The notes below the pieces were generated by a model. The model did no database searches, was not told where the DNA came from, and was given only the letters and a program-made list of their open reading frames with translations. Below, piece after piece: positions 1-64,000 of a stretch of 64,000 nt of DNA. The stretch spans positions 62,001 through 126,000 of the forward strand of contig JAWWNJ010000067.1 in NCBI GenBank assembly GCA_037176885.1. Direction: 5' to 3'. The translations under genes and the position numbers were made by a program. Source of the DNA: Favolaschia claudopus (lineage: Eukaryota > Basidiomycota > Agaricomycetes > Agaricales > Mycenaceae). Positions within the stretch are counted from its first letter, which is position 1; each line of letters opens with the position of its first letter.

Positions 1-1595
1 GCCTCAGCCGGAAACGAAAGCCCTTCGCCCGGCGATGCTCCAGACACAAATCTGTCGTTTGAAGAACAGGGACTCGAAGCTACGTCTCGGGACGAAAAGG
101 TCAATACAAGCGGAATACTCACCAAGGGAAACCCTCTGCGTTATACGTCTAACATCTCCGCGGCTCCCAGTGGCGCCTTTGGCCGGATGCAAAAGAAAGC
201 GCTAGCGTCAATAGACTTTGAAATGAGGGCGTCACTCGCCGGATATTCTCCGTCCTTACGCGTCCCCTCTCCCGCTCCGCCTCGCGTCACGGTAAAGCGG
301 ATTACCCTTGAGTCTCGGAGGCAAATAGACCTAGAGGTATCAAATCAGCACAAGTCATCAGCAACGTTCCTCCGGTCGACGAGAGAATCACCACTCACCA
401 ATGGAACATTCTCTACCTTCTCGGATCCAATCCGCTCGATGCGACCGGCAAACTCGATCTCAAGGGGGCGTCTGACTCGTCGTGTCACAGGGAGCAGTAC
501 CTAGAAGCCACGAATCAGCTGGATCTCGAGGAAACGAATGGGCAGCTTTACCTTTCGGACGACGCTGGCGCCTCATGCAAAAACAACACCTCCAGTGGAC
601 TGCCGTCATCCAAGTCCCCGTCTCTGACACTCACAACAGCGAGCGTCATCAAGAGTAAGGGGCTTCAAGACGCGGTGTCCATGACGCTGCCGCGTATCCA
701 CTCAGCCGAACGAGTCGACGGACACTGTGATACGGCGCGCTACGACAAGGTGGACGGAAGACTTACCTGGCTACAAACTCTTCCACTCCCCCTTGTGCGA
801 ATCTTCGTTTCGGCAAACACCTCTTCACTAGCCGCCGGTACTCCAACCTGGGATTTCACGCCTGCCGTGCTTGATAGCGCAATCATCTGCAGTGTCCGGA
901 ATCAGCAAGACGGAGTCATCGAAGCTGTCGATATACGCACCCGGAAAACGACTCAGGGAGAACTGGAAGAGAAGGGAGAAGATTCATCAGCTGAGTTCAT
1001 CGAAACGCGAAACAATTCGTTACTCACCGAACACTTATTGTTCTTGGGTGCTCCGTTTCATCCTCCGCCTCATCTTGGCGTCAAGTCAATCACGGATGAC
1101 TCTAAGGGTAGGAGTCAATGTCATACGCGTTGGAGGAATTAACGAGCTTACCCTGTGATTGACGCCAGCCCTCTCGACTTCCACTCGAACAAGATCGCCG
1201 AGGTCTTCGCATCGCCCAAGTCCCTGCCTCAGACGCCCGAGGTTGAGGGACTGATGGCGCCAATTACGTCGGGTGTCGGACTCGCGTTAGGCGACGCCTT
1301 GTCTCCGAATGAATGGGTCAAAACAAACGGATTACTCGCATCGTTGCTCACCCGTTTACGGACCCTCGCGCATACTCCGTTTCAGCAGATTCACCTTCCC
1401 CAGCGGCAGTATCTTCGACGTCGGACTTTTGGGCTTCCGCGCTCGTTGGCGCGATCGTACGGACCGAGAGACTTGCAGACCCCGCGCGTAATCGACGCGA
1501 GGTCCACGCGATGTGTTCTCGACGGCCACGAGAAGGTATTGGAACCTTCGTCTGGCTTTGATGACGCAGGCGCGGGCGCGCGGAAACGCTGCTGA
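1..1595 (+). other. Unrecognised open frames, possibly a decayed gene
   Basis: Frame 1 is open from the window edge to a stop at 502-504, so any gene here would be cut by the edge. A second frame is open from about 410 to 1142 and reads as a Ser/Thr- and Asp-rich protein, with a stretch near 410-560 (NILYLLGSNPLD and onward) that looks protein-like. A third open frame follows at 1155-1595. The frames overlap with no clear splice sites joining them, so this could be a broken gene or GC-rich DNA that is open by chance. I recognise no domain. Confidence 0.3.
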
Positions 1596-4560
1596 CTGTC
1601 GTCAGCCTCAATTGCATTTCGTGAAGGTCTAGGACTTACTTATGGCTTCCACCCGGTCAACATACCGTCAACGGCTACTCGACCCTCAAAAGCGACTCGT
1701 TACCGGGTGATTTGGGGACCCATATACCGAGGCTACGAATTTTCTCCATCATCTCAATATGCCGTCTCAATTTCTTTCTGTGCTTCTCCCATTTCAGCCT
1801 CACTTCAGCCTTCCAGGAACCAAAGACGCACCTGCGGAGGTTGTAATACAACTTCCATAGTTCCTTGGAGTCAAACGCTGCCTAGAATCCGGTAGCCGAG
1901 TTGGCGCGCCGCAAGATGTCGCTCTTGGAGACGAAAAGAGCCGGATACAAACCGCTAGACGCCCTCGGATGCAGAGCGTCATAGCGTTTGGATCTTTCGT
2001 AGGCGTCGAGTTTTGATGGTGCGGCGTGGACGTGGACGTCGGCGAGAGAGGTGCGACGAGGGAGAGCCAAAGAGGAGACTATGTGACAATCAGTCACATA
2101 GTCACAACATCTCCGCCTTCTTCTTCTGTTCTCTCCTTGATCCTGGCTCTCCTCCCGACATCTGTAACGCGTTTTACGCGTCTTATCCCTTCTCTTTACG
2201 CTCGTTTGAATCTCCTCTGCATTCACATATACCCTGGGTCTCAATACGCGCGAAAAACGAAGCAAAACTGACTGGTCTGCTCAAGCAATGTCGGTTGCCT
2301 GACTCAATTCATATCCGCTCCTCTCGTCTCGTGAAATAGGCCATTCTCTTCTGCATCTGAGCATCTTAATTCCTTCCCTCATCGTTCTGTGTTTCCTTCC
2401 CTTAGTTTCCCATCCGCTGCTCAGCGGATATCCGGATGGTCATAGTCTCTCATCCGCCGCTCTGGTCAGTCCATATCTCCCTTCCTTTGATCCTTTCCCC
2501 TTTCTTCCAGTCCCGTTCCCTTTGTCGCCTTCCACTCAATTTCCCGCGTTTTTTCACAGGCGCTGATCTGTTCGTTTTCGCCGCGTCAAAACTGCGACCG
2601 CCGCACACATTTGCCCATAAGCACCACGTCACAACACGTCGGCCTCTTGAATTGTGAGCGCGTCATCTACTGCAGCTCTCCTGTAGATTCGTTTGCGCTG
2701 CACACAGTACACAGGCTTCAACGCGTCCGAGGCTACAAGGAAGAAGGTCCGTAATCCACCCTTGTCGCTTTATCTTCCTCTTGTTGTCCGCTGTTGGTAT
2801 CTGCTCTGCCACCTTGCAGCCTTGGCCGTTTCTCTTCTCCCTTTCATCATGATTGATCTGCCTTCTTTCTGTGCTCTTCCATCGTATCATTCAGGAGACA
2901 ATATACTTAAATACGAGTTAAACCCGTCCCGTCCCCTCCCCTACCTTCGAGGTGCTGGGAGAATCAGCCTACGGAGGGACGCGTCTCACTCGTGCGTGTC
3001 CCCGTTTTTGCTTCCATTTCTAACATTCATCTTCGTTGTAAATTGGACCCGACTCTTCCATCCGCGGCACCGTCGTTGTCATCGTCGATGTCACTAATCG
3101 GTGTATGCAAGCTCATCATCTCTACTCCCACAGCCGCCTGTATGTACTCATTCAGATATTCACGTTATTCATCCTGCTTTGCTTCCTTTCTCACCGGCTC
3201 CCTATCCCGCCCGCTCTCTGCTCTTTCGGGACCCATCCGTGAACGGTGACACGACATCATCTTACCTCCACCCTCGTTTCCATCGACGACTACGTCGGTT
3301 CGAAGACGGAGTGGTGGTGGCGATGATGGTTCTGCAGTTGTCCGCGCGACTATGACGATTAGTAGACGAGGAAGGGTTGTGAGATGTGACGATCAATCAA
3401 TTGGATTTCATTCGGGGATGTATTCTTCCGCTCTGCTAGCCTCTGGTTTCATCTTGATACGTCCACTTCTCGATTCACAGAATACTCTCCCCCCTTTCTA
3501 ACAACTGCCACACCCCACTGTGTTTCAGCCCCTGCTGGCTCGCATCTCCCGATTGCTGCCCTTCGTCGTGTCAGGCACACAAACTGTATAGGACAGTTAT
3601 ATCTCATATCAACTCCGTCTGAATATTGTCTTTGTAGACCGTCGTTCACTCTCCTGACTCCAACCCACCCTTCATTCTCTCTCATCAGCCGCTCATCCGC
3701 CGTGGTCTCACGCTCATCCGCCGCTCAGCCTCTCATCGTCTGCTCGTGGTCGGCTCGTTTCCTACTCATCGTCGTTTCACAGTATCTCGCTTCAAGCTCG
3801 CGAGATATGTCGCTTTTCAACGCGGCGCTACATATGCCGTTGAGTATACAGATGTTTTTTTTTCCGAGGTGAGTCTTCTGCTCAGGTTTCCCATTTCCTT
3901 TGTACGATTAATATTCTCTATTCTACAGGTCTCGCTCTCCGAATAACAACCAAGTCGAAATTCCCGACTATTTCGGAAATTCGATCTTTCGCCGTCCGGC
4001 GAGCGTCGTCGGCGAAGGGCCGAACCCAAGGTGAGTCTGGTTTCTTACTTAATCGCTGTTCGGCCTTTGGTTTCAATCTTCCAGCTGCCGCCGAGCGGCG
4101 TTGTTCCCGAGATCAAAATAAAAATTTCGATTTTTCGGCGTCCGCCGAGTGCCGATTTTGTCAAAGTCCATGCGCAGGTACGCAAAAATTCAGTTTCCCC
4201 ACTGATTTACCTCCAAGCACGTTTCCAAATTCGACTTTTTAGCTTCCCATGAACTTCAGTACAGCATGTAGAGGTTTCTTTGTTTTTTGAACTCGCAGAA
4301 TCGTTTGAAATCTTCTCAGCAGCGCACTTGTTTTAACAGTTCATCTTGGTGAGTTCCTATTTTCCTCACTTGATCTCTTGTCAAATCAACGGAAATGTGA
4401 GTCTTCAGCTATCGTTCGAGTCGTTAATTTCCCTGTGAACTGACTTGTTGAATTTTCAGGCAACCCAGTTCAATTCCAACTTCAATATATATCAACTTTC
4501 ACTCAGTTTGTTCAAGGATTCGAGCACTAACAAGCGTGTGTTGCACTGTTTCTGGCACGC
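1596..4560. other. No gene seen; pyrimidine-rich intergenic DNA
   Basis: Only short, low-complexity frames occur here, and none has a protein-like composition or a consistent exon pattern. The plus strand is rich in C and T, as in many fungal promoter regions. A short perfect palindrome, ATCCGCTG-CT-CAGCGGAT, lies at 2412-2429, and the phrase 'catccgc' recurs near 2410-2460 and 3690-3730. I see nothing that supports a gene or a mobile element. Confidence 0.4.
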
Positions 4561-4819
4561 ATACCTAGAGTTTTAGTTGGCAATGACGACAATCTCAGGT
4601 GGTATCACTAGCTCCTCGCTCGAAGTCCTCGCTAGTCTCGATGGAAGAATAAGTACACAGAGCTCATGATTTCCACCAACGGCAAACCCACTGCCTTCTA
4701 CGAAGCATACGTCAGAGACGGGCAGGATAAGATCTGCGAGAACATGGCGGCCGAGTTTACCGTTAAAGTCTGTCAGCGCGAGCATGCGCGCTTTTGAGAT
4801 CAACTCACCTCTGAGAGCA

Positions 4820-6180
4820 TGTTAACACCATCTTCCAAAAGTCGCTAAAGTTGCTCGATGTTGTTCGCTCCGTTCGCCACTCCCACGGTCGCTGTTGCCG
4901 ACTGCTACGCGCACACGTGAGCAAGAGCATTCAACATTTCCGCGCGTCGCGTCGATGCTCGAAACGCGTTCACGAGAGAAAACACGCTCGACGGTTTTGA
5001 TGATTGCGCCCCCTGGCCCAAAGTTCACAAGATGTGGATTGTTGTACTCAGGCGCTGTTTTGAGCAATTTGGCCACAACCAAGTGCCAGTTGAAAATTGA
5101 CGGGATGCGTGAGGATCAAATCGGGCACGAGTTTGACCAGGCTGCCCTGCTCTGAAATTAACAAGATTTCCAGAAATCGTGCAGTGTATCGGAACATGGA
5201 GGTCGGTGAAGTCGGGGAATTGGATTCCGCGGCGGGAGATGTCTTCGAGGACTTCCTTCCGGACGCCACACGCATGGAGAGGAGAGTGATATAAAGCATC
5301 GACAGTGGTCTTGTGTACAACGTGTCTTGTTTCCAGGGTCTTTGCAAACTTCTCCAAGGAATCGGGGCGCCCTGAAATGGTGATACACGAATCAGGCATG
5401 ACTACGGTTATATAGAGCGACGCGGACGATGGATTAGCGTACCGCAAGAAGGATCTGTTTCGTTTCATGAACAAAAAAAGCCAACTCTCACGTCGTGAAA
5501 AGCCTGAATAAGTGTTTCTGCCTCGGTTTTCGACACTCCGAGCCTGAGGACTGCCAAACTCCACGACGATGGAAGATTTGAGTCGATCCCAGCATCGGAC
5601 AAGACGTTTGCGCAATAGATCTGCAGAGTTGGAGTGCAGACGAATGCCAATCCAAAGAGCCAGACGAAAGAGTTGAATCGTGGTGGAGACATAGCCAACG
5701 AGATTGAAGGCTGAAGCGACGATACAAGCAGGAAGAATTCCCGAAAAGAATCCAAGAACATATGGCGTCCGTTGAAATGCGTCGCTGAACGGAGTCAAGG
5801 AGCTGCTATCCTCCGTTATCCAAATCAAATACCGCAACGACTGGCAGAGAAGAAGCGTTGTCCCCGAGAGAAAGAATTATATTGGTACTTCGGCGTTTCT
5901 TCCAATATTAATAGCGACCGACTGGTTCTGAAATCCTCCAAATTAATCCTGGTAATGGAACGCTCTTGAGCCGAGAGTGATGCGATCTCTCTGTGTAGAA
6001 AGCTTCGTGAGATGCAGTCAAAAGAGTCGACCCAGACCAAACCCAGACGGTGAATGAAGAGCTTGAGTCCAAATTGATGATTGCCCCGCTCCCTGTCCCG
6101 ACAGGGAGAAAGAGTCTGAAAGACGCGAACAAGCCTATTGTCAATTGAGTCTTGACAACTATTGACTGCCAAAAACAGAT
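4820..6180 (-). pseudogene. Relic of a non-reducing polyketide synthase, SAT domain only
   Basis: Read on the minus strand, this matches the starter-unit acyltransferase (SAT) domain at the N-terminus of basidiomycete orsellinate-type polyketide synthases. In order I see FLHREIASLSAQERS near 5990, GFFSGILPA near 5745, RLALWIGIR near 5650, a TVVMPDSCITISG stretch near 5400, HKTTVDALYHSPLH near 5290, RRGIQFPDF near 5220 and VNFGPG near 5020. The pieces lie in at least two frames; the frame changes near 5610 and again past 5080, so the gene is broken. The ketosynthase that should follow is absent. In SAT domains the nucleophile sits in GxCxG; here that position reads GFFSG, so the cysteine appears to be lost. 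What I see is the motif order and the frame breaks; the family assignment comes from memory of such proteins. Confidence 0.72.
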
Positions 6181-6514
6181 ATTGACGTTTGTTTGTTCTG
6201 CCAGTGGTACACAGACGCCGTCACGCCGATGCCAACGCTCTCACTCAAAATCTTCTTGATTTCTCTCGCTCACAGCCCGCCCTGAAGTCAAGCTCGCCGT
6301 TTCGATTCGACACCCCGTCCCCATGCATTCTCTCTACCCCATCGCCACTCCCACTTTCATTCGCCGACGCGTCAGCACTGAGCTGCTAGCAGCGACGTTT
6401 GACGCGCCCACCTCTGTTGTCCTTTACGCCTCACCTCCACCGTCTCTCCTCCTGTTCGCCGCACCTTCTCCTTTGCACCTACCCTTTGACCACCCGCCCC
6501 GCCGACGCCGCCCT

Positions 6515-6521
6515 CATTCGT
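6515..6521. repeat. Left target-site duplication of element A (CATTCGT)
   Basis: CATTCGT lies immediately before the CA that begins element A. The same seven bases follow the terminal TG of A at 38077-38083. Seven-base duplications directly abutting both inverted tips are the mark of a cut-and-paste insertion. Confidence 0.8.
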
Positions 6522-6590
6522 CAGGCGTATACGGGGTTTTGATATATCATATGGTTTGTCGAGGAGAGTTAATTTTGATATATCTGGGCC
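6522..6590 (+). repeat. Left terminal inverted repeat of element A
   Basis: TGATATATCA lies at 6540-6549 (tip positions 19-28) and a second GATATATC at 6577-6584, preceded by GAGAGTT. A third isolated copy lies near 7615. GATATATC is its own reverse complement, so it could bind a protein dimer. The right end carries the same signals in mirror order. Confidence 0.75.
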
Positions 6591-7890
6591 TCTCGGAAAC
6601 TGTCCTCAATCACGCCATCAGTTCCCATCAAAGCATTTGGCAGGCATGGTACGCACCTTGGGGCGCCCACCGCGGGCGCGAATCGCCGTCGCTTGGCCGC
6701 CGCTCGTGGGTCCGTGCATGAGAGCGGGTGGCGCTTCTGATTTGTTGACAGGTATTATGATCGCCCTTTCCCATCACTTCCCATCAATCACCTTCCTGCC
6801 TCCTGCGCTTCCGCTCCCTCCCCCGCCCCGCCTCGCCCCTGCCCTCCAGCCGCCTGATTCTTCGTCTAGACATGAAGTATAACCCCTGTCATCGACTGAC
6901 GCCCTCGATAACGCCTCTTTTCCTCGCCACGCCTTATAACGAGCTCGACATTTCTGCCCGCTTCCAGCACGGTACGCGCCCAGAAATCCCTTCACAGCTT
7001 CCCCACCGCCGCGGTATATGCTCATATACTCCACATAGGTACTCTTCATTGCGTTTTCCCCAAAACCTCCTCGTTCGTCTGCTTTCTTTGATTCACCGCC
7101 ACCCTTCCACCCGCCGGTTGCCGGCTTCTCTACCCCCCTCCAGCTAGTTTCTCGTTAGCGTATGGTTTCCTTCCGAATTCACCGCCATCCACTGACATCC
7201 ACTATGCCACAGCCTGCCCCGCCACTCCACTATTCCACGACATTTCCGCACGATAAATTCGGGCCCCCACGGTACGGCTACGCTCCTTATCTGGGTCCAG
7301 CAATCACTCCGCTCATGCACGACCATCTTCCCTGGGATATGATCTCGTTTTCCGCGTCCCCGCGTCGTCTCCGGTCTCGCATTCCCACCTTTTCTCCCAT
7401 TTTCACCCATTTTCAAGCCCGCACTTACTTGTGATCATTTTCATTGCTATATACAAGTTCATTGAGTATATCTATATCTTACCTACCTCAATCATAATAT
7501 GAGCTTGAGAGAAAAAGATTTTTTTTGAAGATTTCCCGCCCATAATGGACACCAAGTCTTAATGACGTCATACTCAAGATTATTTTTCACAAGTCCGCGA
7601 TGTATCGACAATGGTGATATATCACGCCGCCCTCGAGAACACTTAAGTCGAAGACACATTAGAGTCATTGCCATGTATACCATAGTACTTAGGTTACTCA
7701 TAAGGAGATGTATCGTTACAGAGAAAAACAAACGGTCCAAGCAACAAATGGCGACATAATCAATAGTAACACGACACGTATCAAGGGAACGCTGGTTGAG
7801 CAGCAGTTCAGGGGTGGTTGAGCACCCATAGCCGTTGAGGGCTTGATCTATCCAGAGCCGTTGAGGGCTTGTCGTTCCCTCCTACCCGAA
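6591..7890. other. Left subterminal region of element A, no gene seen
   Basis: This 1.3 kb stretch lies between the left tip and the stop codon of the WF-motif gene. It has no convincing open frame. It contains C-rich tracts (6780-6860 and 7130-7400), one isolated GATATATC near 7615, and a direct repeat of agccgttgagggcttg near 7831 and 7857. Confidence 0.4.
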
Positions 7891-10800
7891 TCATTGCTTG
7901 CGCCTGCCGAGTGTAAGTAAATAGTAACAGAATATCATTTGGAAAACAAAATCATACCTTTTCGCTGCCCCGTTTCCGCCTGAATTTGCCGCCTTCCGCT
8001 TGTTGTTAGAAGCTGTTGACGCCGCCGCCCTCACGTTCTTCACCACCGGGTTCTCTGGAATCTGCGACCCGTCGTAGTATGTCGACCGTTTCAAAGTCCG
8101 ACCCCTGCTACTCATCCCCAATTCGCCTCTACTACTCGCCGAAGCCCCGCCACTCTCCCCACCAGCGCTCTTCCCGATCATCGTCACTACCGTCGCTCCA
8201 TTCACAACCCGCTCGGTAAACCCTCGTCTCTTCTCCTCCGCCCTCTGTGCCGCCGCCGCGGCCTTCTTCTGCCTCTCCTTCTCCGCCTTCTCCGCCTTCG
8301 TCAAAGCGCGCGCACGATCGCGATTCGTTGGTCCGCGGACGGGGTGGCAGATGGTAGTCCGCCCCTCCGCGGTCCCAAGCGTCTCGCCGGCTGGCGGAAC
8401 TACAGACGACACGACCTGATTGGTGATGTCGTCGAGGACATCCGTGCGAGGCCGACCTCGCCCTCGTTTTCCCACTTCTCCGACCTTCTTCGCTGTCTCC
8501 GCCGCGCGCTTTGCATTAGCCTCCTTTGCCGCCACGGTACGAGTCGTTTGCTTTTTGGCTGGCGCCGGTTTGGGCGACGCCGGCGGTGGGGAAGAGCCGA
8601 TGGGGGGACGCGACGCCGGGGGGTTAACGGGCGGACGCGATGCAGGGAGCTGGAAGGGGCGAGGAACGTCGGAGATCGTTGCATCGGTGGAAGGAGGAAC
8701 CAATGGAGCGTTGGGGGCGGAGGTGATCGCCACCGACTGGCTTGCTGGAGGCAGAGACGACGAAGTCACCGCGGTCGACGTCCCAGGAGTACTTGGTGGC
8801 GCTGGCAAACTGTCGCGGGTGTGGGATGCGATTGCAGCCAGCGCAATTGAGGCGGCTAGTGTTGGGCCTTTGTTTGCGGGGAGCGGTCGTGGGAGAGGGC
8901 GGTTGGGGAGACTGGAGGGCGGTTGCGGAGGGGGACGCTTGGCGAAAGCGCCGAAGAGTGCGCTGACAGGGAAAGCAGCCGTCGCTGATCCCGCAGCAGA
9001 TGCACCTTCGGCTGGGGGCACGGAAGCGCGAGCCGGTGATAGACCGGACGTCGACGAGGCAGTCAACGGAATGCCAGCAGATGGGATGGGCGCGGACGGC
9101 GCGGACGCGAACGTCGGTGGCGAAAATACAAACGTTGATACGGCGTCCTGAATGACCGGGGAAGCGGGCCTGAGGGGGAAGTCGAAGCCGTCGACTCTCA
9201 TGGTAGGCGGCGGGGTAATCAGATCCCGGTCATAGCTGGATGTGTCGCTAGAGTCGCTCTGCTGGGGTAACCAAAGTCGAGGGTGGCCGTTGTTCGTCTG
9301 CGCAGACGGGTCGGATTGGGAATAAGAGCCGTTCTCCAGGGAAAAGGCGGAGGAGCCTGCGGGAAGGAACTCCGCGCCATAGTTTTCGTCGTCGAAGCCG
9401 AGGCCAAAGAAATCGAGACCATTTTCTTGCGGAGGGGCATCCCAACCGGCAGGTGAGTCGAGCGAAGTGCCAGCCTCAAATCTAGCAAAGCAAGACGTCA
9501 ATTCACCAAGAAAACAAATGGTAATTGACACTCACCCAGATATACCTTTTTCCATCTCATTCGTGAAACCAGAAGGTGTCGTGCCGTTGGATACTCCAGT
9601 CCTGCATCCAGGGTCAGAGACGGCTGCATAGCAAGGACAAGATCCAGACTTACATGTCGCCACGTAGCTCCACTACGACCGTCGGTGGCGCAGCGGTGGC
9701 TGGGGGTGGTTGCTCCGACGCTCCAGCGTCGTCGTCGTTGACGGTAGGTGATGACTTGGGAGCTGGCTTTTTCTTTTTCTTCGGCTTTTTCGTCTTCGCA
9801 GCGGTTGCTGCAGCCGGAACAGGCTCAGGCGGTGCATGGATACGCTGGACTGTTGGTTCGGCGGCGGAGGGCTCAGCGGTAGCTGGGTCTGATTCCCCAG
9901 AGGGCGATTCCGTAGACCCAGAGGCAGTTGGAAGCTCGAATTGAGCGCAATCGCTGGGCGCTGTCAATTTGGGTCAGACACAGTCGATTTTAGCAAGTCG
10001 CCGTAACTCACAATAAACCATTCTCAGAAAGTCTTGGAATGGCTTGAGTACGTTGTCGTCGAAGTCGAGGCAGACGTCCTCGAAGTCGTTGCCCATCGGA
10101 GTCTTGCCATGACAGATGCTGGTGGTGGGAGGAGGAAGGTGAGATGACGTACAAACAAACAATCGTCCCAATTAGGAAGGACTTACACTTTCAGCGACAG
10201 TTGACCTTTCAATCGAGGATGAGGTCCACCAAGCAACGTAACCCCAACCCACTTCGTCGCTGCATACAAGGCCTTATGAACATACACCATCGCCGTCTCG
10301 ATCGCGTCGACTCCTCTGCAAAAGCGCGTCAAATTTGTCATCGGTACATTCCAAATACTCCTTACTCGAGCATCGACCAGACGTCGGTTTCCCCCTCCTC
10401 GCCTTTGTCCTTCGCCTCCTGATACTTCTTCTTCTCCTCCTCTACCGCCTCATTCACCGCCAAACGCTCCTCTTCCGACGCCTCGGCCCACAACCCCGCC
10501 ACAACTCGCGTACGAAGTCGCATAAGCTCAGACTTTTTCGCCTTGCTTCGCGCCTCGGGAGTATCCTCGGACTCGTCGGTCCAGTCATCCTCTTCGTCTG
10601 GAACGTTCTCAGCCAGCAAGGAGTCATACCCAGCCTCGGTCAACGCCTTCTTGACAAGATCTCGGTTGCGAATCTGGAAGATTTCGAGAGGACGGTGGGG
10701 GCGCTTCACTTTCGCTGACTGAAGTTGCAATAAGCGTAAGATGATAGACAAAGTCTTCGCGCTGGTGGCGTCGACCGAATCGCCGGTTTTCTTGCGGGTG

Positions 10801-11125
10801 TTATGGAACCAGTTGTCGATTTGCTGCCAAAAAAGGTCAGTTTTACGTTGTGAAAACACTTTGAGCACGCGACGCTGACCTTCTTACGCTTCTCCAGTGC
10901 CCTACTCAAGCCATCCTCTTCCTCCAGAGTCAGCTGGCGAGCGTTGACCTCGGTGGGGCGTGGAAGACCGAGCTCAGCCTCCTCGGGGAATTCTTTGAAA
11001 AAATCCTCGTACGCGCGAGGCCAAAATTGATGGAGCTTCCCTTCTGCCTTCTTTCGCAGGTACTCGGGAAGACGAGATTCAAGCCAGGTCAGTCGTCGAC
11101 CGTGAGCCCAACCTTTAGGTGCCAT
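7891..11125 (-). CDS. WF-motif (homeodomain-like) protein with AT-hook, cargo of element A
   Basis: I model eight exons: 11125-10880, 10823-10366, 10315-10187, 10118-10012, 9960-9654, 9601-9536, 9481-7958 and 7903-7891. They sum to 2604 bases (867 residues), and all introns are GT-AG with matching phases. The N-terminus (MAPKGWAHGRR) is followed by WLESRLPEYL and HQFWPRAYEDFF. Residues 83-92 read QIDNWFHNTR, which resembles the WFxNxR recognition helix of homeodomains. Exon 2 ends in an acidic, helical stretch. Exon 4 has HGKTPMGNDFEDVC. The C-terminal half is Pro/Ser/Ala-rich and holds KRGRGRPRTD, an AT-hook, and a basic tail. A relative lies at the far end of element B. The family is unnamed to me. 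A DNA-binding role for the element or its host is inferred. Confidence 0.78.
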
Positions 11126-11411
11126 GGGAAGGAGCAAAAATAGCGAGGGGAAGGCGCAGGTGGGTTTACAAGTCAAAGGGTTCCTTGGGGGGAAAAAAGA
11201 GAGGCCTCTGATTCAGGTGCGTGCTTGTGGTGGCTTTTCGTCCAAGGAAATTCACGTTATCCCCATCTTTTTAGCCCGCATCAACCGTAGATATTTGCAT
11301 GTCTTACGCATCAACCACACGCTATATTTCTGCTCAGTCACCCGAAACGAGCCCGATTGCCGACTCCACACACGAAACCAAAACCGTTCCCTCGTCAACG
11401 ACAAACCGCAA

Positions 11412-11849
11412 TCAGTCCGACTTCGGCCTTCCAAAACATTCCATCATACGGTCAAGAAACTGCCTCCAATACCCCTTCACCTGGTTCCGGCGCCGACCAT
11501 GAAACCGAAACCAGTTTTGCAAACGCTGTGATCCAGAAATGAAAAATAAAATTCACATTCCACTTTTGACGCGTCCAACGCGCTTGAAAATTTTAAGACT
11601 CACCGTGCAACGTCTATTCACAGCGAAATGTAACATTTCGCTCTCCTCCAGCGTCATTGGGTGGAAATTTGGGTCGAGGGGATGAGGCAAACCGAGTGCC
11701 GACACTTCCGGAAATTCCTCGAACCACGCCTCGTACAGGACGGGCCAAAATTGGTGAAGTTTTCGATCGTTTCGGCGGGATACATATTCCGGAAGGTGAG
11801 CTTGAAGCCATTTTTCCTCTTTTTGGTCAGTCCAACCCGGCGGGGGCAT
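11412..11849 (-). CDS. Truncated WF-motif protein: DNA-binding-like part only
   Basis: I model two exons, 11849-11604 and 11525-11412, coding 119 residues. Exon 1 is exactly as long as exon 1 of the neighbouring WF gene (246 bases) and reads MPPPGWTDQKEEKWLQAHLP and onward, with HQFWPVLYEAWFEEFPE. Exon 2 opens with RLQNWFRFHGRRRN, placing WF at residues 87-88, as in the full-length paralogue. After about 25 more residues it stops with TGA. The gene therefore keeps the conserved N-terminal block and the homeodomain-like helix and lacks the rest. It may be a decayed copy, or a short protein that competes with the full-length one; the sequence does not decide. It lies 290 bases upstream of the full-length gene on the same strand. 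Confidence 0.6.
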
Positions 11850-12237
11850 CGCAGATCGACGAAAGAAGACGAATTGATTGACCAATTTATAGGCGAACTC
11901 ATACGACACCCTTATCAAGCCAAGTTTCTGCTTCATGTCGGCCAGGAACACTTTCTATTTCCATTTTGGTCTCAAATAATGCTGAATCACTCCACTAAAC
12001 TAACGAAATCGTCCAGACTTGTCAGATACCAAATGAGGGCTTGCCGGCGAGCGAAATGTGACGCCGTGTGATCGTCGCCTGATTTCCTCAACGAACCAGC
12101 CCGATTCAAGGCGATAACAACACCGGATCCCATTTCTCCCGGCCAAACCAAAACACCGGTGAGCCATATCTAAGGAAACTGATTTTTCGTCACCTCACAC
12201 CCCTCTCAGATTCTCCCCACTTTGTTCTCTCATCCTC

Positions 12238-13061
12238 ATGGCCACTACCTCGCACTCAACCGCCGCCGCCAACTCTGCCTCGGAGCTGGCGTCGACGATT
12301 AGCCAGCTGCAGGCCCTCACCAAAGCCTCCCTTGAAATGGCTTCCCGCTGTGTCCAAGTGGACGGTGGGTTGATCTGATTTCTTTTTCTGTTCTTCTTCT
12401 CATTTGTTCTGCAGAAAAGGGCCTCACTATCCTCGCCCTGGATATGGCCAAGCATTGTGTCGACCTCAACGGTGAGTTTTCTTCATACATTACAATCCTT
12501 TTTCCACTATCTTACTCTGAATCAATATCCAGTGCGGATCCCTCGTGTCATCGCCCAAGAGATCGCAGCCGTTACATGGGCTGCCGAGGTCGACGCCGCC
12601 ACCGCCGCCACCGCTGATCTCGCAGTGGATAAACCTCGTAAGTTCCGTCCCATTGCCTCTTTACTGCGAAATTCACCCTCTTGCCAGCTGCTTTTCTTCG
12701 TGGTGCCGCCCCAACCCCGGATGAGGTCGAGGGCAATATCAAGCCTGGCAAAGGCGACAACCAGATGTGGTATGTTGTCTGTGTCGGCCGCATGCCCGGC
12801 CTCTACCCCGACGCGTAAGTTTTTTTTTTGCATTTCTATCATCTTTGCACTTATGTTCATCTCTCGCTTTACAGCGAGACGTCCGATGATCAAGTCCTCG
12901 GAGTGCCAGACCAGTCCCGTCGCAAGGTTTCTGGCCGCGTCGCGGCGCTGGCGTATTATCGCCAGATGTACGAGGACAACAAGGTGATGTGTGTCTTTGA
13001 AAACCCCGCTGCTCAGTGGTATGTGGCCCTTACGTCCGACCTTCATATTCCACTGACTTGA
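12238..13061 (+). CDS. RNase H1 N-terminal-like (hybrid-binding fold) protein, element A cargo
   Basis: I model five exons: 12238-12364, 12415-12471, 12533-12637, 12688-12814 and 12875-13061. They sum to 603 bases (200 residues), with GT-AG introns and matching phases. The first half is helical and Ala-rich. The second half reads MWYVVCVGRMPGLYPDA, then QVLGVPDQSRRKVSGR, then ALAYYRQMY. This follows the pattern of the small N-terminal RNA/DNA-hybrid-binding domain of eukaryotic RNase H1 (YVVxxGRxPGxY... G... K... A...Y). No RNase H catalytic domain is present, so it may bind nucleic acid without cutting it. A GTATGT inside the last exon could start another intron, but splicing there would only bring the stop about 17 residues closer. 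Element B carries a gene with the same domain type. Confidence 0.65.
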
Positions 13062-13285
13062 TATTCTTCCAGATCATCTTACTTTTAGTTGTACTTTAAG
13101 TAGAGCTGCCGTCTTGTTGCCTGCGTTGAATATATTTTACTTCCTTGCCGTCATTCTCACCAAAATTAAAGTTCTTAAGTTTTCGTGCCGGCACGACGTG
13201 AGTATTTCGCTCAAGGATTTGCGTATTGAGAACTCTCGCCCGTTCCGCCTGTTTCCGTCGTCCCGAACGAATCCATTTGGGATAT

Positions 13286-14336
13286 TTACGATAGATCGTG
13301 ATCTACGGGTTCCTGATCCACTCCTTCTTGATGCTGTGCGGCTTCCTCCTCCACTCTCTGTCTCTCCTCCTCCTCCACTCTCTGTCTCTCCTCCTCCTCC
13401 ACTCTCTGCCTTTCCTCCTCATCCTCAGCCCCGCTATACTCGTAATCCGTGTCCACCGAATGACGCCACGCGCGAACCGACTCCCATCGCTCAGAGCTCA
13501 TCGTCTCCATCTTCGGCCTCATCCGCCCGGAGATCTTCCACTGCACCCGTGCCAGTGGCTCCTCATCAAACTCTCGAGGTTCTGCAAGATTCATCACCAT
13601 CAGCTGAGCGCGCTGCACGCCACTCAGCGGCCCGACTTTGCCTATCAGGTGCCAATTCCTCCGCTGGCTTGGAGTCGTAGGCGAACAATACCTTGGCAGC
13701 GGTTCTTCAAGGAAAACTTCCTCCTTCCGGGGTTCGAGTACTGACGCATTGAGGACAGCATCACAGGAAGATTCCTTCGTGTCGGACCACCTGGTCGCGG
13801 CAAGGCTTAGACCAAAAACATAACAAACTGGTGAGCGTACAATGATTCCCAATAAGAGCTGGATGGCCTGATAATCGGTTCGAGGGTCGTTGCCAAGTCA
13901 GCCAGAAGATCGAGACCTGACAAAGTCAAGCCTGGGCGGTCAGATCCGGTAAGAGATTCCGCTGGGGCCTCGATGGGCTTCTGTTTCGGAGGATCCCACT
14001 GACGTCGCTTCGCCTTGATTGTAGCACTATGACCGTTGATTAGATTTGAATACCTTTGCTTTACCTGCGTACCGTCGTTCTACCAGATACCCCGCCTCCT
14101 TCTGACGAGTCTCGGGTTTACTAAAGTATTTCAGTGGGAAGTCGCCGGAATTGAATATACTTACCTGCGATACTTAGCTTGTCGTTGGCGAGCTTTTTCT
14201 CGGGATTCTGCACTCGAGACCCTATGTATTGGGTCATGAAGATGATAAGGATGAATAGCCTCTGCGAATACCTAAGCCTCTTTGGTGGCGAAGCACTTTT
14301 CTGCTGCCTAGAAGATTTGGCCTTGGATTTTGCCAT
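13286..14336 (-). CDS. Basic 'ARQR' protein with EEEERQRV repeats, element A cargo
   Basis: I model five exons: 14336-14272, 14221-14165, 14120-14073, 14026-13841 and 13790-13286. They sum to 861 bases (286 residues). The N-terminus is very basic (MAKSKAKSSRQQKS) and runs into SAESREKARQRQAKYR and TIKAKRRQWDPPKQK, which look like a charged, DNA- or RNA-contacting helix. The middle has SLTGSDRPGLTLSGLDLLADL. The C-terminal part reads GKVGPLSGVQRAQLMVMNLAE and ends in an acidic tail with three near-perfect copies of EEEERQRVE, visible in DNA as a 27-base tandem repeat near 13345-13420. A shorter relative with the same KARQRMAR-type helix sits in element B (28932-29595). I do not recognise a named domain. 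Confidence 0.65.
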
Positions 14337-15226
14337 CGACGCTGAGAACAGAAGAGTCACAGTTGTGACCGTAACTTTGCTAACAAAAACATCGAAGTGC
14401 GATTATACAGACGTCTCGCAGTCCCTTAACCGCTGAACATACAATTAGTACAAACGGTTTGTACAGCACTACTCTTTGTCCGCACACACCTTTCTAAAAA
14501 CTGGTATGCTGCGTCCAAGTGGTGCGATTGATGTTGACAGTGACGCCTTCATCTGCCACCGAAATTGGGCATGTTGAGGTCGATAAATGCACATTCGGGG
14601 CTTATTTGAGCACTCAAACTCAGTGTAGTGTTATTATAGAGCTAAAGTCTCGAATCGACGTCAGAAATTAAAATAGCCCTGTGAGGGAATGTCCTCAAGT
14701 ATATCACCTAGGTACAGCACTGAGGTTTACCGCGTTTTTGGGTAAGCGGAATTCAAAGTTCCAGATTCATCGTACGATCGTGAATCCTTCAAATCAACAC
14801 TTGGCTAGATGCTAATTAAACTGTTGAGCCTCTGGATCTGCAACATAAGGCTCTCCTTGTCGTCGTTGAAGTCATACACCTGACAGTGACACCATTTGGC
14901 GCGATGTGCGGGATTTAGGGTTGTATATCACCTGAATATCACTTCCTTTCTCATATATTTTGCACAGTACCGTTTGGTGCAATTTATACGAGATTATCGT
15001 ATACTATAGCACGGTTTTGAACAGTCCTCTATTTTTATTTGAAGCAAAGACTCTGACAGTGACGCCAGCCGCATCTCGGTCCGATGTTGCCTGCTGTTGC
15101 CATCACTGATGGTATTGCGGCCTAAACTCATTCGGCACGATTGATCACTAACGGCAAACACTCTTCCCTCTCTTGCCTTCATCATCTCTTCCTGCTTTTC
15201 GCCATAAACTTCCAAAACAACGAGAA
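14337..15226. other. Intergenic region of element A, no gene seen
   Basis: No open frame here is convincing. The motif TGACAGTGACGCC or a close variant occurs at about 14534, 14882 and 15054, so part of the stretch may be an old dispersed repeat. The tract is AT-richer than the genes around it. Confidence 0.35.
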
Positions 15227-15468
15227 ATGGAACCTGATCTCACGCGTCTTGAAACAGAGCAACTTCTTACCCGCCAATGTATGCTGACAGCACAATTTAT
15301 ACACTGGTACTGACTGTGATTTTAATAGTGGCTCATCTAACTCGCTCGAAAGCACACTACGCAAGGGGACACAACACACTCTACTATGATAGCAGGATTC
15401 GGGAGATACAGCGAAGACTGAGAGATTTGAGGCTTGCTTACCGGGCTGGGGAGCTTCCTAAGGTCTGA
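15227..15468 (+). CDS. Small two-exon charged protein
   Basis: ATG at 15227 opens a 52-base exon. A 50-base GT-AG intron (15279-15328) leads to a second exon ending with TGA at 15468, for 63 residues in all. The product is strongly charged and likely helical: it begins MEPDLTRLETEQLLTRQ and ends with RIREIQRRLRDLRLAYRAGE. No family is recognised. The clean phase across the intron supports it; the small size leaves doubt. It lies between two convincing cargo genes of element A. Confidence 0.4.
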
Positions 15469-15744
15469 AAACAGGTACGCCAAATTCATTTCTGTTCCTC
15501 CTCTTCTTCCGCTTCAATGCCGACGACAACCAGGTATCGTTCGCGACGCCGCGCGTGCCAAAAACGGGGAATTTAAACACGCGTCTTTAGTTTACCAATA
15601 TAATCTGAGCCGACGCGAATTGACGCGAAGGCTCATCTTTCCCCAAGGAGAATCGATCTGTAACCGCAATCTTCTCAAAAGTAAAGTAACCAAGATCCAC
15701 GGTGCGTCTCTTTCTACCTCTCTCTCTTTCCTTCCCATCGCACC

Positions 15745-16970
15745 ATGGCGTCCCTTACCCCCAGTATCTACTATCACATCGGTCTTTTCTGTGAAATGCC
15801 CGAGCGCATCAGCCTCTATCAACTCTCTCACCGCATCTGCGGCGTCATGCGCACCATGTTCTACCGAAATATTCAAGTCGAGGGCGATGCCGCCACTTTG
15901 GTTGTACGCTCTCTGGCGGAGAATCCCGAGCTTCCTAAATTTGTAAGTACCTCACCTCTACTCGCTCATTCCCGCCCTCACAGCGCTTTCAGGTGGAATG
16001 TCTCTGGTTCACGGACCGCAGCGTTCTCATCGAGGGAGAGCCTTGGGCAAAGATTCTTCCGGCTATGAAGAATCTTTGGCTCCTCATCATCGCCGGCACG
16101 ATCAATATTCCCCGCGAAGTTATTCCCCTTGTTCCCTTCCAGCTTCGCTTCTTTGGCTCAGTCTCCAACATCTCTGGCAACTGGGACGAATTTTTGCTGC
16201 ACCAATTCGCTCTGGAGGAGATAGTCATCAACGGCGAATTTCGTGGACGGTATCCCGGCAGAGGTACACTACCCGCCTTGCGACGCATCCGAGGCGATGC
16301 TTTCGACCTCGCGCAAATGGTTCCGTTACATCGGCATCTCACCGACGTGTGGTTTCGTACTGGTCGCAAAGCGTTGGCTGAGCGCAGTCTGGAGCAAGCC
16401 CATGCCGATCTTTTCACGCGGGCGCGCGCGCACCTCACCGGGCTTCGTATCGGCGTCCCCGAACTCCTCCCCATCCTTTCTACTGCCCCGGGTATGCTGC
16501 GTTTTTTGCAGGACCTAGTCTTGGACGAAGATCTGAGTTGGTCCGCATTCACCCTCAACGACGACCATGAAGATGTGCAATACGTGGTCAGTTCTTCTTT
16601 TTCCTCAGTGTGAGCGATTGCTGATTTATTAAAGTGGGAATCACCTCTGCGTGTGCTGGCAGAGGCACTTGACGTCCGTTTCTCCGAGCTGGAGACCGTC
16701 TTCCTCGTTTTCCACCCCAGTCTCAAGACGCGCGTTGGTAATAATCGTCGGTTGCTCTCGGTTTTAGATGCCCGCTGCTTTGCAACGGTGTTCGCGTCCT
16801 ACTCAACAGCACCGTTATTCCAAAATTTGCGGATCCAGGCTACGGATGGTTACGCTGTGTGTGAGGATTGGAAAGTCGTAGACATCAAGTATTTTGCTTT
16901 GGAGGACAAACCTTTGGTACAGACGCCGCGCTATGCGCACCTCTTTACGCACGAAGATAAATATTTCTAA
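15745..16970 (+). CDS. F-box/LRR-like protein, element A cargo
   Basis: I model three exons: 15745-15942, 15984-16583 and 16635-16970. They sum to 1134 bases (377 residues). The N-terminus (SIYYHIGLFCEMPERISLYQ, then LSHRICGVMRTMFYRNI) has the layout of the divergent F-box that opens many agaricomycete F-box/LRR proteins. Next come leucine-rich, irregular repeats such as FRFQVECLWFTD, MKNLWLLIIAGT, VPFQLRFFGSV and LEEIVINGEF, as in LRR-type folds. F-box proteins usually recruit substrates to an SCF ubiquitin ligase. Here the F-box is weak and the role is inferred from layout only. Such genes are expanded in mushroom genomes, so this one may have been captured by the element. Confidence 0.6.
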
Positions 16971-17187
16971 TTATTCCCTGCTAATCAACTATTTTCTGTG
17001 TACACTATTGTGAACGTTGTGAAAAACCCCCAGCAAAGCCGCTTTCCGGCGTCTAACCACTGCCGGTGCGCCGGCCTCAAATTTGGTCCTATTAGGTCTG
17101 AACACTTTGTCATCTCTCCATTTGAAACCAGTCTTGGACGAGTCGGGCGACTACCTGCAAACCTGGCAACGAACCGACTCCGCACGC

Positions 17188-17520
17188 ATGGGCCCGTTTG
17201 GGGCAGCTTTCGCCGACGGCTGGCGGCCCGCCGAATTATCCGACTACTCAGACGCGTGTCGCGCAATCGAAAATCTCTTGGTCTGGCAGAAGCGCCCTGA
17301 ATCAAGTCGTCACCCCGCTGGGATTTGCACTGTGTCGGTGTGCGCGGCGTTCTTTGCCCGTGCCGTTGCTCTGGGGCTTAATCATCGAACGACTTTTCAT
17401 CCGACATCGAACGTCTTTATTTTGCAAGTAACATGGATGTATTGGAACAAGGATTCAATTTAGCAGCTCAACCTCCCTGAAAATATACCTTCCACCACAT
17501 ACATCGTAGAGAAAAAATAA
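17188..17520 (+). CDS. Uncertain small gene, no family recognised
   Basis: A frame open from about 17083 reads in a protein-like way (DESGDYLQTWQRTDSARMG, then DGWRPAELSDYSDACRAIEN). Its first ATG is at 17188. The frame can splice from a GTAACA donor after 17427 to an acceptor near 17462 and end with TAA at 17520. A separate plus-strand frame at 17563-17938 (MLRTDTMTHLAYRGG and onward) could be a further exon or a second gene, but I found no splice that joins them cleanly. The true start may lie upstream in an exon I did not find. Confidence 0.3.
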
Positions 17521-18201
17521 GAAAGACTATTCCAGTGAGTACTGCGTGTTTATCAGCTGAAAATGCTCCGCACAGACACCATGACCCACCTGGCTTATCG
17601 GGGCGGTGCATTTCGCGTGAACTCGAGCCCGCATGATGCGGATTCGCGCATGAAATTGCTGAATTTCTCCGTAAGTACGAGCGCGTTGGCGGGCCCGGGT
17701 GATGAGAAACCGGATGATCGTCAGGTCGTTTTGAATATCCTCCCAACGTCTGGTTGCGGCCGTGCAGGTAAGTTCGTTATGGAATGTTATTCAAACACAC
17801 CGTTGCTCAGCATTATTCCAATCCAGGTCCACCATTGGTACTTCCGACTACGGGCAGGGAGCGGAGGTGAGAGTGGTGCGACAATCTCACGGGCTCTCTA
17901 TTTTCCTTGGGAGGAGGAACGGGCCGGAGCTGAGTAACGAAACCACCACATGGGTGAGACAGAATCTTTTGGATCTTTGATTGAAGATGCTGATGCTTCT
18001 GGACGCCACCACTTTGGAATGTGTAGAAGCGGTAGTATCGCAGCTCACGCCTGAGCAGGATTTGCGCCACAATCAACCACGGAGAAATATCTGCCGGTAG
18101 AACGGTACGGTTTTGTTGGCCGAAAACGAGATATTGTAATCGTTGTGGTTTTCCAGCTTGTCCTCCCACCACCTCTCTTTTTTCTGTCGCACTCGCCCCC
18201 A

Positions 18202-19786
18202 ATGCAAGCAACTGGCAATGTCCTCATCGTCAATCCCAGGCGCCGCCGTTCCCGTGAGTAATATTTCAGTGAATGAATATCTGTTACCGATTTTCTTTCT
18301 CCTCGTAGTGTTGCCGCGCAAAGTAGCGGTGAAGGCGAACGACGATTTAGCGGAGAAACGACTTCGACGACGGGTGTTGGAACAAGAACGCCGCAAGGAA
18401 GAAGAACGCCGCCAGGAACAACAAGAACGTCGCAATCAAGAAATCCCCGTCGTGCCAACGCCCGCTGAGGCAGCGAAAGCCAGGGAGATCGCTGTAGGTG
18501 TTGAGAAGGCGCTCGAAGAGATCGAGGACGCGTACATGAAGTAATATTTTCTTCTTTCTTCATGCTCTTGATTCTTTCTAACTGAGTCTTTCAGGAGCCG
18601 CAACAACGGCAAGGTCTTCCGCTCTCGGTTGCTGGGAATGTGAGTGTCAGAGATCTGTATTATTGCTGTTTGAATTTCGCAAATTCTTTCGTAGATCTCT
18701 TGCCTCTGAGGACGATGAGGTCTTGTCGGCTGAAGATCAACAAATTGCCAGCAACTGGGAGTTAGCCGTCAAGTTTGCGTTGGAGAAGGCGGGAGAGCTT
18801 GATCGTCAACAGTGGTTGCGGGAGTGGCGGGAGCAAGAGGAGGAGGAACGCCGGTGGGAGGCTAATGAGCGTCGATGGTGGGCAAACCGCGAGTACGCCG
18901 ATTACTCGCCCCACGACGGCACAGAATACGTTGAGTAACTTTTTATTTATGACTTCAAAAATCATGTTTTGTTTCGTTTGCGATTAGTGGGTTGCTATAC
19001 CTAAGTCCCTGCAGCTTTGCGGTACGTTGTCCGATTTAGCCTTTCAACAGCAACTGACATTCGAATCTTTTAGACGCCACAATCCGGGTTCGCGAGGGAT
19101 GGGGACATTATAATCGTGTGGTGCCTGGGGGTATGTACATACATGTCTTGTCTTCTTTGAGTTGAGCTGAGTATTCGCAGATCTTTTCAGGGGCGAGCCT
19201 TCGATTGAAATGAGCTACCCTATCCCTTCAAAAGTATTTTCCTCGCTCACTTACGACTATGGCTGTCCCTTTCGTTCTTGTTCTTACGGTGAGCATTACG
19301 AGGAGCAACCCTCAACTGATCAGACGTTCGGCGCCGCTGCGATTGAGCAGCGTCATTGGGTCAATGCTGAACGAATCGAGGCCGCATGGGCGGAACTTGG
19401 TCATGGTTGGACCCCAAATCGGAAGGAACTCGGTCCTGGTCGGCGACAAGATTCCCTCTTGTTAGCAACGTCAACATCGTGGCAAGGCCGGACCATAGTC
19501 GGAGGTCCACCGCCTGTCGCGAAGTGAGTTATATTTTTTTTATTGAATTCATGGATGTAATCGCTGAAATTGTGTGTTGAGGACTCGCCTGAACGTCCAA
19601 ACCGGCTCTACCAACAACATCGAGGGACGATTCGGGCGCTTGGAGGAGATTGATGAAGACTATATGCCAGGGTTGAAGTCCGTCGACAGCAGTGACGATG
19701 ATGAGAGTGAGAGTGACGATGATGAGAGTGAGAGTGACGATGAAGAGGATCAGTGGACATTTGTTCCACTTAGGGCTAAGCTGTAG
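18202..19786 (+). CDS. Unrecognised charged protein with acidic tail, element A cargo
   Basis: The first exons (18202-18253, 18309-18540, 18595-18639, from 18695) join in phase and code a basic N-terminus (VLIVNPRRRRS) and a long charged helix with many EER/KEE runs, then WLREWREQEEEERRWEAN. The frame can stop at 18938. Alternatively a GTTGAG donor at 18930 leads to an exon starting near 18990 (WVAIPKSLQLCDATIRVREG) and on to SYPIPSKVFSSLTYDYGCPF and WVNAERIEAAWAELGHGW. It ends at 19786 after an acidic tail with three DDDESES repeats (19696-19745). I favour one gene because the frames agree across those introns, but it could be two. No domain is recognised. The coiled-coil plus acidic tail suggests a protein-protein role. 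Confidence 0.45.
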
Positions 19787-20473
19787 TTATAGTGTTCTCA
19801 ACAATCTCTAGTATTTCTCTTGTACGCGGACGACAAAAGTACAAAATTTATCGAAGTAGACTTGAAGTCCAGTTTAAGCGCCCAAGCGCTTGAGCAATTT
19901 ACGTACCTTCCTCTAGAGAAAGGTACGTAATAATACTTGAAAAATATTCATGTCTGGTCTGCCCTTGCTAGAGACACAATATAGTGTGTCTTTGAAATGT
20001 AAGTCTCCACTCAAACAGCATCTCAATTGACTTGCAACTATCCCTAGGGCTGAGGGAACTTAACGTCGGCCGCTATTTGTACTTGTTGAGCTTTTGCTTC
20101 TACCTGAGCGAAATATTGCTCAAACATGGGGGGTGTAAAAGATTCAGGTGAAAAGTTTGATTTCAGGATGAGAATAGATACCTGTGCAATCTAGGAGAGT
20201 ATTTTCTACTTTGCTGAATTTTGATTTTGGAAGTTGGAACCATGCGAGGCCGGCCGTGGGCAACCAGCACAGCCACTCCGAGTGCTTCCGATGCCTGTTG
20301 ACTGATTGATGGCGACAGGCAGTGCTTCTACCGACCACCATCCCCGCCTATGCGTCGTTGTACACGCGTAGGCCGGGGATGAGTTATAATCATGCTGGTC
20401 TCTGGATACCTGGGCTTGCTCCCTCCGCTCTCCACTCTCCTCTCTCCGCTCTCTGCTCACCCCCCCGATTTTC
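19787..20473. other. Intergenic region upstream of the element A transposase
   Basis: About 690 bases without a convincing frame. It presumably holds the promoter of the transposase gene that starts at 20474. A pyrimidine-rich tract (20410-20475, repeating ctctcc) lies immediately before the start codon, as in many fungal promoters. Confidence 0.4.
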
Positions 20474-21847
20474 TTGATGAAGAAGCACAAACGCAAGCCG
20501 ACAACGACAATTACCTTCAGTTTGGACAAGCCAACTCTCGATAACCCGAGCAGCAGTGGCGCCAGCTCTAGGATAGACCACATTTTGCGGGAGAAGACAT
20601 CTGTTGCTCAGGGCGATGGTCATACACACCGAAAATCCTCGCTTTTGAAGGTCAATGTCCTCGACCAGCGCCCGAGTCGCGTTCGACCTGACGTTCGCGT
20701 GTCTGAACCGATCTACGACGCCCACGACGCTGCTGACTATGACGACAACCTCGAGTCTGACGAAGGTCCTCGTGAAGCTCGCGATTCGGTAAATAATCGC
20801 AAAAATCCTTTCGATAACATATACTCACATGTGGATATCAGGATGATCCGCTTCGTCAATGGGCGGAGGATTATCGTAGCGTGTATCTGTCTGAACTTCT
20901 GAGGTGGGAGGGAAGAGGGGACCACGCCGCCTTCACGACGTGCAGATGTCGTAGCGGTGCGGCTGATTATAGGTGCAGCGATTGCCTCGGCGGAGGAGAG
21001 TTGTTATGTGCAGGGTGCATGACGACTGCTCATCGCCAATTGCCGCTTCATAGAGTTCAGGTGCGTACGTTCTAGCTATCAGGCACGTCCTTTTGCTGAG
21101 AATTTCGAAGAAATGGTCAGGCGCGTTCTTTGAGCCCGCAAGCCTCAAGTCACTTGGAGTGCGCATTCAACTCGGGCATTGGCACGGGCAATCTAAGAAA
21201 TGCCTGTTACCCGAGCACGCGGCCGGTGACGACTTCGTTATCCTCGACACCAACGGGATTCATAGCGTCGGGCTCGACTACTGTGGATGTGGCCAGAGTG
21301 GTCCTCGGGAGGTCCAACTTCTCCGCGCCCAACTCTGGCCTGCTACAACCACCAGCCCGAGGACCGCCGCCACCTTCTCCCTCCTCCGCCATTTCCATAT
21401 ACTTTCTTTTGAGTCGAAATGCGCTATTTTGGAATTCTATCAGACCCTGGCGAGATTGAGTGATAATTTACACTACAAGAAGGACAAGGTGAGACTTGCC
21501 TACAAACTTATCGAGGCAGTACTGAAGGATTTGTAGAATCGCTATCACGAGCTTCGGCGGATCATACGGGAGTGGAAAAACGTTCGGATGTTGAAGCGAG
21601 CGGGGCGTGGGCACGCAGTAGACGGAGTAGCGGGGACACGAGCAGGGGAGTGCGCGTTGCTATGTCCTGCGTGCCCCCAGCCCGGCAAAAACATGATCGT
21701 GGGTTGGCAAGACGTTCCAGACGACAAACAGTGAGTCAATGATCCTCTGGTGAGCAACCTCTAACGTCAAGTTTACAGATTTAAAAATGCGTTATTCCTG
21801 GCCATCGACGCCAATTTTCGGCTCAAGCGCAAGGACGTTTCTACCGA

Positions 21848-21854
21848 GGAAAAG
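21848..21854. repeat. Left target-site duplication of element B (GGAAAAG)
   Basis: GGAAAAG directly precedes the terminal CA of element B and recurs directly after the terminal TG at 35335-35341. It lies inside exon 5 of the element A transposase, where it codes part of Glu-Glu-Lys. Keeping a single copy restores the reading frame. Confidence 0.88.
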
Positions 21855-21923
21855 CACCCCATTAGGTGCCGTCTTTGCAAAAAGTACTTGGCCAACCCAG
21901 ACGTGTTTTGCAAAAAGATGTTG
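21855..21923 (+). repeat. Left terminal inverted repeat of element B
   Basis: The repeat begins CACCCCATTAGG. It carries CTTTGCAAAA at tip positions 19-28 (21873-21882) and TTTTGCAAAA at 21906-21915. The second motif is a perfect palindrome. The mirror copy lies at 35266-35334. Confidence 0.85.
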
Positions 21924-22104
21924 GTGCCTATATAAAGCAGCAGATGTTCATGTTTACTGTTAGGGTGCTTGCCCGGCTTCTCCGGCATCATCTATACATC
22001 ATGTAGCCGCCGGCAGGTCAATCAGAACTTGATTCAGATCATTTTCCTCCAGATGCCGAGCTCACCGAACCCACAATCAAAAATGATGCGCTTTAAAATA
22101 ATAG

Positions 22105-22245
22105 AAAAATAGAGAAAGCGCCTACGGCGCCTACAGGCGGTAAAAGAGCGAAAATGAATATTAATAAAAAGAGCGCCCACGGCGCCTAGGGACGGAAAAG
22201 ACTCGAAAATGAATATTTATAAAATAGGCGCTATAGGCGCCTAAC
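22105..22245. repeat. Three-copy palindromic subterminal repeat of element B
   Basis: Three units carry a GGCGCC-centred palindrome (AGCGCCTACGGCGCCTA, GAGCGCCCACGGCGCCTA, AGGCGCTATAGGCGCCTA), spaced about 60-70 bases apart and separated by GAAAATGAATATT. They lie between the transposase stop codon and the left tip. Subterminal repeats of this kind are common transposase-binding sites; that role is inferred. Confidence 0.6.
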
Positions 22246-22293
22246 CCGCCCGCCTGCTGAATCCCGCCGTTTCCCGCCGCCCGGCCGTCCACG

Positions 22294-25200
22294 CTACTCC
22301 TCAACCTCACCCCCCATGAAGAACTCTTCATCGCTAGCCACCCCGCCGGCGGCTTCATCGTCGTCTTCGTCTTCGTCGTCGTCGCTGCCCGCCTCCTCCT
22401 CCTCATCCGCCGCCTCCGGCATTGCGGGCATACGCTTGCGACCGCGGCCGCGATGGATCTCCGTCATGCTCACCTCCAACCTCGCCGCTAGCTTGCGATA
22501 CATCGCCGCCTGCCCTAGCGCGTAAGCAATTGCGCCCTGGGCAAATCCCACTTCCACGCTTCCCACCGGTATATCCTTTACCCTGTTCTCCCACTTCACC
22601 GCCTCGTGCTCAAACGAAATCAGAGAGCGGCGGTGCTCCTCCTTCAAGAGCCCGACCTCTTCCGTCCACCGCCGGCTGCGGGCACGCGCCTTCGTCCATT
22701 CGATGCGCAGCGCGTCCTCTAGCTCAGCGTCGGACCCCGTCGTCCCCGCCTCCGTCCATATCCACGATACCTCCCGCCTGTTTTCTGCCGGGTTGGCCAC
22801 CGCCTCCTCCTCGCCCTGAGCGTCTTCCTCAAGCATCCTCACATCCTCCCCCTCCTCTTGCAAGCGCCGAATTCTCTCCTAACGCGTGGCGTCCTGCCGA
22901 GCGCGAACCGCCTGGCGCTTTGTCAACTCCTCGGGATCCTCCATCGTTCTCACGTCCTCCTTCCGCAACCTCCGCCACCCAACCTTTGAAACATCCCCGC
23001 CCGCCAGCATACGCAGCGCATCCCACGCTGCTTGGTATTTCTCGGAATGAAGACGTATCTTGCTCTCGTTTCTCGCCACCAGCGATCGAGTGCGAGTATT
23101 GGCGCCTTGATGGCGGGCGTGGAGAGCTTTATAATCGAAGTACCGGCTCTTGATGTGGAGCTGGTTGCGAAGACGCATGAGCGATTCGGAACATTGAGCA
23201 TCCCGTAGAAGCTGCTCAATGTGCTGGACTCCCGCAACGCAGCCCACCTCCCGTTCCTCAGGCGTCAATGCCGAGGGTAGCATCAAGGGGGTCGTCTCCG
23301 GGAGTTCCTCCGCCTCGCCTCCGCGCCGCGCTAACGCTTGAAGCGCCCCAGGCGAGTACGTGGCTTGAAGTTTGCGGAAGCGGACAATGCCGCGGCTGAG
23401 GGTTCGGCGTAAGGCGATTATGTCGATTTGTTGAGTGGTGGTGCCAGCCTTCTTGAGCTCTATCTGAACGCGTAACCGACGCCTTGAATTACCGTCAGTA
23501 AGCAGCCACTGGTAGCGGGGAGAATATACGCACTGTTGATCCTCCAATTCCAGTCCATTGTGCACGAAGGAACTGGGGCTCACGTCATGAAGAGACGGAA
23601 CCCCTTTCGCTGCATCGGCCGCCTCTTCCTCCGCCAGCTTCAGCCTCACATCCGACTCCTTCAAGGCTAAGAACGCGTTAGTTAGGAGTGCATGAGAGCG
23701 GGCGACAATAACGTACCGCTCGTTGTAACCTCGTACCGCCTCGTACTCCACTACCATCTTCTCCCAACCCACCACCCGCTCCCCCTGCTCCGCCGTGAAC
23801 GCCTCAAACGCCTCCGTTTGGATATCTCGCTCGCGCGTGGCTTTGTCGAGGCGCTTCCGGAGCAATTCTCCTGCGAACATCGTCAGCATTCCGCAATCCG
23901 TTGAGGAGGCATGCTTACCCAAAGTAATCAGCTTACACCAGTTCCAGAACGCCCAATGGTCGTCCAGAACATCCGCCCGCGACCCCGGACCCATCTCCCG
24001 CGTACTCGACGCCACGCCGCCAATGTTTGCCCAAGGACGCTCGATCCCTTCGCCGTCGGTCTGCCCAGCGCCCGCGAGATAGTTTAATGAGAAGCAGAGT
24101 TGACATCTGAGCGTGTGGGCGTGTATGTGCATCTTCGGGATCACAAAGGCCACGATGTGGAGGATGAGGGTGAGGCGGACGAGAGGAGGGAGGTTTTTAA
24201 GCCGTTCCAATAGATTCTTAAACCATTGACAAACAATGTCGTATGAGATGACCTTGGGAAGGCGGGCGTGGATGAACCGGAGGATGCAGGCGGTGATCCA
24301 GTCCATATTAGCGTACCTGAATGAATCAGGGTCAGCGGGGACGGGGAAATGGAGCGACGAACACATACCGCTCTCCTTTTTGCAAATCGCCGACGCCCGT
24401 TGGTTGCACAAACTCATGGCGCGCGCAAACCCCCATCCCCACCCCTGTGACGCTATATCCCCTCGAAAACTTTGTATTCGCGTAATCCAGCGCAGCCAAG
24501 CCGCTGCAAGTACTCATCTAGAAGCTAGTCAGCATACGCCTATAAATCTAAACCTGTGATAGAGCTCACCTCCACCTGGTCTGTTACCGTCAATAAGTAC
24601 TGACGATATGGCTCGGGCTCGCAGAAATAGGACCAGCCAGCGCCGAGCGCGGGGTCACGCAAGGCGCTGGACACGAGGCGGCGCTTGAGGCGGAAGCAGG
24701 CGTCCAAGGCAAGGAAGAAGGTGTAAAGATATCTACAATGAGCGGCAATCAACAACTGTGGACGTCCAAAATGCTGAGCACAAACCTGAGTTCCGGCACA
24801 ATATCCTCCCAATTCTCTGGAAGGTTTATACCCGGACGAGGGCAGGCGGGGCATCGTATCGCCAGCTCGCCGGCCTGCGTCCCATTCACACCGCTCAAGG
24901 CATGCCCCCGACCGCCACGCTTGAGCATAAGCAGGTGGCGAAATATCCGTGTAACCCGCAGGAATTCGCGATAGCGGTAGGGGAGCGGGCCACCCGTTCC
25001 GTCGGTGAGCTTCTCAACGGCTGAATAATAGTCGTACATCGTCGTCTTCCCCTTGAGGGTCTGGATGTGGAAATTGTCGAGGAGGCGGAAGGTAAAGGCG
25101 GTTCGGGGCACCTGGTGGGTGGCAGGGAACCACCGGTAGCGTAGGAGTTGGACGCGATCCTCGCCAGACTCTATCTCCCGCTCACACCCGCAAAAGTCCA

Positions 25201-26068
25201 CCGCCACTTCGTGGATGTAATCGACATCCACGACAACAAAGTTCTCGTGTCCTGCGCGTGGGCGGCCGCAGCCTGGGTGTCCAAACTGAATGCGCAAGCC
25301 AAGAGCTTTCAATGAGGTCCGGGTAAAAAGTTGCCCATCCCAAGCCTACGGAAGATAGAAGTCAGTGTGCGTGCATCGAGGACGATATCCCCAGACGTAC
25401 ATCTATGATATGCAGCGGGTTAGCGGCGTGAAGAGCCAAGCAGCATTCCTTGCAGTACAAAAGATTGTCGTGACAATCGCGACAGCGATATACGGGGGTA
25501 CGGATGTCACAGCGGGGACAGAGATCTTCCGGGGCGTCGCCACACCCGTCGAGTCGCAAGAATTCACAGAGGTATTCATCACGCAGGCGGCGCAAATCAT
25601 ACAAGGCCGGATCCTGTGATTTCGCGTCAAAACAGCAAAGTAGTTAGGATTTTTATGACATACCGACGGCTTGAAAGCCTTCTTCTGCCGCGCGCGCGTA
25701 GGGGACGGAGGCCGCAAGAAAAAGCCTCCAAGGTCCATGTCATACAACTCTCCATTGATGCCTTGGGGCTCAAAGTCGGGATCGAAATCATGGAGAGACG
25801 GAGGTTCGAGTGGAGGCTCTGCTGCCTGGATACGGGCACGTTTGACGGGTGATGGTGGATCAATGGAGACAACTTCCGTTTGCACGCGACGACGGTCGGC
25901 AGTAGGTCGTTCCACCGTCGCTTGGATTGGGGCGTTGATTGGCGGCGTAATAAAGTCGGCCACGGAGGTATTCACTAGATATTCTTCAGTGGAACGCTGG
26001 GCTCCGCGCAAGAGGGGGCGTTTAGAGGTGGCGACGCGTCGCTTGACTGGGGGACGCGCATCCGACAT
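22294..26068 (-). pseudogene. KDZ transposase of element B, with an in-frame TAG
   Basis: I model exons 26068-25664, 25613-25401, 25345-24786, 24732-24570, 24517-24369, 24316-23919, 23870-23534 and 23482-22879, giving 942 residues to a TAG at 22881-22879. The same frame continues to 22294 for 194 more residues that align with the C-terminus of the element A enzyme (VSWIWTEAG against ISWIWVTRG; LRIEWTKARARSRRW against VRIEWAKTRARSLRW). The TAG therefore looks like a nonsense mutation; CAG to TAG would fit. The CxC2 cluster is intact (LCPRCDIRTPVYRCRDCHDN, then CKECC and H). The core shows LALDACFRLKRR (Asp 403), SYDIVCQW (Asp 523) and QTDGEGIERPW (Glu 586). The core is complete, so the truncated protein or readthrough could still be active. 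Confidence 0.88.
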
Positions 26069-26494
26069 CCCGCCAAAAAAAATTGGTGGCAAGCGGACGT
26101 AGTGATGGTCACGCGTCACATCGGACATCAACAAGCTATCGGCCGAGGCCATCCACAAATCTTTCTAAGTCCCTCTTACCACAAACTCGTAAACTCAGAC
26201 GTCAACCAGCCCTCAAGCAACCTCAAGTTACCTTTGGGTTACTCGGACCTTGCTCGGACTACAATCAACCTCGACTCTTACTTTGACGCCACCTAATGAC
26301 TTCCACATCCCTAATTACTTCCACATCGTCACCACCATCTCAACTTTGATTGTCGCATCCCATCATATCAGAATCAGCTCAAGCACGCATGGACCGTTCT
26401 CCAAGGCTTGGCGACTCGGAATTATACCCGGACGATAAAAACAAATCATGCTCCTTTGCGAATCCACCAGTAACCCCCACCCTCTGCGAAGAAA

Positions 26495-28387
26495 ATGTCT
26501 CTGCCCAGTAAGTTTCTTTCTCCCTTTGACTAAGCGTTTCGTGGCTCCGACCTTGGAGCTGCAGAACGCAGTAACCTCCGCCTTCACTGCAACGGTTCTG
26601 ACGCGCCAATTCCAGGGTTAACGAGGTCGGGGGCTGAATTCAGCCCCTTCTCAGGAGCGGTTGCCCTTCGACTACCCCACATCCGACTGCGGGACTTACT
26701 TGCTCGGCGCGAAGACGGTCCTGACTCTGACGCCGAGTCGGACGAGGACAGCGACGAAGAGATTGCCCCCCCCACCAAACCCCGACCCCAACCCCCTACG
26801 TTCCCTCGCCCAACCCGCGCCCCAGCGCCCGCCGCCTCCAACGGCGCCATGCCCGGCTCGGTTATTCGCTGCGCTCGCCCCGACCGCCCCTCAACAACTC
26901 CCGCCCCAGCGCCTGCTTCCTCCAGCGGCGCCATGCCCGGCTCGGTTATTCGCTGCGCTCGCCCCGACCGCCCCTCAACAACTCCCGCCCCAGCGCCTGC
27001 TTCCTCCAGCGGTGCCATCCCCGGCTCGGTCATTCGCTGCGCTCGCCCCAACCGCCCACCAACAACTCCCGCCGCGCCAGTGCCAAAGATCACGGGCAAA
27101 TCCCGCCGGCAGGCCAAAAAACACGACAAGCAGCGTGCAGCTCGGCGCGAGGTGCGCGAACGCCGATGCGTAGAGGCTGGAACACGCCTCAAGCACATCT
27201 CCAAGCTTCGTGTTCGCGGCGCCGTGCCGCTATTCCTCCACCTGGGGCTTGGTGATATCTTCCACGCGCCGGTGGCGTCGTCGGGCTGGCAGGCGGTGCG
27301 CCAGACGGAAGAAAATCCCCGCGCGCATAGCCTCAAGGAACTACTGGCGGCCGAGCCAGACATGCGGGTCTATGAGTGGCAAGGGTACGTCCACTTGCTC
27401 TTTCATCTATGATTCATTTCTCACTGTGACCCCAGGGAGCCGACCCCCGTCGTCGACGCCGACAACCTCCTTTTCTTTGCCCTGGGTGGCTTCCCAGACG
27501 ACCAACCGGGGCGTAGTTGGGACGAGGAGGTCGCGAAGCCCGCCGCCAAGGACATACGCGCCACTGCCGTCGATATCTACACGGAACCTCGGTGGCTTCG
27601 TAAGCGGCGTGCGCGCAACGGCGAGTCGGTCCCGCGTCGAGGTCCGCACGCTGCCAAGACCATCGGGATTTCTATGGGCGGCGGCCAAACCCACCCCCAG
27701 AATACTGCGCACAGCGTTCGCCTCCATCGGCTCCTCACCAACCTGCTCGCATTGCAATCCATTCAACGCATTGCCGGTTGGACGAATAGTAAGTCCGTCG
27801 GACCCTACCCCAGCCATTACGCTAACCCCCCGCCAGTGCTGTTCATGGCATTCGCCAAGCAGCTTCACTCCTTCTACGAGAAGGAGCTACGCTCTGTCTG
27901 CGAGCACGACCCGCGCACGATCCGCAACTTCCCCGCACGGCTTTCCGTCTTTTCGATGGTGACCATCAACTTCGGCCCCGCGACGGTAACTTTCCCGCAC
28001 ATCGACTACCGCAACCTCGCCTGGGGGTGGTGCGCCATCACGGCGCTCGGAAACTACAACCCAGACCTTGGAGGACACCTCGTTCTCTGGGATTTAAAAC
28101 TCATTATTCGCTTTCCGCCGGGGTCGACCATTCTGATCCCCTCCGCAATCCTCCGCCACTCGAATACCACGATCCAAGCCAACGAGACGAGGTTCTCCTT
28201 CACGCAGTTCACCCCCGCCGGCCTCTTTCGTTGGGTTTACAATAAGTTCCGCACCGACGCCGACATCAACAAGTCGAAAACGACGACGCCGGCTGAGCAT
28301 GAACAAAGGAAGAAGGATCGGGCTAGGCGCTGGGATGAGGGGGTAAAAATGTATACTCGGTGGCAAGGACCCGTCTCTACCGTGTAG
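26495..28387 (+). CDS. TET/JBP-family 2-oxoglutarate/Fe(II) dioxygenase, element B cargo
   Basis: I model four exons: 26495-26507, 26565-27384, 27436-27788 and 27837-28387. They sum to 1737 bases (578 residues). The first exon is only 13 bases (MSLP plus one base). The N-terminal third is acidic and then holds three 28-residue repeats (AMPGSVIRCARPDRPSTTP and onward), followed by a basic stretch KSRRQAKKHDKQRAARREVR, perhaps a nuclear signal. The catalytic part has FGPATVTFPHIDYRNLAWGW, giving the metal ligands His 450 and Asp 452, then GGHLVLWDL, FPPGSTILIPS and LRHSNTT (His 503), and ETRFSFTQF (Arg 514, the 2-oxoglutarate contact). This matches basidiomycete TET/JBP proteins, which oxidise 5-methylcytosine or related bases in DNA. 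It lies head-to-head with the transposase, 426 bases apart, so they may share a promoter. All key residues are present and I see no break. Confidence 0.85.
26847..27074 (+). repeat. 84-base in-frame tandem repeat within the TET/JBP gene
   Basis: Units start at about 26848, 26932 and 27016 and code AMPGSVIRCARPDRPSTTP followed by APAPASSSG. Units one and two are nearly identical at DNA level; the third differs at a few bases (Ile for Met, Asn for Asp) and is incomplete. Because 84 is a multiple of three, the copy number can change without breaking the frame. Confidence 0.85.
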
Positions 28388-28931
28388 TTACAATATTATA
28401 CCGCAATATATCATTATTATTCTCAGCTATCATTTCGGGGACCTTATTCGGATATGACGAACACGTTATGGTATGACGAACTCGAGCGGAGCCGAGCGCC
28501 ACGGACAGCGACCTACCACTCAGCGGCGACCCCATTCCGACGAATTTCAGTCACAGTGGCGACAGAGGTGTTCCCCCTATGGCCCTGAATTTTATTGGAA
28601 TTTTTCTACAACTTCGATCTGAAAGCAAGTCAAGGTAAAGTATGGGCTCGAAGGCTCGAATCCATGTATGGATTCCTGACCTTCACCACCACTCTCGAAA
28701 ATCGACCAGACTCAAATTTTCTGCTTAACCGCTCAACACCTTCGTTCATATCCCAATACTCGTCTACATTCACTTCTGGCTTAAAAACTCATCCAATTCG
28801 TCGACAACGCCTCTGACAACCCGAGCCTCGTTTCGTCTTGATCCGACCAAGGTGAGCCTCAAACCCCTTCATACACCTACTGCTGATTCTCCGGACAAGC
28901 TCACCGGCAATCCTTACACTCCCCCACATCT
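28388..28931. other. Intergenic region between TET/JBP and basic-protein genes
   Basis: Contains a GC-rich tract (28470-28570) and a possible 5' exon-intron junction (accaag/gtgagcc near 28851) for the downstream gene. No convincing open frame. Confidence 0.4.
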
Positions 28932-29595
28932 ATGCCCGTCAACACCGCCGCCGACGTCGTCAACAAATCTTCATCCGCTCAGCTTCAAGCTGCGGCGCGA
29001 TACCGCGAGAAGTCGCCGTCTTACGCTCCACAATCCCTGCGCCGTTAACGCAAGTCACCTGTAGAAACAAGAAGGAGCTTCAAGCGAAGGCTCGCCAACG
29101 CATGGCTCGGTGGGTTTCTCTCACAAAGATGCTCAATCGGCGATCGTCGACAAATACGTAGGCATCGCGCGCGCCTCGCAGATCTACCTGACGAAGAGCG
29201 TCAAGAACACCGGGAGAAGGCTCGGGCATGGGATGCGCGCTACCGCCAGCGTCATGCGTCGACTTTGGCAAGTAGGCAGGCGGATCGGCGGGCGATGTGC
29301 GGTCTTTCTCTCCATACTAACCTCTTACGCTAACGCTCGAGGGGACAGGTCTTACATCTCGAGGCACGGTTGTGATGCCTGGCTACGGAGGCGAGGCGGT
29401 GGTACGGGAAACGAGGAGGAAGGATCGAGCGGGGAGGGCGGGGGTTCTGAGGAGGACGATGAGGTGGACAGGACCATGCTGCGGAAGCGTCTCGCGCAAC
29501 GGCGAGCAAAAAGGTGCGTGTCTTCCCTCTTCATGATCTCTTTTCCTTATTCTCATCTTTTCCTTCTACCTCGCAGGTCCGGAGAACGTGTTTGA
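28932..29595 (+). CDS. Small basic 'KARA/ARQR' protein, element B cargo
   Basis: I model five exons: 28932-29011, 29065-29109, 29162-29296, 29349-29513 and 29577-29595. They sum to 444 bases (147 residues) with matching phases. After a short start (MPVNTAADVVNKSS) the protein is a run of basic helix: QAAARYREKNKKELQAKARQ, RMARHRARLADLPDEERQEH, REKARAWDARYRQRHASTLA. It ends with SYISRHGCDAWLRRRG, an acidic linker and LRKRLAQRRAKR. The basic-helix part resembles the element A protein at 13286-14336. In transposase orientation both genes point the same way, which supports shared ancestry. The function is unknown; nucleic-acid contact is inferred from charge. Confidence 0.6.
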
Positions 29596-29790
29596 CGGGC
29601 TTAAATGTCCCTTCACTCTGACCCCGCCGCCTGTTAGCCATCAAATGGGTCGTATGTAAGTATCTTGAATAGTATAGTGCTAGTATCGTTTGTAAAATGT
29701 CTTGAATGTCATAATCGACTTGTCGCTGTTCCAACGAAGGATGGGGTCTTTTAGCAAGATGAATTCGTCGCGTTACATGGTATAGGATGT

Positions 29791-30383
29791 CTAAGATTGG
29801 TCTACGGCCGCGCGACGAGCCCGACGCGCGTCGGCGGCGTCGCAGAGCTTGTGAAGGACTGCTTGCAAGCGCTCCCACGCGCGCTCGGCCTCGTCGATGT
29901 CGTTGGTGTCCATCATAGCCGCATGCTCCGCCTCCGTCAATTCTCCGTGGTCCAAAAGCTGGTCAAGGGCAACCTCCGCGCGCTGGAGAGGGTCGGTTTT
30001 GGGGATGAGGAAATCGTGGAGGGCGGTGGTGAACTCCGCAATGGTTTCGAGGGTGTTGGCGCGGTTGGCCGCACGCTGAGCTGGGGTGAGGTACGGCGTG
30101 AGCTCGAGAGGGTTGTGGCGCTCGTTTTCGTCGGGGCCGGTGATTTCGTCGGGGCCGGTGAGGAAAAAGGGCTCGAGATCGGTTTGACGGACCCCAGCCT
30201 GCATCTCGCGGATGGGACGGGGAGGAGGGAAAGTGAAGGCGACGTCGGCCGAATTTTCGTCGGTGATATTTTGAGTGTTTTCGCTAAAAAAACATCAATC
30301 ACTCGATCACTGTCACTTGTTTTTTTCTCTCACCTCGTCTCCGCCGCCGTCCGCTCCCCATCCTCAACGTTCTGCGTGTCCAT
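29791..30383 (-). CDS. Small helical protein, element B cargo
   Basis: I model two exons, 30383-30334 and 30283-29791, coding 180 residues. The start is MDTQNVEDGERTAAETR. The middle contains GPDEITGPDENERHNPLEL, a small internal repeat, and then LTPAQRAANRANTLETIAE. The rest is predicted helical (RAEVALDQLLDHGELTEAEH, ERAWERLQAVLHKLCDAA) and ends RRARRAAVDQS. I do not recognise the family. The two-exon phase agreement and a long frame with few rare residues support a real gene. It is divergent from the next gene at 30591, with about 200 bases between the start codons. Confidence 0.55.
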
Positions 30384-30590
30384 GGAAGATTGTAGTGCGG
30401 TGAGTGGGGAGAGTAATGGTTAGGTTAACGATTGAGTAATGCTTGCGCCCAGACCGCGGGAATGTGGCGTGCCAGCCTATATAGCTTCGCTGGCAGGCGA
30501 GTCCTCTTCGTCTTCGCTCCAGTCTTTTTGCCTCCCCAAAAACACCCTCAACAATCCAAAATCTTTCCTTCCACCCTTTTGCAAAAAAAA

Positions 30591-31711
30591 ATGGCTTCCT
30601 CTGCTGCTTCAACTCGTACTCGTTGTCGCCCAGCCTACTACCCCCGCCCTGGCTTTGAAGACACCACCAGCGTCGACCGCATGACCAACGAGCGGTATCA
30701 CATCGTCTTCGAGGGACGCGCAATCGGCGTCTACCCCAATCCGTACGCCTCCTTCGTTGTGCTCTTTTCTTCTTCTGCTAACTCTGTAAATTTTAGCCTG
30801 GATGCCAATGCGCAGACGAACGGGTACTCAGGCCAATACCAGCGCGCGGTCAAGACCTGGGAGGGGCCCAACAGCGTCGAAATCCTCTGGGACCGCTACT
30901 GCGACGAGCATCATCTCGGCGGCTGCCCGACCCCAACTCTCCCCGACGGTTTCACCGCTTCGACCCCCGTTTGGCGGCATGGGACTCGCCGCTCGGCGCG
31001 AGTTCCTGACCCGCATTACGTTCCCAACCCCCCGCGCACGCCGCAGCGCCCCCGCACGGCTGGCCCTCAACTCGGCTCCCCATTCGTGGTCCCCTCGTCG
31101 GTGTCGCCGGAGCCATTGCCGCCCTACGTCATGCCTCGCGCGCCTTTGCGCATCGTTCCCCACAGCCCGATCTTCCCGGGCTACCCGGCCAGCTCCGCCG
31201 CTACTGAATCCTCCCATTCGTGGTCCCCTCGTCGGTGTCGCCGGAGCCATTGCCGCCCTACGTCATGCCTCGCGCGCCTTTGCGCATCGTTCCCCACAGC
31301 CCGATCTTCCCGGGCTACCCGGCCAGCTCCGCCGCTACTGAATCCTCCCTCACGTCCACCGACAACTCCTCTCCTCGCTCTCCCCGCACCCCCATCGAAA
31401 TCGACAGCGATCCCGAGGCTGAATATGTCTCCACCGACTTCGACTTCGAGTCTCTCGACAACGGCTTGCCTAACGAGTTCGGGCCCTTGTGCTGGGGCAT
31501 CATGGGCATGCGTCGCCGCATCTACGACCACCCTCTCCCCGCCATCCGCGCCGCCGTCTCGGCCAACGTCGGCCCCATGATGATTCTCATGTCGGCGGTG
31601 GACGAGATGAGCTTGGAGGGCATGCATGAGCTGGAGCCCCCCTCGCCGGCCTCGCAGCCCGTCAACTCGCAGCGTTCGCAGGCGGTCGCGGGGCCGTCGA
31701 GGCGCGCGTAG
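30591..31711 (+). pseudogene. RNase H1 N-terminal-like protein, frameshifted by a 134-base duplication
   Basis: Exon 1 is 30591-30742 and exon 2 starts at 30797. The N-terminal domain reads RYHIVFEGRAIGVYPNPLDA, NAQTNGYSGQYQRAVKTWEG and then VEILWDRYCDEHH, the pattern of the small hybrid-binding domain at the N-terminus of RNase H1. A Pro/Ser-rich linker follows. Within it, 134 bases are repeated exactly (31081-31214 and 31215-31348). Since 134 is not a multiple of three, the reading frame changes after the first copy and ends at 31580. Without the second copy the frame runs to 31711 with an acidic, ordered C-terminus (DPEAEYVSTDFDFESLDNGL, CWGIMGMRRRIYDHP) of 310 residues. The frameshifted form would be 311 residues with a basic Pro/Arg-rich tail. 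An assembly error cannot be excluded. Confidence 0.7.
31081..31348 (+). repeat. Exact 134-base tandem duplication
   Basis: Two adjacent copies, each starting CATTCGTGGTCCCCTCG and ending GCTACTGAATCCTCC, with no difference that I can see. Identity this high points to a very recent event or to an assembly artefact. Confidence 0.9.
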
Positions 31712-32315
31712 GTGGGTATTTCGGACTTCTGGCTTTGGACGATATGTAAATAGATTGCTCGCTGTTCGCTACGTTTCCCTCCTCATCCCTACGCGCACCA
31801 CCGCTATTCCGGCTTCTGCCCCTCCTCGTATACCTTTTGGACTTGCGCTTCATCCTCATTGCTGTGTTTTTTGGACCCTCGCTCTGCCCCGTCCCTCCTT
31901 GTTTCACTCGCCTCGCCCCCTCGTACTGTAGCCGTTTCCATCCCCCTCTCCGCACTCCTCCAGCTGTAGCTTCTTGACCCTACCTCTCGACGATCTTCTT
32001 GTATTGCTACACATTCTTGTATTCCGCTCGCTGTCTACGTCTCATTATTTACCTGCCTTTCATGTATCTATTCTTTGTTGCTTGTAAATATATTCATCTT
32101 CGTGTAAAGTCTGAGTGAAAGTTTGGAAATGACTTCGTAGAATCTTTGGAAATGGTAGAAAAGTGGACTTAATGCATTTGGAGAGAGCACTTTACAAACT
32201 TGTATGTAAAAGTAGCGTAGCTTAATGTAAGTGGCGAGCGTATTCGGCTCCCCGTTTGCCTCGCGACTCGCTGACTCGCCGACCCACCCACCCTACGACC
32301 CTATCGCAGCGACCA
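31712..32315. other. Intergenic region in element B, no gene seen
   Basis: About 600 bases, strongly C/T-rich from 31770 to 31970 and AT-rich from 32030 to 32220. It probably holds the 3' end of the upstream gene and the promoter of the WF-motif gene that starts at 32316. Confidence 0.4.
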
Positions 32316-34785
32316 ATGGCCCAAGACAACAAAAAGAAAACCAGAAAAGCGAAGGACGACCCTCCGCAAAAAAGGGGAAACCCGGGAGATTTCCGAGGCT
32401 CGCGCTTGACGTTCTTGAGAAGCAAGCTGCCTGAATTCTGCAAGCATTCGGACGCCCGCACGACGCGCGAGTTTTGGAAGAAGCTGTGGGCGGAATATTG
32501 GGCGCTTTACCCGTGGGAGGTGCCCATCACCCAAGAGCCCCCGGATGACTTGGCTGGGCTGGGGAAGGCAGACTCAGTGCTGAATCCAGAGGAGTTGGCG
32601 TCGAAAAATGACATCAAAGACAAGGCGCAGACTGTAAGTGATTTTATTGTCGAGGCCGGTCGAATGGCTGTCTCACGCACCGTAGAAAATAAAGCGGTGG
32701 TTTTCATATGCGCGTCACTCTGGCAAGGGCGGCGGCAACCCTTTTGGCAAGTGGCTCGCCCAGTTGCGGCGTGTCGACGAGCGCGCGCCGAAACGGCTTG
32801 CCCTGCACCAGGTATACATGCAGGATGAAGAAAAGAACGACGAAATCAATCGTCTCTTGAAAGAACGCCATCCGGAGTTGGTAGGTCGCCAGAACTCCAT
32901 CAAAGAGCGGACGGCGATTGCCAGGGAGTTGCTAGAGGCAGAAGATCCGGAAATCAGGGAGGAGTACCGGTTGAGGGGGGAGGAGGAGTACCAAGAGGCG
33001 TTGGAAGAGTTCAAGAGCGGGGAGGGTGCAGATGCGGCCGCTGAAGAGGACGCTGAGGCGCGTCAAGAGTAAGCTACGCCTTGGAATGGTTATGAATTGA
33101 CGAAGGCTCACGTTTGTATAGGGCTCGAGGCCGCCTCGCGGTTACAATCCAGCCCCTGCTCGACTCCATCCGCGCCATTACTGGCTGCCAAGTCCTGCTC
33201 ATCGCCGGCACCGTCGTTGAGGGTCGTTTTGACGTTCGCACGCTGCACGGACACGCGCGAGAGGAGGACGGGCTAGAAAAGGGATTGGACTTCACGTCCT
33301 GGGACACGACCGGCTTCAAAGGGGTCATGGATCAATGGATGCGTTATCTCATTGCGGCTGGTAAGTACCTTTGTGAAAAGCTTGAAAGACGGCGCGCTAA
33401 CACGCCTCACAGCGGCAGAACCGAACGCGACGGGGCCAACGAAGCCGGTAGATCGCGGCTCAAACGAAGAACCACCTCCACCCGCTGCTGACAATGCGGC
33501 GGAGGCTGCGCCCAGCGATGTTGTTGTTGTCGACAAAGAGCCGCAGGCGCCTGCTAACGACGGAACGCCGCAGGCACCGGCTAACGACGAGACTCCAGCG
33601 CCGAACGATGGTGCGGGAGGTCCAACGAATGGAGAGGAAGAGGGCGGCGGTGGTGCTGGCCCAATGGAGGTGGAGGAGGTCGTAGCGCCTGAGTTGGATC
33701 GAATGGCGGGCGTCGGCAGTCCGCTGAAGCGCACTGTACGGGCGATGACGCCAGACTCCCGCGCCGCTCGCGTATTCGAGCTGCAACATATGAACGAGTT
33801 TTACCGCAACCGGGAGAATAATAAAGCGATGGCGATGGAGAAATTGGAGCAGTTGGGGATAAGGGGGGAGGTCCAGGGCTTGATGGCTGAGCTCAGGGCC
33901 GCGAATAAGCGGGGAGCGGGCGATGAGGAAGTAGGAGGAGGGTCGCGGGTCACCAAGCGAGCTAAGACCAAAGCGTCCCCGAACGACGACGACGACTACG
34001 GTAGCGACGACGACGAGGAAGACCGCGCAGCAACGCCGAAGCCGGCGGAACCCCCCCGTCCACGTCCGCGACGCATCGTGCGCGGTCTTGTAGAGCCCAC
34101 GGCTGACGCGCCTGCCGCCGACGCCAATGCGCCCGTACCCGACGTCAACGCCACGCCCGTACCCGACGCCGACGCGATTGCGCCCGTGACCGACGCGAGC
34201 GCCGATCCCGTAACTGCAGACGCTTCCCCAGCCGTTGTCGTTGTGCCGAAGTGGGCTCCGCATTCCCGCAAACTTCTCGAGACGGGCGAAGGGGGAGAGG
34301 CGTGGAACAAGGTGGTGGAAGGATGGTGGAAGCGGGAGGAAAAAGCTGCATTCAAAGGGCCGGTAAGTGAAATGGAAAGAAATTGCATGCGTGCGCAGTG
34401 AAACTGACCTCAAAAACAGAAAACAGGGGCTGCAGCGAAGGACAGACCGGGGGAGATCAAAGGATGGATCGCCCGAGCGCGTACCGGTGGACCCCAGCCC
34501 CCTATCAAGGACCTCTTCACCTTCAGCGGAACGTGGTGGAATTGGTGGATGAAGCTGAACCCCAGCTGGCGGGCGAAGGCGTATGATGGGCGGCGTTTAC
34601 TCAAGGAAGGGGAGGGCGAGTGGGAGGTGTTGCAGAGTCAGACTGGGCCCAACGGCCTGCTCAACGCATTGATATGTTTACGCTGGTGGCGGGATGTGCT
34701 GGGGGAAAATGCGGGCCAGAGGGAGCTGAAGGAATGGGCGGAGGCAGTGGAGGAGGTTAATTGGGTCCTAAATGAGATTTCATGA
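32316..34785 (+). CDS. WF-motif (homeodomain-like) protein, element B cargo
   Basis: I model five exons: 32316-32633, 32686-33068, 33122-33360, 33413-34362 and 34420-34785. They sum to 2256 bases (751 residues). The N-terminus is basic (MAQDNKKKTRKAKDD), then LTFLRSKLPEF, FWKKLWAEYWALYPWE and, at residues 107-116, KIKRWFSYAR, the counterpart of QIDNWFHNTR in the element A gene. An acidic helix follows, then LLIAGTVVEGRFDVRTLHGH and GFKGVMDQWMRYLIAAA, matching the same block in A. The middle is Pro/Ala/Asp-rich with an NAPVPDVNATPVPDAD-type repeat. The C-terminus has GTWWNWWMKLNPSWR and LLNALICLRWWRDV, a block the A paralogue lacks. The family is unnamed to me. Its place at the tip opposite the transposase in both elements suggests it belongs to the element's own machinery. 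Confidence 0.75.
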
Positions 34786-35265
34786 GTTCTATTCAACCCT
34801 ATGCTCACTGCGACGTACCATGTTAACTGCTCCCCCAAGGCGGAGGGAAGGAAGCGCGGGAGGGCCGAAGGAAGGAGGCGGGAGCGCCAGCGCCAGCGCC
34901 GGCGCGTAAGGAGGGGTTTTGAAGCGAATTTAGGTCGAGGAGGCCGCGAGGAGGCGAGGAGGAGGTGTATATACAACGTATCTTGCTTTTCTTGCGTGTA
35001 AACGGCCCAGCCGTGTGGGGGGGAAGTGAAAAAGAGGCCCATCAATTTATGCTGATGATATGTTTTCTTGATTGATGCCGTCAATCCGCTCGGAAGGCGT
35101 TTCCGAGCGTCAAACAACAAACTCCGAGGGCAACGGAATGATTTTGGCGGCGCCGAGGCCATCAGGGCATCATTTGCCATCAACATCAATATTTTCGAGG
35201 CCCATCAACCCATGCCGGTGTGCCATACCCTTGTATATGCTTAGGTGATTGATGGCTTGGGAGGT
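34786..35265. other. Right subterminal region of element B
   Basis: No gene seen. It contains a hairpin-forming sequence (gctcggaaggcgtttccgagc near 35089-35109), a purine-rich tract (34840-34970) and an AT-richer stretch just inside the right tip. Confidence 0.4.
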
Positions 35266-35334
35266 CCAGATGTTTTTGCAAAACACGTTTGGCTACGCCA
35301 ACTACTTTTTGTAAAGAATCAACTATATGGGTTG
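35266..35334 (-). repeat. Right terminal inverted repeat of element B
   Basis: The repeat ends ATGGGTTG. It carries CTTTTTGTAAAG with its outer edge 19 bases from the tip (35305-35316) and a perfect TTTTGCAAAA at 35274-35283. It mirrors 21855-21923. Confidence 0.85.
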
Positions 35335-35341
35335 GGAAAAG
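35335..35341. repeat. Right target-site duplication of element B (GGAAAAG)
   Basis: Identical to 21848-21854. The element A transposase coding sequence resumes at 35342 with Asp-Pro-Gly-Leu-Gly. Confidence 0.88.
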
Positions 35342-37718
35342 GATCCGGGGTTAGGCGACGGATGGGCCTTCATATGCGACGTGAAGGAGTATATGACCCA
35401 TGTTAAGAAGCATTGGGGTATGAATCAACCGGTACGCGTCACGAGCAAACGTCTACTGGATAAAACTGACCGAGACACAGCGAAGTCACTGCGTAGCTCA
35501 CGATGCAGTCGACAAGCCCGATCGGGAGGTCAGGGGAACAGCATCGTCGGGTATCGGCGCAGTAGACTGTGCGCGGCACAATATGAAGCGACCAAGCGCT
35601 GTGGGCGATCTGCAGCTGGGAGAACGGTGAGGAATTTCGCTTTATTGAGTCTTGAATATTGTATTTATCTTGTCTTAGGTACATAAACATGGATTACATC
35701 TTCCTACGCAGCATCGCCGACTCGCCTTTGAAACGACTTGTCGCCTCATACGACATCGCATGCCAATGGCATCTCAATTTGTTCTCTCGCATGATGCTTT
35801 ACGACAACGACACACTCACGATCGACGGCGCTGGGAAATCATTCACGTTTCTGGTGCCGAAATTCCATCTGCCAGCGCACATCGAGGCCTGTAACCTCAA
35901 ATTTTCTTTCCACTTGACGCGCGACGTTGGGCAGACGGACGGGGAAGCGCCCGAGCGTGGCTGGGCTGACGCTAACCCTCTGGCCCGGAGCACCAAGGAG
36001 ATGGGTCCGGGATTCCGTCGTGACACGCTGGACGATCATTTTAACGATTGGAATCATAAAAAAATCATATCATTGGGTGAGTCGAGCTTAACAGAAGTCT
36101 ATTCGAGGGACTGACATGTCTAAATAGGATACACCATACGCAGGAAGCTCGAAAAGGCGGTACCGGAGATGGTGAGGACCAGGGAAGCGCTATCTGACAT
36201 GAACGAATCGGTCGGCGGCGGGGTGGTGGAGAAATGGACCGAGATGGCGGTAAAATGGGAGGCGGACATCCTCGCGCCGAACCCATTCGAAACGCAGCGT
36301 AAAGATGAGCACGTCGCAAAAATACGTGCTGAGCTTGCTGCGGAGGCGGCGGAGAGAGAACGGACAGGGCGGGAAGAGGAAGGAGCGATCAGGGGGGATA
36401 TGCATGTAACGGAGCTCGTGGCGATGGGCCTCCAGCTTGAGGAACAGCAGTAAGTGTCTTCAGCTTCCGCCATCGCGTTGCATATGCTAACCATCTTTCT
36501 CCAGGCGTGTTTTGGCCGCTGATGTATCGTCTACCGGCCAACACCCCACGGATGGTCAGCGTCGCGCGATGACCGAGCGTACCAGCAAGCTGCGCCGCAA
36601 GATCGCTTCCTGGATAGACGTGCAGCACAAGTTCTGGCCGGAGCTGGCGAACGTGCGCGACCGCGAAGACCGTGAGCGGGCTGAGCAGTGCCAAGGCGAG
36701 TACGTCCCAGGGGTGAGGGTCCCCGCTATCGCATTGTGGCTTCCCTCTGGTGTGTACGCGTCGCTGCGGCTAAGCGAGGTCGTCATTCAGACGTCGGTCT
36801 TGGAAACGGAGTATCGCCTTCGCGTCGCTCAGGCCGCAGAGTCTCTCCATGAGGTTCGGAGGTCTCTGCTGGTGCGGACGCATTTGTACAAGATGAAGGA
36901 CAAGCACGACAGAGGTGTGCGAGCCAATACTCGGTCTTCCGACAAGATTTCCGCGTTGAATGAACAAATCAAGCGGGCGGCGGCAACTTACCGCGTGGCT
37001 CGGGAGGCACTGGTGGTCCTTGGTGGAGTGCTGAGACGGAATGAGTGGGAATGGAGCTTCCTTGAGCTGAAGGAGGAGGACGTGCGCGGATTGCCGCAGT
37101 CGAGCTTCCACGACCCGGAGAGGAAGAAGAAAAAGAGGAGGAAGCGTCACCGAGCTCAAGAGCCGACTATCTCGTGGATCTGGGTGACTCGGGGAGAACG
37201 CTCGCAGCCGGGTGGTGATGCGGCAATGAATGAAGGTGATGTGGGGCTTCCTTATAGTGTGCTCTTGCTGACCATTTGCTCTAGCGGTGCGTATCGAATG
37301 GGCGAAGACGCGTGCACGCTCCCTACGCTGGGCTGAGGAGGTCGAGTTGCTGGAGGAGGAGATGCGGCGCATCCGGGCGTTCTTGCTGTGGCGGGCGAAG
37401 TGGTGGAGAGAGATGATTGATCTTCTCGGTCGGGAGGCGGGTCCTCAACGCGAAGGAGAGACTGCGTACGCCCTGAGGCAGGAAGCGATTCATACCGCGC
37501 TCGCGGATGAATTTACGAAGGAGTGGGCACATTTACCGAATTTGATACAGATGGGGCGTGCAGGAATGGTGGTGGCAGACGGGGAAGAGGCAACGAACGC
37601 GGGGGAGGAAGGAGAGGGTGGAGAGGGCGACGAAAGCGAGGAGGAGGATGAGCCGATTGACCTTCTCCCGACTCGCGCCGTGAAATCGGCATACACGGAC
37701 GAGATTCTGGATATGTAG

Positions 37719-37975
37719 CTATCGTTTGGCGGTGTAGATGTCTCATGGGAGTGGGCATGCACCCCAATTTTTGTAGATTTTTGTATATTTATTTTGTATT
37801 TTATTCTGGACGACGCGCCGGACGACGTCAAGGCGTCGTCGACGTCGTCTACCAAACATGTACAATTCTGATGCCTTTTACATACACCTCTGCTCATTAC
37901 CTGCGACGACGACGACGATACCCTGGCACTGCTGCCCCTGCCCCTCATACTAAATAGGGATTCAAAGCCGAGGGT
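37719..37975. other. 3' region of the element A transposase and right subterminal DNA
   Basis: The stretch between the transposase stop codon and the first GATATATC of the right tip holds gacgacgcgccggacgacgtc-type inverted repeats near 37808-37850 and no gene. Confidence 0.4.
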
Positions 37976-38076
37976 CTAGAGATATATCAAAATCGACCGT
38001 CAGTGTTGGGCAAGGATATATCAAAGAAAACTCTCACCGGCAGGTCAGTGATATATCATACCGCCATACTAAGGTG
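37976..38076 (-). repeat. Right terminal inverted repeat of element A
   Basis: Three GATATATC copies (37981-37988, 38015-38022, 38050-38057). The outermost sits in TGATATATCA at tip positions 19-28. The tip ends AAGGTG. Confidence 0.75.
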
Positions 38077-38083
38077 CATTCGT
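38077..38083. repeat. Right target-site duplication of element A (CATTCGT)
   Basis: Identical to 6515-6521 and directly abuts the terminal TG of element A. Confidence 0.8.
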
Positions 38084-40285
38084 GTACCCGACGTCCGAGA
38101 CGCGCAACTACATACCACAGGAAGTATTAACGGAAAAAGGTGCGTGCCGCCTTTGTCTCTCCTTCCCGCGCCTGACTAACAACACCCTCCCCAATAAAGC
38201 TCATCTCCTCCTCGCCTTTCATCTATTCCCGCCGCCGCCATCGCCACTCCGACTTCCACCGCTCCGCCGAAATCGTCAGGGCCATTCCGCCTTCGACGCG
38301 TAACTCAAGCCTTGACCGCGCACTCACCCACCACCGCCCCCAACGTGCTCTCATGCACCTCCGCCGCCTTCGGCGCACCAAAGAAGCACCACAAATGCCG
38401 AGACCGTCGCGCTCCCCACCGCCGACTTGCTCGAAAACACTCGCCTCAGCGCTGTTAGCGCCGCTCAAGTCTACGCCCTTCCACCTCCGCCCCCTCGTCA
38501 ACGCTAAAACACTGAAACACCGCCAACGACTCCGTTGTAGGCCCTGCACCCGTCAACCGACTGGAGAATCGCGCTACAATAACAATTCAAGGTAAGTTTT
38601 CCCGCAATTGAAACGGAATGAAACGACCTGATTTTACATATCTACGTAGATAACGGCGCGCGAACGCCGTCATTTCGCCGACGGGAGGGATCTTGAAGGG
38701 AGGCGCTTGGGAGGCGCGGGCAGCTTTGCGCGTTTGCGAGGGAAGGCGAGTCGATGTGGGTGGCGAGAAACCAAGTCGGCACACTCGCCCCCGCATCATC
38801 TCGACGCAAAACAGCCGCTGCACGATTTTGTCAAATTGGGACTTTGAGCAAAGAAAGTAACGTTTGGGACCTTCGGCACCTCGGTTCTTTGGTTCTTGTT
38901 CTCAGTTTGTAGTTCCCTTTGTTAGTTATTTGACTCAGAGAGTTCATTGTTCCACATTAGTAGATACAGTAAAATATAAGTAGCTCTAGGTTCTGTGGGT
39001 AGTCTTGAGTTTTCTGGAATCCAACACTTCCCCCAGTCATCTCGGAGTGAACTTGAAGTTAGTGACATTCGGACGACTCGTTGGGGTCTGTTACCTCGTA
39101 AATCCCGCGAACCTCACATAAATAGCCACGCACTTTTCTATTTGAAATAGTTTGAATGAATGAATCTTCTTGCTTGCTCAACAACTCGTTCGTGCGAAGG
39201 AAATTTAAAAGAAATAAAGCGGAGAAAATGACTGCTTACCATGACAGGAAAGCCGCGACGATGAAGCGTGCGTTGAGTTGGGTATTAGCGCAGGTGAATG
39301 CAGAGAACAAACGAAAGCTTACCTCTGGAGCTTCACTTCAAATCAATTCCAACGGGAATCACCGACTCGCTCGGGATAAAGAAACCCGCAACTTTAGAAT
39401 TGAGTCGAAAATCTGAAAAGTAAATTGAGATTGATCACAGTAACGAACGTTGAACGAATGAAAACCAAATCAAACGAGACGAACCACCCCGTCGAAATCG
39501 AAGATAAAGATGAGATATTGAGTTTCAAGTTCAACTTGACGTTGGCTTACCTTCACCTGTGACTTGCAACAAAGGAACGAAAGAAAGAAAAGAAGACAAA
39601 CAGAACTTCAATGATTTGAACGAAAGAGATAAAGAAAGGGAAGCTTACTTCGGCGCGGGTTGATATACGATACTTGCCTCCTTCAAATCAGGTTGGTTGT
39701 TTGACGCCGTATTGGGAAATGCCTATGAAAGAAAAGGAAGGTAAAGGTCAACTCAAGTTAAAATGAAGGTGAGTTTCACTTACTTGAATATGTGTAGTTT
39801 TGATTGTATAGGCGCCCGCGCGCGCGATTCAAACCAGCATAGATTTGCCCTTCAAATTTTGAGTCAGAAGACAGAGTAAGGTATTGAATCAAACATACCC
39901 GAGACAAAACCGGCATAGTTTCGGCGTTGAGATTGAAGTTTACTGGTGGCTGGCGCTGAAGAGGCATGGTTTCGGCGTCTTGGGTGTACAGAAGTGAAGT
40001 CAGTATCGATTCGAGTCGTGCGTTTGAAGTAGAAGATGAATGCTTACTGGCATAGTTTCGGTATACCTTCAATTGCATGGGTACGCTCGGGCGCGATTCA
40101 AATCTGAATAGTTTTGCCTTCAAAACCCAAGTCAGACCGACGATAATTAGAGTATGGAATTGAGTACAAAGCAAGTAACATATCAAATATCAAGTCAACC
40201 CAATGCAAGGTATGATGTTTGCAGAGCACGAGCGATTGAGCGACGACATGAACAAAGAAAGCTTTCTCAGCTACCCCGATAGGTT
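38084..40285. other. Right host flank, no gene seen; degenerate repeats
   Basis: C-rich, low-complexity DNA to about 38590, then AT-rich DNA. The phrase GGCATAGTTTCGG recurs with small changes near 39911, 39967 and 40049. A longer unit (gcgcgattcaaa..catagatttgcccttcaaa) recurs near 39820 and 40090, about 270 bases apart. These look like an old tandem duplication. The small frame at 39156-39416 is Lys-rich with no recognisable domain and was not called. Confidence 0.4.
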
Positions 40286-40289
40286 ACTT

Positions 40290-41600
40290 ACTCTCCTCGA
40301 GATTTCGAAACCTTCTTTCTGTTTCTGAAGGTGCAAGCTTCGGCTTTGAGTCGTTCCCGATCTGTGACGGCTGTGTAGCGATACCCTGTTGAGTCAGACT
40401 TTCCTTCATTTTTTGAGGCGTGAAGAGGGAAGCATCCGTAGACGGAGTTCTAGGTCATAAGATCAGACAGTCGAAGAGCAGATAAAGTCGTGCGACGCAC
40501 ACAAGGATAATGCCGAGGAAGATGGCGCATCAGCAGTTTGTGCACTATAGGAGATTCGTTGAGACCTGGCTATGGGACGATCAGGCACATACATTCACCG
40601 CCCTGAAATGAGAAATTCAGTCAGCATAGATCGTAGAACAAGCCCTTATACCTACAAAGCCACCATTGTGAGGATTCGAACGCAGTCCTGGTATCCCCAT
40701 CACGATGTTGTCAGATTGGCCGCTATATTGTGAATGAGTCGAGATCCGAAAGAACTGGGACCTGCAGAGAGAACGCACGAGTGAAATCCGTCGTGTAGAA
40801 TCTATCTCCTCGTACCAGCGCAATCGCATCTCCGAGAACTGCCCTGACCATCTGCGCTTCAAGATCAGTTTCGCCTTTGAATGGTAACTAAGAAAAATCT
40901 TACCGTATAGCAGCCAGACGCAAACCGAAGCCCAGGATACAGAGGCATGTTGTCCTCGCACTGCAGTCCGGTGTACAATTCAAGATTGTCGATGTGACCG
41001 TACAATCGACGGGCAGCACTCTGTGTAATTTTGATTAACTCAAAGTCCGCAACAAAGAGAAGAACTTTACCGAGATCTCCGGATCGGTATTCCATTCCTC
41101 GAAATCAGCGAACCTCTTCAAACCAAGGAACTCGCGGAACTCGTTCATTGTGCACACGCCCCACTGCCGAGCTCATTGTAGGATACCAAGGATTTCGACG
41201 ATACCCAAAACACCTGGGGTTCCTCGCGCACGATAAGCGCCAGCAGGACTCTCCGTTGCATCAAATAAGAGGTTCGCGATGGCGTCGTCGGAGAATTTGC
41301 TATCTGCCCTACATGGAATGTTACGGTGTTTTACGGTCGAGGTAGATCGAGACTGACTCAGCGAAAGTTCGATTATTGGGATGCGGATCCATGGTGGCAA
41401 ACGCCTTGCGGAAGACTGTGCCAAAGTCGTGCGTTGTGAGCTGGTCGAAGGGCTTGTTGTCAAAGGCTTCGCGAAATACGTCCATATCTGATTTGTTTTC
41501 GAATCGATTCCACGTCTTCGCTTTCTGCGTGTCCCGCTACGACCTTGACCTGACCAGCTACTGGGTCGATCATCGTCTGCGAGTGTAATCGCGTTGTCGG
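40290..41600 (-). pseudogene. Relic of a Ppo-type fatty-acid dioxygenase (linoleate diol synthase family)
   Basis: On the minus strand, in order, I see FDQLTTHDFGTVFRKAFATM near 41440, KFSDDAIANLLFDATESPAG then AYRARGTPGV near 41270, EFREFLGLKRF near 41130, ARRLYGHIDNLELYTGLQ near 40990, MPLYPGLRFASG near 40930, AVLGDAIALVRGDRFYTTDF near 40830, KLLMRHLPRHYP near 40530 and FTPQKMKESLTQQG near 40420. This is the C-terminal half of the haem-peroxidase domain of fungal Ppo enzymes, which make oxylipin signals from linoleic acid. The pieces lie in different frames. Stops and shifts near 41330 and 40750 break it, and both the N-terminal half and the P450 domain are missing. The family call is from memory of such sequences. 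Confidence 0.75.
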
Positions 41601-43330
41601 ATTCAAGTTTATCTGCAGACTCAAATCATCGTCCTAAGTATTTTACCTACAATCTTTACTCAACTTCAAGTTGATCTCTAGAATAGCCCCAACTCATCAA
41701 CTCACTCCCCGCTCGCTCTTCGATTTGACTTTGGACTGAGCACAGGCAAGGGAAGATTCAAGGCAATGATCATCTGGCCGCTCAACGTTCTGTTAATTTG
41801 AAGGAAAGAGAGGTGCGAAAACCGGGGATGCGTCGACGAAGTAGGTAAGTTTCGTATTCACTTCATTTCCTTGTTGCTTGTGCTGGTTCGTGGTTGGATC
41901 CAAGCTCGTTTGCGGAGAGGTGTTTGTCGTCGTATTCGACGGCAGCAACATTAATGAGGAGAGGAGGAAAACGGGTGATGGGATATCCTTTCCTGAATCG
42001 TCGCACGCCTGCCGGATTTCGGACCGATGTCCGCTGCCGACATGAGGATCACACACGCGATCACCGCGACCTTCTCACTGAATCTCAGCTCTTCCTCTCC
42101 CCGACGTCCTCACAATAGCTCACAATGATGAAATTTAAACTTGAAGGTCACATTACTCACTGGTGCAAGTAGGAATGGATGGGGGGGTTCCTTAGCTGTA
42201 GCGGCCTGCCCAATCGTGGATGCGGCTGCTCGCTATGGGCCCGGGGTAGGTACTAAGGAACAGCTGTAGCGGCCTGCGCCTTCGGGCAACGGCTGCTCGC
42301 TCGAAGCTTTGAAGAGTTTGCAGCAGCCTGCGCCCTTGGGCAAAGGCTGCTCGCTCTTGACGGCTGGGAGACTGTAGCGGCCTGCATCTTTGGACTGCGG
42401 CCTGCTCACTCCTGACGCTGGGAGCTGTCATACTGCTTCAGTACATACCCCAAGCCTGTTACTTCTTGCGGGGCAATCTCTTCTCGCACTGGCGCAGCTA
42501 GTTCCACGGCTTTCCTTTTTCGACAAATCGACGGGATTTGTGTGGTGCTGGCCTGGGTACCAACAAAACTGCAAGTCATTTGATATAGGTTCATCGTGAT
42601 ACTGGAAGAATTGACCTTAGTTTCGTTTCTAGGTTTTGGAGCGTATCGGCGCTGCAGGCCGATTTGATCATGTCGTTGGTGATAACAGTGCTGAGGGCTA
42701 GAGCACCGGCGGCGGCTGCGGGATAGGTGGTTGAGTCCAGGGGAATTGAGAGCGGTGCGTGTTGAGTTTGCCTGGGAGTCTGTAGCGGCCTGCGCCCTCA
42801 GGCAGCGGCCGGCTCGCTCTTGATAATCCGAAGTATCAACGAGTTGATAGTGAGTCGTTGGTTGTATCTCCCAGTACACGAACTGAACGAGTGAATACAG
42901 GAATATCTCAAAGCGAAACAAGCCGAGTCTGCTCTCGTCAAAATCATTCATATATCATTCCTGGCCGCGCAATGCGCAACTGTGTAGCCAGATGCTTCAT
43001 TGCGTCGTATACGCGTGGCGAAACCCGGACTTTATTCGACACTTTTCAGGTCTTCATCAAGATTATTATAGAATTCAAAAATCTAGATCGCGATTCACGT
43101 AAGTTGTAGTTCATGTCTTCCATGCGAATCTCATGTCGTTTGTAGAGCCTCGTTTTCTATTGGCGATTGATGAAAGTCTTTGGTTCTCAGGTGAGTTTCT
43201 GTTTGATTCCAGGTTTGATTCCAGGTTTGATTGGTCGACTTCACTGCTATTTTCCAGTTCATATGTTTCATGGCTAAAATCGCCGCAACCGCTGCAAGAG
43301 CCATCAAGTCGTCTAGTGTATGTATTCTCG
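41601..43330. other. Intergenic DNA with a five-copy GC-rich repeat
   Basis: No convincing gene. It holds the repeat described at 42199-42830 and a short direct repeat, GGTTTGATTCCA, near 43199-43232. A 182-codon minus-strand frame overlaps the repeats and was not called. Confidence 0.35.
42199..42830. repeat. Dispersed GC-rich repeat, five copies
   Basis: Units of about 40 bases near 42200, 42265, 42318, 42373 and 42781 share TGTAGCGGCCTGCGCC, a variable GGGCA-type centre, then GGCTGCTCGCTC. The two halves are loosely complementary, so each could fold into a hairpin. Four copies lie within 220 bases and the fifth about 400 bases away. Confidence 0.65.
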
Positions 43331-43339
43331 TACATTGTT

Positions 43340-46200
43340 TTCCGCAATGTCGCTAAATATCATCAAACTCCCCTTCTACGCTATCACGCGCTTGTAGCAC
43401 TTCAAAATCTCTGACTACGGCCACTCGCGCCGTCACGGAAGCCAGTTTCAAGGACGTTGTCAAGCAGATGTGTACAGCTCTGACAGACAAATGTCTTGCT
43501 GTTCAGCGAGGTGCTGCCGATGTAAGAAGCTTCTACGCTGTACAATCGAGCTCTGAATGTCGCCCAGATCCTCATTGTGTTATACTTAGGCTCCGATGGT
43601 CACTCCCCGCCTTCCGCTCCTGATGTCGAGGCCGCTGTGACACAATGCGTGAAGTCCTTCGAAAGCGCGGACCAAATGAGCAGGGACAGATCGGCGCCAT
43701 CCGCGAGCTCGCTAACGTCTACCTCAAGCGTTGGCTCGCCCTCATGTCTGGATCTCCCTCCCTCAGCAATACCGTGTTCGTCAGTGTCCTACGCGAAGTT
43801 GCCGGTCTCCTACAGCAGCTCAGAAATGTGCCCCTGTCCGTGCAAGACGTCGTCGTCGAGCCCCTTGTCACGCTTCTCGCACACCCAAGCCATAGCGTTC
43901 GGGTCAACGCCGGCTGGGCGCTCTGTTGTTTCTGCTACTCCACACCGTTGCGGCTCCCAAAGACTATAATTGTCGTGATGGTGCTGTTGCAGCGCGACCT
44001 CACCGCCCTCCTCACGCCCAACGCTTCATAGTATGTCCCCTCCGGGCGCTGGGGTACGCGTACGGGCTGGCTGTGATCGTGTCCACGATTCCCGTGCGTC
44101 CACCGTACGTCTCGTACGACGCCTTGGCAGTGCTGGATACGGTGATTGCCGTGCTCAAGCGCGAGGGGGACCAGGATTTACGTGTCGCGGGGACGGAGGT
44201 CGAGGTGGCGTGGGCGGCGCTCGCCGCGTTGAAGGCTTCAGGACCAACCTTTGTCCGCCCCTCCCACAGTTGCTTGTTCTCTGGCGGAACGCACTCCCGA
44301 AACCGTAAGGATTTTGGTGTTGGCGCGGCGGGACGCGCGCACGACGGGGTTTTTTTTACTTGATGTGCGGCCCGTGCGGGAGTCTTCGGTGCTGTGCTGT
44401 GTTTCTTGAAGTATAACAGCGGGACTTTGGTTACGTTGGATGTCGCGAGGAGGATTGCTGCGCTTTTGTCGAATGCGTTGGTGTTTGCGAACCATTTTGT
44501 GACCCCCCGGCGTGTAAGATGCTTTGGGGTTGTCGGATCCCATGACGCAGGCGCAGAAGAATGTAAACGCAGCCCGTGGTGTTGCCTGCTTGAGACCACG
44601 AGTTCATCAGTGTTTTGCGGCGCTTGGCTTTAGTGGGATTACGGGTGCGACGCAGTTTCAGTCATGCATGTCGCTTTTTGCGAGTCCGGATGAGTATGCA
44701 GGCGCGGGGAGCGCAGTACAGGCAGCGATTGCTGTGTCGTCTCGGACGTTTATGGAGATTTGGGCTCGTGGGGATGGGTATGGTGGGAAGGAGAAAGATT
44801 TGCTGACTTGGGATCTGGTGGAGGTTGCGATTGATTCTCTTGTAAGTGCTTCACGATTGAGCTGTATATGTGATGGCCCACCGTGCGCGCTTGATAGCTA
44901 CGAAAACCGATTCCATAAGCTTGCGAGCATGCATCATCCAGTGGAATACTATGGAGAAGAACCACCCCCGGCGGCGACATCGGTCGTCAACACGGCAATT
45001 GAATCTTTCGTGCAGCTGCTGCCGCTGCAGAATCTCAAAGCTACAGTCAAGATACTCACCATGATCGCCGAAGCTGGAAAAGAACGCGGGTCAGAAAGCC
45101 GCTGTTTCCGTCGATGCCGCTGTTGCCGTAGTGCTTGCGCTGTGTCAGGTCATGGGGAGCGCACAACTTGGTCGAGCGAAGGAAACTTTTGGTAGTACGC
45201 AGGTGACTGGTTGCTTGTGCCGTCCTTGATTTCAACATCTACTAAGCGTTTTTTATCCCCAGGATACTCTCGTAGACGGAGACTCAGTATTGCATACGGC
45301 GAGTAGCGAGTCGGGTGGCCGTCTTGCTAATCTCGCGGGAACGAACTTCATCACCGGCCAGATCGACCTATCGACCTCCTCGTCGATCAGGTAGTCAATA
45401 ATCCAGATCCGCATGGACGTCCTGGCTGCGCACTGGCTTTCGGGGCCATCTACAGCCATGTCGGTGGTCTTGATTATCGTACGTTCTCGCGAGAGGACGA
45501 TGAGGGGATATGCGTGCCGGATATCAAGTGCATGTAACATTCTTCATATTTGAGCCGCCGCATATTAACATTCCGGAACTCGTAAACCACTTCCACATAC
45601 ATTTGGCTTCTTTGCGGCGACTGCTCGAGTTAGCTTCCATCAACGCGCTGTATGTATGAACTCGTCCATGGTCTAGGTCCTCGAGATGATGAAGGGTGAA
45701 TTTCTCAACTTCTCGACGTCTCAGGACGGTGGTGCTTAGCGTAAACTATCAGCTTCGAGGTGGAGAACTCAACTTTTCGCCCTCGAATCTCTTCACAAGA
45801 TCTGCACTGTCGTGGCAGGCAGCGGTCGAATGGAACACCGATATCGTAGTACGCCCACAGTCTTGGTATAACATCTTCGGGGTTGTTAGTCTCTCGTGTC
45901 CCAGACTTTATTCAAGATGACATTCACGGCATCTACAGCGTATGTCACGGAAATTCGACTAGAGGGTCTTGTGGTACTGCGAGATGTTATCCAGGTGTGT
46001 GATCGAGGTGGTAGAAGATGCGTCTTGAACTCATGTCGATTGGGTAGATTTTTTTGCGACGGCCCCAGATCCAGCGTACGACGATCCGCTGCTTCCTGAG
46101 CCACATTAACTTGAAGCGCCTATCACTGACACCCCCATTCTCAGCGGAATCAACGCGGGGAACGTTAGGCTCAGCCGCGCACGCTTGCGCCGCCTTTGTC
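43340..46200 (+). pseudogene. Relic of a Laa1/HEATR5-type HEAT-repeat protein
   Basis: Fragments in several frames follow one large HEAT-repeat protein: LLRYHALVALQNL near 43380, SFKDVVKQMCTALTDK near 43450, QGQIGAIRELANVYLKRW near 43690, EPLVTLLAHPSHSVRVNAGW near 43860, RALGYAYGLAVIVSTIP near 44050, LDVARRIAALLSNALVFAN near 44440, a VHQCFAALGFSGIT block near 44610, SSESGGRLANLAGTNFITGQ near 45300, SRWRTQLFALESLHKICTVV near 45760 and TASTAYVTEIRLEGLVVLRD near 45940. In fungi, Laa1/HEATR5 helps place AP-1 clathrin adaptors on endosomes. Frames change every few hundred bases, stops occur, and the part between about 45400 and 45700 is mostly missing. It is a decayed copy; a working gene would be expected elsewhere. 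Confidence 0.65.
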
Positions 46201-47112
46201 TCGGTCTTCTCATCCCTCCAGCCTCTCTTTTGTCCCTTCCACTTTCCCACTTTCTCGCATTCAACATACCCATTCTCCACGCTCTCCATGCCCTCCAAGC
46301 GGCGCATCAATCTTGTGTCACCAACCTGCGGCGAGGTAACGCCACTGCTTGGTTGGCCGGCGGAGAGGGAGCAGTTGGTGAGTCTTTCTGTTTGTTGTCT
46401 GGGTTTTCTTTTGTCCACAATTATAGCCTTCGAGATGTTTGGACCTTTTCTTCCTTGATGTTTTCATCTCTCGTTCCGTACTGTCTGTATTTACCACAAA
46501 ATTCGTGTTTCTAGCTGAGATTAGATGATTGACTCAAATTATCAATTTTGTTCGCGCGCGCTTCAATTGTAACGCCAAGACTTCAAATCTTTCATCGCAA
46601 TCACTGTTACAGTACTCAGCTAAAGATGAATATATATATATATATATATAACCAAGTAGCTTCTCTTGCCGTGCCTCAAGACGTCGCCATTTTCATGAAC
46701 AATTGCAAGCCGAAGTTTGATTCAATGGCTCCTAGTGTTAACTCTTTCTCAAGTTCTCTTGTTACCTATCTCTCGTCCTTTCCTGGAACTCATGTCTCTG
46801 CTTTGCTTCTCGCCAATTTCTCTCTATATCTCTATATCTCTTTTCAAGTTCCCCACCGCCGTCTCCCCTATATCGCTTTCAATTGAAAATTCACCCTCGG
46901 CTGAGCCGCTAACCTACCTTTATTCACCCTCACATCACATACTTGCATACTAAGTATACCTCGCTAACAGCACCCTCGTGCACTTGCTTGCTAAGCAAAA
47001 AATTCTTCCTATATGTATCGCCTTGTTTGTTCAGCAGGCTGCCTACGGCAAAGAAATTACTATAAGTGGAAGGTATTTTCTTTCCTTTCTAGTGTGTTTG
47101 GTCCTATCATTT
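46201..47112. other. Intergenic DNA with an AT microsatellite
   Basis: About 20 bases of (AT)n lie near 46629-46650. The surrounding frames are rich in Ser, Leu and Tyr and resemble translated pyrimidine tracts, so I call no gene. Confidence 0.4.
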
Positions 47113-47280
47113 CCGTGACATTTCCGGAGCCCGGAAATTAAACATTTCCGGGCGCCGGAAATGTTACGGGAACATTACGGAAATAGGCTATTCCCGGGGC
47201 CCGGAAATAAAAAGAATATAACCTGCATATAATGCATTTCCGGGCTATTTCCTCTTTATTTACAGGGCCCGGAAATGATG
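47113..47280. repeat. Cluster of ATTTCCGG / CCGGAAAT motifs
   Basis: About nine copies of ATTTCCG(G) or its reverse complement lie within 170 bases, several forming GGCCCGGAAAT or CGGAAATxxxATTTCCGG inverted pairs. Such clusters are typical of the subterminal ends of DNA transposons. I did not find a partner cluster in this window. Confidence 0.55.
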
Positions 47281-47289
47281 CTGTGCCCC

Positions 47290-47700
47290 CAGTGTCTAGA
47301 GCGGAGAAGGGCGATACATAGCTAGGATCCTGTTGCTGTGGCTGAAGTTGAGTCACAATTACTAGGCGTTTGGCAGGGTCAAAGTTATCGTCCTCCACCG
47401 AATCTGATAACCGTGGCGGCGTAAATGAAGTGACCAGACGATTTGTCAACTATGTGACAAATCAGATCGTGCTCCACCTTGACTCCACCAAACCAATTTG
47501 CTCGAAAGATTCGACGATGCAGCTCAAATGGCGTCGGCGAGAGGAATGTGATACGTATGTGCGCGGGAAGGGAAGAGAGGGAGCGTAATAATACAAGCAC
47601 TTGCCGCGTTTGAGCGCGAGGTCTGCAGAAAGATTGTTGTCAGGTGTTGAGTGATACCGTTCAATAATCGCACGTACAAACCGATTCGACATGGCTTCGA
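47290..47700 (-). pseudogene. Possible relic of a NACHT-type NTPase
   Basis: Minus-strand pieces read KVEHDLICHIVDKSSGHFIY followed by AATVIRF, then in another frame FDPAKRLVIVTQL, and SPFSALDT. This resembles the segment after the NACHT nucleotide-binding core in fungal STAND/NLR-like proteins (VDKSSGYFIYASTVIRF, then a 'P..RL' and a 'SPF..LD' motif). No P-loop is present and the pieces do not share a frame, so at most a fragment survives. Fungal NACHT proteins act in non-self recognition. The assignment rests on one short conserved stretch. Confidence 0.42.
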
Positions 47701-47864
47701 TCCACCATCATCATCGCCCGCTGAACATCAGGAAAAGGTGTCCCTCTTTGCGCTGTACACACCCAGCTTCACGAAAGCAATGCAAGATTACTGTCTACTA
47801 CGCGTCCGTCGCTGTTGGTTGCCTGTCACTGGCACGAACCTTCGCCCGCCTTGATGAGTAAGTA

Positions 47865-49009
47865 TTATCATGATTAATCTGATTCCCTCCCATGTCGCAA
47901 CAGGTAAACCTACATCGATAACGATACCCCATCCACCACCCCCCGGAACCAAAATATTTTGTGCTCGATTGGTTTGTCTGCGCTTTGAAGCTGGAGGATG
48001 TAAGTGGGTCGGAATGTTTTAAGAATGAAGAGTATACCTAATTCATTTTGTGTACTAGAATCATAACCCGAAGGACGACCACACCACTACCTCAGGCTGC
48101 GCCTTCTCTTCAAGCGAGACGCAAAGCAACTTTCATCTATGTAAATATTCTCGAGACCTTTCTTCTGTCTAGGAATGCTGTTTCCAGGGTCCAGCTCCGG
48201 GAGTGAGGAGGGCTCTTGGTGCGTGTACGCGTCCTTTTCGTCTTTGAACGCATTCGCTCATCTGTGTATAGTACCGCTTCTATTCCGCCCCGCTCCTCCT
48301 TCCTGCTTTCCCTTCGTTACTGCGACACATGTGTCCTCCTGGCGCCATCATTCATTGACCTCTCTCTCCATGCCCCCTGCATGGTACTCATCGCTACACT
48401 CGACCATTCCTGCCCACCCCGATCTGACTTTCCTCCCCTCCCCGTCCTTCTATACTTGCGTCCCAACGTATTTGCTTTTACACATCCCATCCACCCCATC
48501 CATATACTCCTCGTCCTCATCCCGAGATGGCTCATACTCTACATCCTCCTTCGCATCCTCCACAACCTCCACCTCCACGCCACTTTTGCGCCTGTACGGT
48601 GCACACTGGCACGCCTCCTCGCTACGGCGCCATCTCATTCCCACGCCCCCAATATTTGCGCAATGCAATCCGCCCCATGCACCTCCACGATTCGGCGTTG
48701 ACGCCCTACCCACCGCCGCCGACTAAGGTCTAAATCGATTGAAGGATCGATGCGATCTGGTCGCCGTTCCATCGTGTCACCTTAACAAAGCCATTATGCG
48801 TCAACGCACCGGCTGCCCGTCGACAATCGAGGACAGCGCCAATTCAAGTTTCCTGATATGTGCAAGAATCTTTCTCGTATATGCTACCACCACTACCTGA
48901 CACCGATTCCTTCCATCTACAAACAACACAACGACGCCTTTACATACATTTGTTCTACTGCTTCGATATACACGTATATTTTCTTTTCTCTTCATGCCCT
49001 TTTTCCACT
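47865..49009. other. No gene seen; pyrimidine-rich region
   Basis: From about 48200 to 48720 the plus strand is mostly C and T, which keeps several frames open by chance. The translations are Ser/Pro/Leu-rich without order. It may hold the 3' region of the minus-strand gene that ends at 49010. Confidence 0.4.
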
Positions 49010-49657
49010 CTAGTCACATTTCTTGGAGCCCGAGTCCATTTTGAATTGGATCGACTTTGCTATCTCGAGCACCTTCTCCCGAAGCTCATTGATCTCGGCG
49101 CTGATCTTGTCGAGCTCTGCCGTGACGATGAAGAGGGAGTCCAGCTCTGCGTGATGGAGGGCGGCAGCCGCCTGAGCGATCTTCGAGTCTCCGGCGTCAT
49201 CGTGATTGTCCTTCACACAGACGCCATCGATTGACTTCTGCAACTGCTTGATACCAGTGAAGGAGTTGGAGGTCGGGATACAGTCGATACCGAGTCCATT
49301 GTCTGCATCGAAGACGGTGGGTGTCTTCTCAGCCTTAGAAAAAATTGGGAAAAATCAGCCTTCGAGAGAAGCAAGAATCTAGAAGGAACTCGGCGCACCT
49401 CCTCATCGCTCTGCGATTCCTCTCCACTTTCAGTCGATTCCATTTGTTCGTCGAAGTCCTCAGGAGTGAGCGGCTCCACGAAACTATCTTCGTTGATCAG
49501 TGGTAAGACCTAGATAGTGAGAATGAAAAAGACGAGTCAATCTCTTTGTGGCGGCGTTGAAAGGGGAAAAGAAGGACGGGCGTACCTCGGGGTTGTGGAC
49601 TTCGTGGGCCGGGGTGAGGGGTAGGAGGAAGATGTAGGTTTTGCGATTTTGTGGCAT
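49010..49657 (-). CDS. Small acidic coiled-coil protein
   Basis: I model three exons starting at 49657, with introns at about 49585-49511 and 49398-49334, giving about 168 residues. It opens MPQNRKTYIFLLPLTPAHEV, continues with EPLTPEDFDEQMESTESGEE, then FDADNGLGIDCIPTSNSFTG, and ends with a likely coiled coil (ALHHAELDSLFIVTAELDKI, SAEINELREKVLEIAKSI). The splice sites are clean GT-AG and the frames agree, so it looks intact, unlike most of its surroundings. No domain is recognised. Confidence 0.55.
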
Positions 49658-51904
49658 TGTTTTCTAGGAAGAAGCTGTGAGCAGCGACATCGAAAATACC
49701 GGAAAGGGCTTGGAGAAATCGCTGCGCACCTTACCTCTTTTGTGGATGTTGCTCGAGAGACGAGAGGAGCGGGGAAAGAAATCAGAGATGAAGGAAGGGC
49801 AGCTACTTATTCAACGCCTGGGACAATTTTACTGTTTCCACGAATCATCAGACCGGTGCCGGTTTCGGACTGCTCAGTCGGAATTGGGTGCCGAGGAACC
49901 TAATCAGCGCAGGGTCGCTCAGCGCACGATTTTCTTTCTTCGGCAGAATCTTCTAATATTAATTTTCGAAATACGGCCGATAGTATTCAAATTTCATTCT
50001 TTGATGGCCATTCGTACTCGAGGGTTTTGAGATTGCGCAAATGTTTGATACCGCTATGTTCATTGACAATGGGAGGAAAAGCTCTTGCATGAAGCACTCC
50101 GGTGTGCGATGTTACGTGCCTGGAGTTTCCCAACATGATCATTGCGAGAATGGTCATTCGAGAGCTTGTGGAGATCCAGGGTCAGCATTGACACTAGCTG
50201 CGATCGCAACGTGTTGTTAAATTAATCTTCCTCCCATGTCGACGAATCCAGACAATATTGAATCACTGGAGGTTATTTCTCGGGGTTGGACTTCATGTTG
50301 TAATTATAATTTCTGCGCCGACTTCAAGCGTTAGATTCCAAATCGATTCGAATATCAGTGACATAGGATAGCAGAGGCTGTGGTTCTACATATTGACAGA
50401 AGAGGCCGGAGCGGGCATACAAGCTGAGAGTATACTTATCCTGGACGTGAGACGTCAGGTGGATAATCCGAGACAACCGAGACACGAGCTTTACAGTAAA
50501 AGCGGGAGATGAGACGCGCGCCGATTTCCCGACCCTCGTATCTAGCACAACCCGCCCTCCCTCCTTGCATCGTCCATCCTTCTTCGATGCAATTCATCCC
50601 CTTACTCTCCTACCGCCCGATGCCCGCACATACTGCGTGTATCGTGTACATCTCTATCCGCTGGAATCTGGGGGCGTTGGTTACAAACAAACCGCTCGAT
50701 TGTCTTCGAGGGACTAGTATGGCGACGATACCGTCGTAAGAGTACTCTGAGTAGCGGAGAAAGAAAGATTCTAGCAGCTAGCGAAGGCGAGTAAGCGTCG
50801 TATTCAAGAAAGTCGGATAGATCCATTGCGCACCGGCGCCCTGGCACAAATCCGAGTGATCCACAGCGGATTTGAATGTAAGGACTCCAAAGAAGAACCT
50901 GGCTTCTCATCTCCCTGCCAAAACCTCCCGCCGCTTGCTACGTCCGTCCCAGTCGAGTTTACTGGTATGCGACGCCGGAAAAATGAGATCGCCAGGGAGC
51001 GGAAGGCATCGCGCGTTGCGCGTTAAAGATTGAATACAGCGCAGCGCTAAGTCTTCATCGGTGAGTGAAAATAAATGAGCGTCATGATTAGCAGAATACG
51101 TGGATCGCGCACCGGGTTCCGGCCTACTGGAGCTACTTATTCACCTATGGTGAATTATCGTTTGACCTTGCGGCAGAATGCAAGCGGGATCCTGGTCATC
51201 GATGTCGCCGAATGGTGCGGAAAATAAGATCGACAGTGATCGGAAGGGATCGCGAAGACGTAGAGAAGCATCGCATGTCGAGAATTAACTCTAGAGGGTC
51301 GATGATTCAATGCGGGACAAGTAGAAACTATAGTCGTGTCGAAGCTGTAGAAGGTGCCGAGGTGTACGTCGATAACGAAAATGTGAAGGAAAATGTGCCA
51401 GTGGATAGCCAGTCGGCAGTGGACTTTGAGGAGGCTGGGGATTGAAGCCTGTGGTGTAGACTAGGAAAGGTTTTGCCAGAATAAGAGCAGGAGCTCTCAA
51501 GCTGAGCCATTTTCCGAGAGTGTGGGGCGATTTTCTGACTACCATGGCAGCTCATGCAGCCTCACGGTGATTTTGCCGTTGTCGCGATAGAGTCGGTAAG
51601 AGAAGTGGGAGAAGTGTCCCTTAGCTGTAGCATAGCCCTAGCGTGAGATTCGTGAGCCTCCGCGCACTAGCAGCTGGAGGAGAACTTTGGGGCGTGAAAG
51701 ATGAGAAGAAAAAGACATATAACCCTAACCCCAAGAAGCGTGTGACGTAACTCCCGCTTTTCGTCTCCCACCATAGTAACTTACCACTGGCACCTCATCA
51801 TGTTGTTCTCGTCGTTCAAGGCAGCATTGAGCCCAATACCTTCCAATCTCAACGCTAGTAGAGCCTAGTCTCTACATTTACCTTGGGCTCCGTCTTAAAC
51901 CGCA
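49658..51904. other. No gene seen; one degenerate internal duplication
   Basis: Two stretches about 240 bases apart, near 50976 and 51218, both read CGGAAAA..AGATCG..AG.GATCGGAAG.ATCGCG-like DNA, suggesting an old duplication. A frame at 51212-51445 has an acidic end (NENVKENVPVDSQSAVDFEE) but no start context or partner exon that I could defend. Confidence 0.3.
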
Positions 51905-52268
51905 ATGAAAGCCTTAGCTGACAAGCTTCAAATCCGGTCATTTTTCAGCTCGTCTCCAAGCCGCTCCAGGATACAGTCGGAACAACGCAAGCCTAGGTGT
52001 GTTGGTGAGTATCTGCTTCCTCCGCTAATCCTCTTCTCTTTCGGCGAATACGACCTTCATTCCTTCTTTCACCATGGGTGGGGGTTCACATTGTCCGTCA
52101 CTCACCCGCCTTCGCCTTTATCACCTCTGCCTGCCTTCCGCCAGAGAAACTAACGATATTTCAGTGCCCCACGGACTGAAAGTAGTAGGATTCGAGATGA
52201 TCTGGGTCCGTGCAAGCGCATCGAAGGAGGAATTGAGCATGCTGATGCCCGAACGATATGAGTACTAG
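51905..52268 (+). CDS. Possible small two-exon protein
   Basis: ATG at 51905 opens an exon (MKALADKLQIRSFFSSSPSR and onward) that can splice at the GTGAGT following 52011 to an acceptor at about 52163. The second exon reads PHGLKVVGFEMIWVRASASK, EELSMLMPERYEY and ends with TAG at 52268. Phase is kept across the intron. The product is only about 70 residues and unrecognised, so this remains a weak call. Confidence 0.35.
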
Positions 52269-55225
52269 GTGTGTAGTCTCTCTCAGTGTCTCACCCCTCC
52301 ACGTCACCGATTTGACCCGTCGTAGGTCAATGCTTCCTCGTTCTGCATCGACCGAATCAATACCAGGTGCCAGATCATTGCGGTGTGGAGGATTAGATTC
52401 GCAAAGCGATGGTGGTGTACGCGTGGGTCTGGTAACAGGTACCATAAGGCACGAAATGCGGTCTAATACGCTACGGGGTGGGTCAATGGCATACGACGGT
52501 ACGTCTCAATTGAATAATCTGACTCTCAGACTCGTAGCTGATCTTTCGTCGCCGTTCGTAGCTTCGACCCGGTTTTTCGGGCTCTAGATCGTCGTCGATT
52601 CCGTCTCTGGCTGGCCTTCGTCCTCAATATACACCCGTTCTCGTCTGTCGACCTCGACCGGGCGTATGCCTCGTCCTGTTCCCCTCGTCGGTCCCAGGCA
52701 CGCAGGGCCCTTTCGCGCTATCGAAGAGAATCTTCGTACATACATCCCTCCGCTCGCTCTCACCCCACCAGCTGCAGTCGGTCTCTTTTTCCTCACCACT
52801 GCGTAGTACGGCAGCCCCAACGTGCGCCTACGCTGCTCGTGAATCATTACCGACCTTCGTCCCCCCGCTCCATCATTCTGAATTCCTTCCCACTCAAGCG
52901 TACATCTTCGTCGACCGCCGCTGCGTCTGCTCCGTGTCACCATGAGTCGAGATTGCTTGGCCCGTTGTCATACCGTTGGCGTCCTCTTCCATAGCTTCCA
53001 CAGCCCGTAGGCTTCGATTCTGAGGAAGAAGAAAAAACGGTGGAGCTGACACCATTCGTTCCTCGCTGCGCGTTGCCTTCGCCGCTCGTAGCCCGGGCCT
53101 GCGAGATTGATGCGTTAGGAGTGCTCGGGGGAGGCATGTGTAGTCCGTACGGCGGCCGGGTGGTAGAAGGTCGGAGCTGGGGCGGGGGGGAGCAGATGAT
53201 GCAGGAGATGGATCGATACCGAGACAGCACAAGGAACCTACCTCCATCATCTCAGCTCACCCTCCGCCTCGATGTATGCTAGCTTCTCCCTCCCGTTTCC
53301 GTTTCCCACCCCGGCCTCGGGAGGAAGAGGAGGGGTGTGTTGTGGGCAAGTCGGTATCGTGCTCGCCGAGCCGGAACACATTCTCTCCATGGGAGTGCGT
53401 GCATCCTTCCTTGCTCTGCGGGTGCGGACGACGTGCCGGGCGCGCGCAACGCGCATCGTGCTCCGGCCGTGTGGAGTAGATTCCGACACGTTGCTTTTGT
53501 CGTGCTTGGTCGAATCTGCCCAGCAGCACCAGCACGATCTTCTCCCCATTTCCTGGAATCAACGTTCTCGGCGCCGCCGCCATCGATCGCCGTACCCTCC
53601 CCGTTGCTTGTGCCCAGCCACGAAGTCGTGGATGCGTTCCGGTGCACTCAATCATTCTTCAAGTCGACTGAGCATGTCTCGCGAGTCAGCAAATCACTTC
53701 CCCCTCATTCCCTCTCCACTCTGCCAGCACGGTCTCCCTTGGCCGGCAGTATCGATGTGGGTACATCCTCCGCTGCTCTAACTGCCTCCCTCAACGTCTG
53801 AGCTGCGTTTGTTCGCATACTCGTCGAGGACGCCTCCGCCTCGGTGCACCTCCAGTCCCGACCGATTTGTTCCAGACTCTCTCAACAGCGTCTCTCTCGT
53901 TTGGAGGTGCGGGTGCGTGCACCGCTTACGCTGCTTATACTCCGACGTCGACGTCGTGCGTGTGGCCGTCTCCTTCCCCATCGACGATGCCTCTGTCACC
54001 ACTGCCGACCAAATTTGATCATTATCCTCTTACCGATGTCCCTCTGACTTGGCGGTGTCGGTGCGCGTAGTGCTCACGCTCCTTGACCTCCGCGCCCTAC
54101 ACCCTACCTGCCTTTGCGCACTCGCTGGCGTTGTCCCCGTCGTCGGCGCGTACGTGCCCAAATGGGGATACTTCCTGATACGGCGTGCATTTTTCTTCCC
54201 AATCTTGCCTGTCGGTATTTCAGTCTCTGACTCGAGCGATACCATTGTATTCCACGAAGCTGCCTCCCACACTATCTCCGAGAATGAATTTTCCTAATAG
54301 GTCATCTTTTCCCCGATAGGGGCTGTTAATGTATAGTGTAGAAGCAACGTTATACATACGTCTCCGCAAGTTTGCAGATTCATTCGGAGTGCTGTTTCTG
54401 ACGTTCACGAGCGCCCCCTCGTTTCAAGGTGGTCCTGTACTGGTGAAAATATTTGCCTTTGAAGCTGCTCACGACCCTTTCACATGAAAAAAAATTGCGG
54501 GTCGATAATTCGGACGGAATCATGGGACATCTGACTTGGGAATCATAATCTTGGGTACCTCAATTTTTCCCTATTTTTCCTCAATCTTGTTGGTAGGGAT
54601 GTCACAAGAATCACACAGGCCGGTACGATCAAGTCACGATGATGCGATCAGCACTCTCCCTCCACCTTTCCTTCACCACCTCGATGCGCTGTGCGGACGA
54701 GATGGCAGCATACTCGCGGCTACCCCACTATCCATGTAGTAAATACTTTCCTCGTCGATGGCGGCTTCGTCTCTCGTTTTCAACTTTCCATTCTCTGCCT
54801 CACACTTCACTGAGTTCACTTAAGGCCTCACTCCTCCGAGTCACTCTTAACTTCAAAAGGTCTACGTTGATCTTCTGCACTACTTGTCAGTAATTAGTCG
54901 TCAACGGACGCACTGTCTCTCGTCCTAGCTCGAGAACATCTTGTGCTACCAAGGCATCCCTTCACGCCCATCACGTATCCATCCTCTTCCCGCTTTGGTA
55001 TCAACGTTCTGTCCTGCCATCTCCTCACCGGCAAGATCACGCGTTTCAGTGATTGTTTTTAGGTTAGTCCAAGTCTGATCTGTCCCTAACTGCTACCTGC
55101 AGGACGTGCGCTGCACATCTCCAGGAAACAAGATGCGGGACCGGAATTTTGATTGATTGAGGGCTATTGTCGTTTGACTACTAATAGCGCAAACAGCGCT
55201 CACGCGCGTCTTGCCACCGCCCTTA
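52269..55225. other. No gene seen
   Basis: Several overlapping frames are open on both strands between 52580 and 54300, but their translations have no conserved pattern and no consistent splice sites. The DNA is C/T-rich on the plus strand in parts (53270-54120). Promoter elements of the downstream kinase gene may lie at the right end. Confidence 0.35.
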
Positions 55226-58101
55226 ATGCCCGTCGACGTGGTTTCTGCCCTCACCACGGCTTTCTCCCTCGCAGAATTCATACGCTCAACCATACAATCG
55301 ATCGAAACTAGCAAGGAGCAGCTACAGCTTCTGTCTGTATCCGCGGACGCAATTTTAACGACCCTCAACAAGGAATTCGCTGAAGCACGACTGCTCCCCG
55401 ATAAATGTGCCGATTCTCTGGTTGAACTGGAGATGTAAGTCTCCCGCAGTAAATTCAAGGCCAAGTGTTTCTCATACCCGATCTATGCGCAGGTTGCTTC
55501 AAGAAATACTTCGTTTCGTGGAGAGCGAGAAAGAAGCTGGGTTTATGAAAATCTTGTTGATGAAAGACGTCCGCATGAATAAAATGGATGCTTTTCACAA
55601 GCGTATCGAAACATTCGTCAAAATATTCCAGGTCGAGTTGTTTCTCCTGACGTGCAATTAAGTAATTACGTTGACAGAGAAAACAGATCTCATCGCTTGT
55701 CGATGTACGATCTATGCTGGCCGGAAACCAGCAGGCACAGATAAGGGATACAGAGGCTCTGCATGCGTACTTGGCCTCATTAGAGAGAAATAATGCCAAA
55801 CTACTTCGGACGCTGGGTGAGTCGGCTATCTTCTGCCCAAATAAAAATGTTTGCAATTCATCTGGTGCATACAGAAATCAACCAGAATAATACGATTTCG
55901 ATGATGGTCTCGATCCAAAAGCAACTCAATAGCCAAAACGTCGACAGGCTGGAGCAAAGATTCTACACCCACGCGCTTGCGTATCTGACTTCCAGGAGTG
56001 GCGGGAAGGTAGTGAAAGTGGAGGATTGGATGGTTCCCGCATTGGAGGTCGAGTATCATGAAGAAATTGGGGCAGGAGGATTGTGAGTAGCCTTCAACCC
56101 GCACTTCAATATTTATCCTCTGACATCTTCAGTGGAATCGTATACCGAGGGACGTGGAATCGAACAGAAGTTGCTATTAAGATTCTGCAAAATGAAGCGG
56201 GGATTAAACCGCGACCGGCTGTGAGATCCTTTTCATTTTGCATGGAGGTTTGGGGATGCTCAATGATTTATCAAGACCCTGCGCAGCGAAATCGACGTTA
56301 GTGTGCCTTCAGATCGTAATTTGTGTTTAATAATCGAGTTTCTTTCTTGCAGATCTGGTCAACACTTCGGCATCCAAATATTGTTCAATTTCTCGGAGCC
56401 AATACACTGGACGACAAGCCGTTCCTTATCATGCCTTTCATCCCCTACAATGCGAGAGATTTCCTCCGAGAACGACCTGCATTTGATCCATTATACATTG
56501 TTAGTATCCAGTTTCCTTCGCCTCACAATTTTGGCTGATTGGCCCAGTTGCTCGACATTTCCCTCGGATTGGAGTATCTACATCTCCGTAAAATCTGTCA
56601 CGGGGACCTAAAAGGTGTTCGTAGTCTCTTCGTTCCGATTCCCACCGCCGATCTATCTAATTCACGAAATCATCAGCTGAACGTCCTGGTCGAACATTCG
56701 GGACGGGCTTTATTATGTGATTTTGGGCTTGCGCGGCTGAAAGCTGATACGACTTCGCGGACCAGTAACCGGGATTCGCTCCAAATTCAGGGAAGCCGCA
56801 ATTGGATGGCACCGGAATTGTTGAACGGCGCACGTCCGCGACCGCCTTCGGATATCTATGCATTCAGCATGACTTTGTATGAGGCGAGTTGATATTTCCT
56901 TCTAATTGATCGCTTTTAATTGGAGACGATTCAATCATAGTTGTTCACTGACGAGATCCCCCTCTTCACCGTCGGGTATGGTGATTTGGTTGATCTGGTC
57001 GTGCGACGGAATGGACGGCCGGAAAGACCTTATCCAGACGAGGGCCGCCCTGTATCGGACGAAGTCTGGGCGTTGGCTGAATGGTGCTGGGCGGCGGATC
57101 CGCTGGAACGGCCTACAGCGACTCAGCTGCATGACAGCATCAAGGAAATGCTCTCTCGGCCGTCGATGAACCCGTTTCTGGATTCCACCGAAAGTATAGA
57201 AGCTGTCGAGAGATCGGTATCGGATGAGGGCGATTCCCCGTCCGAGTCCGAAGCAGAAACTTCTGAGACATTGGCCTCGAACTCCACCTTGGACATTCAG
57301 ATAGACGCGGCAACAACCTACGATGATCATCTGAACCCTGTTTTTGCGAACCAGAGCTGGGAGCTGGGTAAGAAAGGTCTCTGTCGCTTAGCAGAGCTAC
57401 AGAATACGTTTTTGCTGGACAAGACGAACACTCTCGGCGAAGATTACCCGGATACGATTTGTGCCGAATTGAATCTTGCAGCCACGTATCATCGACTAGG
57501 ACTATTCGATCGTGCGGCGGAGCTGCAACTCAACGCCGTTGAGAGGCGGAAGAACAGTCTGGGTCCATTGAATTCCGATACGCTCGACGCCATGTGCAAT
57601 CTTGCAGCCACCTATCGCAGTCTTGGTCGACTGGAAGAGGCATTGACAATCGGGCAACACGTTTTGCATGGTCGGATCGAGGTATTTGGTGAGATGAACC
57701 TGAAAACCATGAGCGCGTTGCATGGCGTTGGGTTAACATATTTTGGTTTGAAACGGTATGAGGAGGCCGAGACGGTGCAGTTGGGTATTCTCACCGAGCG
57801 GAAGAGGTTGTTGGGGAAGAGGCATAACGAGACGTTGATAGCGATGGAATGCTTGGCTTTGACGTGCAATGAGCTCGGGCAAGTTGAAAGAGCGGCAACG
57901 CTTGCGCAAAAGATTATTGTTGGGAGGAGGAGAGTTTTAGGGAAGGATCACCCGCATACTATGGCGTCGGTGGAGATGTTGGCGCCGTTGCAGGTAAGAC
58001 TTTCATAAGTTCCTGGACCTCACTGATAATTGGGTGTATTGTAGCAATCGGACTTTGGGTCTTCGAAGAGGTCTTTAATATGTTTTAGTTCAACACGGTG
58101 A
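55226..58101 (+). CDS. MLKL-like helical domain + TKL-like kinase + TPR protein
   Basis: I model eleven exons: 55226-55434, 55493-55631, 55678-55816, 55875-56082, 56133-56220, 56276-56296 (21 bases), 56353-56499, 56548-56616, 56677-56883, 56941-57993 and 58045-58101. They sum to 2337 bases (778 residues). Residues 1 to about 180 are helices (VSALTTAFSLAEFIRSTIQS, ILTTLNKEFAEARLLPDKC) like the four-helix N-terminus of MLKL and Cbl-type adaptors common in mushrooms. The kinase domain has GAGGFGIVYRG, Lys 248 (VAIK), a Glu in SEID, HGDLKGLN (Asp 337) and DFG (355-357), so it should be catalytic. From about residue 450 there are tetratricopeptide-type repeats (AATYHRLGLFDRAAELQLNA, AATYRSLGRLEEALTIGQHV). 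The exon 9/10 intron appears to start with GC. Such architectures are associated with cell-death or recognition signalling; that role is inferred. Confidence 0.8.
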
Positions 58102-59926
58102 ATACAGCAGTCGACGAACCTAGACCAGGCCTTTGCGGTCGAGGTTCTGAATTGATGTCCGCGAGTTGGAGCCTGGGTGCTCGTTTGGAGCAGAGACGTG
58201 CCCGTTAACGCAAGGTGTGATGACGCAAGAACGACGACCAGTAAATTCAATCAGCGAGTGCGAAATCAGAATCCAAAGTTGCAGACGGGTCCGGCGGGAC
58301 TCGGAGGGAGTAGAAGCAGAAAAAATCAGCTAAGTAATATCGGCCAAAAACAGCCGACGAATCGGTATACAGACAGATGCCTTATGCGAGGTAAACGAAG
58401 TCGGAAGAGGAGACAGGGCAGCACAGACAGCTTGAGAACAGAGGACAAACTGAGGACATGAAAGTTGGAGCTAAGAGGGTCGCGTTTCGGCGTTCGCAAC
58501 ACCGCCACTGATGCCAACGCGTCTGATCACCGACGGCTCATTTCCGCTTCCCTCCATCTCATCGTCTCTCCCCCGTCTGTATCGCGCAGTCAACGTAGCT
58601 AGCTCCCTCCTCTCATCACTCCTTGCTGTTGAACCCTCCCGACTCCGCACTTTCTCCACCGCTACGTACCAACTGGCTCTAAAACACCATGCAAGAACGC
58701 GGCCTCAGCGACCGCCGACGATTACTCGCCTTCTAGCACGCCCCAATCCTCGGACCACCGCTATGAAGACTTCACCCCCGCTCGTACGTACTCGAAGACC
58801 ACGCCGGCCCTGAGCATTGGATACCTGCGCGCAGTGAAACGTGGACGCCCAACGTAGATCGCGTGGATGGCGTTAATTTGGAAGGGCGGATCGAGCGGAG
58901 CCTTGTGAGTTTCGCATTCGCCATTGGCTTCGCTATCGTTTTTTTCCCCATTCTTCGGCGTCGTTGTTCGTTTCGTTACGGTGAATGATCCCGTCGGTTT
59001 CGTCATCAACTACCCATTCGAGATGCCCTCTCTCTCGCACGGCGCTCCCACCTCATACATCCCCTCTGCTTCGCTTCCGTTATCCACCTTGCCATTCGGC
59101 ATCTCCCTTCTCACTCCGCTGCACGTTCCACCTTTCCTACCCAATTCTCTTTATACATCACTCCCCAACTCACTCCATTCTCCGTTTGCTGCCCTTCCGC
59201 ATCCACGCCTCTCCATCCTCTCACTCATTCCCAACTTTCACCTTCCCTCGTCTCTCCCCCTTGCCCATCCTTCTCTTTTCACCCTTTTCCTTTTACACTA
59301 TTTCTTTCGCTCGCCAACTCATTTACTAACCACCCTTCTCACAGTCATCGCCCCGGCCGTCATCCGAGCCTACCCCCTCCGCCTCGGACGAACGAACCCT
59401 CGCGTCCCTCATGCGCTGATGGCACGCTGCAGACCGTGATGGAGGGAAACATCGTGATGGGTTTCTTGTGAGTAATTTCAGTGTAATTTCTTCTCCCTGC
59501 CTTTCTGTCTATTTCTTGTTTTCCTTTATTGCCTTTCTTTCTTTCCTCTGATGGGTTTCCTTGCTTTTGCGGTCGATTCGTCGATTCGCGTACATTCCAT
59601 GCCGTCATTCGTCATCTCCTTCCCTGCTCCCCTTGCCCTCTTCTTCCCGCCTCTAGCCTCCTCCTCCTCTTCGCCCCTTCTTCCTTGTCGCCCTCTCCTC
59701 CGCTTTCCTTCTCTCCTTCCCACCCCACCCCCTCCCCTTCCGCACCTCTTGCCCCTTCCTCCTCTCCTCCCTTTCGCCCTCCTCTCCCTCCTCTCCTTCG
59801 ACCCCTACTCCTACTCCCTACCCTTGCCCTACTCTCCGCTCTCCCTTCGACAAACCCGCTGACTGCCTTCTTATGAAATAGACCAGAAACGACGTCGCGC
59901 ACATCCTGAGGGCGGAGCTGGCATAC
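58102..59926. other. No gene seen; long polypyrimidine tract
   Basis: From about 59600 to 59860 the plus strand is almost entirely C and T. From 59040 to 59300 it is similar but weaker. Frames open on both strands here are Ser/Pro/Leu- or Gly/Glu/Arg-rich, as translated simple sequence would be. Confidence 0.45.
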
Positions 59927-60029
59927 TTAGGGTGCTGATCCCGTGTGTGGTCGTTTCTTTCGTTTCTTCTGTTTCGTGAGGGCGAGACACGGGCTGGTGG
60001 ACCGGAGGAAGAGTGTGTTTGGGGAGGAG

Positions 60030-61250
60030 AGGCGGGGAGGCGGGTGGTAGATGATCGCGAGACCCGACTCGGTGGAGTGGGTGTGGTACAGGAGGGCGCG
60101 TGAAGAGACGGGGCGTCGAAGTGGGGAGGTGCGGGGGTTAGGCGTAAAGGCGATCATGAGGACGAGAACGTGAATGTGGCCTCGGAGCGGTGTCGTCCGT
60201 CTTCCGGTCGTCTGTGCGCAGTGGTTGTGGTGGGTAGATGCCGATGCTGCCCTCAATGGTGATGGGGGCAGCGGGAACGAACGAGCGGCTGAGGAGGCGG
60301 GCGAGAAGGGATGAGGAGGTGTTTTGAGTTGGATGAGGAGGGGTCGAAGGCGGGGTGGGGCGTCGTCTGCGCGGGGGGTGGTGGTGGGAGGACCAGCCAT
60401 ACAAGTGGCGGGATGCTGATGCGGCGTCGTCTGTGTGGGGTGCTGATGGGGGAGGAGAAGCGTAGCAGCCGACGTAGATGTCGATGATGACGATGGTGTT
60501 CGCCCGCGCCCGCAGGTGGAGAGTATTGTGAATGATACCAGCAAGTGGATGAGGTCGAGGAGGGCGTAGTCCGACGACATGACATGGGGCGAGCGGGGGA
60601 GGTATGCCCGCGCGTTCCCGTTGGGCATCGTCTCTGCGCGGGTTGAGGGGAGGTGGATACGCGCGTCCCAGTACGAGGAGGGTGTGAGGACCGATGAGGT
60701 GCATCGGACGTGAGAGGAGGCTGGGTCGGCGCGAAGATGAGACGAGCGCGTCCGCACAACCCTACCTTGATCTCATGCCATCTTCGCATTCGATTTCGAT
60801 GTCGTCTCAGACGAGCGAAGGTGGTGTGCACCATGGGTGATACGAGCGGCGGATGAGGAGGCGTCGAAGGCGGGGATGCGCCGGCGTCCTCTGCGCGGGG
60901 TGCTGGTGGGCGCGAGGCGTCGTACGATGATCCCGCCTCCTCGATGCCGTCTTCGATGGAGATACTCTGGTGGAGCGGGTGAGGGTGGGGCAGTGCGTCC
61001 GCCGCCGTCGTAGTATAGGAGAACGCGGGTGGGGGAGGACGAGAACGTGGCGTGCAGCCGCGTGGAAGGTGCGTGCGCTGAGGGTGAGTGACCAGGAGGA
61101 AGGATGTGGACGAAGAGGCGGTGTCAATGGCGGGGTGGGGCATCGTCGGTGCGGGCTGGTGGTACCGGTGTCGGTCGTCGTGGTGGTAGGAAGGCGGATA
61201 TGTGAGAGCGAGGGGTTCGCGACGTCGTGTACGCGTCCTGGTGACACTTT
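60030..61250. repeat. Degenerate GC-rich tandem array, period about 256 bases
   Basis: A phrase like GAGGxGTCGAAGGCGGGG followed by GGCGTCGTCTGCGCGGGG recurs near 60085, 60341, 60600, 60854 and 61110, at spacings close to 256 or 512 bases. A second phrase, AGGACGAGAACGTG, occurs near 60159 and 61036. The array keeps long frames open on the minus strand (Pro/His/Thr/Arg-rich), which I regard as repeat-driven and not genes. The period is by eye. Confidence 0.5.
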
Positions 61251-61626
61251 GGTGCAGGGATGGGCTTCGTATGCTCAGACTATCGGGAGGAAGACTCCGA
61301 GAGATGACTTTGGGAACCACTGTGGTGCTCCGCTGTACGATAGTTGCAGATATGGCGGATATTGCGTCCCGTCCGTCTCTTTTGGAATAACGCATCATAT
61401 CCGCTTCCCCCACGGCAATGATGAATATATATGTCAATTTCTCCCAATATATCTTGAATCGGTCTCTATTTTTCCTCGTGCAGCGCTCACTTGAAATACC
61501 ACACCCTATCGCCTATGAATCCCATCTCAATTTTACAGAGCTGTCGACTCACTTACCATTCCTGTAAAACATCGTGACATCACGCGACATGTGTGACGCC
61601 TCGCTATCTTTCCTCCACTTGCCACG

Positions 61627-63773
61627 ATGCACCCCGCGCTGCATCTCGATAATCTGAGGCGACTCCCGCCTGCCCTTAGGGTAAAGTTCCCTCTTCAACA
61701 CGCTATATATGTATGATTCTCACCTCTTCCAACTCAGTCCGCAGCCACAGCCGCCATATCAGCTAACATCGATCCTCATCGCGCGGTCGAAAGCATTCGA
61801 TTAGTGCGAGACTATGCAGCCACAACAAAGCCAGAGCACGAACGGGCATTGGTGGTACCAGCTCTGTATCTCATCCTCGATCCATTGAAGATCCCGAACC
61901 TGGATTTGCTCCCAACAAAATCTGCTTCCGACGCACCTTCCTCCGAATCCGACATCTCAATCACAAAGGCAATGTTCGCACTGGAGGGACTCTTTCAACT
62001 TCGATTGCCGAAATCCATGGGCGTCGATCTGTGGTCGCGAATCTTGCCATGGGTACGATTTCTTCATCTGTATAATCATGGCAACCTCTCGCGCGCTGCG
62101 GCAGACACCGAGCCTGGGCTCTTCACGGATTCTCTTCCATTCGCGAGTCAATTCCTTGATCACACCCCGACATTCCATTTCATGGCCTCCACACCGTCGT
62201 TTTGGTTCATGCTCGGCCGAGCATGGCTCTACTCTACGAAAATTACGGATTCAAAGAAACCGTTCTCTGTATTTAACATCATCAATCGTTTCACAACAAT
62301 CAAAGAAGTAGCTGAAACGTTCAACATGGACGAACTTCTGAACGGAGTAGGAGGGACGTTGTCCAGTCTGGCTTGTTTGGTCGTGGAATATCTGGATGCC
62401 CTGATTCTCGAGAGTGACAAGTCAGACAGTGCTTTGCGAGAGGAGCACTACGTCACCTTTGTTGGGGGTGTTGTTGTGTTCCTGAATCTGATTGATCCCG
62501 CTTTGCGCGATCCAGAGTCGATACAGACTTCTCCGAGCAAATTAGGGGAGCAACTTCTTGCACGACCTATTTTGCGTGTGCTTTTTCGACTCTTATTCTC
62601 ATTGACCAAGACTGTCGTGATAGAGACACCGACTGCTCTCCATCACTTGTTTATGCTGCTTTTGGCGCTCCTTATCAGCAAACCCGGATGGACACAGCTT
62701 CCTGCCGCCGTCAAAAGCGGGTTCATTCCGGCGCTCCTTCTCTGTGCTCGCTCCACTTATGCGCATTGTCTAGCAGAGCAGCTTCGATTCTGTTTCCAGA
62801 GGATATTACCGCCCGCTTTGATAAGTCACGCACTACTCTCGGCACTTGACGCTGGGTGGCGGGACATCGAAACTTCCGCAGAGGAGATCACTTTTCAGAG
62901 CCCAGATTTTCGGCGCACGTGGACTGAATTTTCCTCACTGGTCAATGAACGACTGCAGGTGTTACATACGTTTGACACTAGTTATACGGCAATGCGCGCT
63001 TGCGACAATCTTGAAGTGAGATGAGTTTTTCTTTTCGCTCCATTACGGGTGACTGATCATCGGTAAGTGTTCCACACTAGATACGAAGAAGAAATTCCGT
63101 CGCTGTTCTGGCTGTCGAAGCTTTTATTACTGTTCCTCCACCTGTCAGCGTGCTGATTGGACAAGAGGCGGTCACCGCAATACTTGCTGCTCTTACGGGA
63201 CCTTGCTTATTGGTATGTTCAGGTTTCTAAATTCTGGCATAACAATTGATTTCAGCAGGGGAACGGAATAATGACGACTTTAGCAGCTGTCAGCGATCGT
63301 TTCTCCGCGCCGTGATCCATCACGACTATCAAAAGGAGAGGACCAATATACATAGCCAACAGGCGACTGTCCTAAGGCAATATCCTCATACCACAACCAT
63401 CACATTGTACGACTATACGAAAGGAGCCGTCCATATCCATGTCAACACTGCCCCACAAAGTCTTGAATCACTCCGACTCGATGGGCCGGAGTGGAAGGAT
63501 ATTGTGTCGCGGGCAGTTGCGAGCGGTGGTCGGATGGGTGTTGATGTGGCTGGTCTTACAGAGAACGGCCCCGGGGGGTCCCGGTGTCTGGTCGTTCCCT
63601 TACGCAGCAATTCAGGTGTTATCACCCACAAGCTTCGGGAGCTAGCTAGCACGCTGAATCCCTCAACATACAACCTCGACGATCAGGCTCGGGATCGCCA
63701 AGCTATGTACATCGTCAAGACCATCTCTCGCATCCATGAAACAAATGATGTACATGTAACCGAAATTCATTGA
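61627..63773 (+). CDS. MYND-type zinc-finger protein
   Basis: I model four exons: 61627-61680, 61738-63015, 63089-63212 and 63256-63773. They sum to 1974 bases (657 residues). The N-terminus (MHPALHLDNLRRLPPALR) and the long helical region (FALEGLFQLRLPKSMGVDLW, YNHGNLSRAAADTE, SYTAMRACDNLE) follow a layout I associate with a large MYND family in Mycena-like mushrooms. The MYND finger begins near residue 447: FRRCSGCRSFYYCSSTCQRA then DWTRGGHRNTCC, with the expected Cys and His ligands. The C-terminal domain reads FLRAVIHHDYQKE, ITLYDYTKGAVHIHV and LVVPLRSNSG. MYND fingers bind proline-rich partners. The acceptor of exon 3 could be three bases later. The gene looks intact. Confidence 0.82.
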
Positions 63774-64000
63774 CTAGTTGCGTTCATTACTTGACATCCG
63801 TACATCGACTGAACTGATTTCATTGGTTCGCAGATTTGGACATGTGCGTGAAAGAATCCACGACGAGCAGCGTTCATCTATAGAGCTATTGTGTTATCTC
63901 GAAATTTCGCTATTCATCTGTGTTGAAAACATTTACCAGAGGTTCAATATTCACGTACTCGAAGTTTTGACCGATACTGGCCGGCGTGCATGCCCCCGAT
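63774..64000. other. 3' flank of the MYND gene to the window edge
   Basis: No frame or signal is evident in the last 227 bases. Confidence 0.4.

Follow-up and report, generated by a model that had tools for sequence, protein, structure and literature searches.

A KDZ transposon inserted in the transposase gene of another KDZ transposon in Favolaschia claudopus

Introduction

Nested insertions in giant KDZ elements have already been described (PMC12477816). In Cryptococcus neoformans, the elements KDZ1, KDZ2 and KDZ3, reported as about 9–11 kb long, were caught inserting into a gene with target site duplications (TSDs; PMC12810828). Among the Kyakuja elements, Kyakuja-1_LB and Kyakuja-2_LB of Laccaria are described as having no TIRs, an absence stated for these two families and not as a definition of Kyakuja (PMC12730594). 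In the article text covered by a literature search, no report of a KDZ element nested in a KDZ element was found; the same search found no paper on transposable elements of Favolaschia claudopus, or of Favolaschia together with Mycena, and nothing pertinent on TET/JBP with Mycena and KDZ.

The DNA analysed here is a stretch of 64,000 nucleotides from F. claudopus (the window), in which a KDZ transposon, element B, lies inside the transposase gene of another, element A. The nesting is ordinary transposon biology, unusually well documented and with a few unusual details. For two large mushroom KDZ elements, it supplies ends exact to the base, TSDs and empty sites in paralogues.

Results

Borders of the inner element

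Element B and its terminal features are as follows.

21855..35334, minus strand: element B, inner KDZ transposon, 13,480 bp, with its transposase on the minus strand
21848..21854, no strand: left TSD of B, GGAAAAG, read in the sequence
35335..35341, no strand: right TSD of B, GGAAAAG, read in the sequence
21855..21919, plus strand: left inverted tip of B, from inverted-repeat comparison
35270..35334, minus strand: right inverted tip of B, from inverted-repeat comparison
31079..31346, plus strand: exact 134-bp tandem duplication within B, where the C64 and C347 copies have one unit only

The termini of B are CA..TG, and the 65-nt tips are imperfect inverted repeats, matching at 50 of 65 positions, whereas the best of 20,000 random 65-mer pairs reached 31. 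Since GGAAAAG by itself is common (13 occurrences in the window, against a mean of 11.63 in shuffles), the evidence lies in its place at both tips; identity over 7 bp at random border pairs arose in 22 of 200,000 draws. The borders of B match six other loci in which both ends and an individual 7-bp TSD are found. With B included, a 7-bp TSD is present at all seven family loci with both ends read, and every one is different (GGAAAAG, TGGCGCC, CCCGCTT, GGAGGAG, TGACGAC, AATTAGC, CCTTCTG). A preliminary description of this DNA had placed GGAAAAG on both sides of a 13,480-base element with inverted tips and had set its borders to the base; the flanking copies, the length and the tips were all recovered, and the borders gain backing from those shared by the six other loci and from their TSDs.

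The interrupted transposase gene

The gene in which B lies was modelled by homology, with the following parts.

20477..37718, plus strand: transposase gene of A, interrupted by B (homology-guided model, 3,300 nt)
20477-20788, 20842-21060, 21111-21488 and 21537-21730, plus strand: exons 5' of B (same model)
21779-21854 and 35342-35431, plus strand: one exon, split by B (same model)
35481-35626, 35679-36076, 36128-36449, 36505-37235 and 37285-37718, plus strand: exons 3' of B (same model)

When B and one GGAAAAG are taken out, the split exon becomes 166 nt long, with an open frame reading TEEK-DPGLGDGW, and the insertion point falls after codon 393. This model was chosen as the best fit to four annotated relatives among 18 open splice models; an unguided splice model, which skipped true exons, was rejected in its favor. 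The exon length and the peptide agree with the preliminary description, which had also given a coding length of 3303 nt and an insertion between codons 394 and 395. Its restoration of the frame stands, whereas the length and codon do not match the best-fit model; the difference is one of splice-site choice only, because 3,303 nt is among the 13 lengths represented in the 18 open models.

Two checks had been proposed with the preliminary description: alignment of the joined protein to KDZ relatives, and a search for the empty site. In the first, the joined protein aligns end to end with the Favolaschia KDZ proteins P0001 and P0003 (79% and 77% identity, 1,100 columns), and no further lesion was seen. 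Its KDZ Pfam domain is whole (PF18758, 1.2e-59, profile 2-217) and lies downstream of a CxC2 cysteine cluster (2.3e-39), while the right-hand part alone covers profile positions 98-217 only. B splits the KDZ catalytic domain of the A transposase, and this copy of A would have lost the ability to produce a full transposase of its own. The dN/dS ratio of the A transposase is 0.146 against C11, 0.073 against C48 and 0.069 against C69, the last two being rough because dS is 1.7 and 2.1, near saturation; gap runs that are not multiples of three number three in the C11 alignment and one in that of C69.

For the second check, the empty site was found in paralogues within the one assembly from which the evidence for nesting comes. 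The flanks of B adjoin with an overlap of exactly 7 bp in eight of the eight A-transposase relatives where both flank matches reach the site (C11, C48, C34, C15, C183, C69, C198 and C6). The overlap was read directly in five of these and by offset in C11, C183 and C34, where one match is 1 to 34 bases short. The survey scored 40 of 56 candidates, and the count leaves out C235, C28, C32 and C37, which match both queries but short of the site. The TSD, the tips, the frame and the paralogous empty sites thus agree with the reading of the preliminary description, one KDZ transposon inside the transposase of another: B transposed into the transposase gene of A, to which we give a probability of about 97%. 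In an ordinary transposition of this kind, a 7-bp staggered cut at GGAAAAG would have been filled in to leave the duplication.

The outer element and the order of events

In addition to what had been described before, the outer element is complete, with its own ends and a 7-bp duplication.

6522..38076, plus strand: element A, outer KDZ transposon, with tips CA...TG and borders from the alignments of relatives
6515..6521, no strand: left TSD of A, CATTCGT, read at the tip
38077..38083, no strand: right TSD of A, CATTCGT, read at the tip

Element A measures 31,555 bp with B; once B and one copy of its TSD are subtracted, 18,068 bp remain. Nine places elsewhere start at the base matching 6522, and eight stop at 38076-38082. 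A 7-bp TSD is present in five of six A-family loci with both ends read, C48 being without one. The TIR is weak (18 of 30 matches, with a 10-nt run); a plain inverted-repeat scan found nothing at the A ends because the tips are too different, and the ends were taken from the alignment borders of relatives. No KDZ matches occur within 1.5 kb outside A. At the A target, frames of up to 102 residues cross the junction of the joined flanks.

The outer and inner duplications together make the two insertions distinguishable. They also bear on whether the locus could be an assembly chimera, with two misjoined loci and transposase halves that are not one gene. A misjoin would not put matching TSDs outside both ends of A, produce two halves that rejoin in frame, or create a perfect 7-bp duplication exactly at tips common to six other loci, and the probability of such an artifact is next to negligible.

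With transposition of B into the A gene as the preferred reading, A would already have been inserted here, in DNA without nearby KDZ matches, duplicating CATTCGT, and B would have come later. This order at the site is the most likely one, though less sure than the transposition itself. It is suggested by relative divergence: the closest B copy, at C64, is 96.6–98.9% identical in its main pieces, whereas the closest A relative, at C11, is 83–86% identical. Alternatively, B entered A at another place, and the pair was later transposed to this site as a single unit of 31.5 kb, using transposase from another A-family copy. Intact outer ends and an intact TSD around B are expected from such a composite move as well, and there are precedents. 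For giant elements of Ectocarpus, among them KDZ-1, nested insertions are reported to be common to copies, meaning that these elements remained mobile once others had entered them; in Chlamydomonas, movement of a KDZ element of 31.7 kb has been observed (PMC12477816). However, no second A+B was found, the site is uninterrupted in all eight A-transposase relatives, and B has six other loci with different TSDs, though a donor that moved by cut and paste may since have disappeared. A composite move is therefore distinctly improbable, and insertion of A followed by insertion of B in place is retained.

Coding content of the inner element

Element B represents a different KDZ family from A. Its coding features are as follows.

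22294..25622, minus strand: B transposase region (Pfam, tblastn)
about 25622-25386 (N-terminal match), 25345-24752 (CxC2 frame), 24513-22882 (KDZ frame) and on to 22294 (C-terminal frame), minus strand: parts of the B transposase
26609..28387, plus strand: B cargo gene with a TET/JBP-like predicted fold and HxD motif (third-position-biased changes, relatives P0122-P0149, splice model, fold)
33277..34401, plus strand: further open frame, possibly coding, with no known domain (codon-position changes)

The KDZ domain of the B transposase (PF18758, 5.3e-35) covers profile positions 98-217 and has a CxC2 cysteine cluster upstream (2.9e-38); a second exon matches profile positions 1-44 at 21.1 bits, below the curated cut-off of 26.6. 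An in-frame stop (22879-22881) lies within continuous alignment to relatives, and the C64, C347 and C87 copies have no stop at this codon. A suspected 23-bp frameshift was discarded, as it falls where an intron is likely. In the frame at 33277..34401, changes are commonest at codon position 3 in five of five copies compared, and many indels in these copies are not multiples of three.

The cargo gene was found by reading its frame and then by fold. The splice model gives probable introns at 27385-27435 and 27789-27836; a suspected stop (27410-27412) lies inside the first and is read as intronic, because removal of this intron restores residues of P0122. No start codon was found, there being no ATG in 26501-26642. 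The predicted fold is a double-stranded β-helix close to solved TET structures, and in the alignment the HxD iron-binding motif has His in 28 of 29 rows and Asp in 26, with Asn in two and one gap. Pfam gave no match to this protein at E up to 10, Tet_JBP included; the genome has 38 matches to Tet_JBP (PF12851) itself, but C67 has none of them. Comparison of the B protein with two of the 38, C24 and C122, gave distant similarity at best (24% across 78 residues and 24% across 55). Sequence comparison with solved structures gave no credible match, only five weak ones to unrelated proteins. B is thus predicted to carry a diverged TET/JBP-like gene missed by Pfam, encoding a putative dioxygenase.

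Targets of the B lineage

The nesting might also not be chance, if the B lineage inserts preferentially into KDZ transposase genes and so silences rivals. On C7, a relative of B (2923220-2935520, TSD GGAGGAG) likewise interrupts a gene for a KDZ transposase. The sequences on its two sides each match KDZ proteins, and when joined they give a 655-column alignment with P0074. KDZ-gene insertions are therefore found in two of seven close-family loci, one of the two being the locus picked for study. The other five close-family loci have flanks without a KDZ protein match (for the C64 and C16 copies, the target with its two sides joined contains no Pfam domain). Among more distant relatives, 15 3' flanks were compared, and none matches a KDZ protein. 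Moreover, insertions within transposons better survive selection. Such a preference is unlikely and, despite the C7 case, is not established given the 0/15 among distant relatives. Highly doubtful is the broader proposal that B represents a Kyakuja-like lineage that keeps TIRs, has a TET-fold dioxygenase outside the described AG, PU and PE groups and is prone to insert into rival KDZ transposase genes; if true, competing elements lose their own transposase through insertions of this lineage.

Discussion

A TIR-bearing, Kyakuja-like B with an unrecognized TET-like cargo could widen the view of how transposons may escape DNA methylation in mushrooms. Both elements are provisionally assigned as Kyakuja-like from their 7-bp TSDs and CA..TG tips. 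With the Kyakuja elements of Agaricomycetes (Kojima 2025, PMC12730594) they share, as described there, a KDZ transposase, the 7-bp TSD and CA..TG, and B shares a dioxygenase cargo of TET/JBP-like predicted fold. In contrast to Kyakuja-1_LB and Kyakuja-2_LB, as characterized in that source, B has 65-nt TIRs and A a weak TIR, and the B dioxygenase differs from that of Kyakuja in being neither recognized by Pfam Tet_JBP nor matched by sequence in the PDB. Zisupton resembles the present elements in its KDZ superfamily transposase and TIRs, but its TSD is given as 8 bp (PMC12730594), whereas all matching TSDs in the A and B families are 7 bp.

The Cryptococcus neoformans elements are also alike in having KDZ, a cysteine cluster, TIRs and TSDs; they differ in their reported TIRs of 139–241 bp, in CxC1, and in TSDs of 8 bp (KDZ1) or 4–8 bp (KDZ2 and KDZ3) (PMC12810828). 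The CxC2-KDZ transposons of Pleurotus ostreatus likewise have CxC2 before the KDZ transposase and many copies per genome, and the portion of PMC7641404 that concerns them gives no ends, TSDs or nesting. The giant KDZ elements of Ectocarpus, such as KDZ-1_Ec32, are described as up to 30.3 kb long with transposons inside (PMC12477816). The inserts reported for Ectocarpus are unrelated transposable elements, whereas here a KDZ element lies within a KDZ element, in the catalytic domain of its transposase.

Element B is a complete transposon

Element B lies inside the transposase gene of a second KDZ transposon, element A, as a normal and well-documented nested insertion. The preliminary description was correct here in both observation and interpretation: the 13,480-bp element with inverted tips, flanked by GGAAAAG on both sides and set within a KDZ transposase, is present in the sequence. 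The following features are discussed (TSD, target-site duplication):

5028-5876, minus strand, beside A: reading frame carrying a SAT domain, the starter domain of polyketide synthases (2.6e-11)
6515-6521 and 38077-38083: CATTCGT, TSD of A
6522-38076: element A, with CA at 6522 and TG at 38076
21848-21854 and 35335-35341: GGAAAAG, TSD of B
21855-35334: element B, transposase on the minus strand
22879-22881: in-frame stop, B transposase
26609-28387: gene within B
31079-31346: exact 134-bp tandem duplication within B
56941-58005: tetratricopeptide-repeat reading frame (TPR_10, 2.4e-29)

GGAAAAG is not rare in itself (13 occurrences in the window, against a mean of 11.63 in shuffled sequences), so its weight lies in its placement exactly at both tips of B. 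With one tip reversed, these match at 50 of 65 positions; the maximum in 20,000 random window pairs was 31. Further copies of B are present in the 264.6 Mb genome (460 contigs). All seven loci with both ends read, including that of the window, start with CACCCC, end with GGGTTG and carry a perfect 7-bp duplication, no two alike; among 200,000 random border pairs, 22 had 7 bp in common by chance. The copies on contigs C64 and C347 are close to that of the window, while C7, C16, C42 and C5 hold relatives with 73–90% identity in the end pieces. C87, whose left flank is common with C347, was not given a separate count, and only the right end of the C188 copy was read.

Target-site duplications of B loci and of A-family loci outside the window
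B, C67 (window): GGAAAAG
B, C64: TGGCGCC
B, C347: CCCGCTT
B, C7: GGAGGAG
B, C16: TGACGAC
B, C5: AATTAGC
B, C42: CCTTCTG
A family, C198: ACGCAGA
A family, C6: GCTCAAG
A family, C34: CCCCTTG (right end moved back one base to the common ...GGTG)
A family, C15: GCGTAGC

The C87 and C347 copies (loci L003/L007, L004/L008) are identical over 3,399 aligned bases of B and share the left flank; the former is near a contig end and the latter on a 45-kb contig. They are probably a single locus assembled twice. On C16, three left ends of B (L070, L071, L072; 1490442, 1513431, 1536421) have identical 30-base flanks, a spacing of 22,989–22,990 bp and one reported right end. The segment is either duplicated in tandem in the genome or repeated in the assembly.

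Within the window's B, the codon that is a stop in the transposase is not a stop in three other copies. The 134-bp duplication, whose length is not a multiple of three, is single in C64 and C347. The gene at 26609-28387 encodes a protein with an HxD motif and a predicted TET/JBP-like fold; Pfam does not recognize it, and a search for its start codon found none. It has 28 relatives, from Favolaschia and Mycena.

The interrupted transposase and its empty sites

Removal of B and one TSD copy yields a best homology-guided model of 11 exons and 3,300 nt, free of stops and frameshifts, in which the junction-spanning exon, split in two in window coordinates, measures 166 nt. B follows codon 393 in this model; the 3,303 nt and codon 394 proposed earlier differ solely by splice choice. 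Over 1,100 columns the joined protein is 79% and 77% identical to the KDZ relatives P0001 and P0003, respectively. Its KDZ domain is whole (residues 372–597, profile 2–217), and is interrupted by B close to its start. The dN/dS ratios are 0.146 against C11 (three gap runs of a length not divisible by three), 0.073 against C48 and 0.069 against C69 (one such run), the latter two being rough given dS values of 1.7 and 2.1. Such values would be expected for a gene functional until recently.

Two queries, one ending at the left TSD of B and the other starting at the right TSD (40 of 56 candidates scored for the latter), both match up to the site at eight other loci (C11, C48, C34, C15, C183, C69, C198 and C6). 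At all eight the two flanks meet and overlap by 7 bp. Five loci show this directly; for C11, C183 and C34 the overlap is taken from the offset, one match in each ending 1 to 34 bases before the site. Alignment shows these loci to be continuous where the window has B. They are paralogues, not alleles, and C198 and C6, being near-identical at the site, are not independent; the searches made found no B-less allele of the window locus. C235, C28, C32 and C37 match both queries but stop short of the site, and were excluded. It is unlikely that A moved as a composite with B already inside, but the giant KDZ elements of Ectocarpus speak in favour of such a move: there, nested insertions of unrelated transposons are mostly common to copies (PMC12477816).

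On C7, the B relative (L015, L090; around 2923220-2935520) likewise splits the gene of a KDZ transposase, one from another family: each flank matches KDZ proteins, and the two flanks, once joined, can be aligned to P0074 across 655 columns. Insertions in KDZ genes thus account for two of seven close-family loci, including the present case. A preference of the B lineage for such genes, making the nesting more than chance, is very unlikely. The remaining five loci have no KDZ match in their flanks (5' flanks of only 118–135 bp in C16, C5 and C42), nor do any of 15 more distant relatives on the 3' side, two of which share some flank; this comparison used the 120 proteins nearest to A among those listed, and distant KDZ genes could escape it.

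Ends of element A

The ends of A are an addition to the preliminary description, which had missed the outer element. Nine places elsewhere in the genome start matching at 6522, and eight relatives stop at 38076–38082. These shared borders, the CA and TG tips and CATTCGT on both sides indicate that A is complete, at 31,555 bp with B and 18,068 bp without. A 7-bp duplication is found in five of six family loci with both ends read, including that of the window; the exception, on C48 (550742-569327), has unmatched GGGAGGA and CTTTCGG. This relative has about 260 additional bases close to its right end. Only the right end was read for C11, C69 and C183, and only the left for C15 (354767), C49, C14 and C174.

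In a whole-window scan, TGATATATC or its reverse complement occurs only at 6540-6541, 6576, 7615-7616, 37981, 38015 and 38049-38050, all within A and mostly near its two ends, a distribution that may be likened to that of transposase-binding repeats. Upstream of the transposase (6522-20400, about 14 kb), no Pfam domain was found in the nine frames tested. Outside A, DNA similar to the SAT frame occurs on C41, C19 and C192.

Comparison with known KDZ transposons

The value of the locus lies in the exact ends of two large KDZ elements, and in a Kyakuja-like family bearing terminal inverted repeats (TIRs) with predicted TET-like cargo. In Kojima 2025 (PMC12730594), two Laccaria Kyakuja families are reported to have 7-bp TSDs, CA..TG ends and no TIRs, and the Zisupton TSD is 8 bp. 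A and B agree with Kyakuja in TSD and tips, features that place them provisionally in this clade; B differs from the two Laccaria families in having TIRs. Cryptococcus KDZ1-3 are described as having TIRs, with TSDs of 8 bp or 4–8 bp (PMC12810828). In Pleurotus ostreatus CxC2 precedes intact KDZ transposons (PMC7641404), and it does likewise here.
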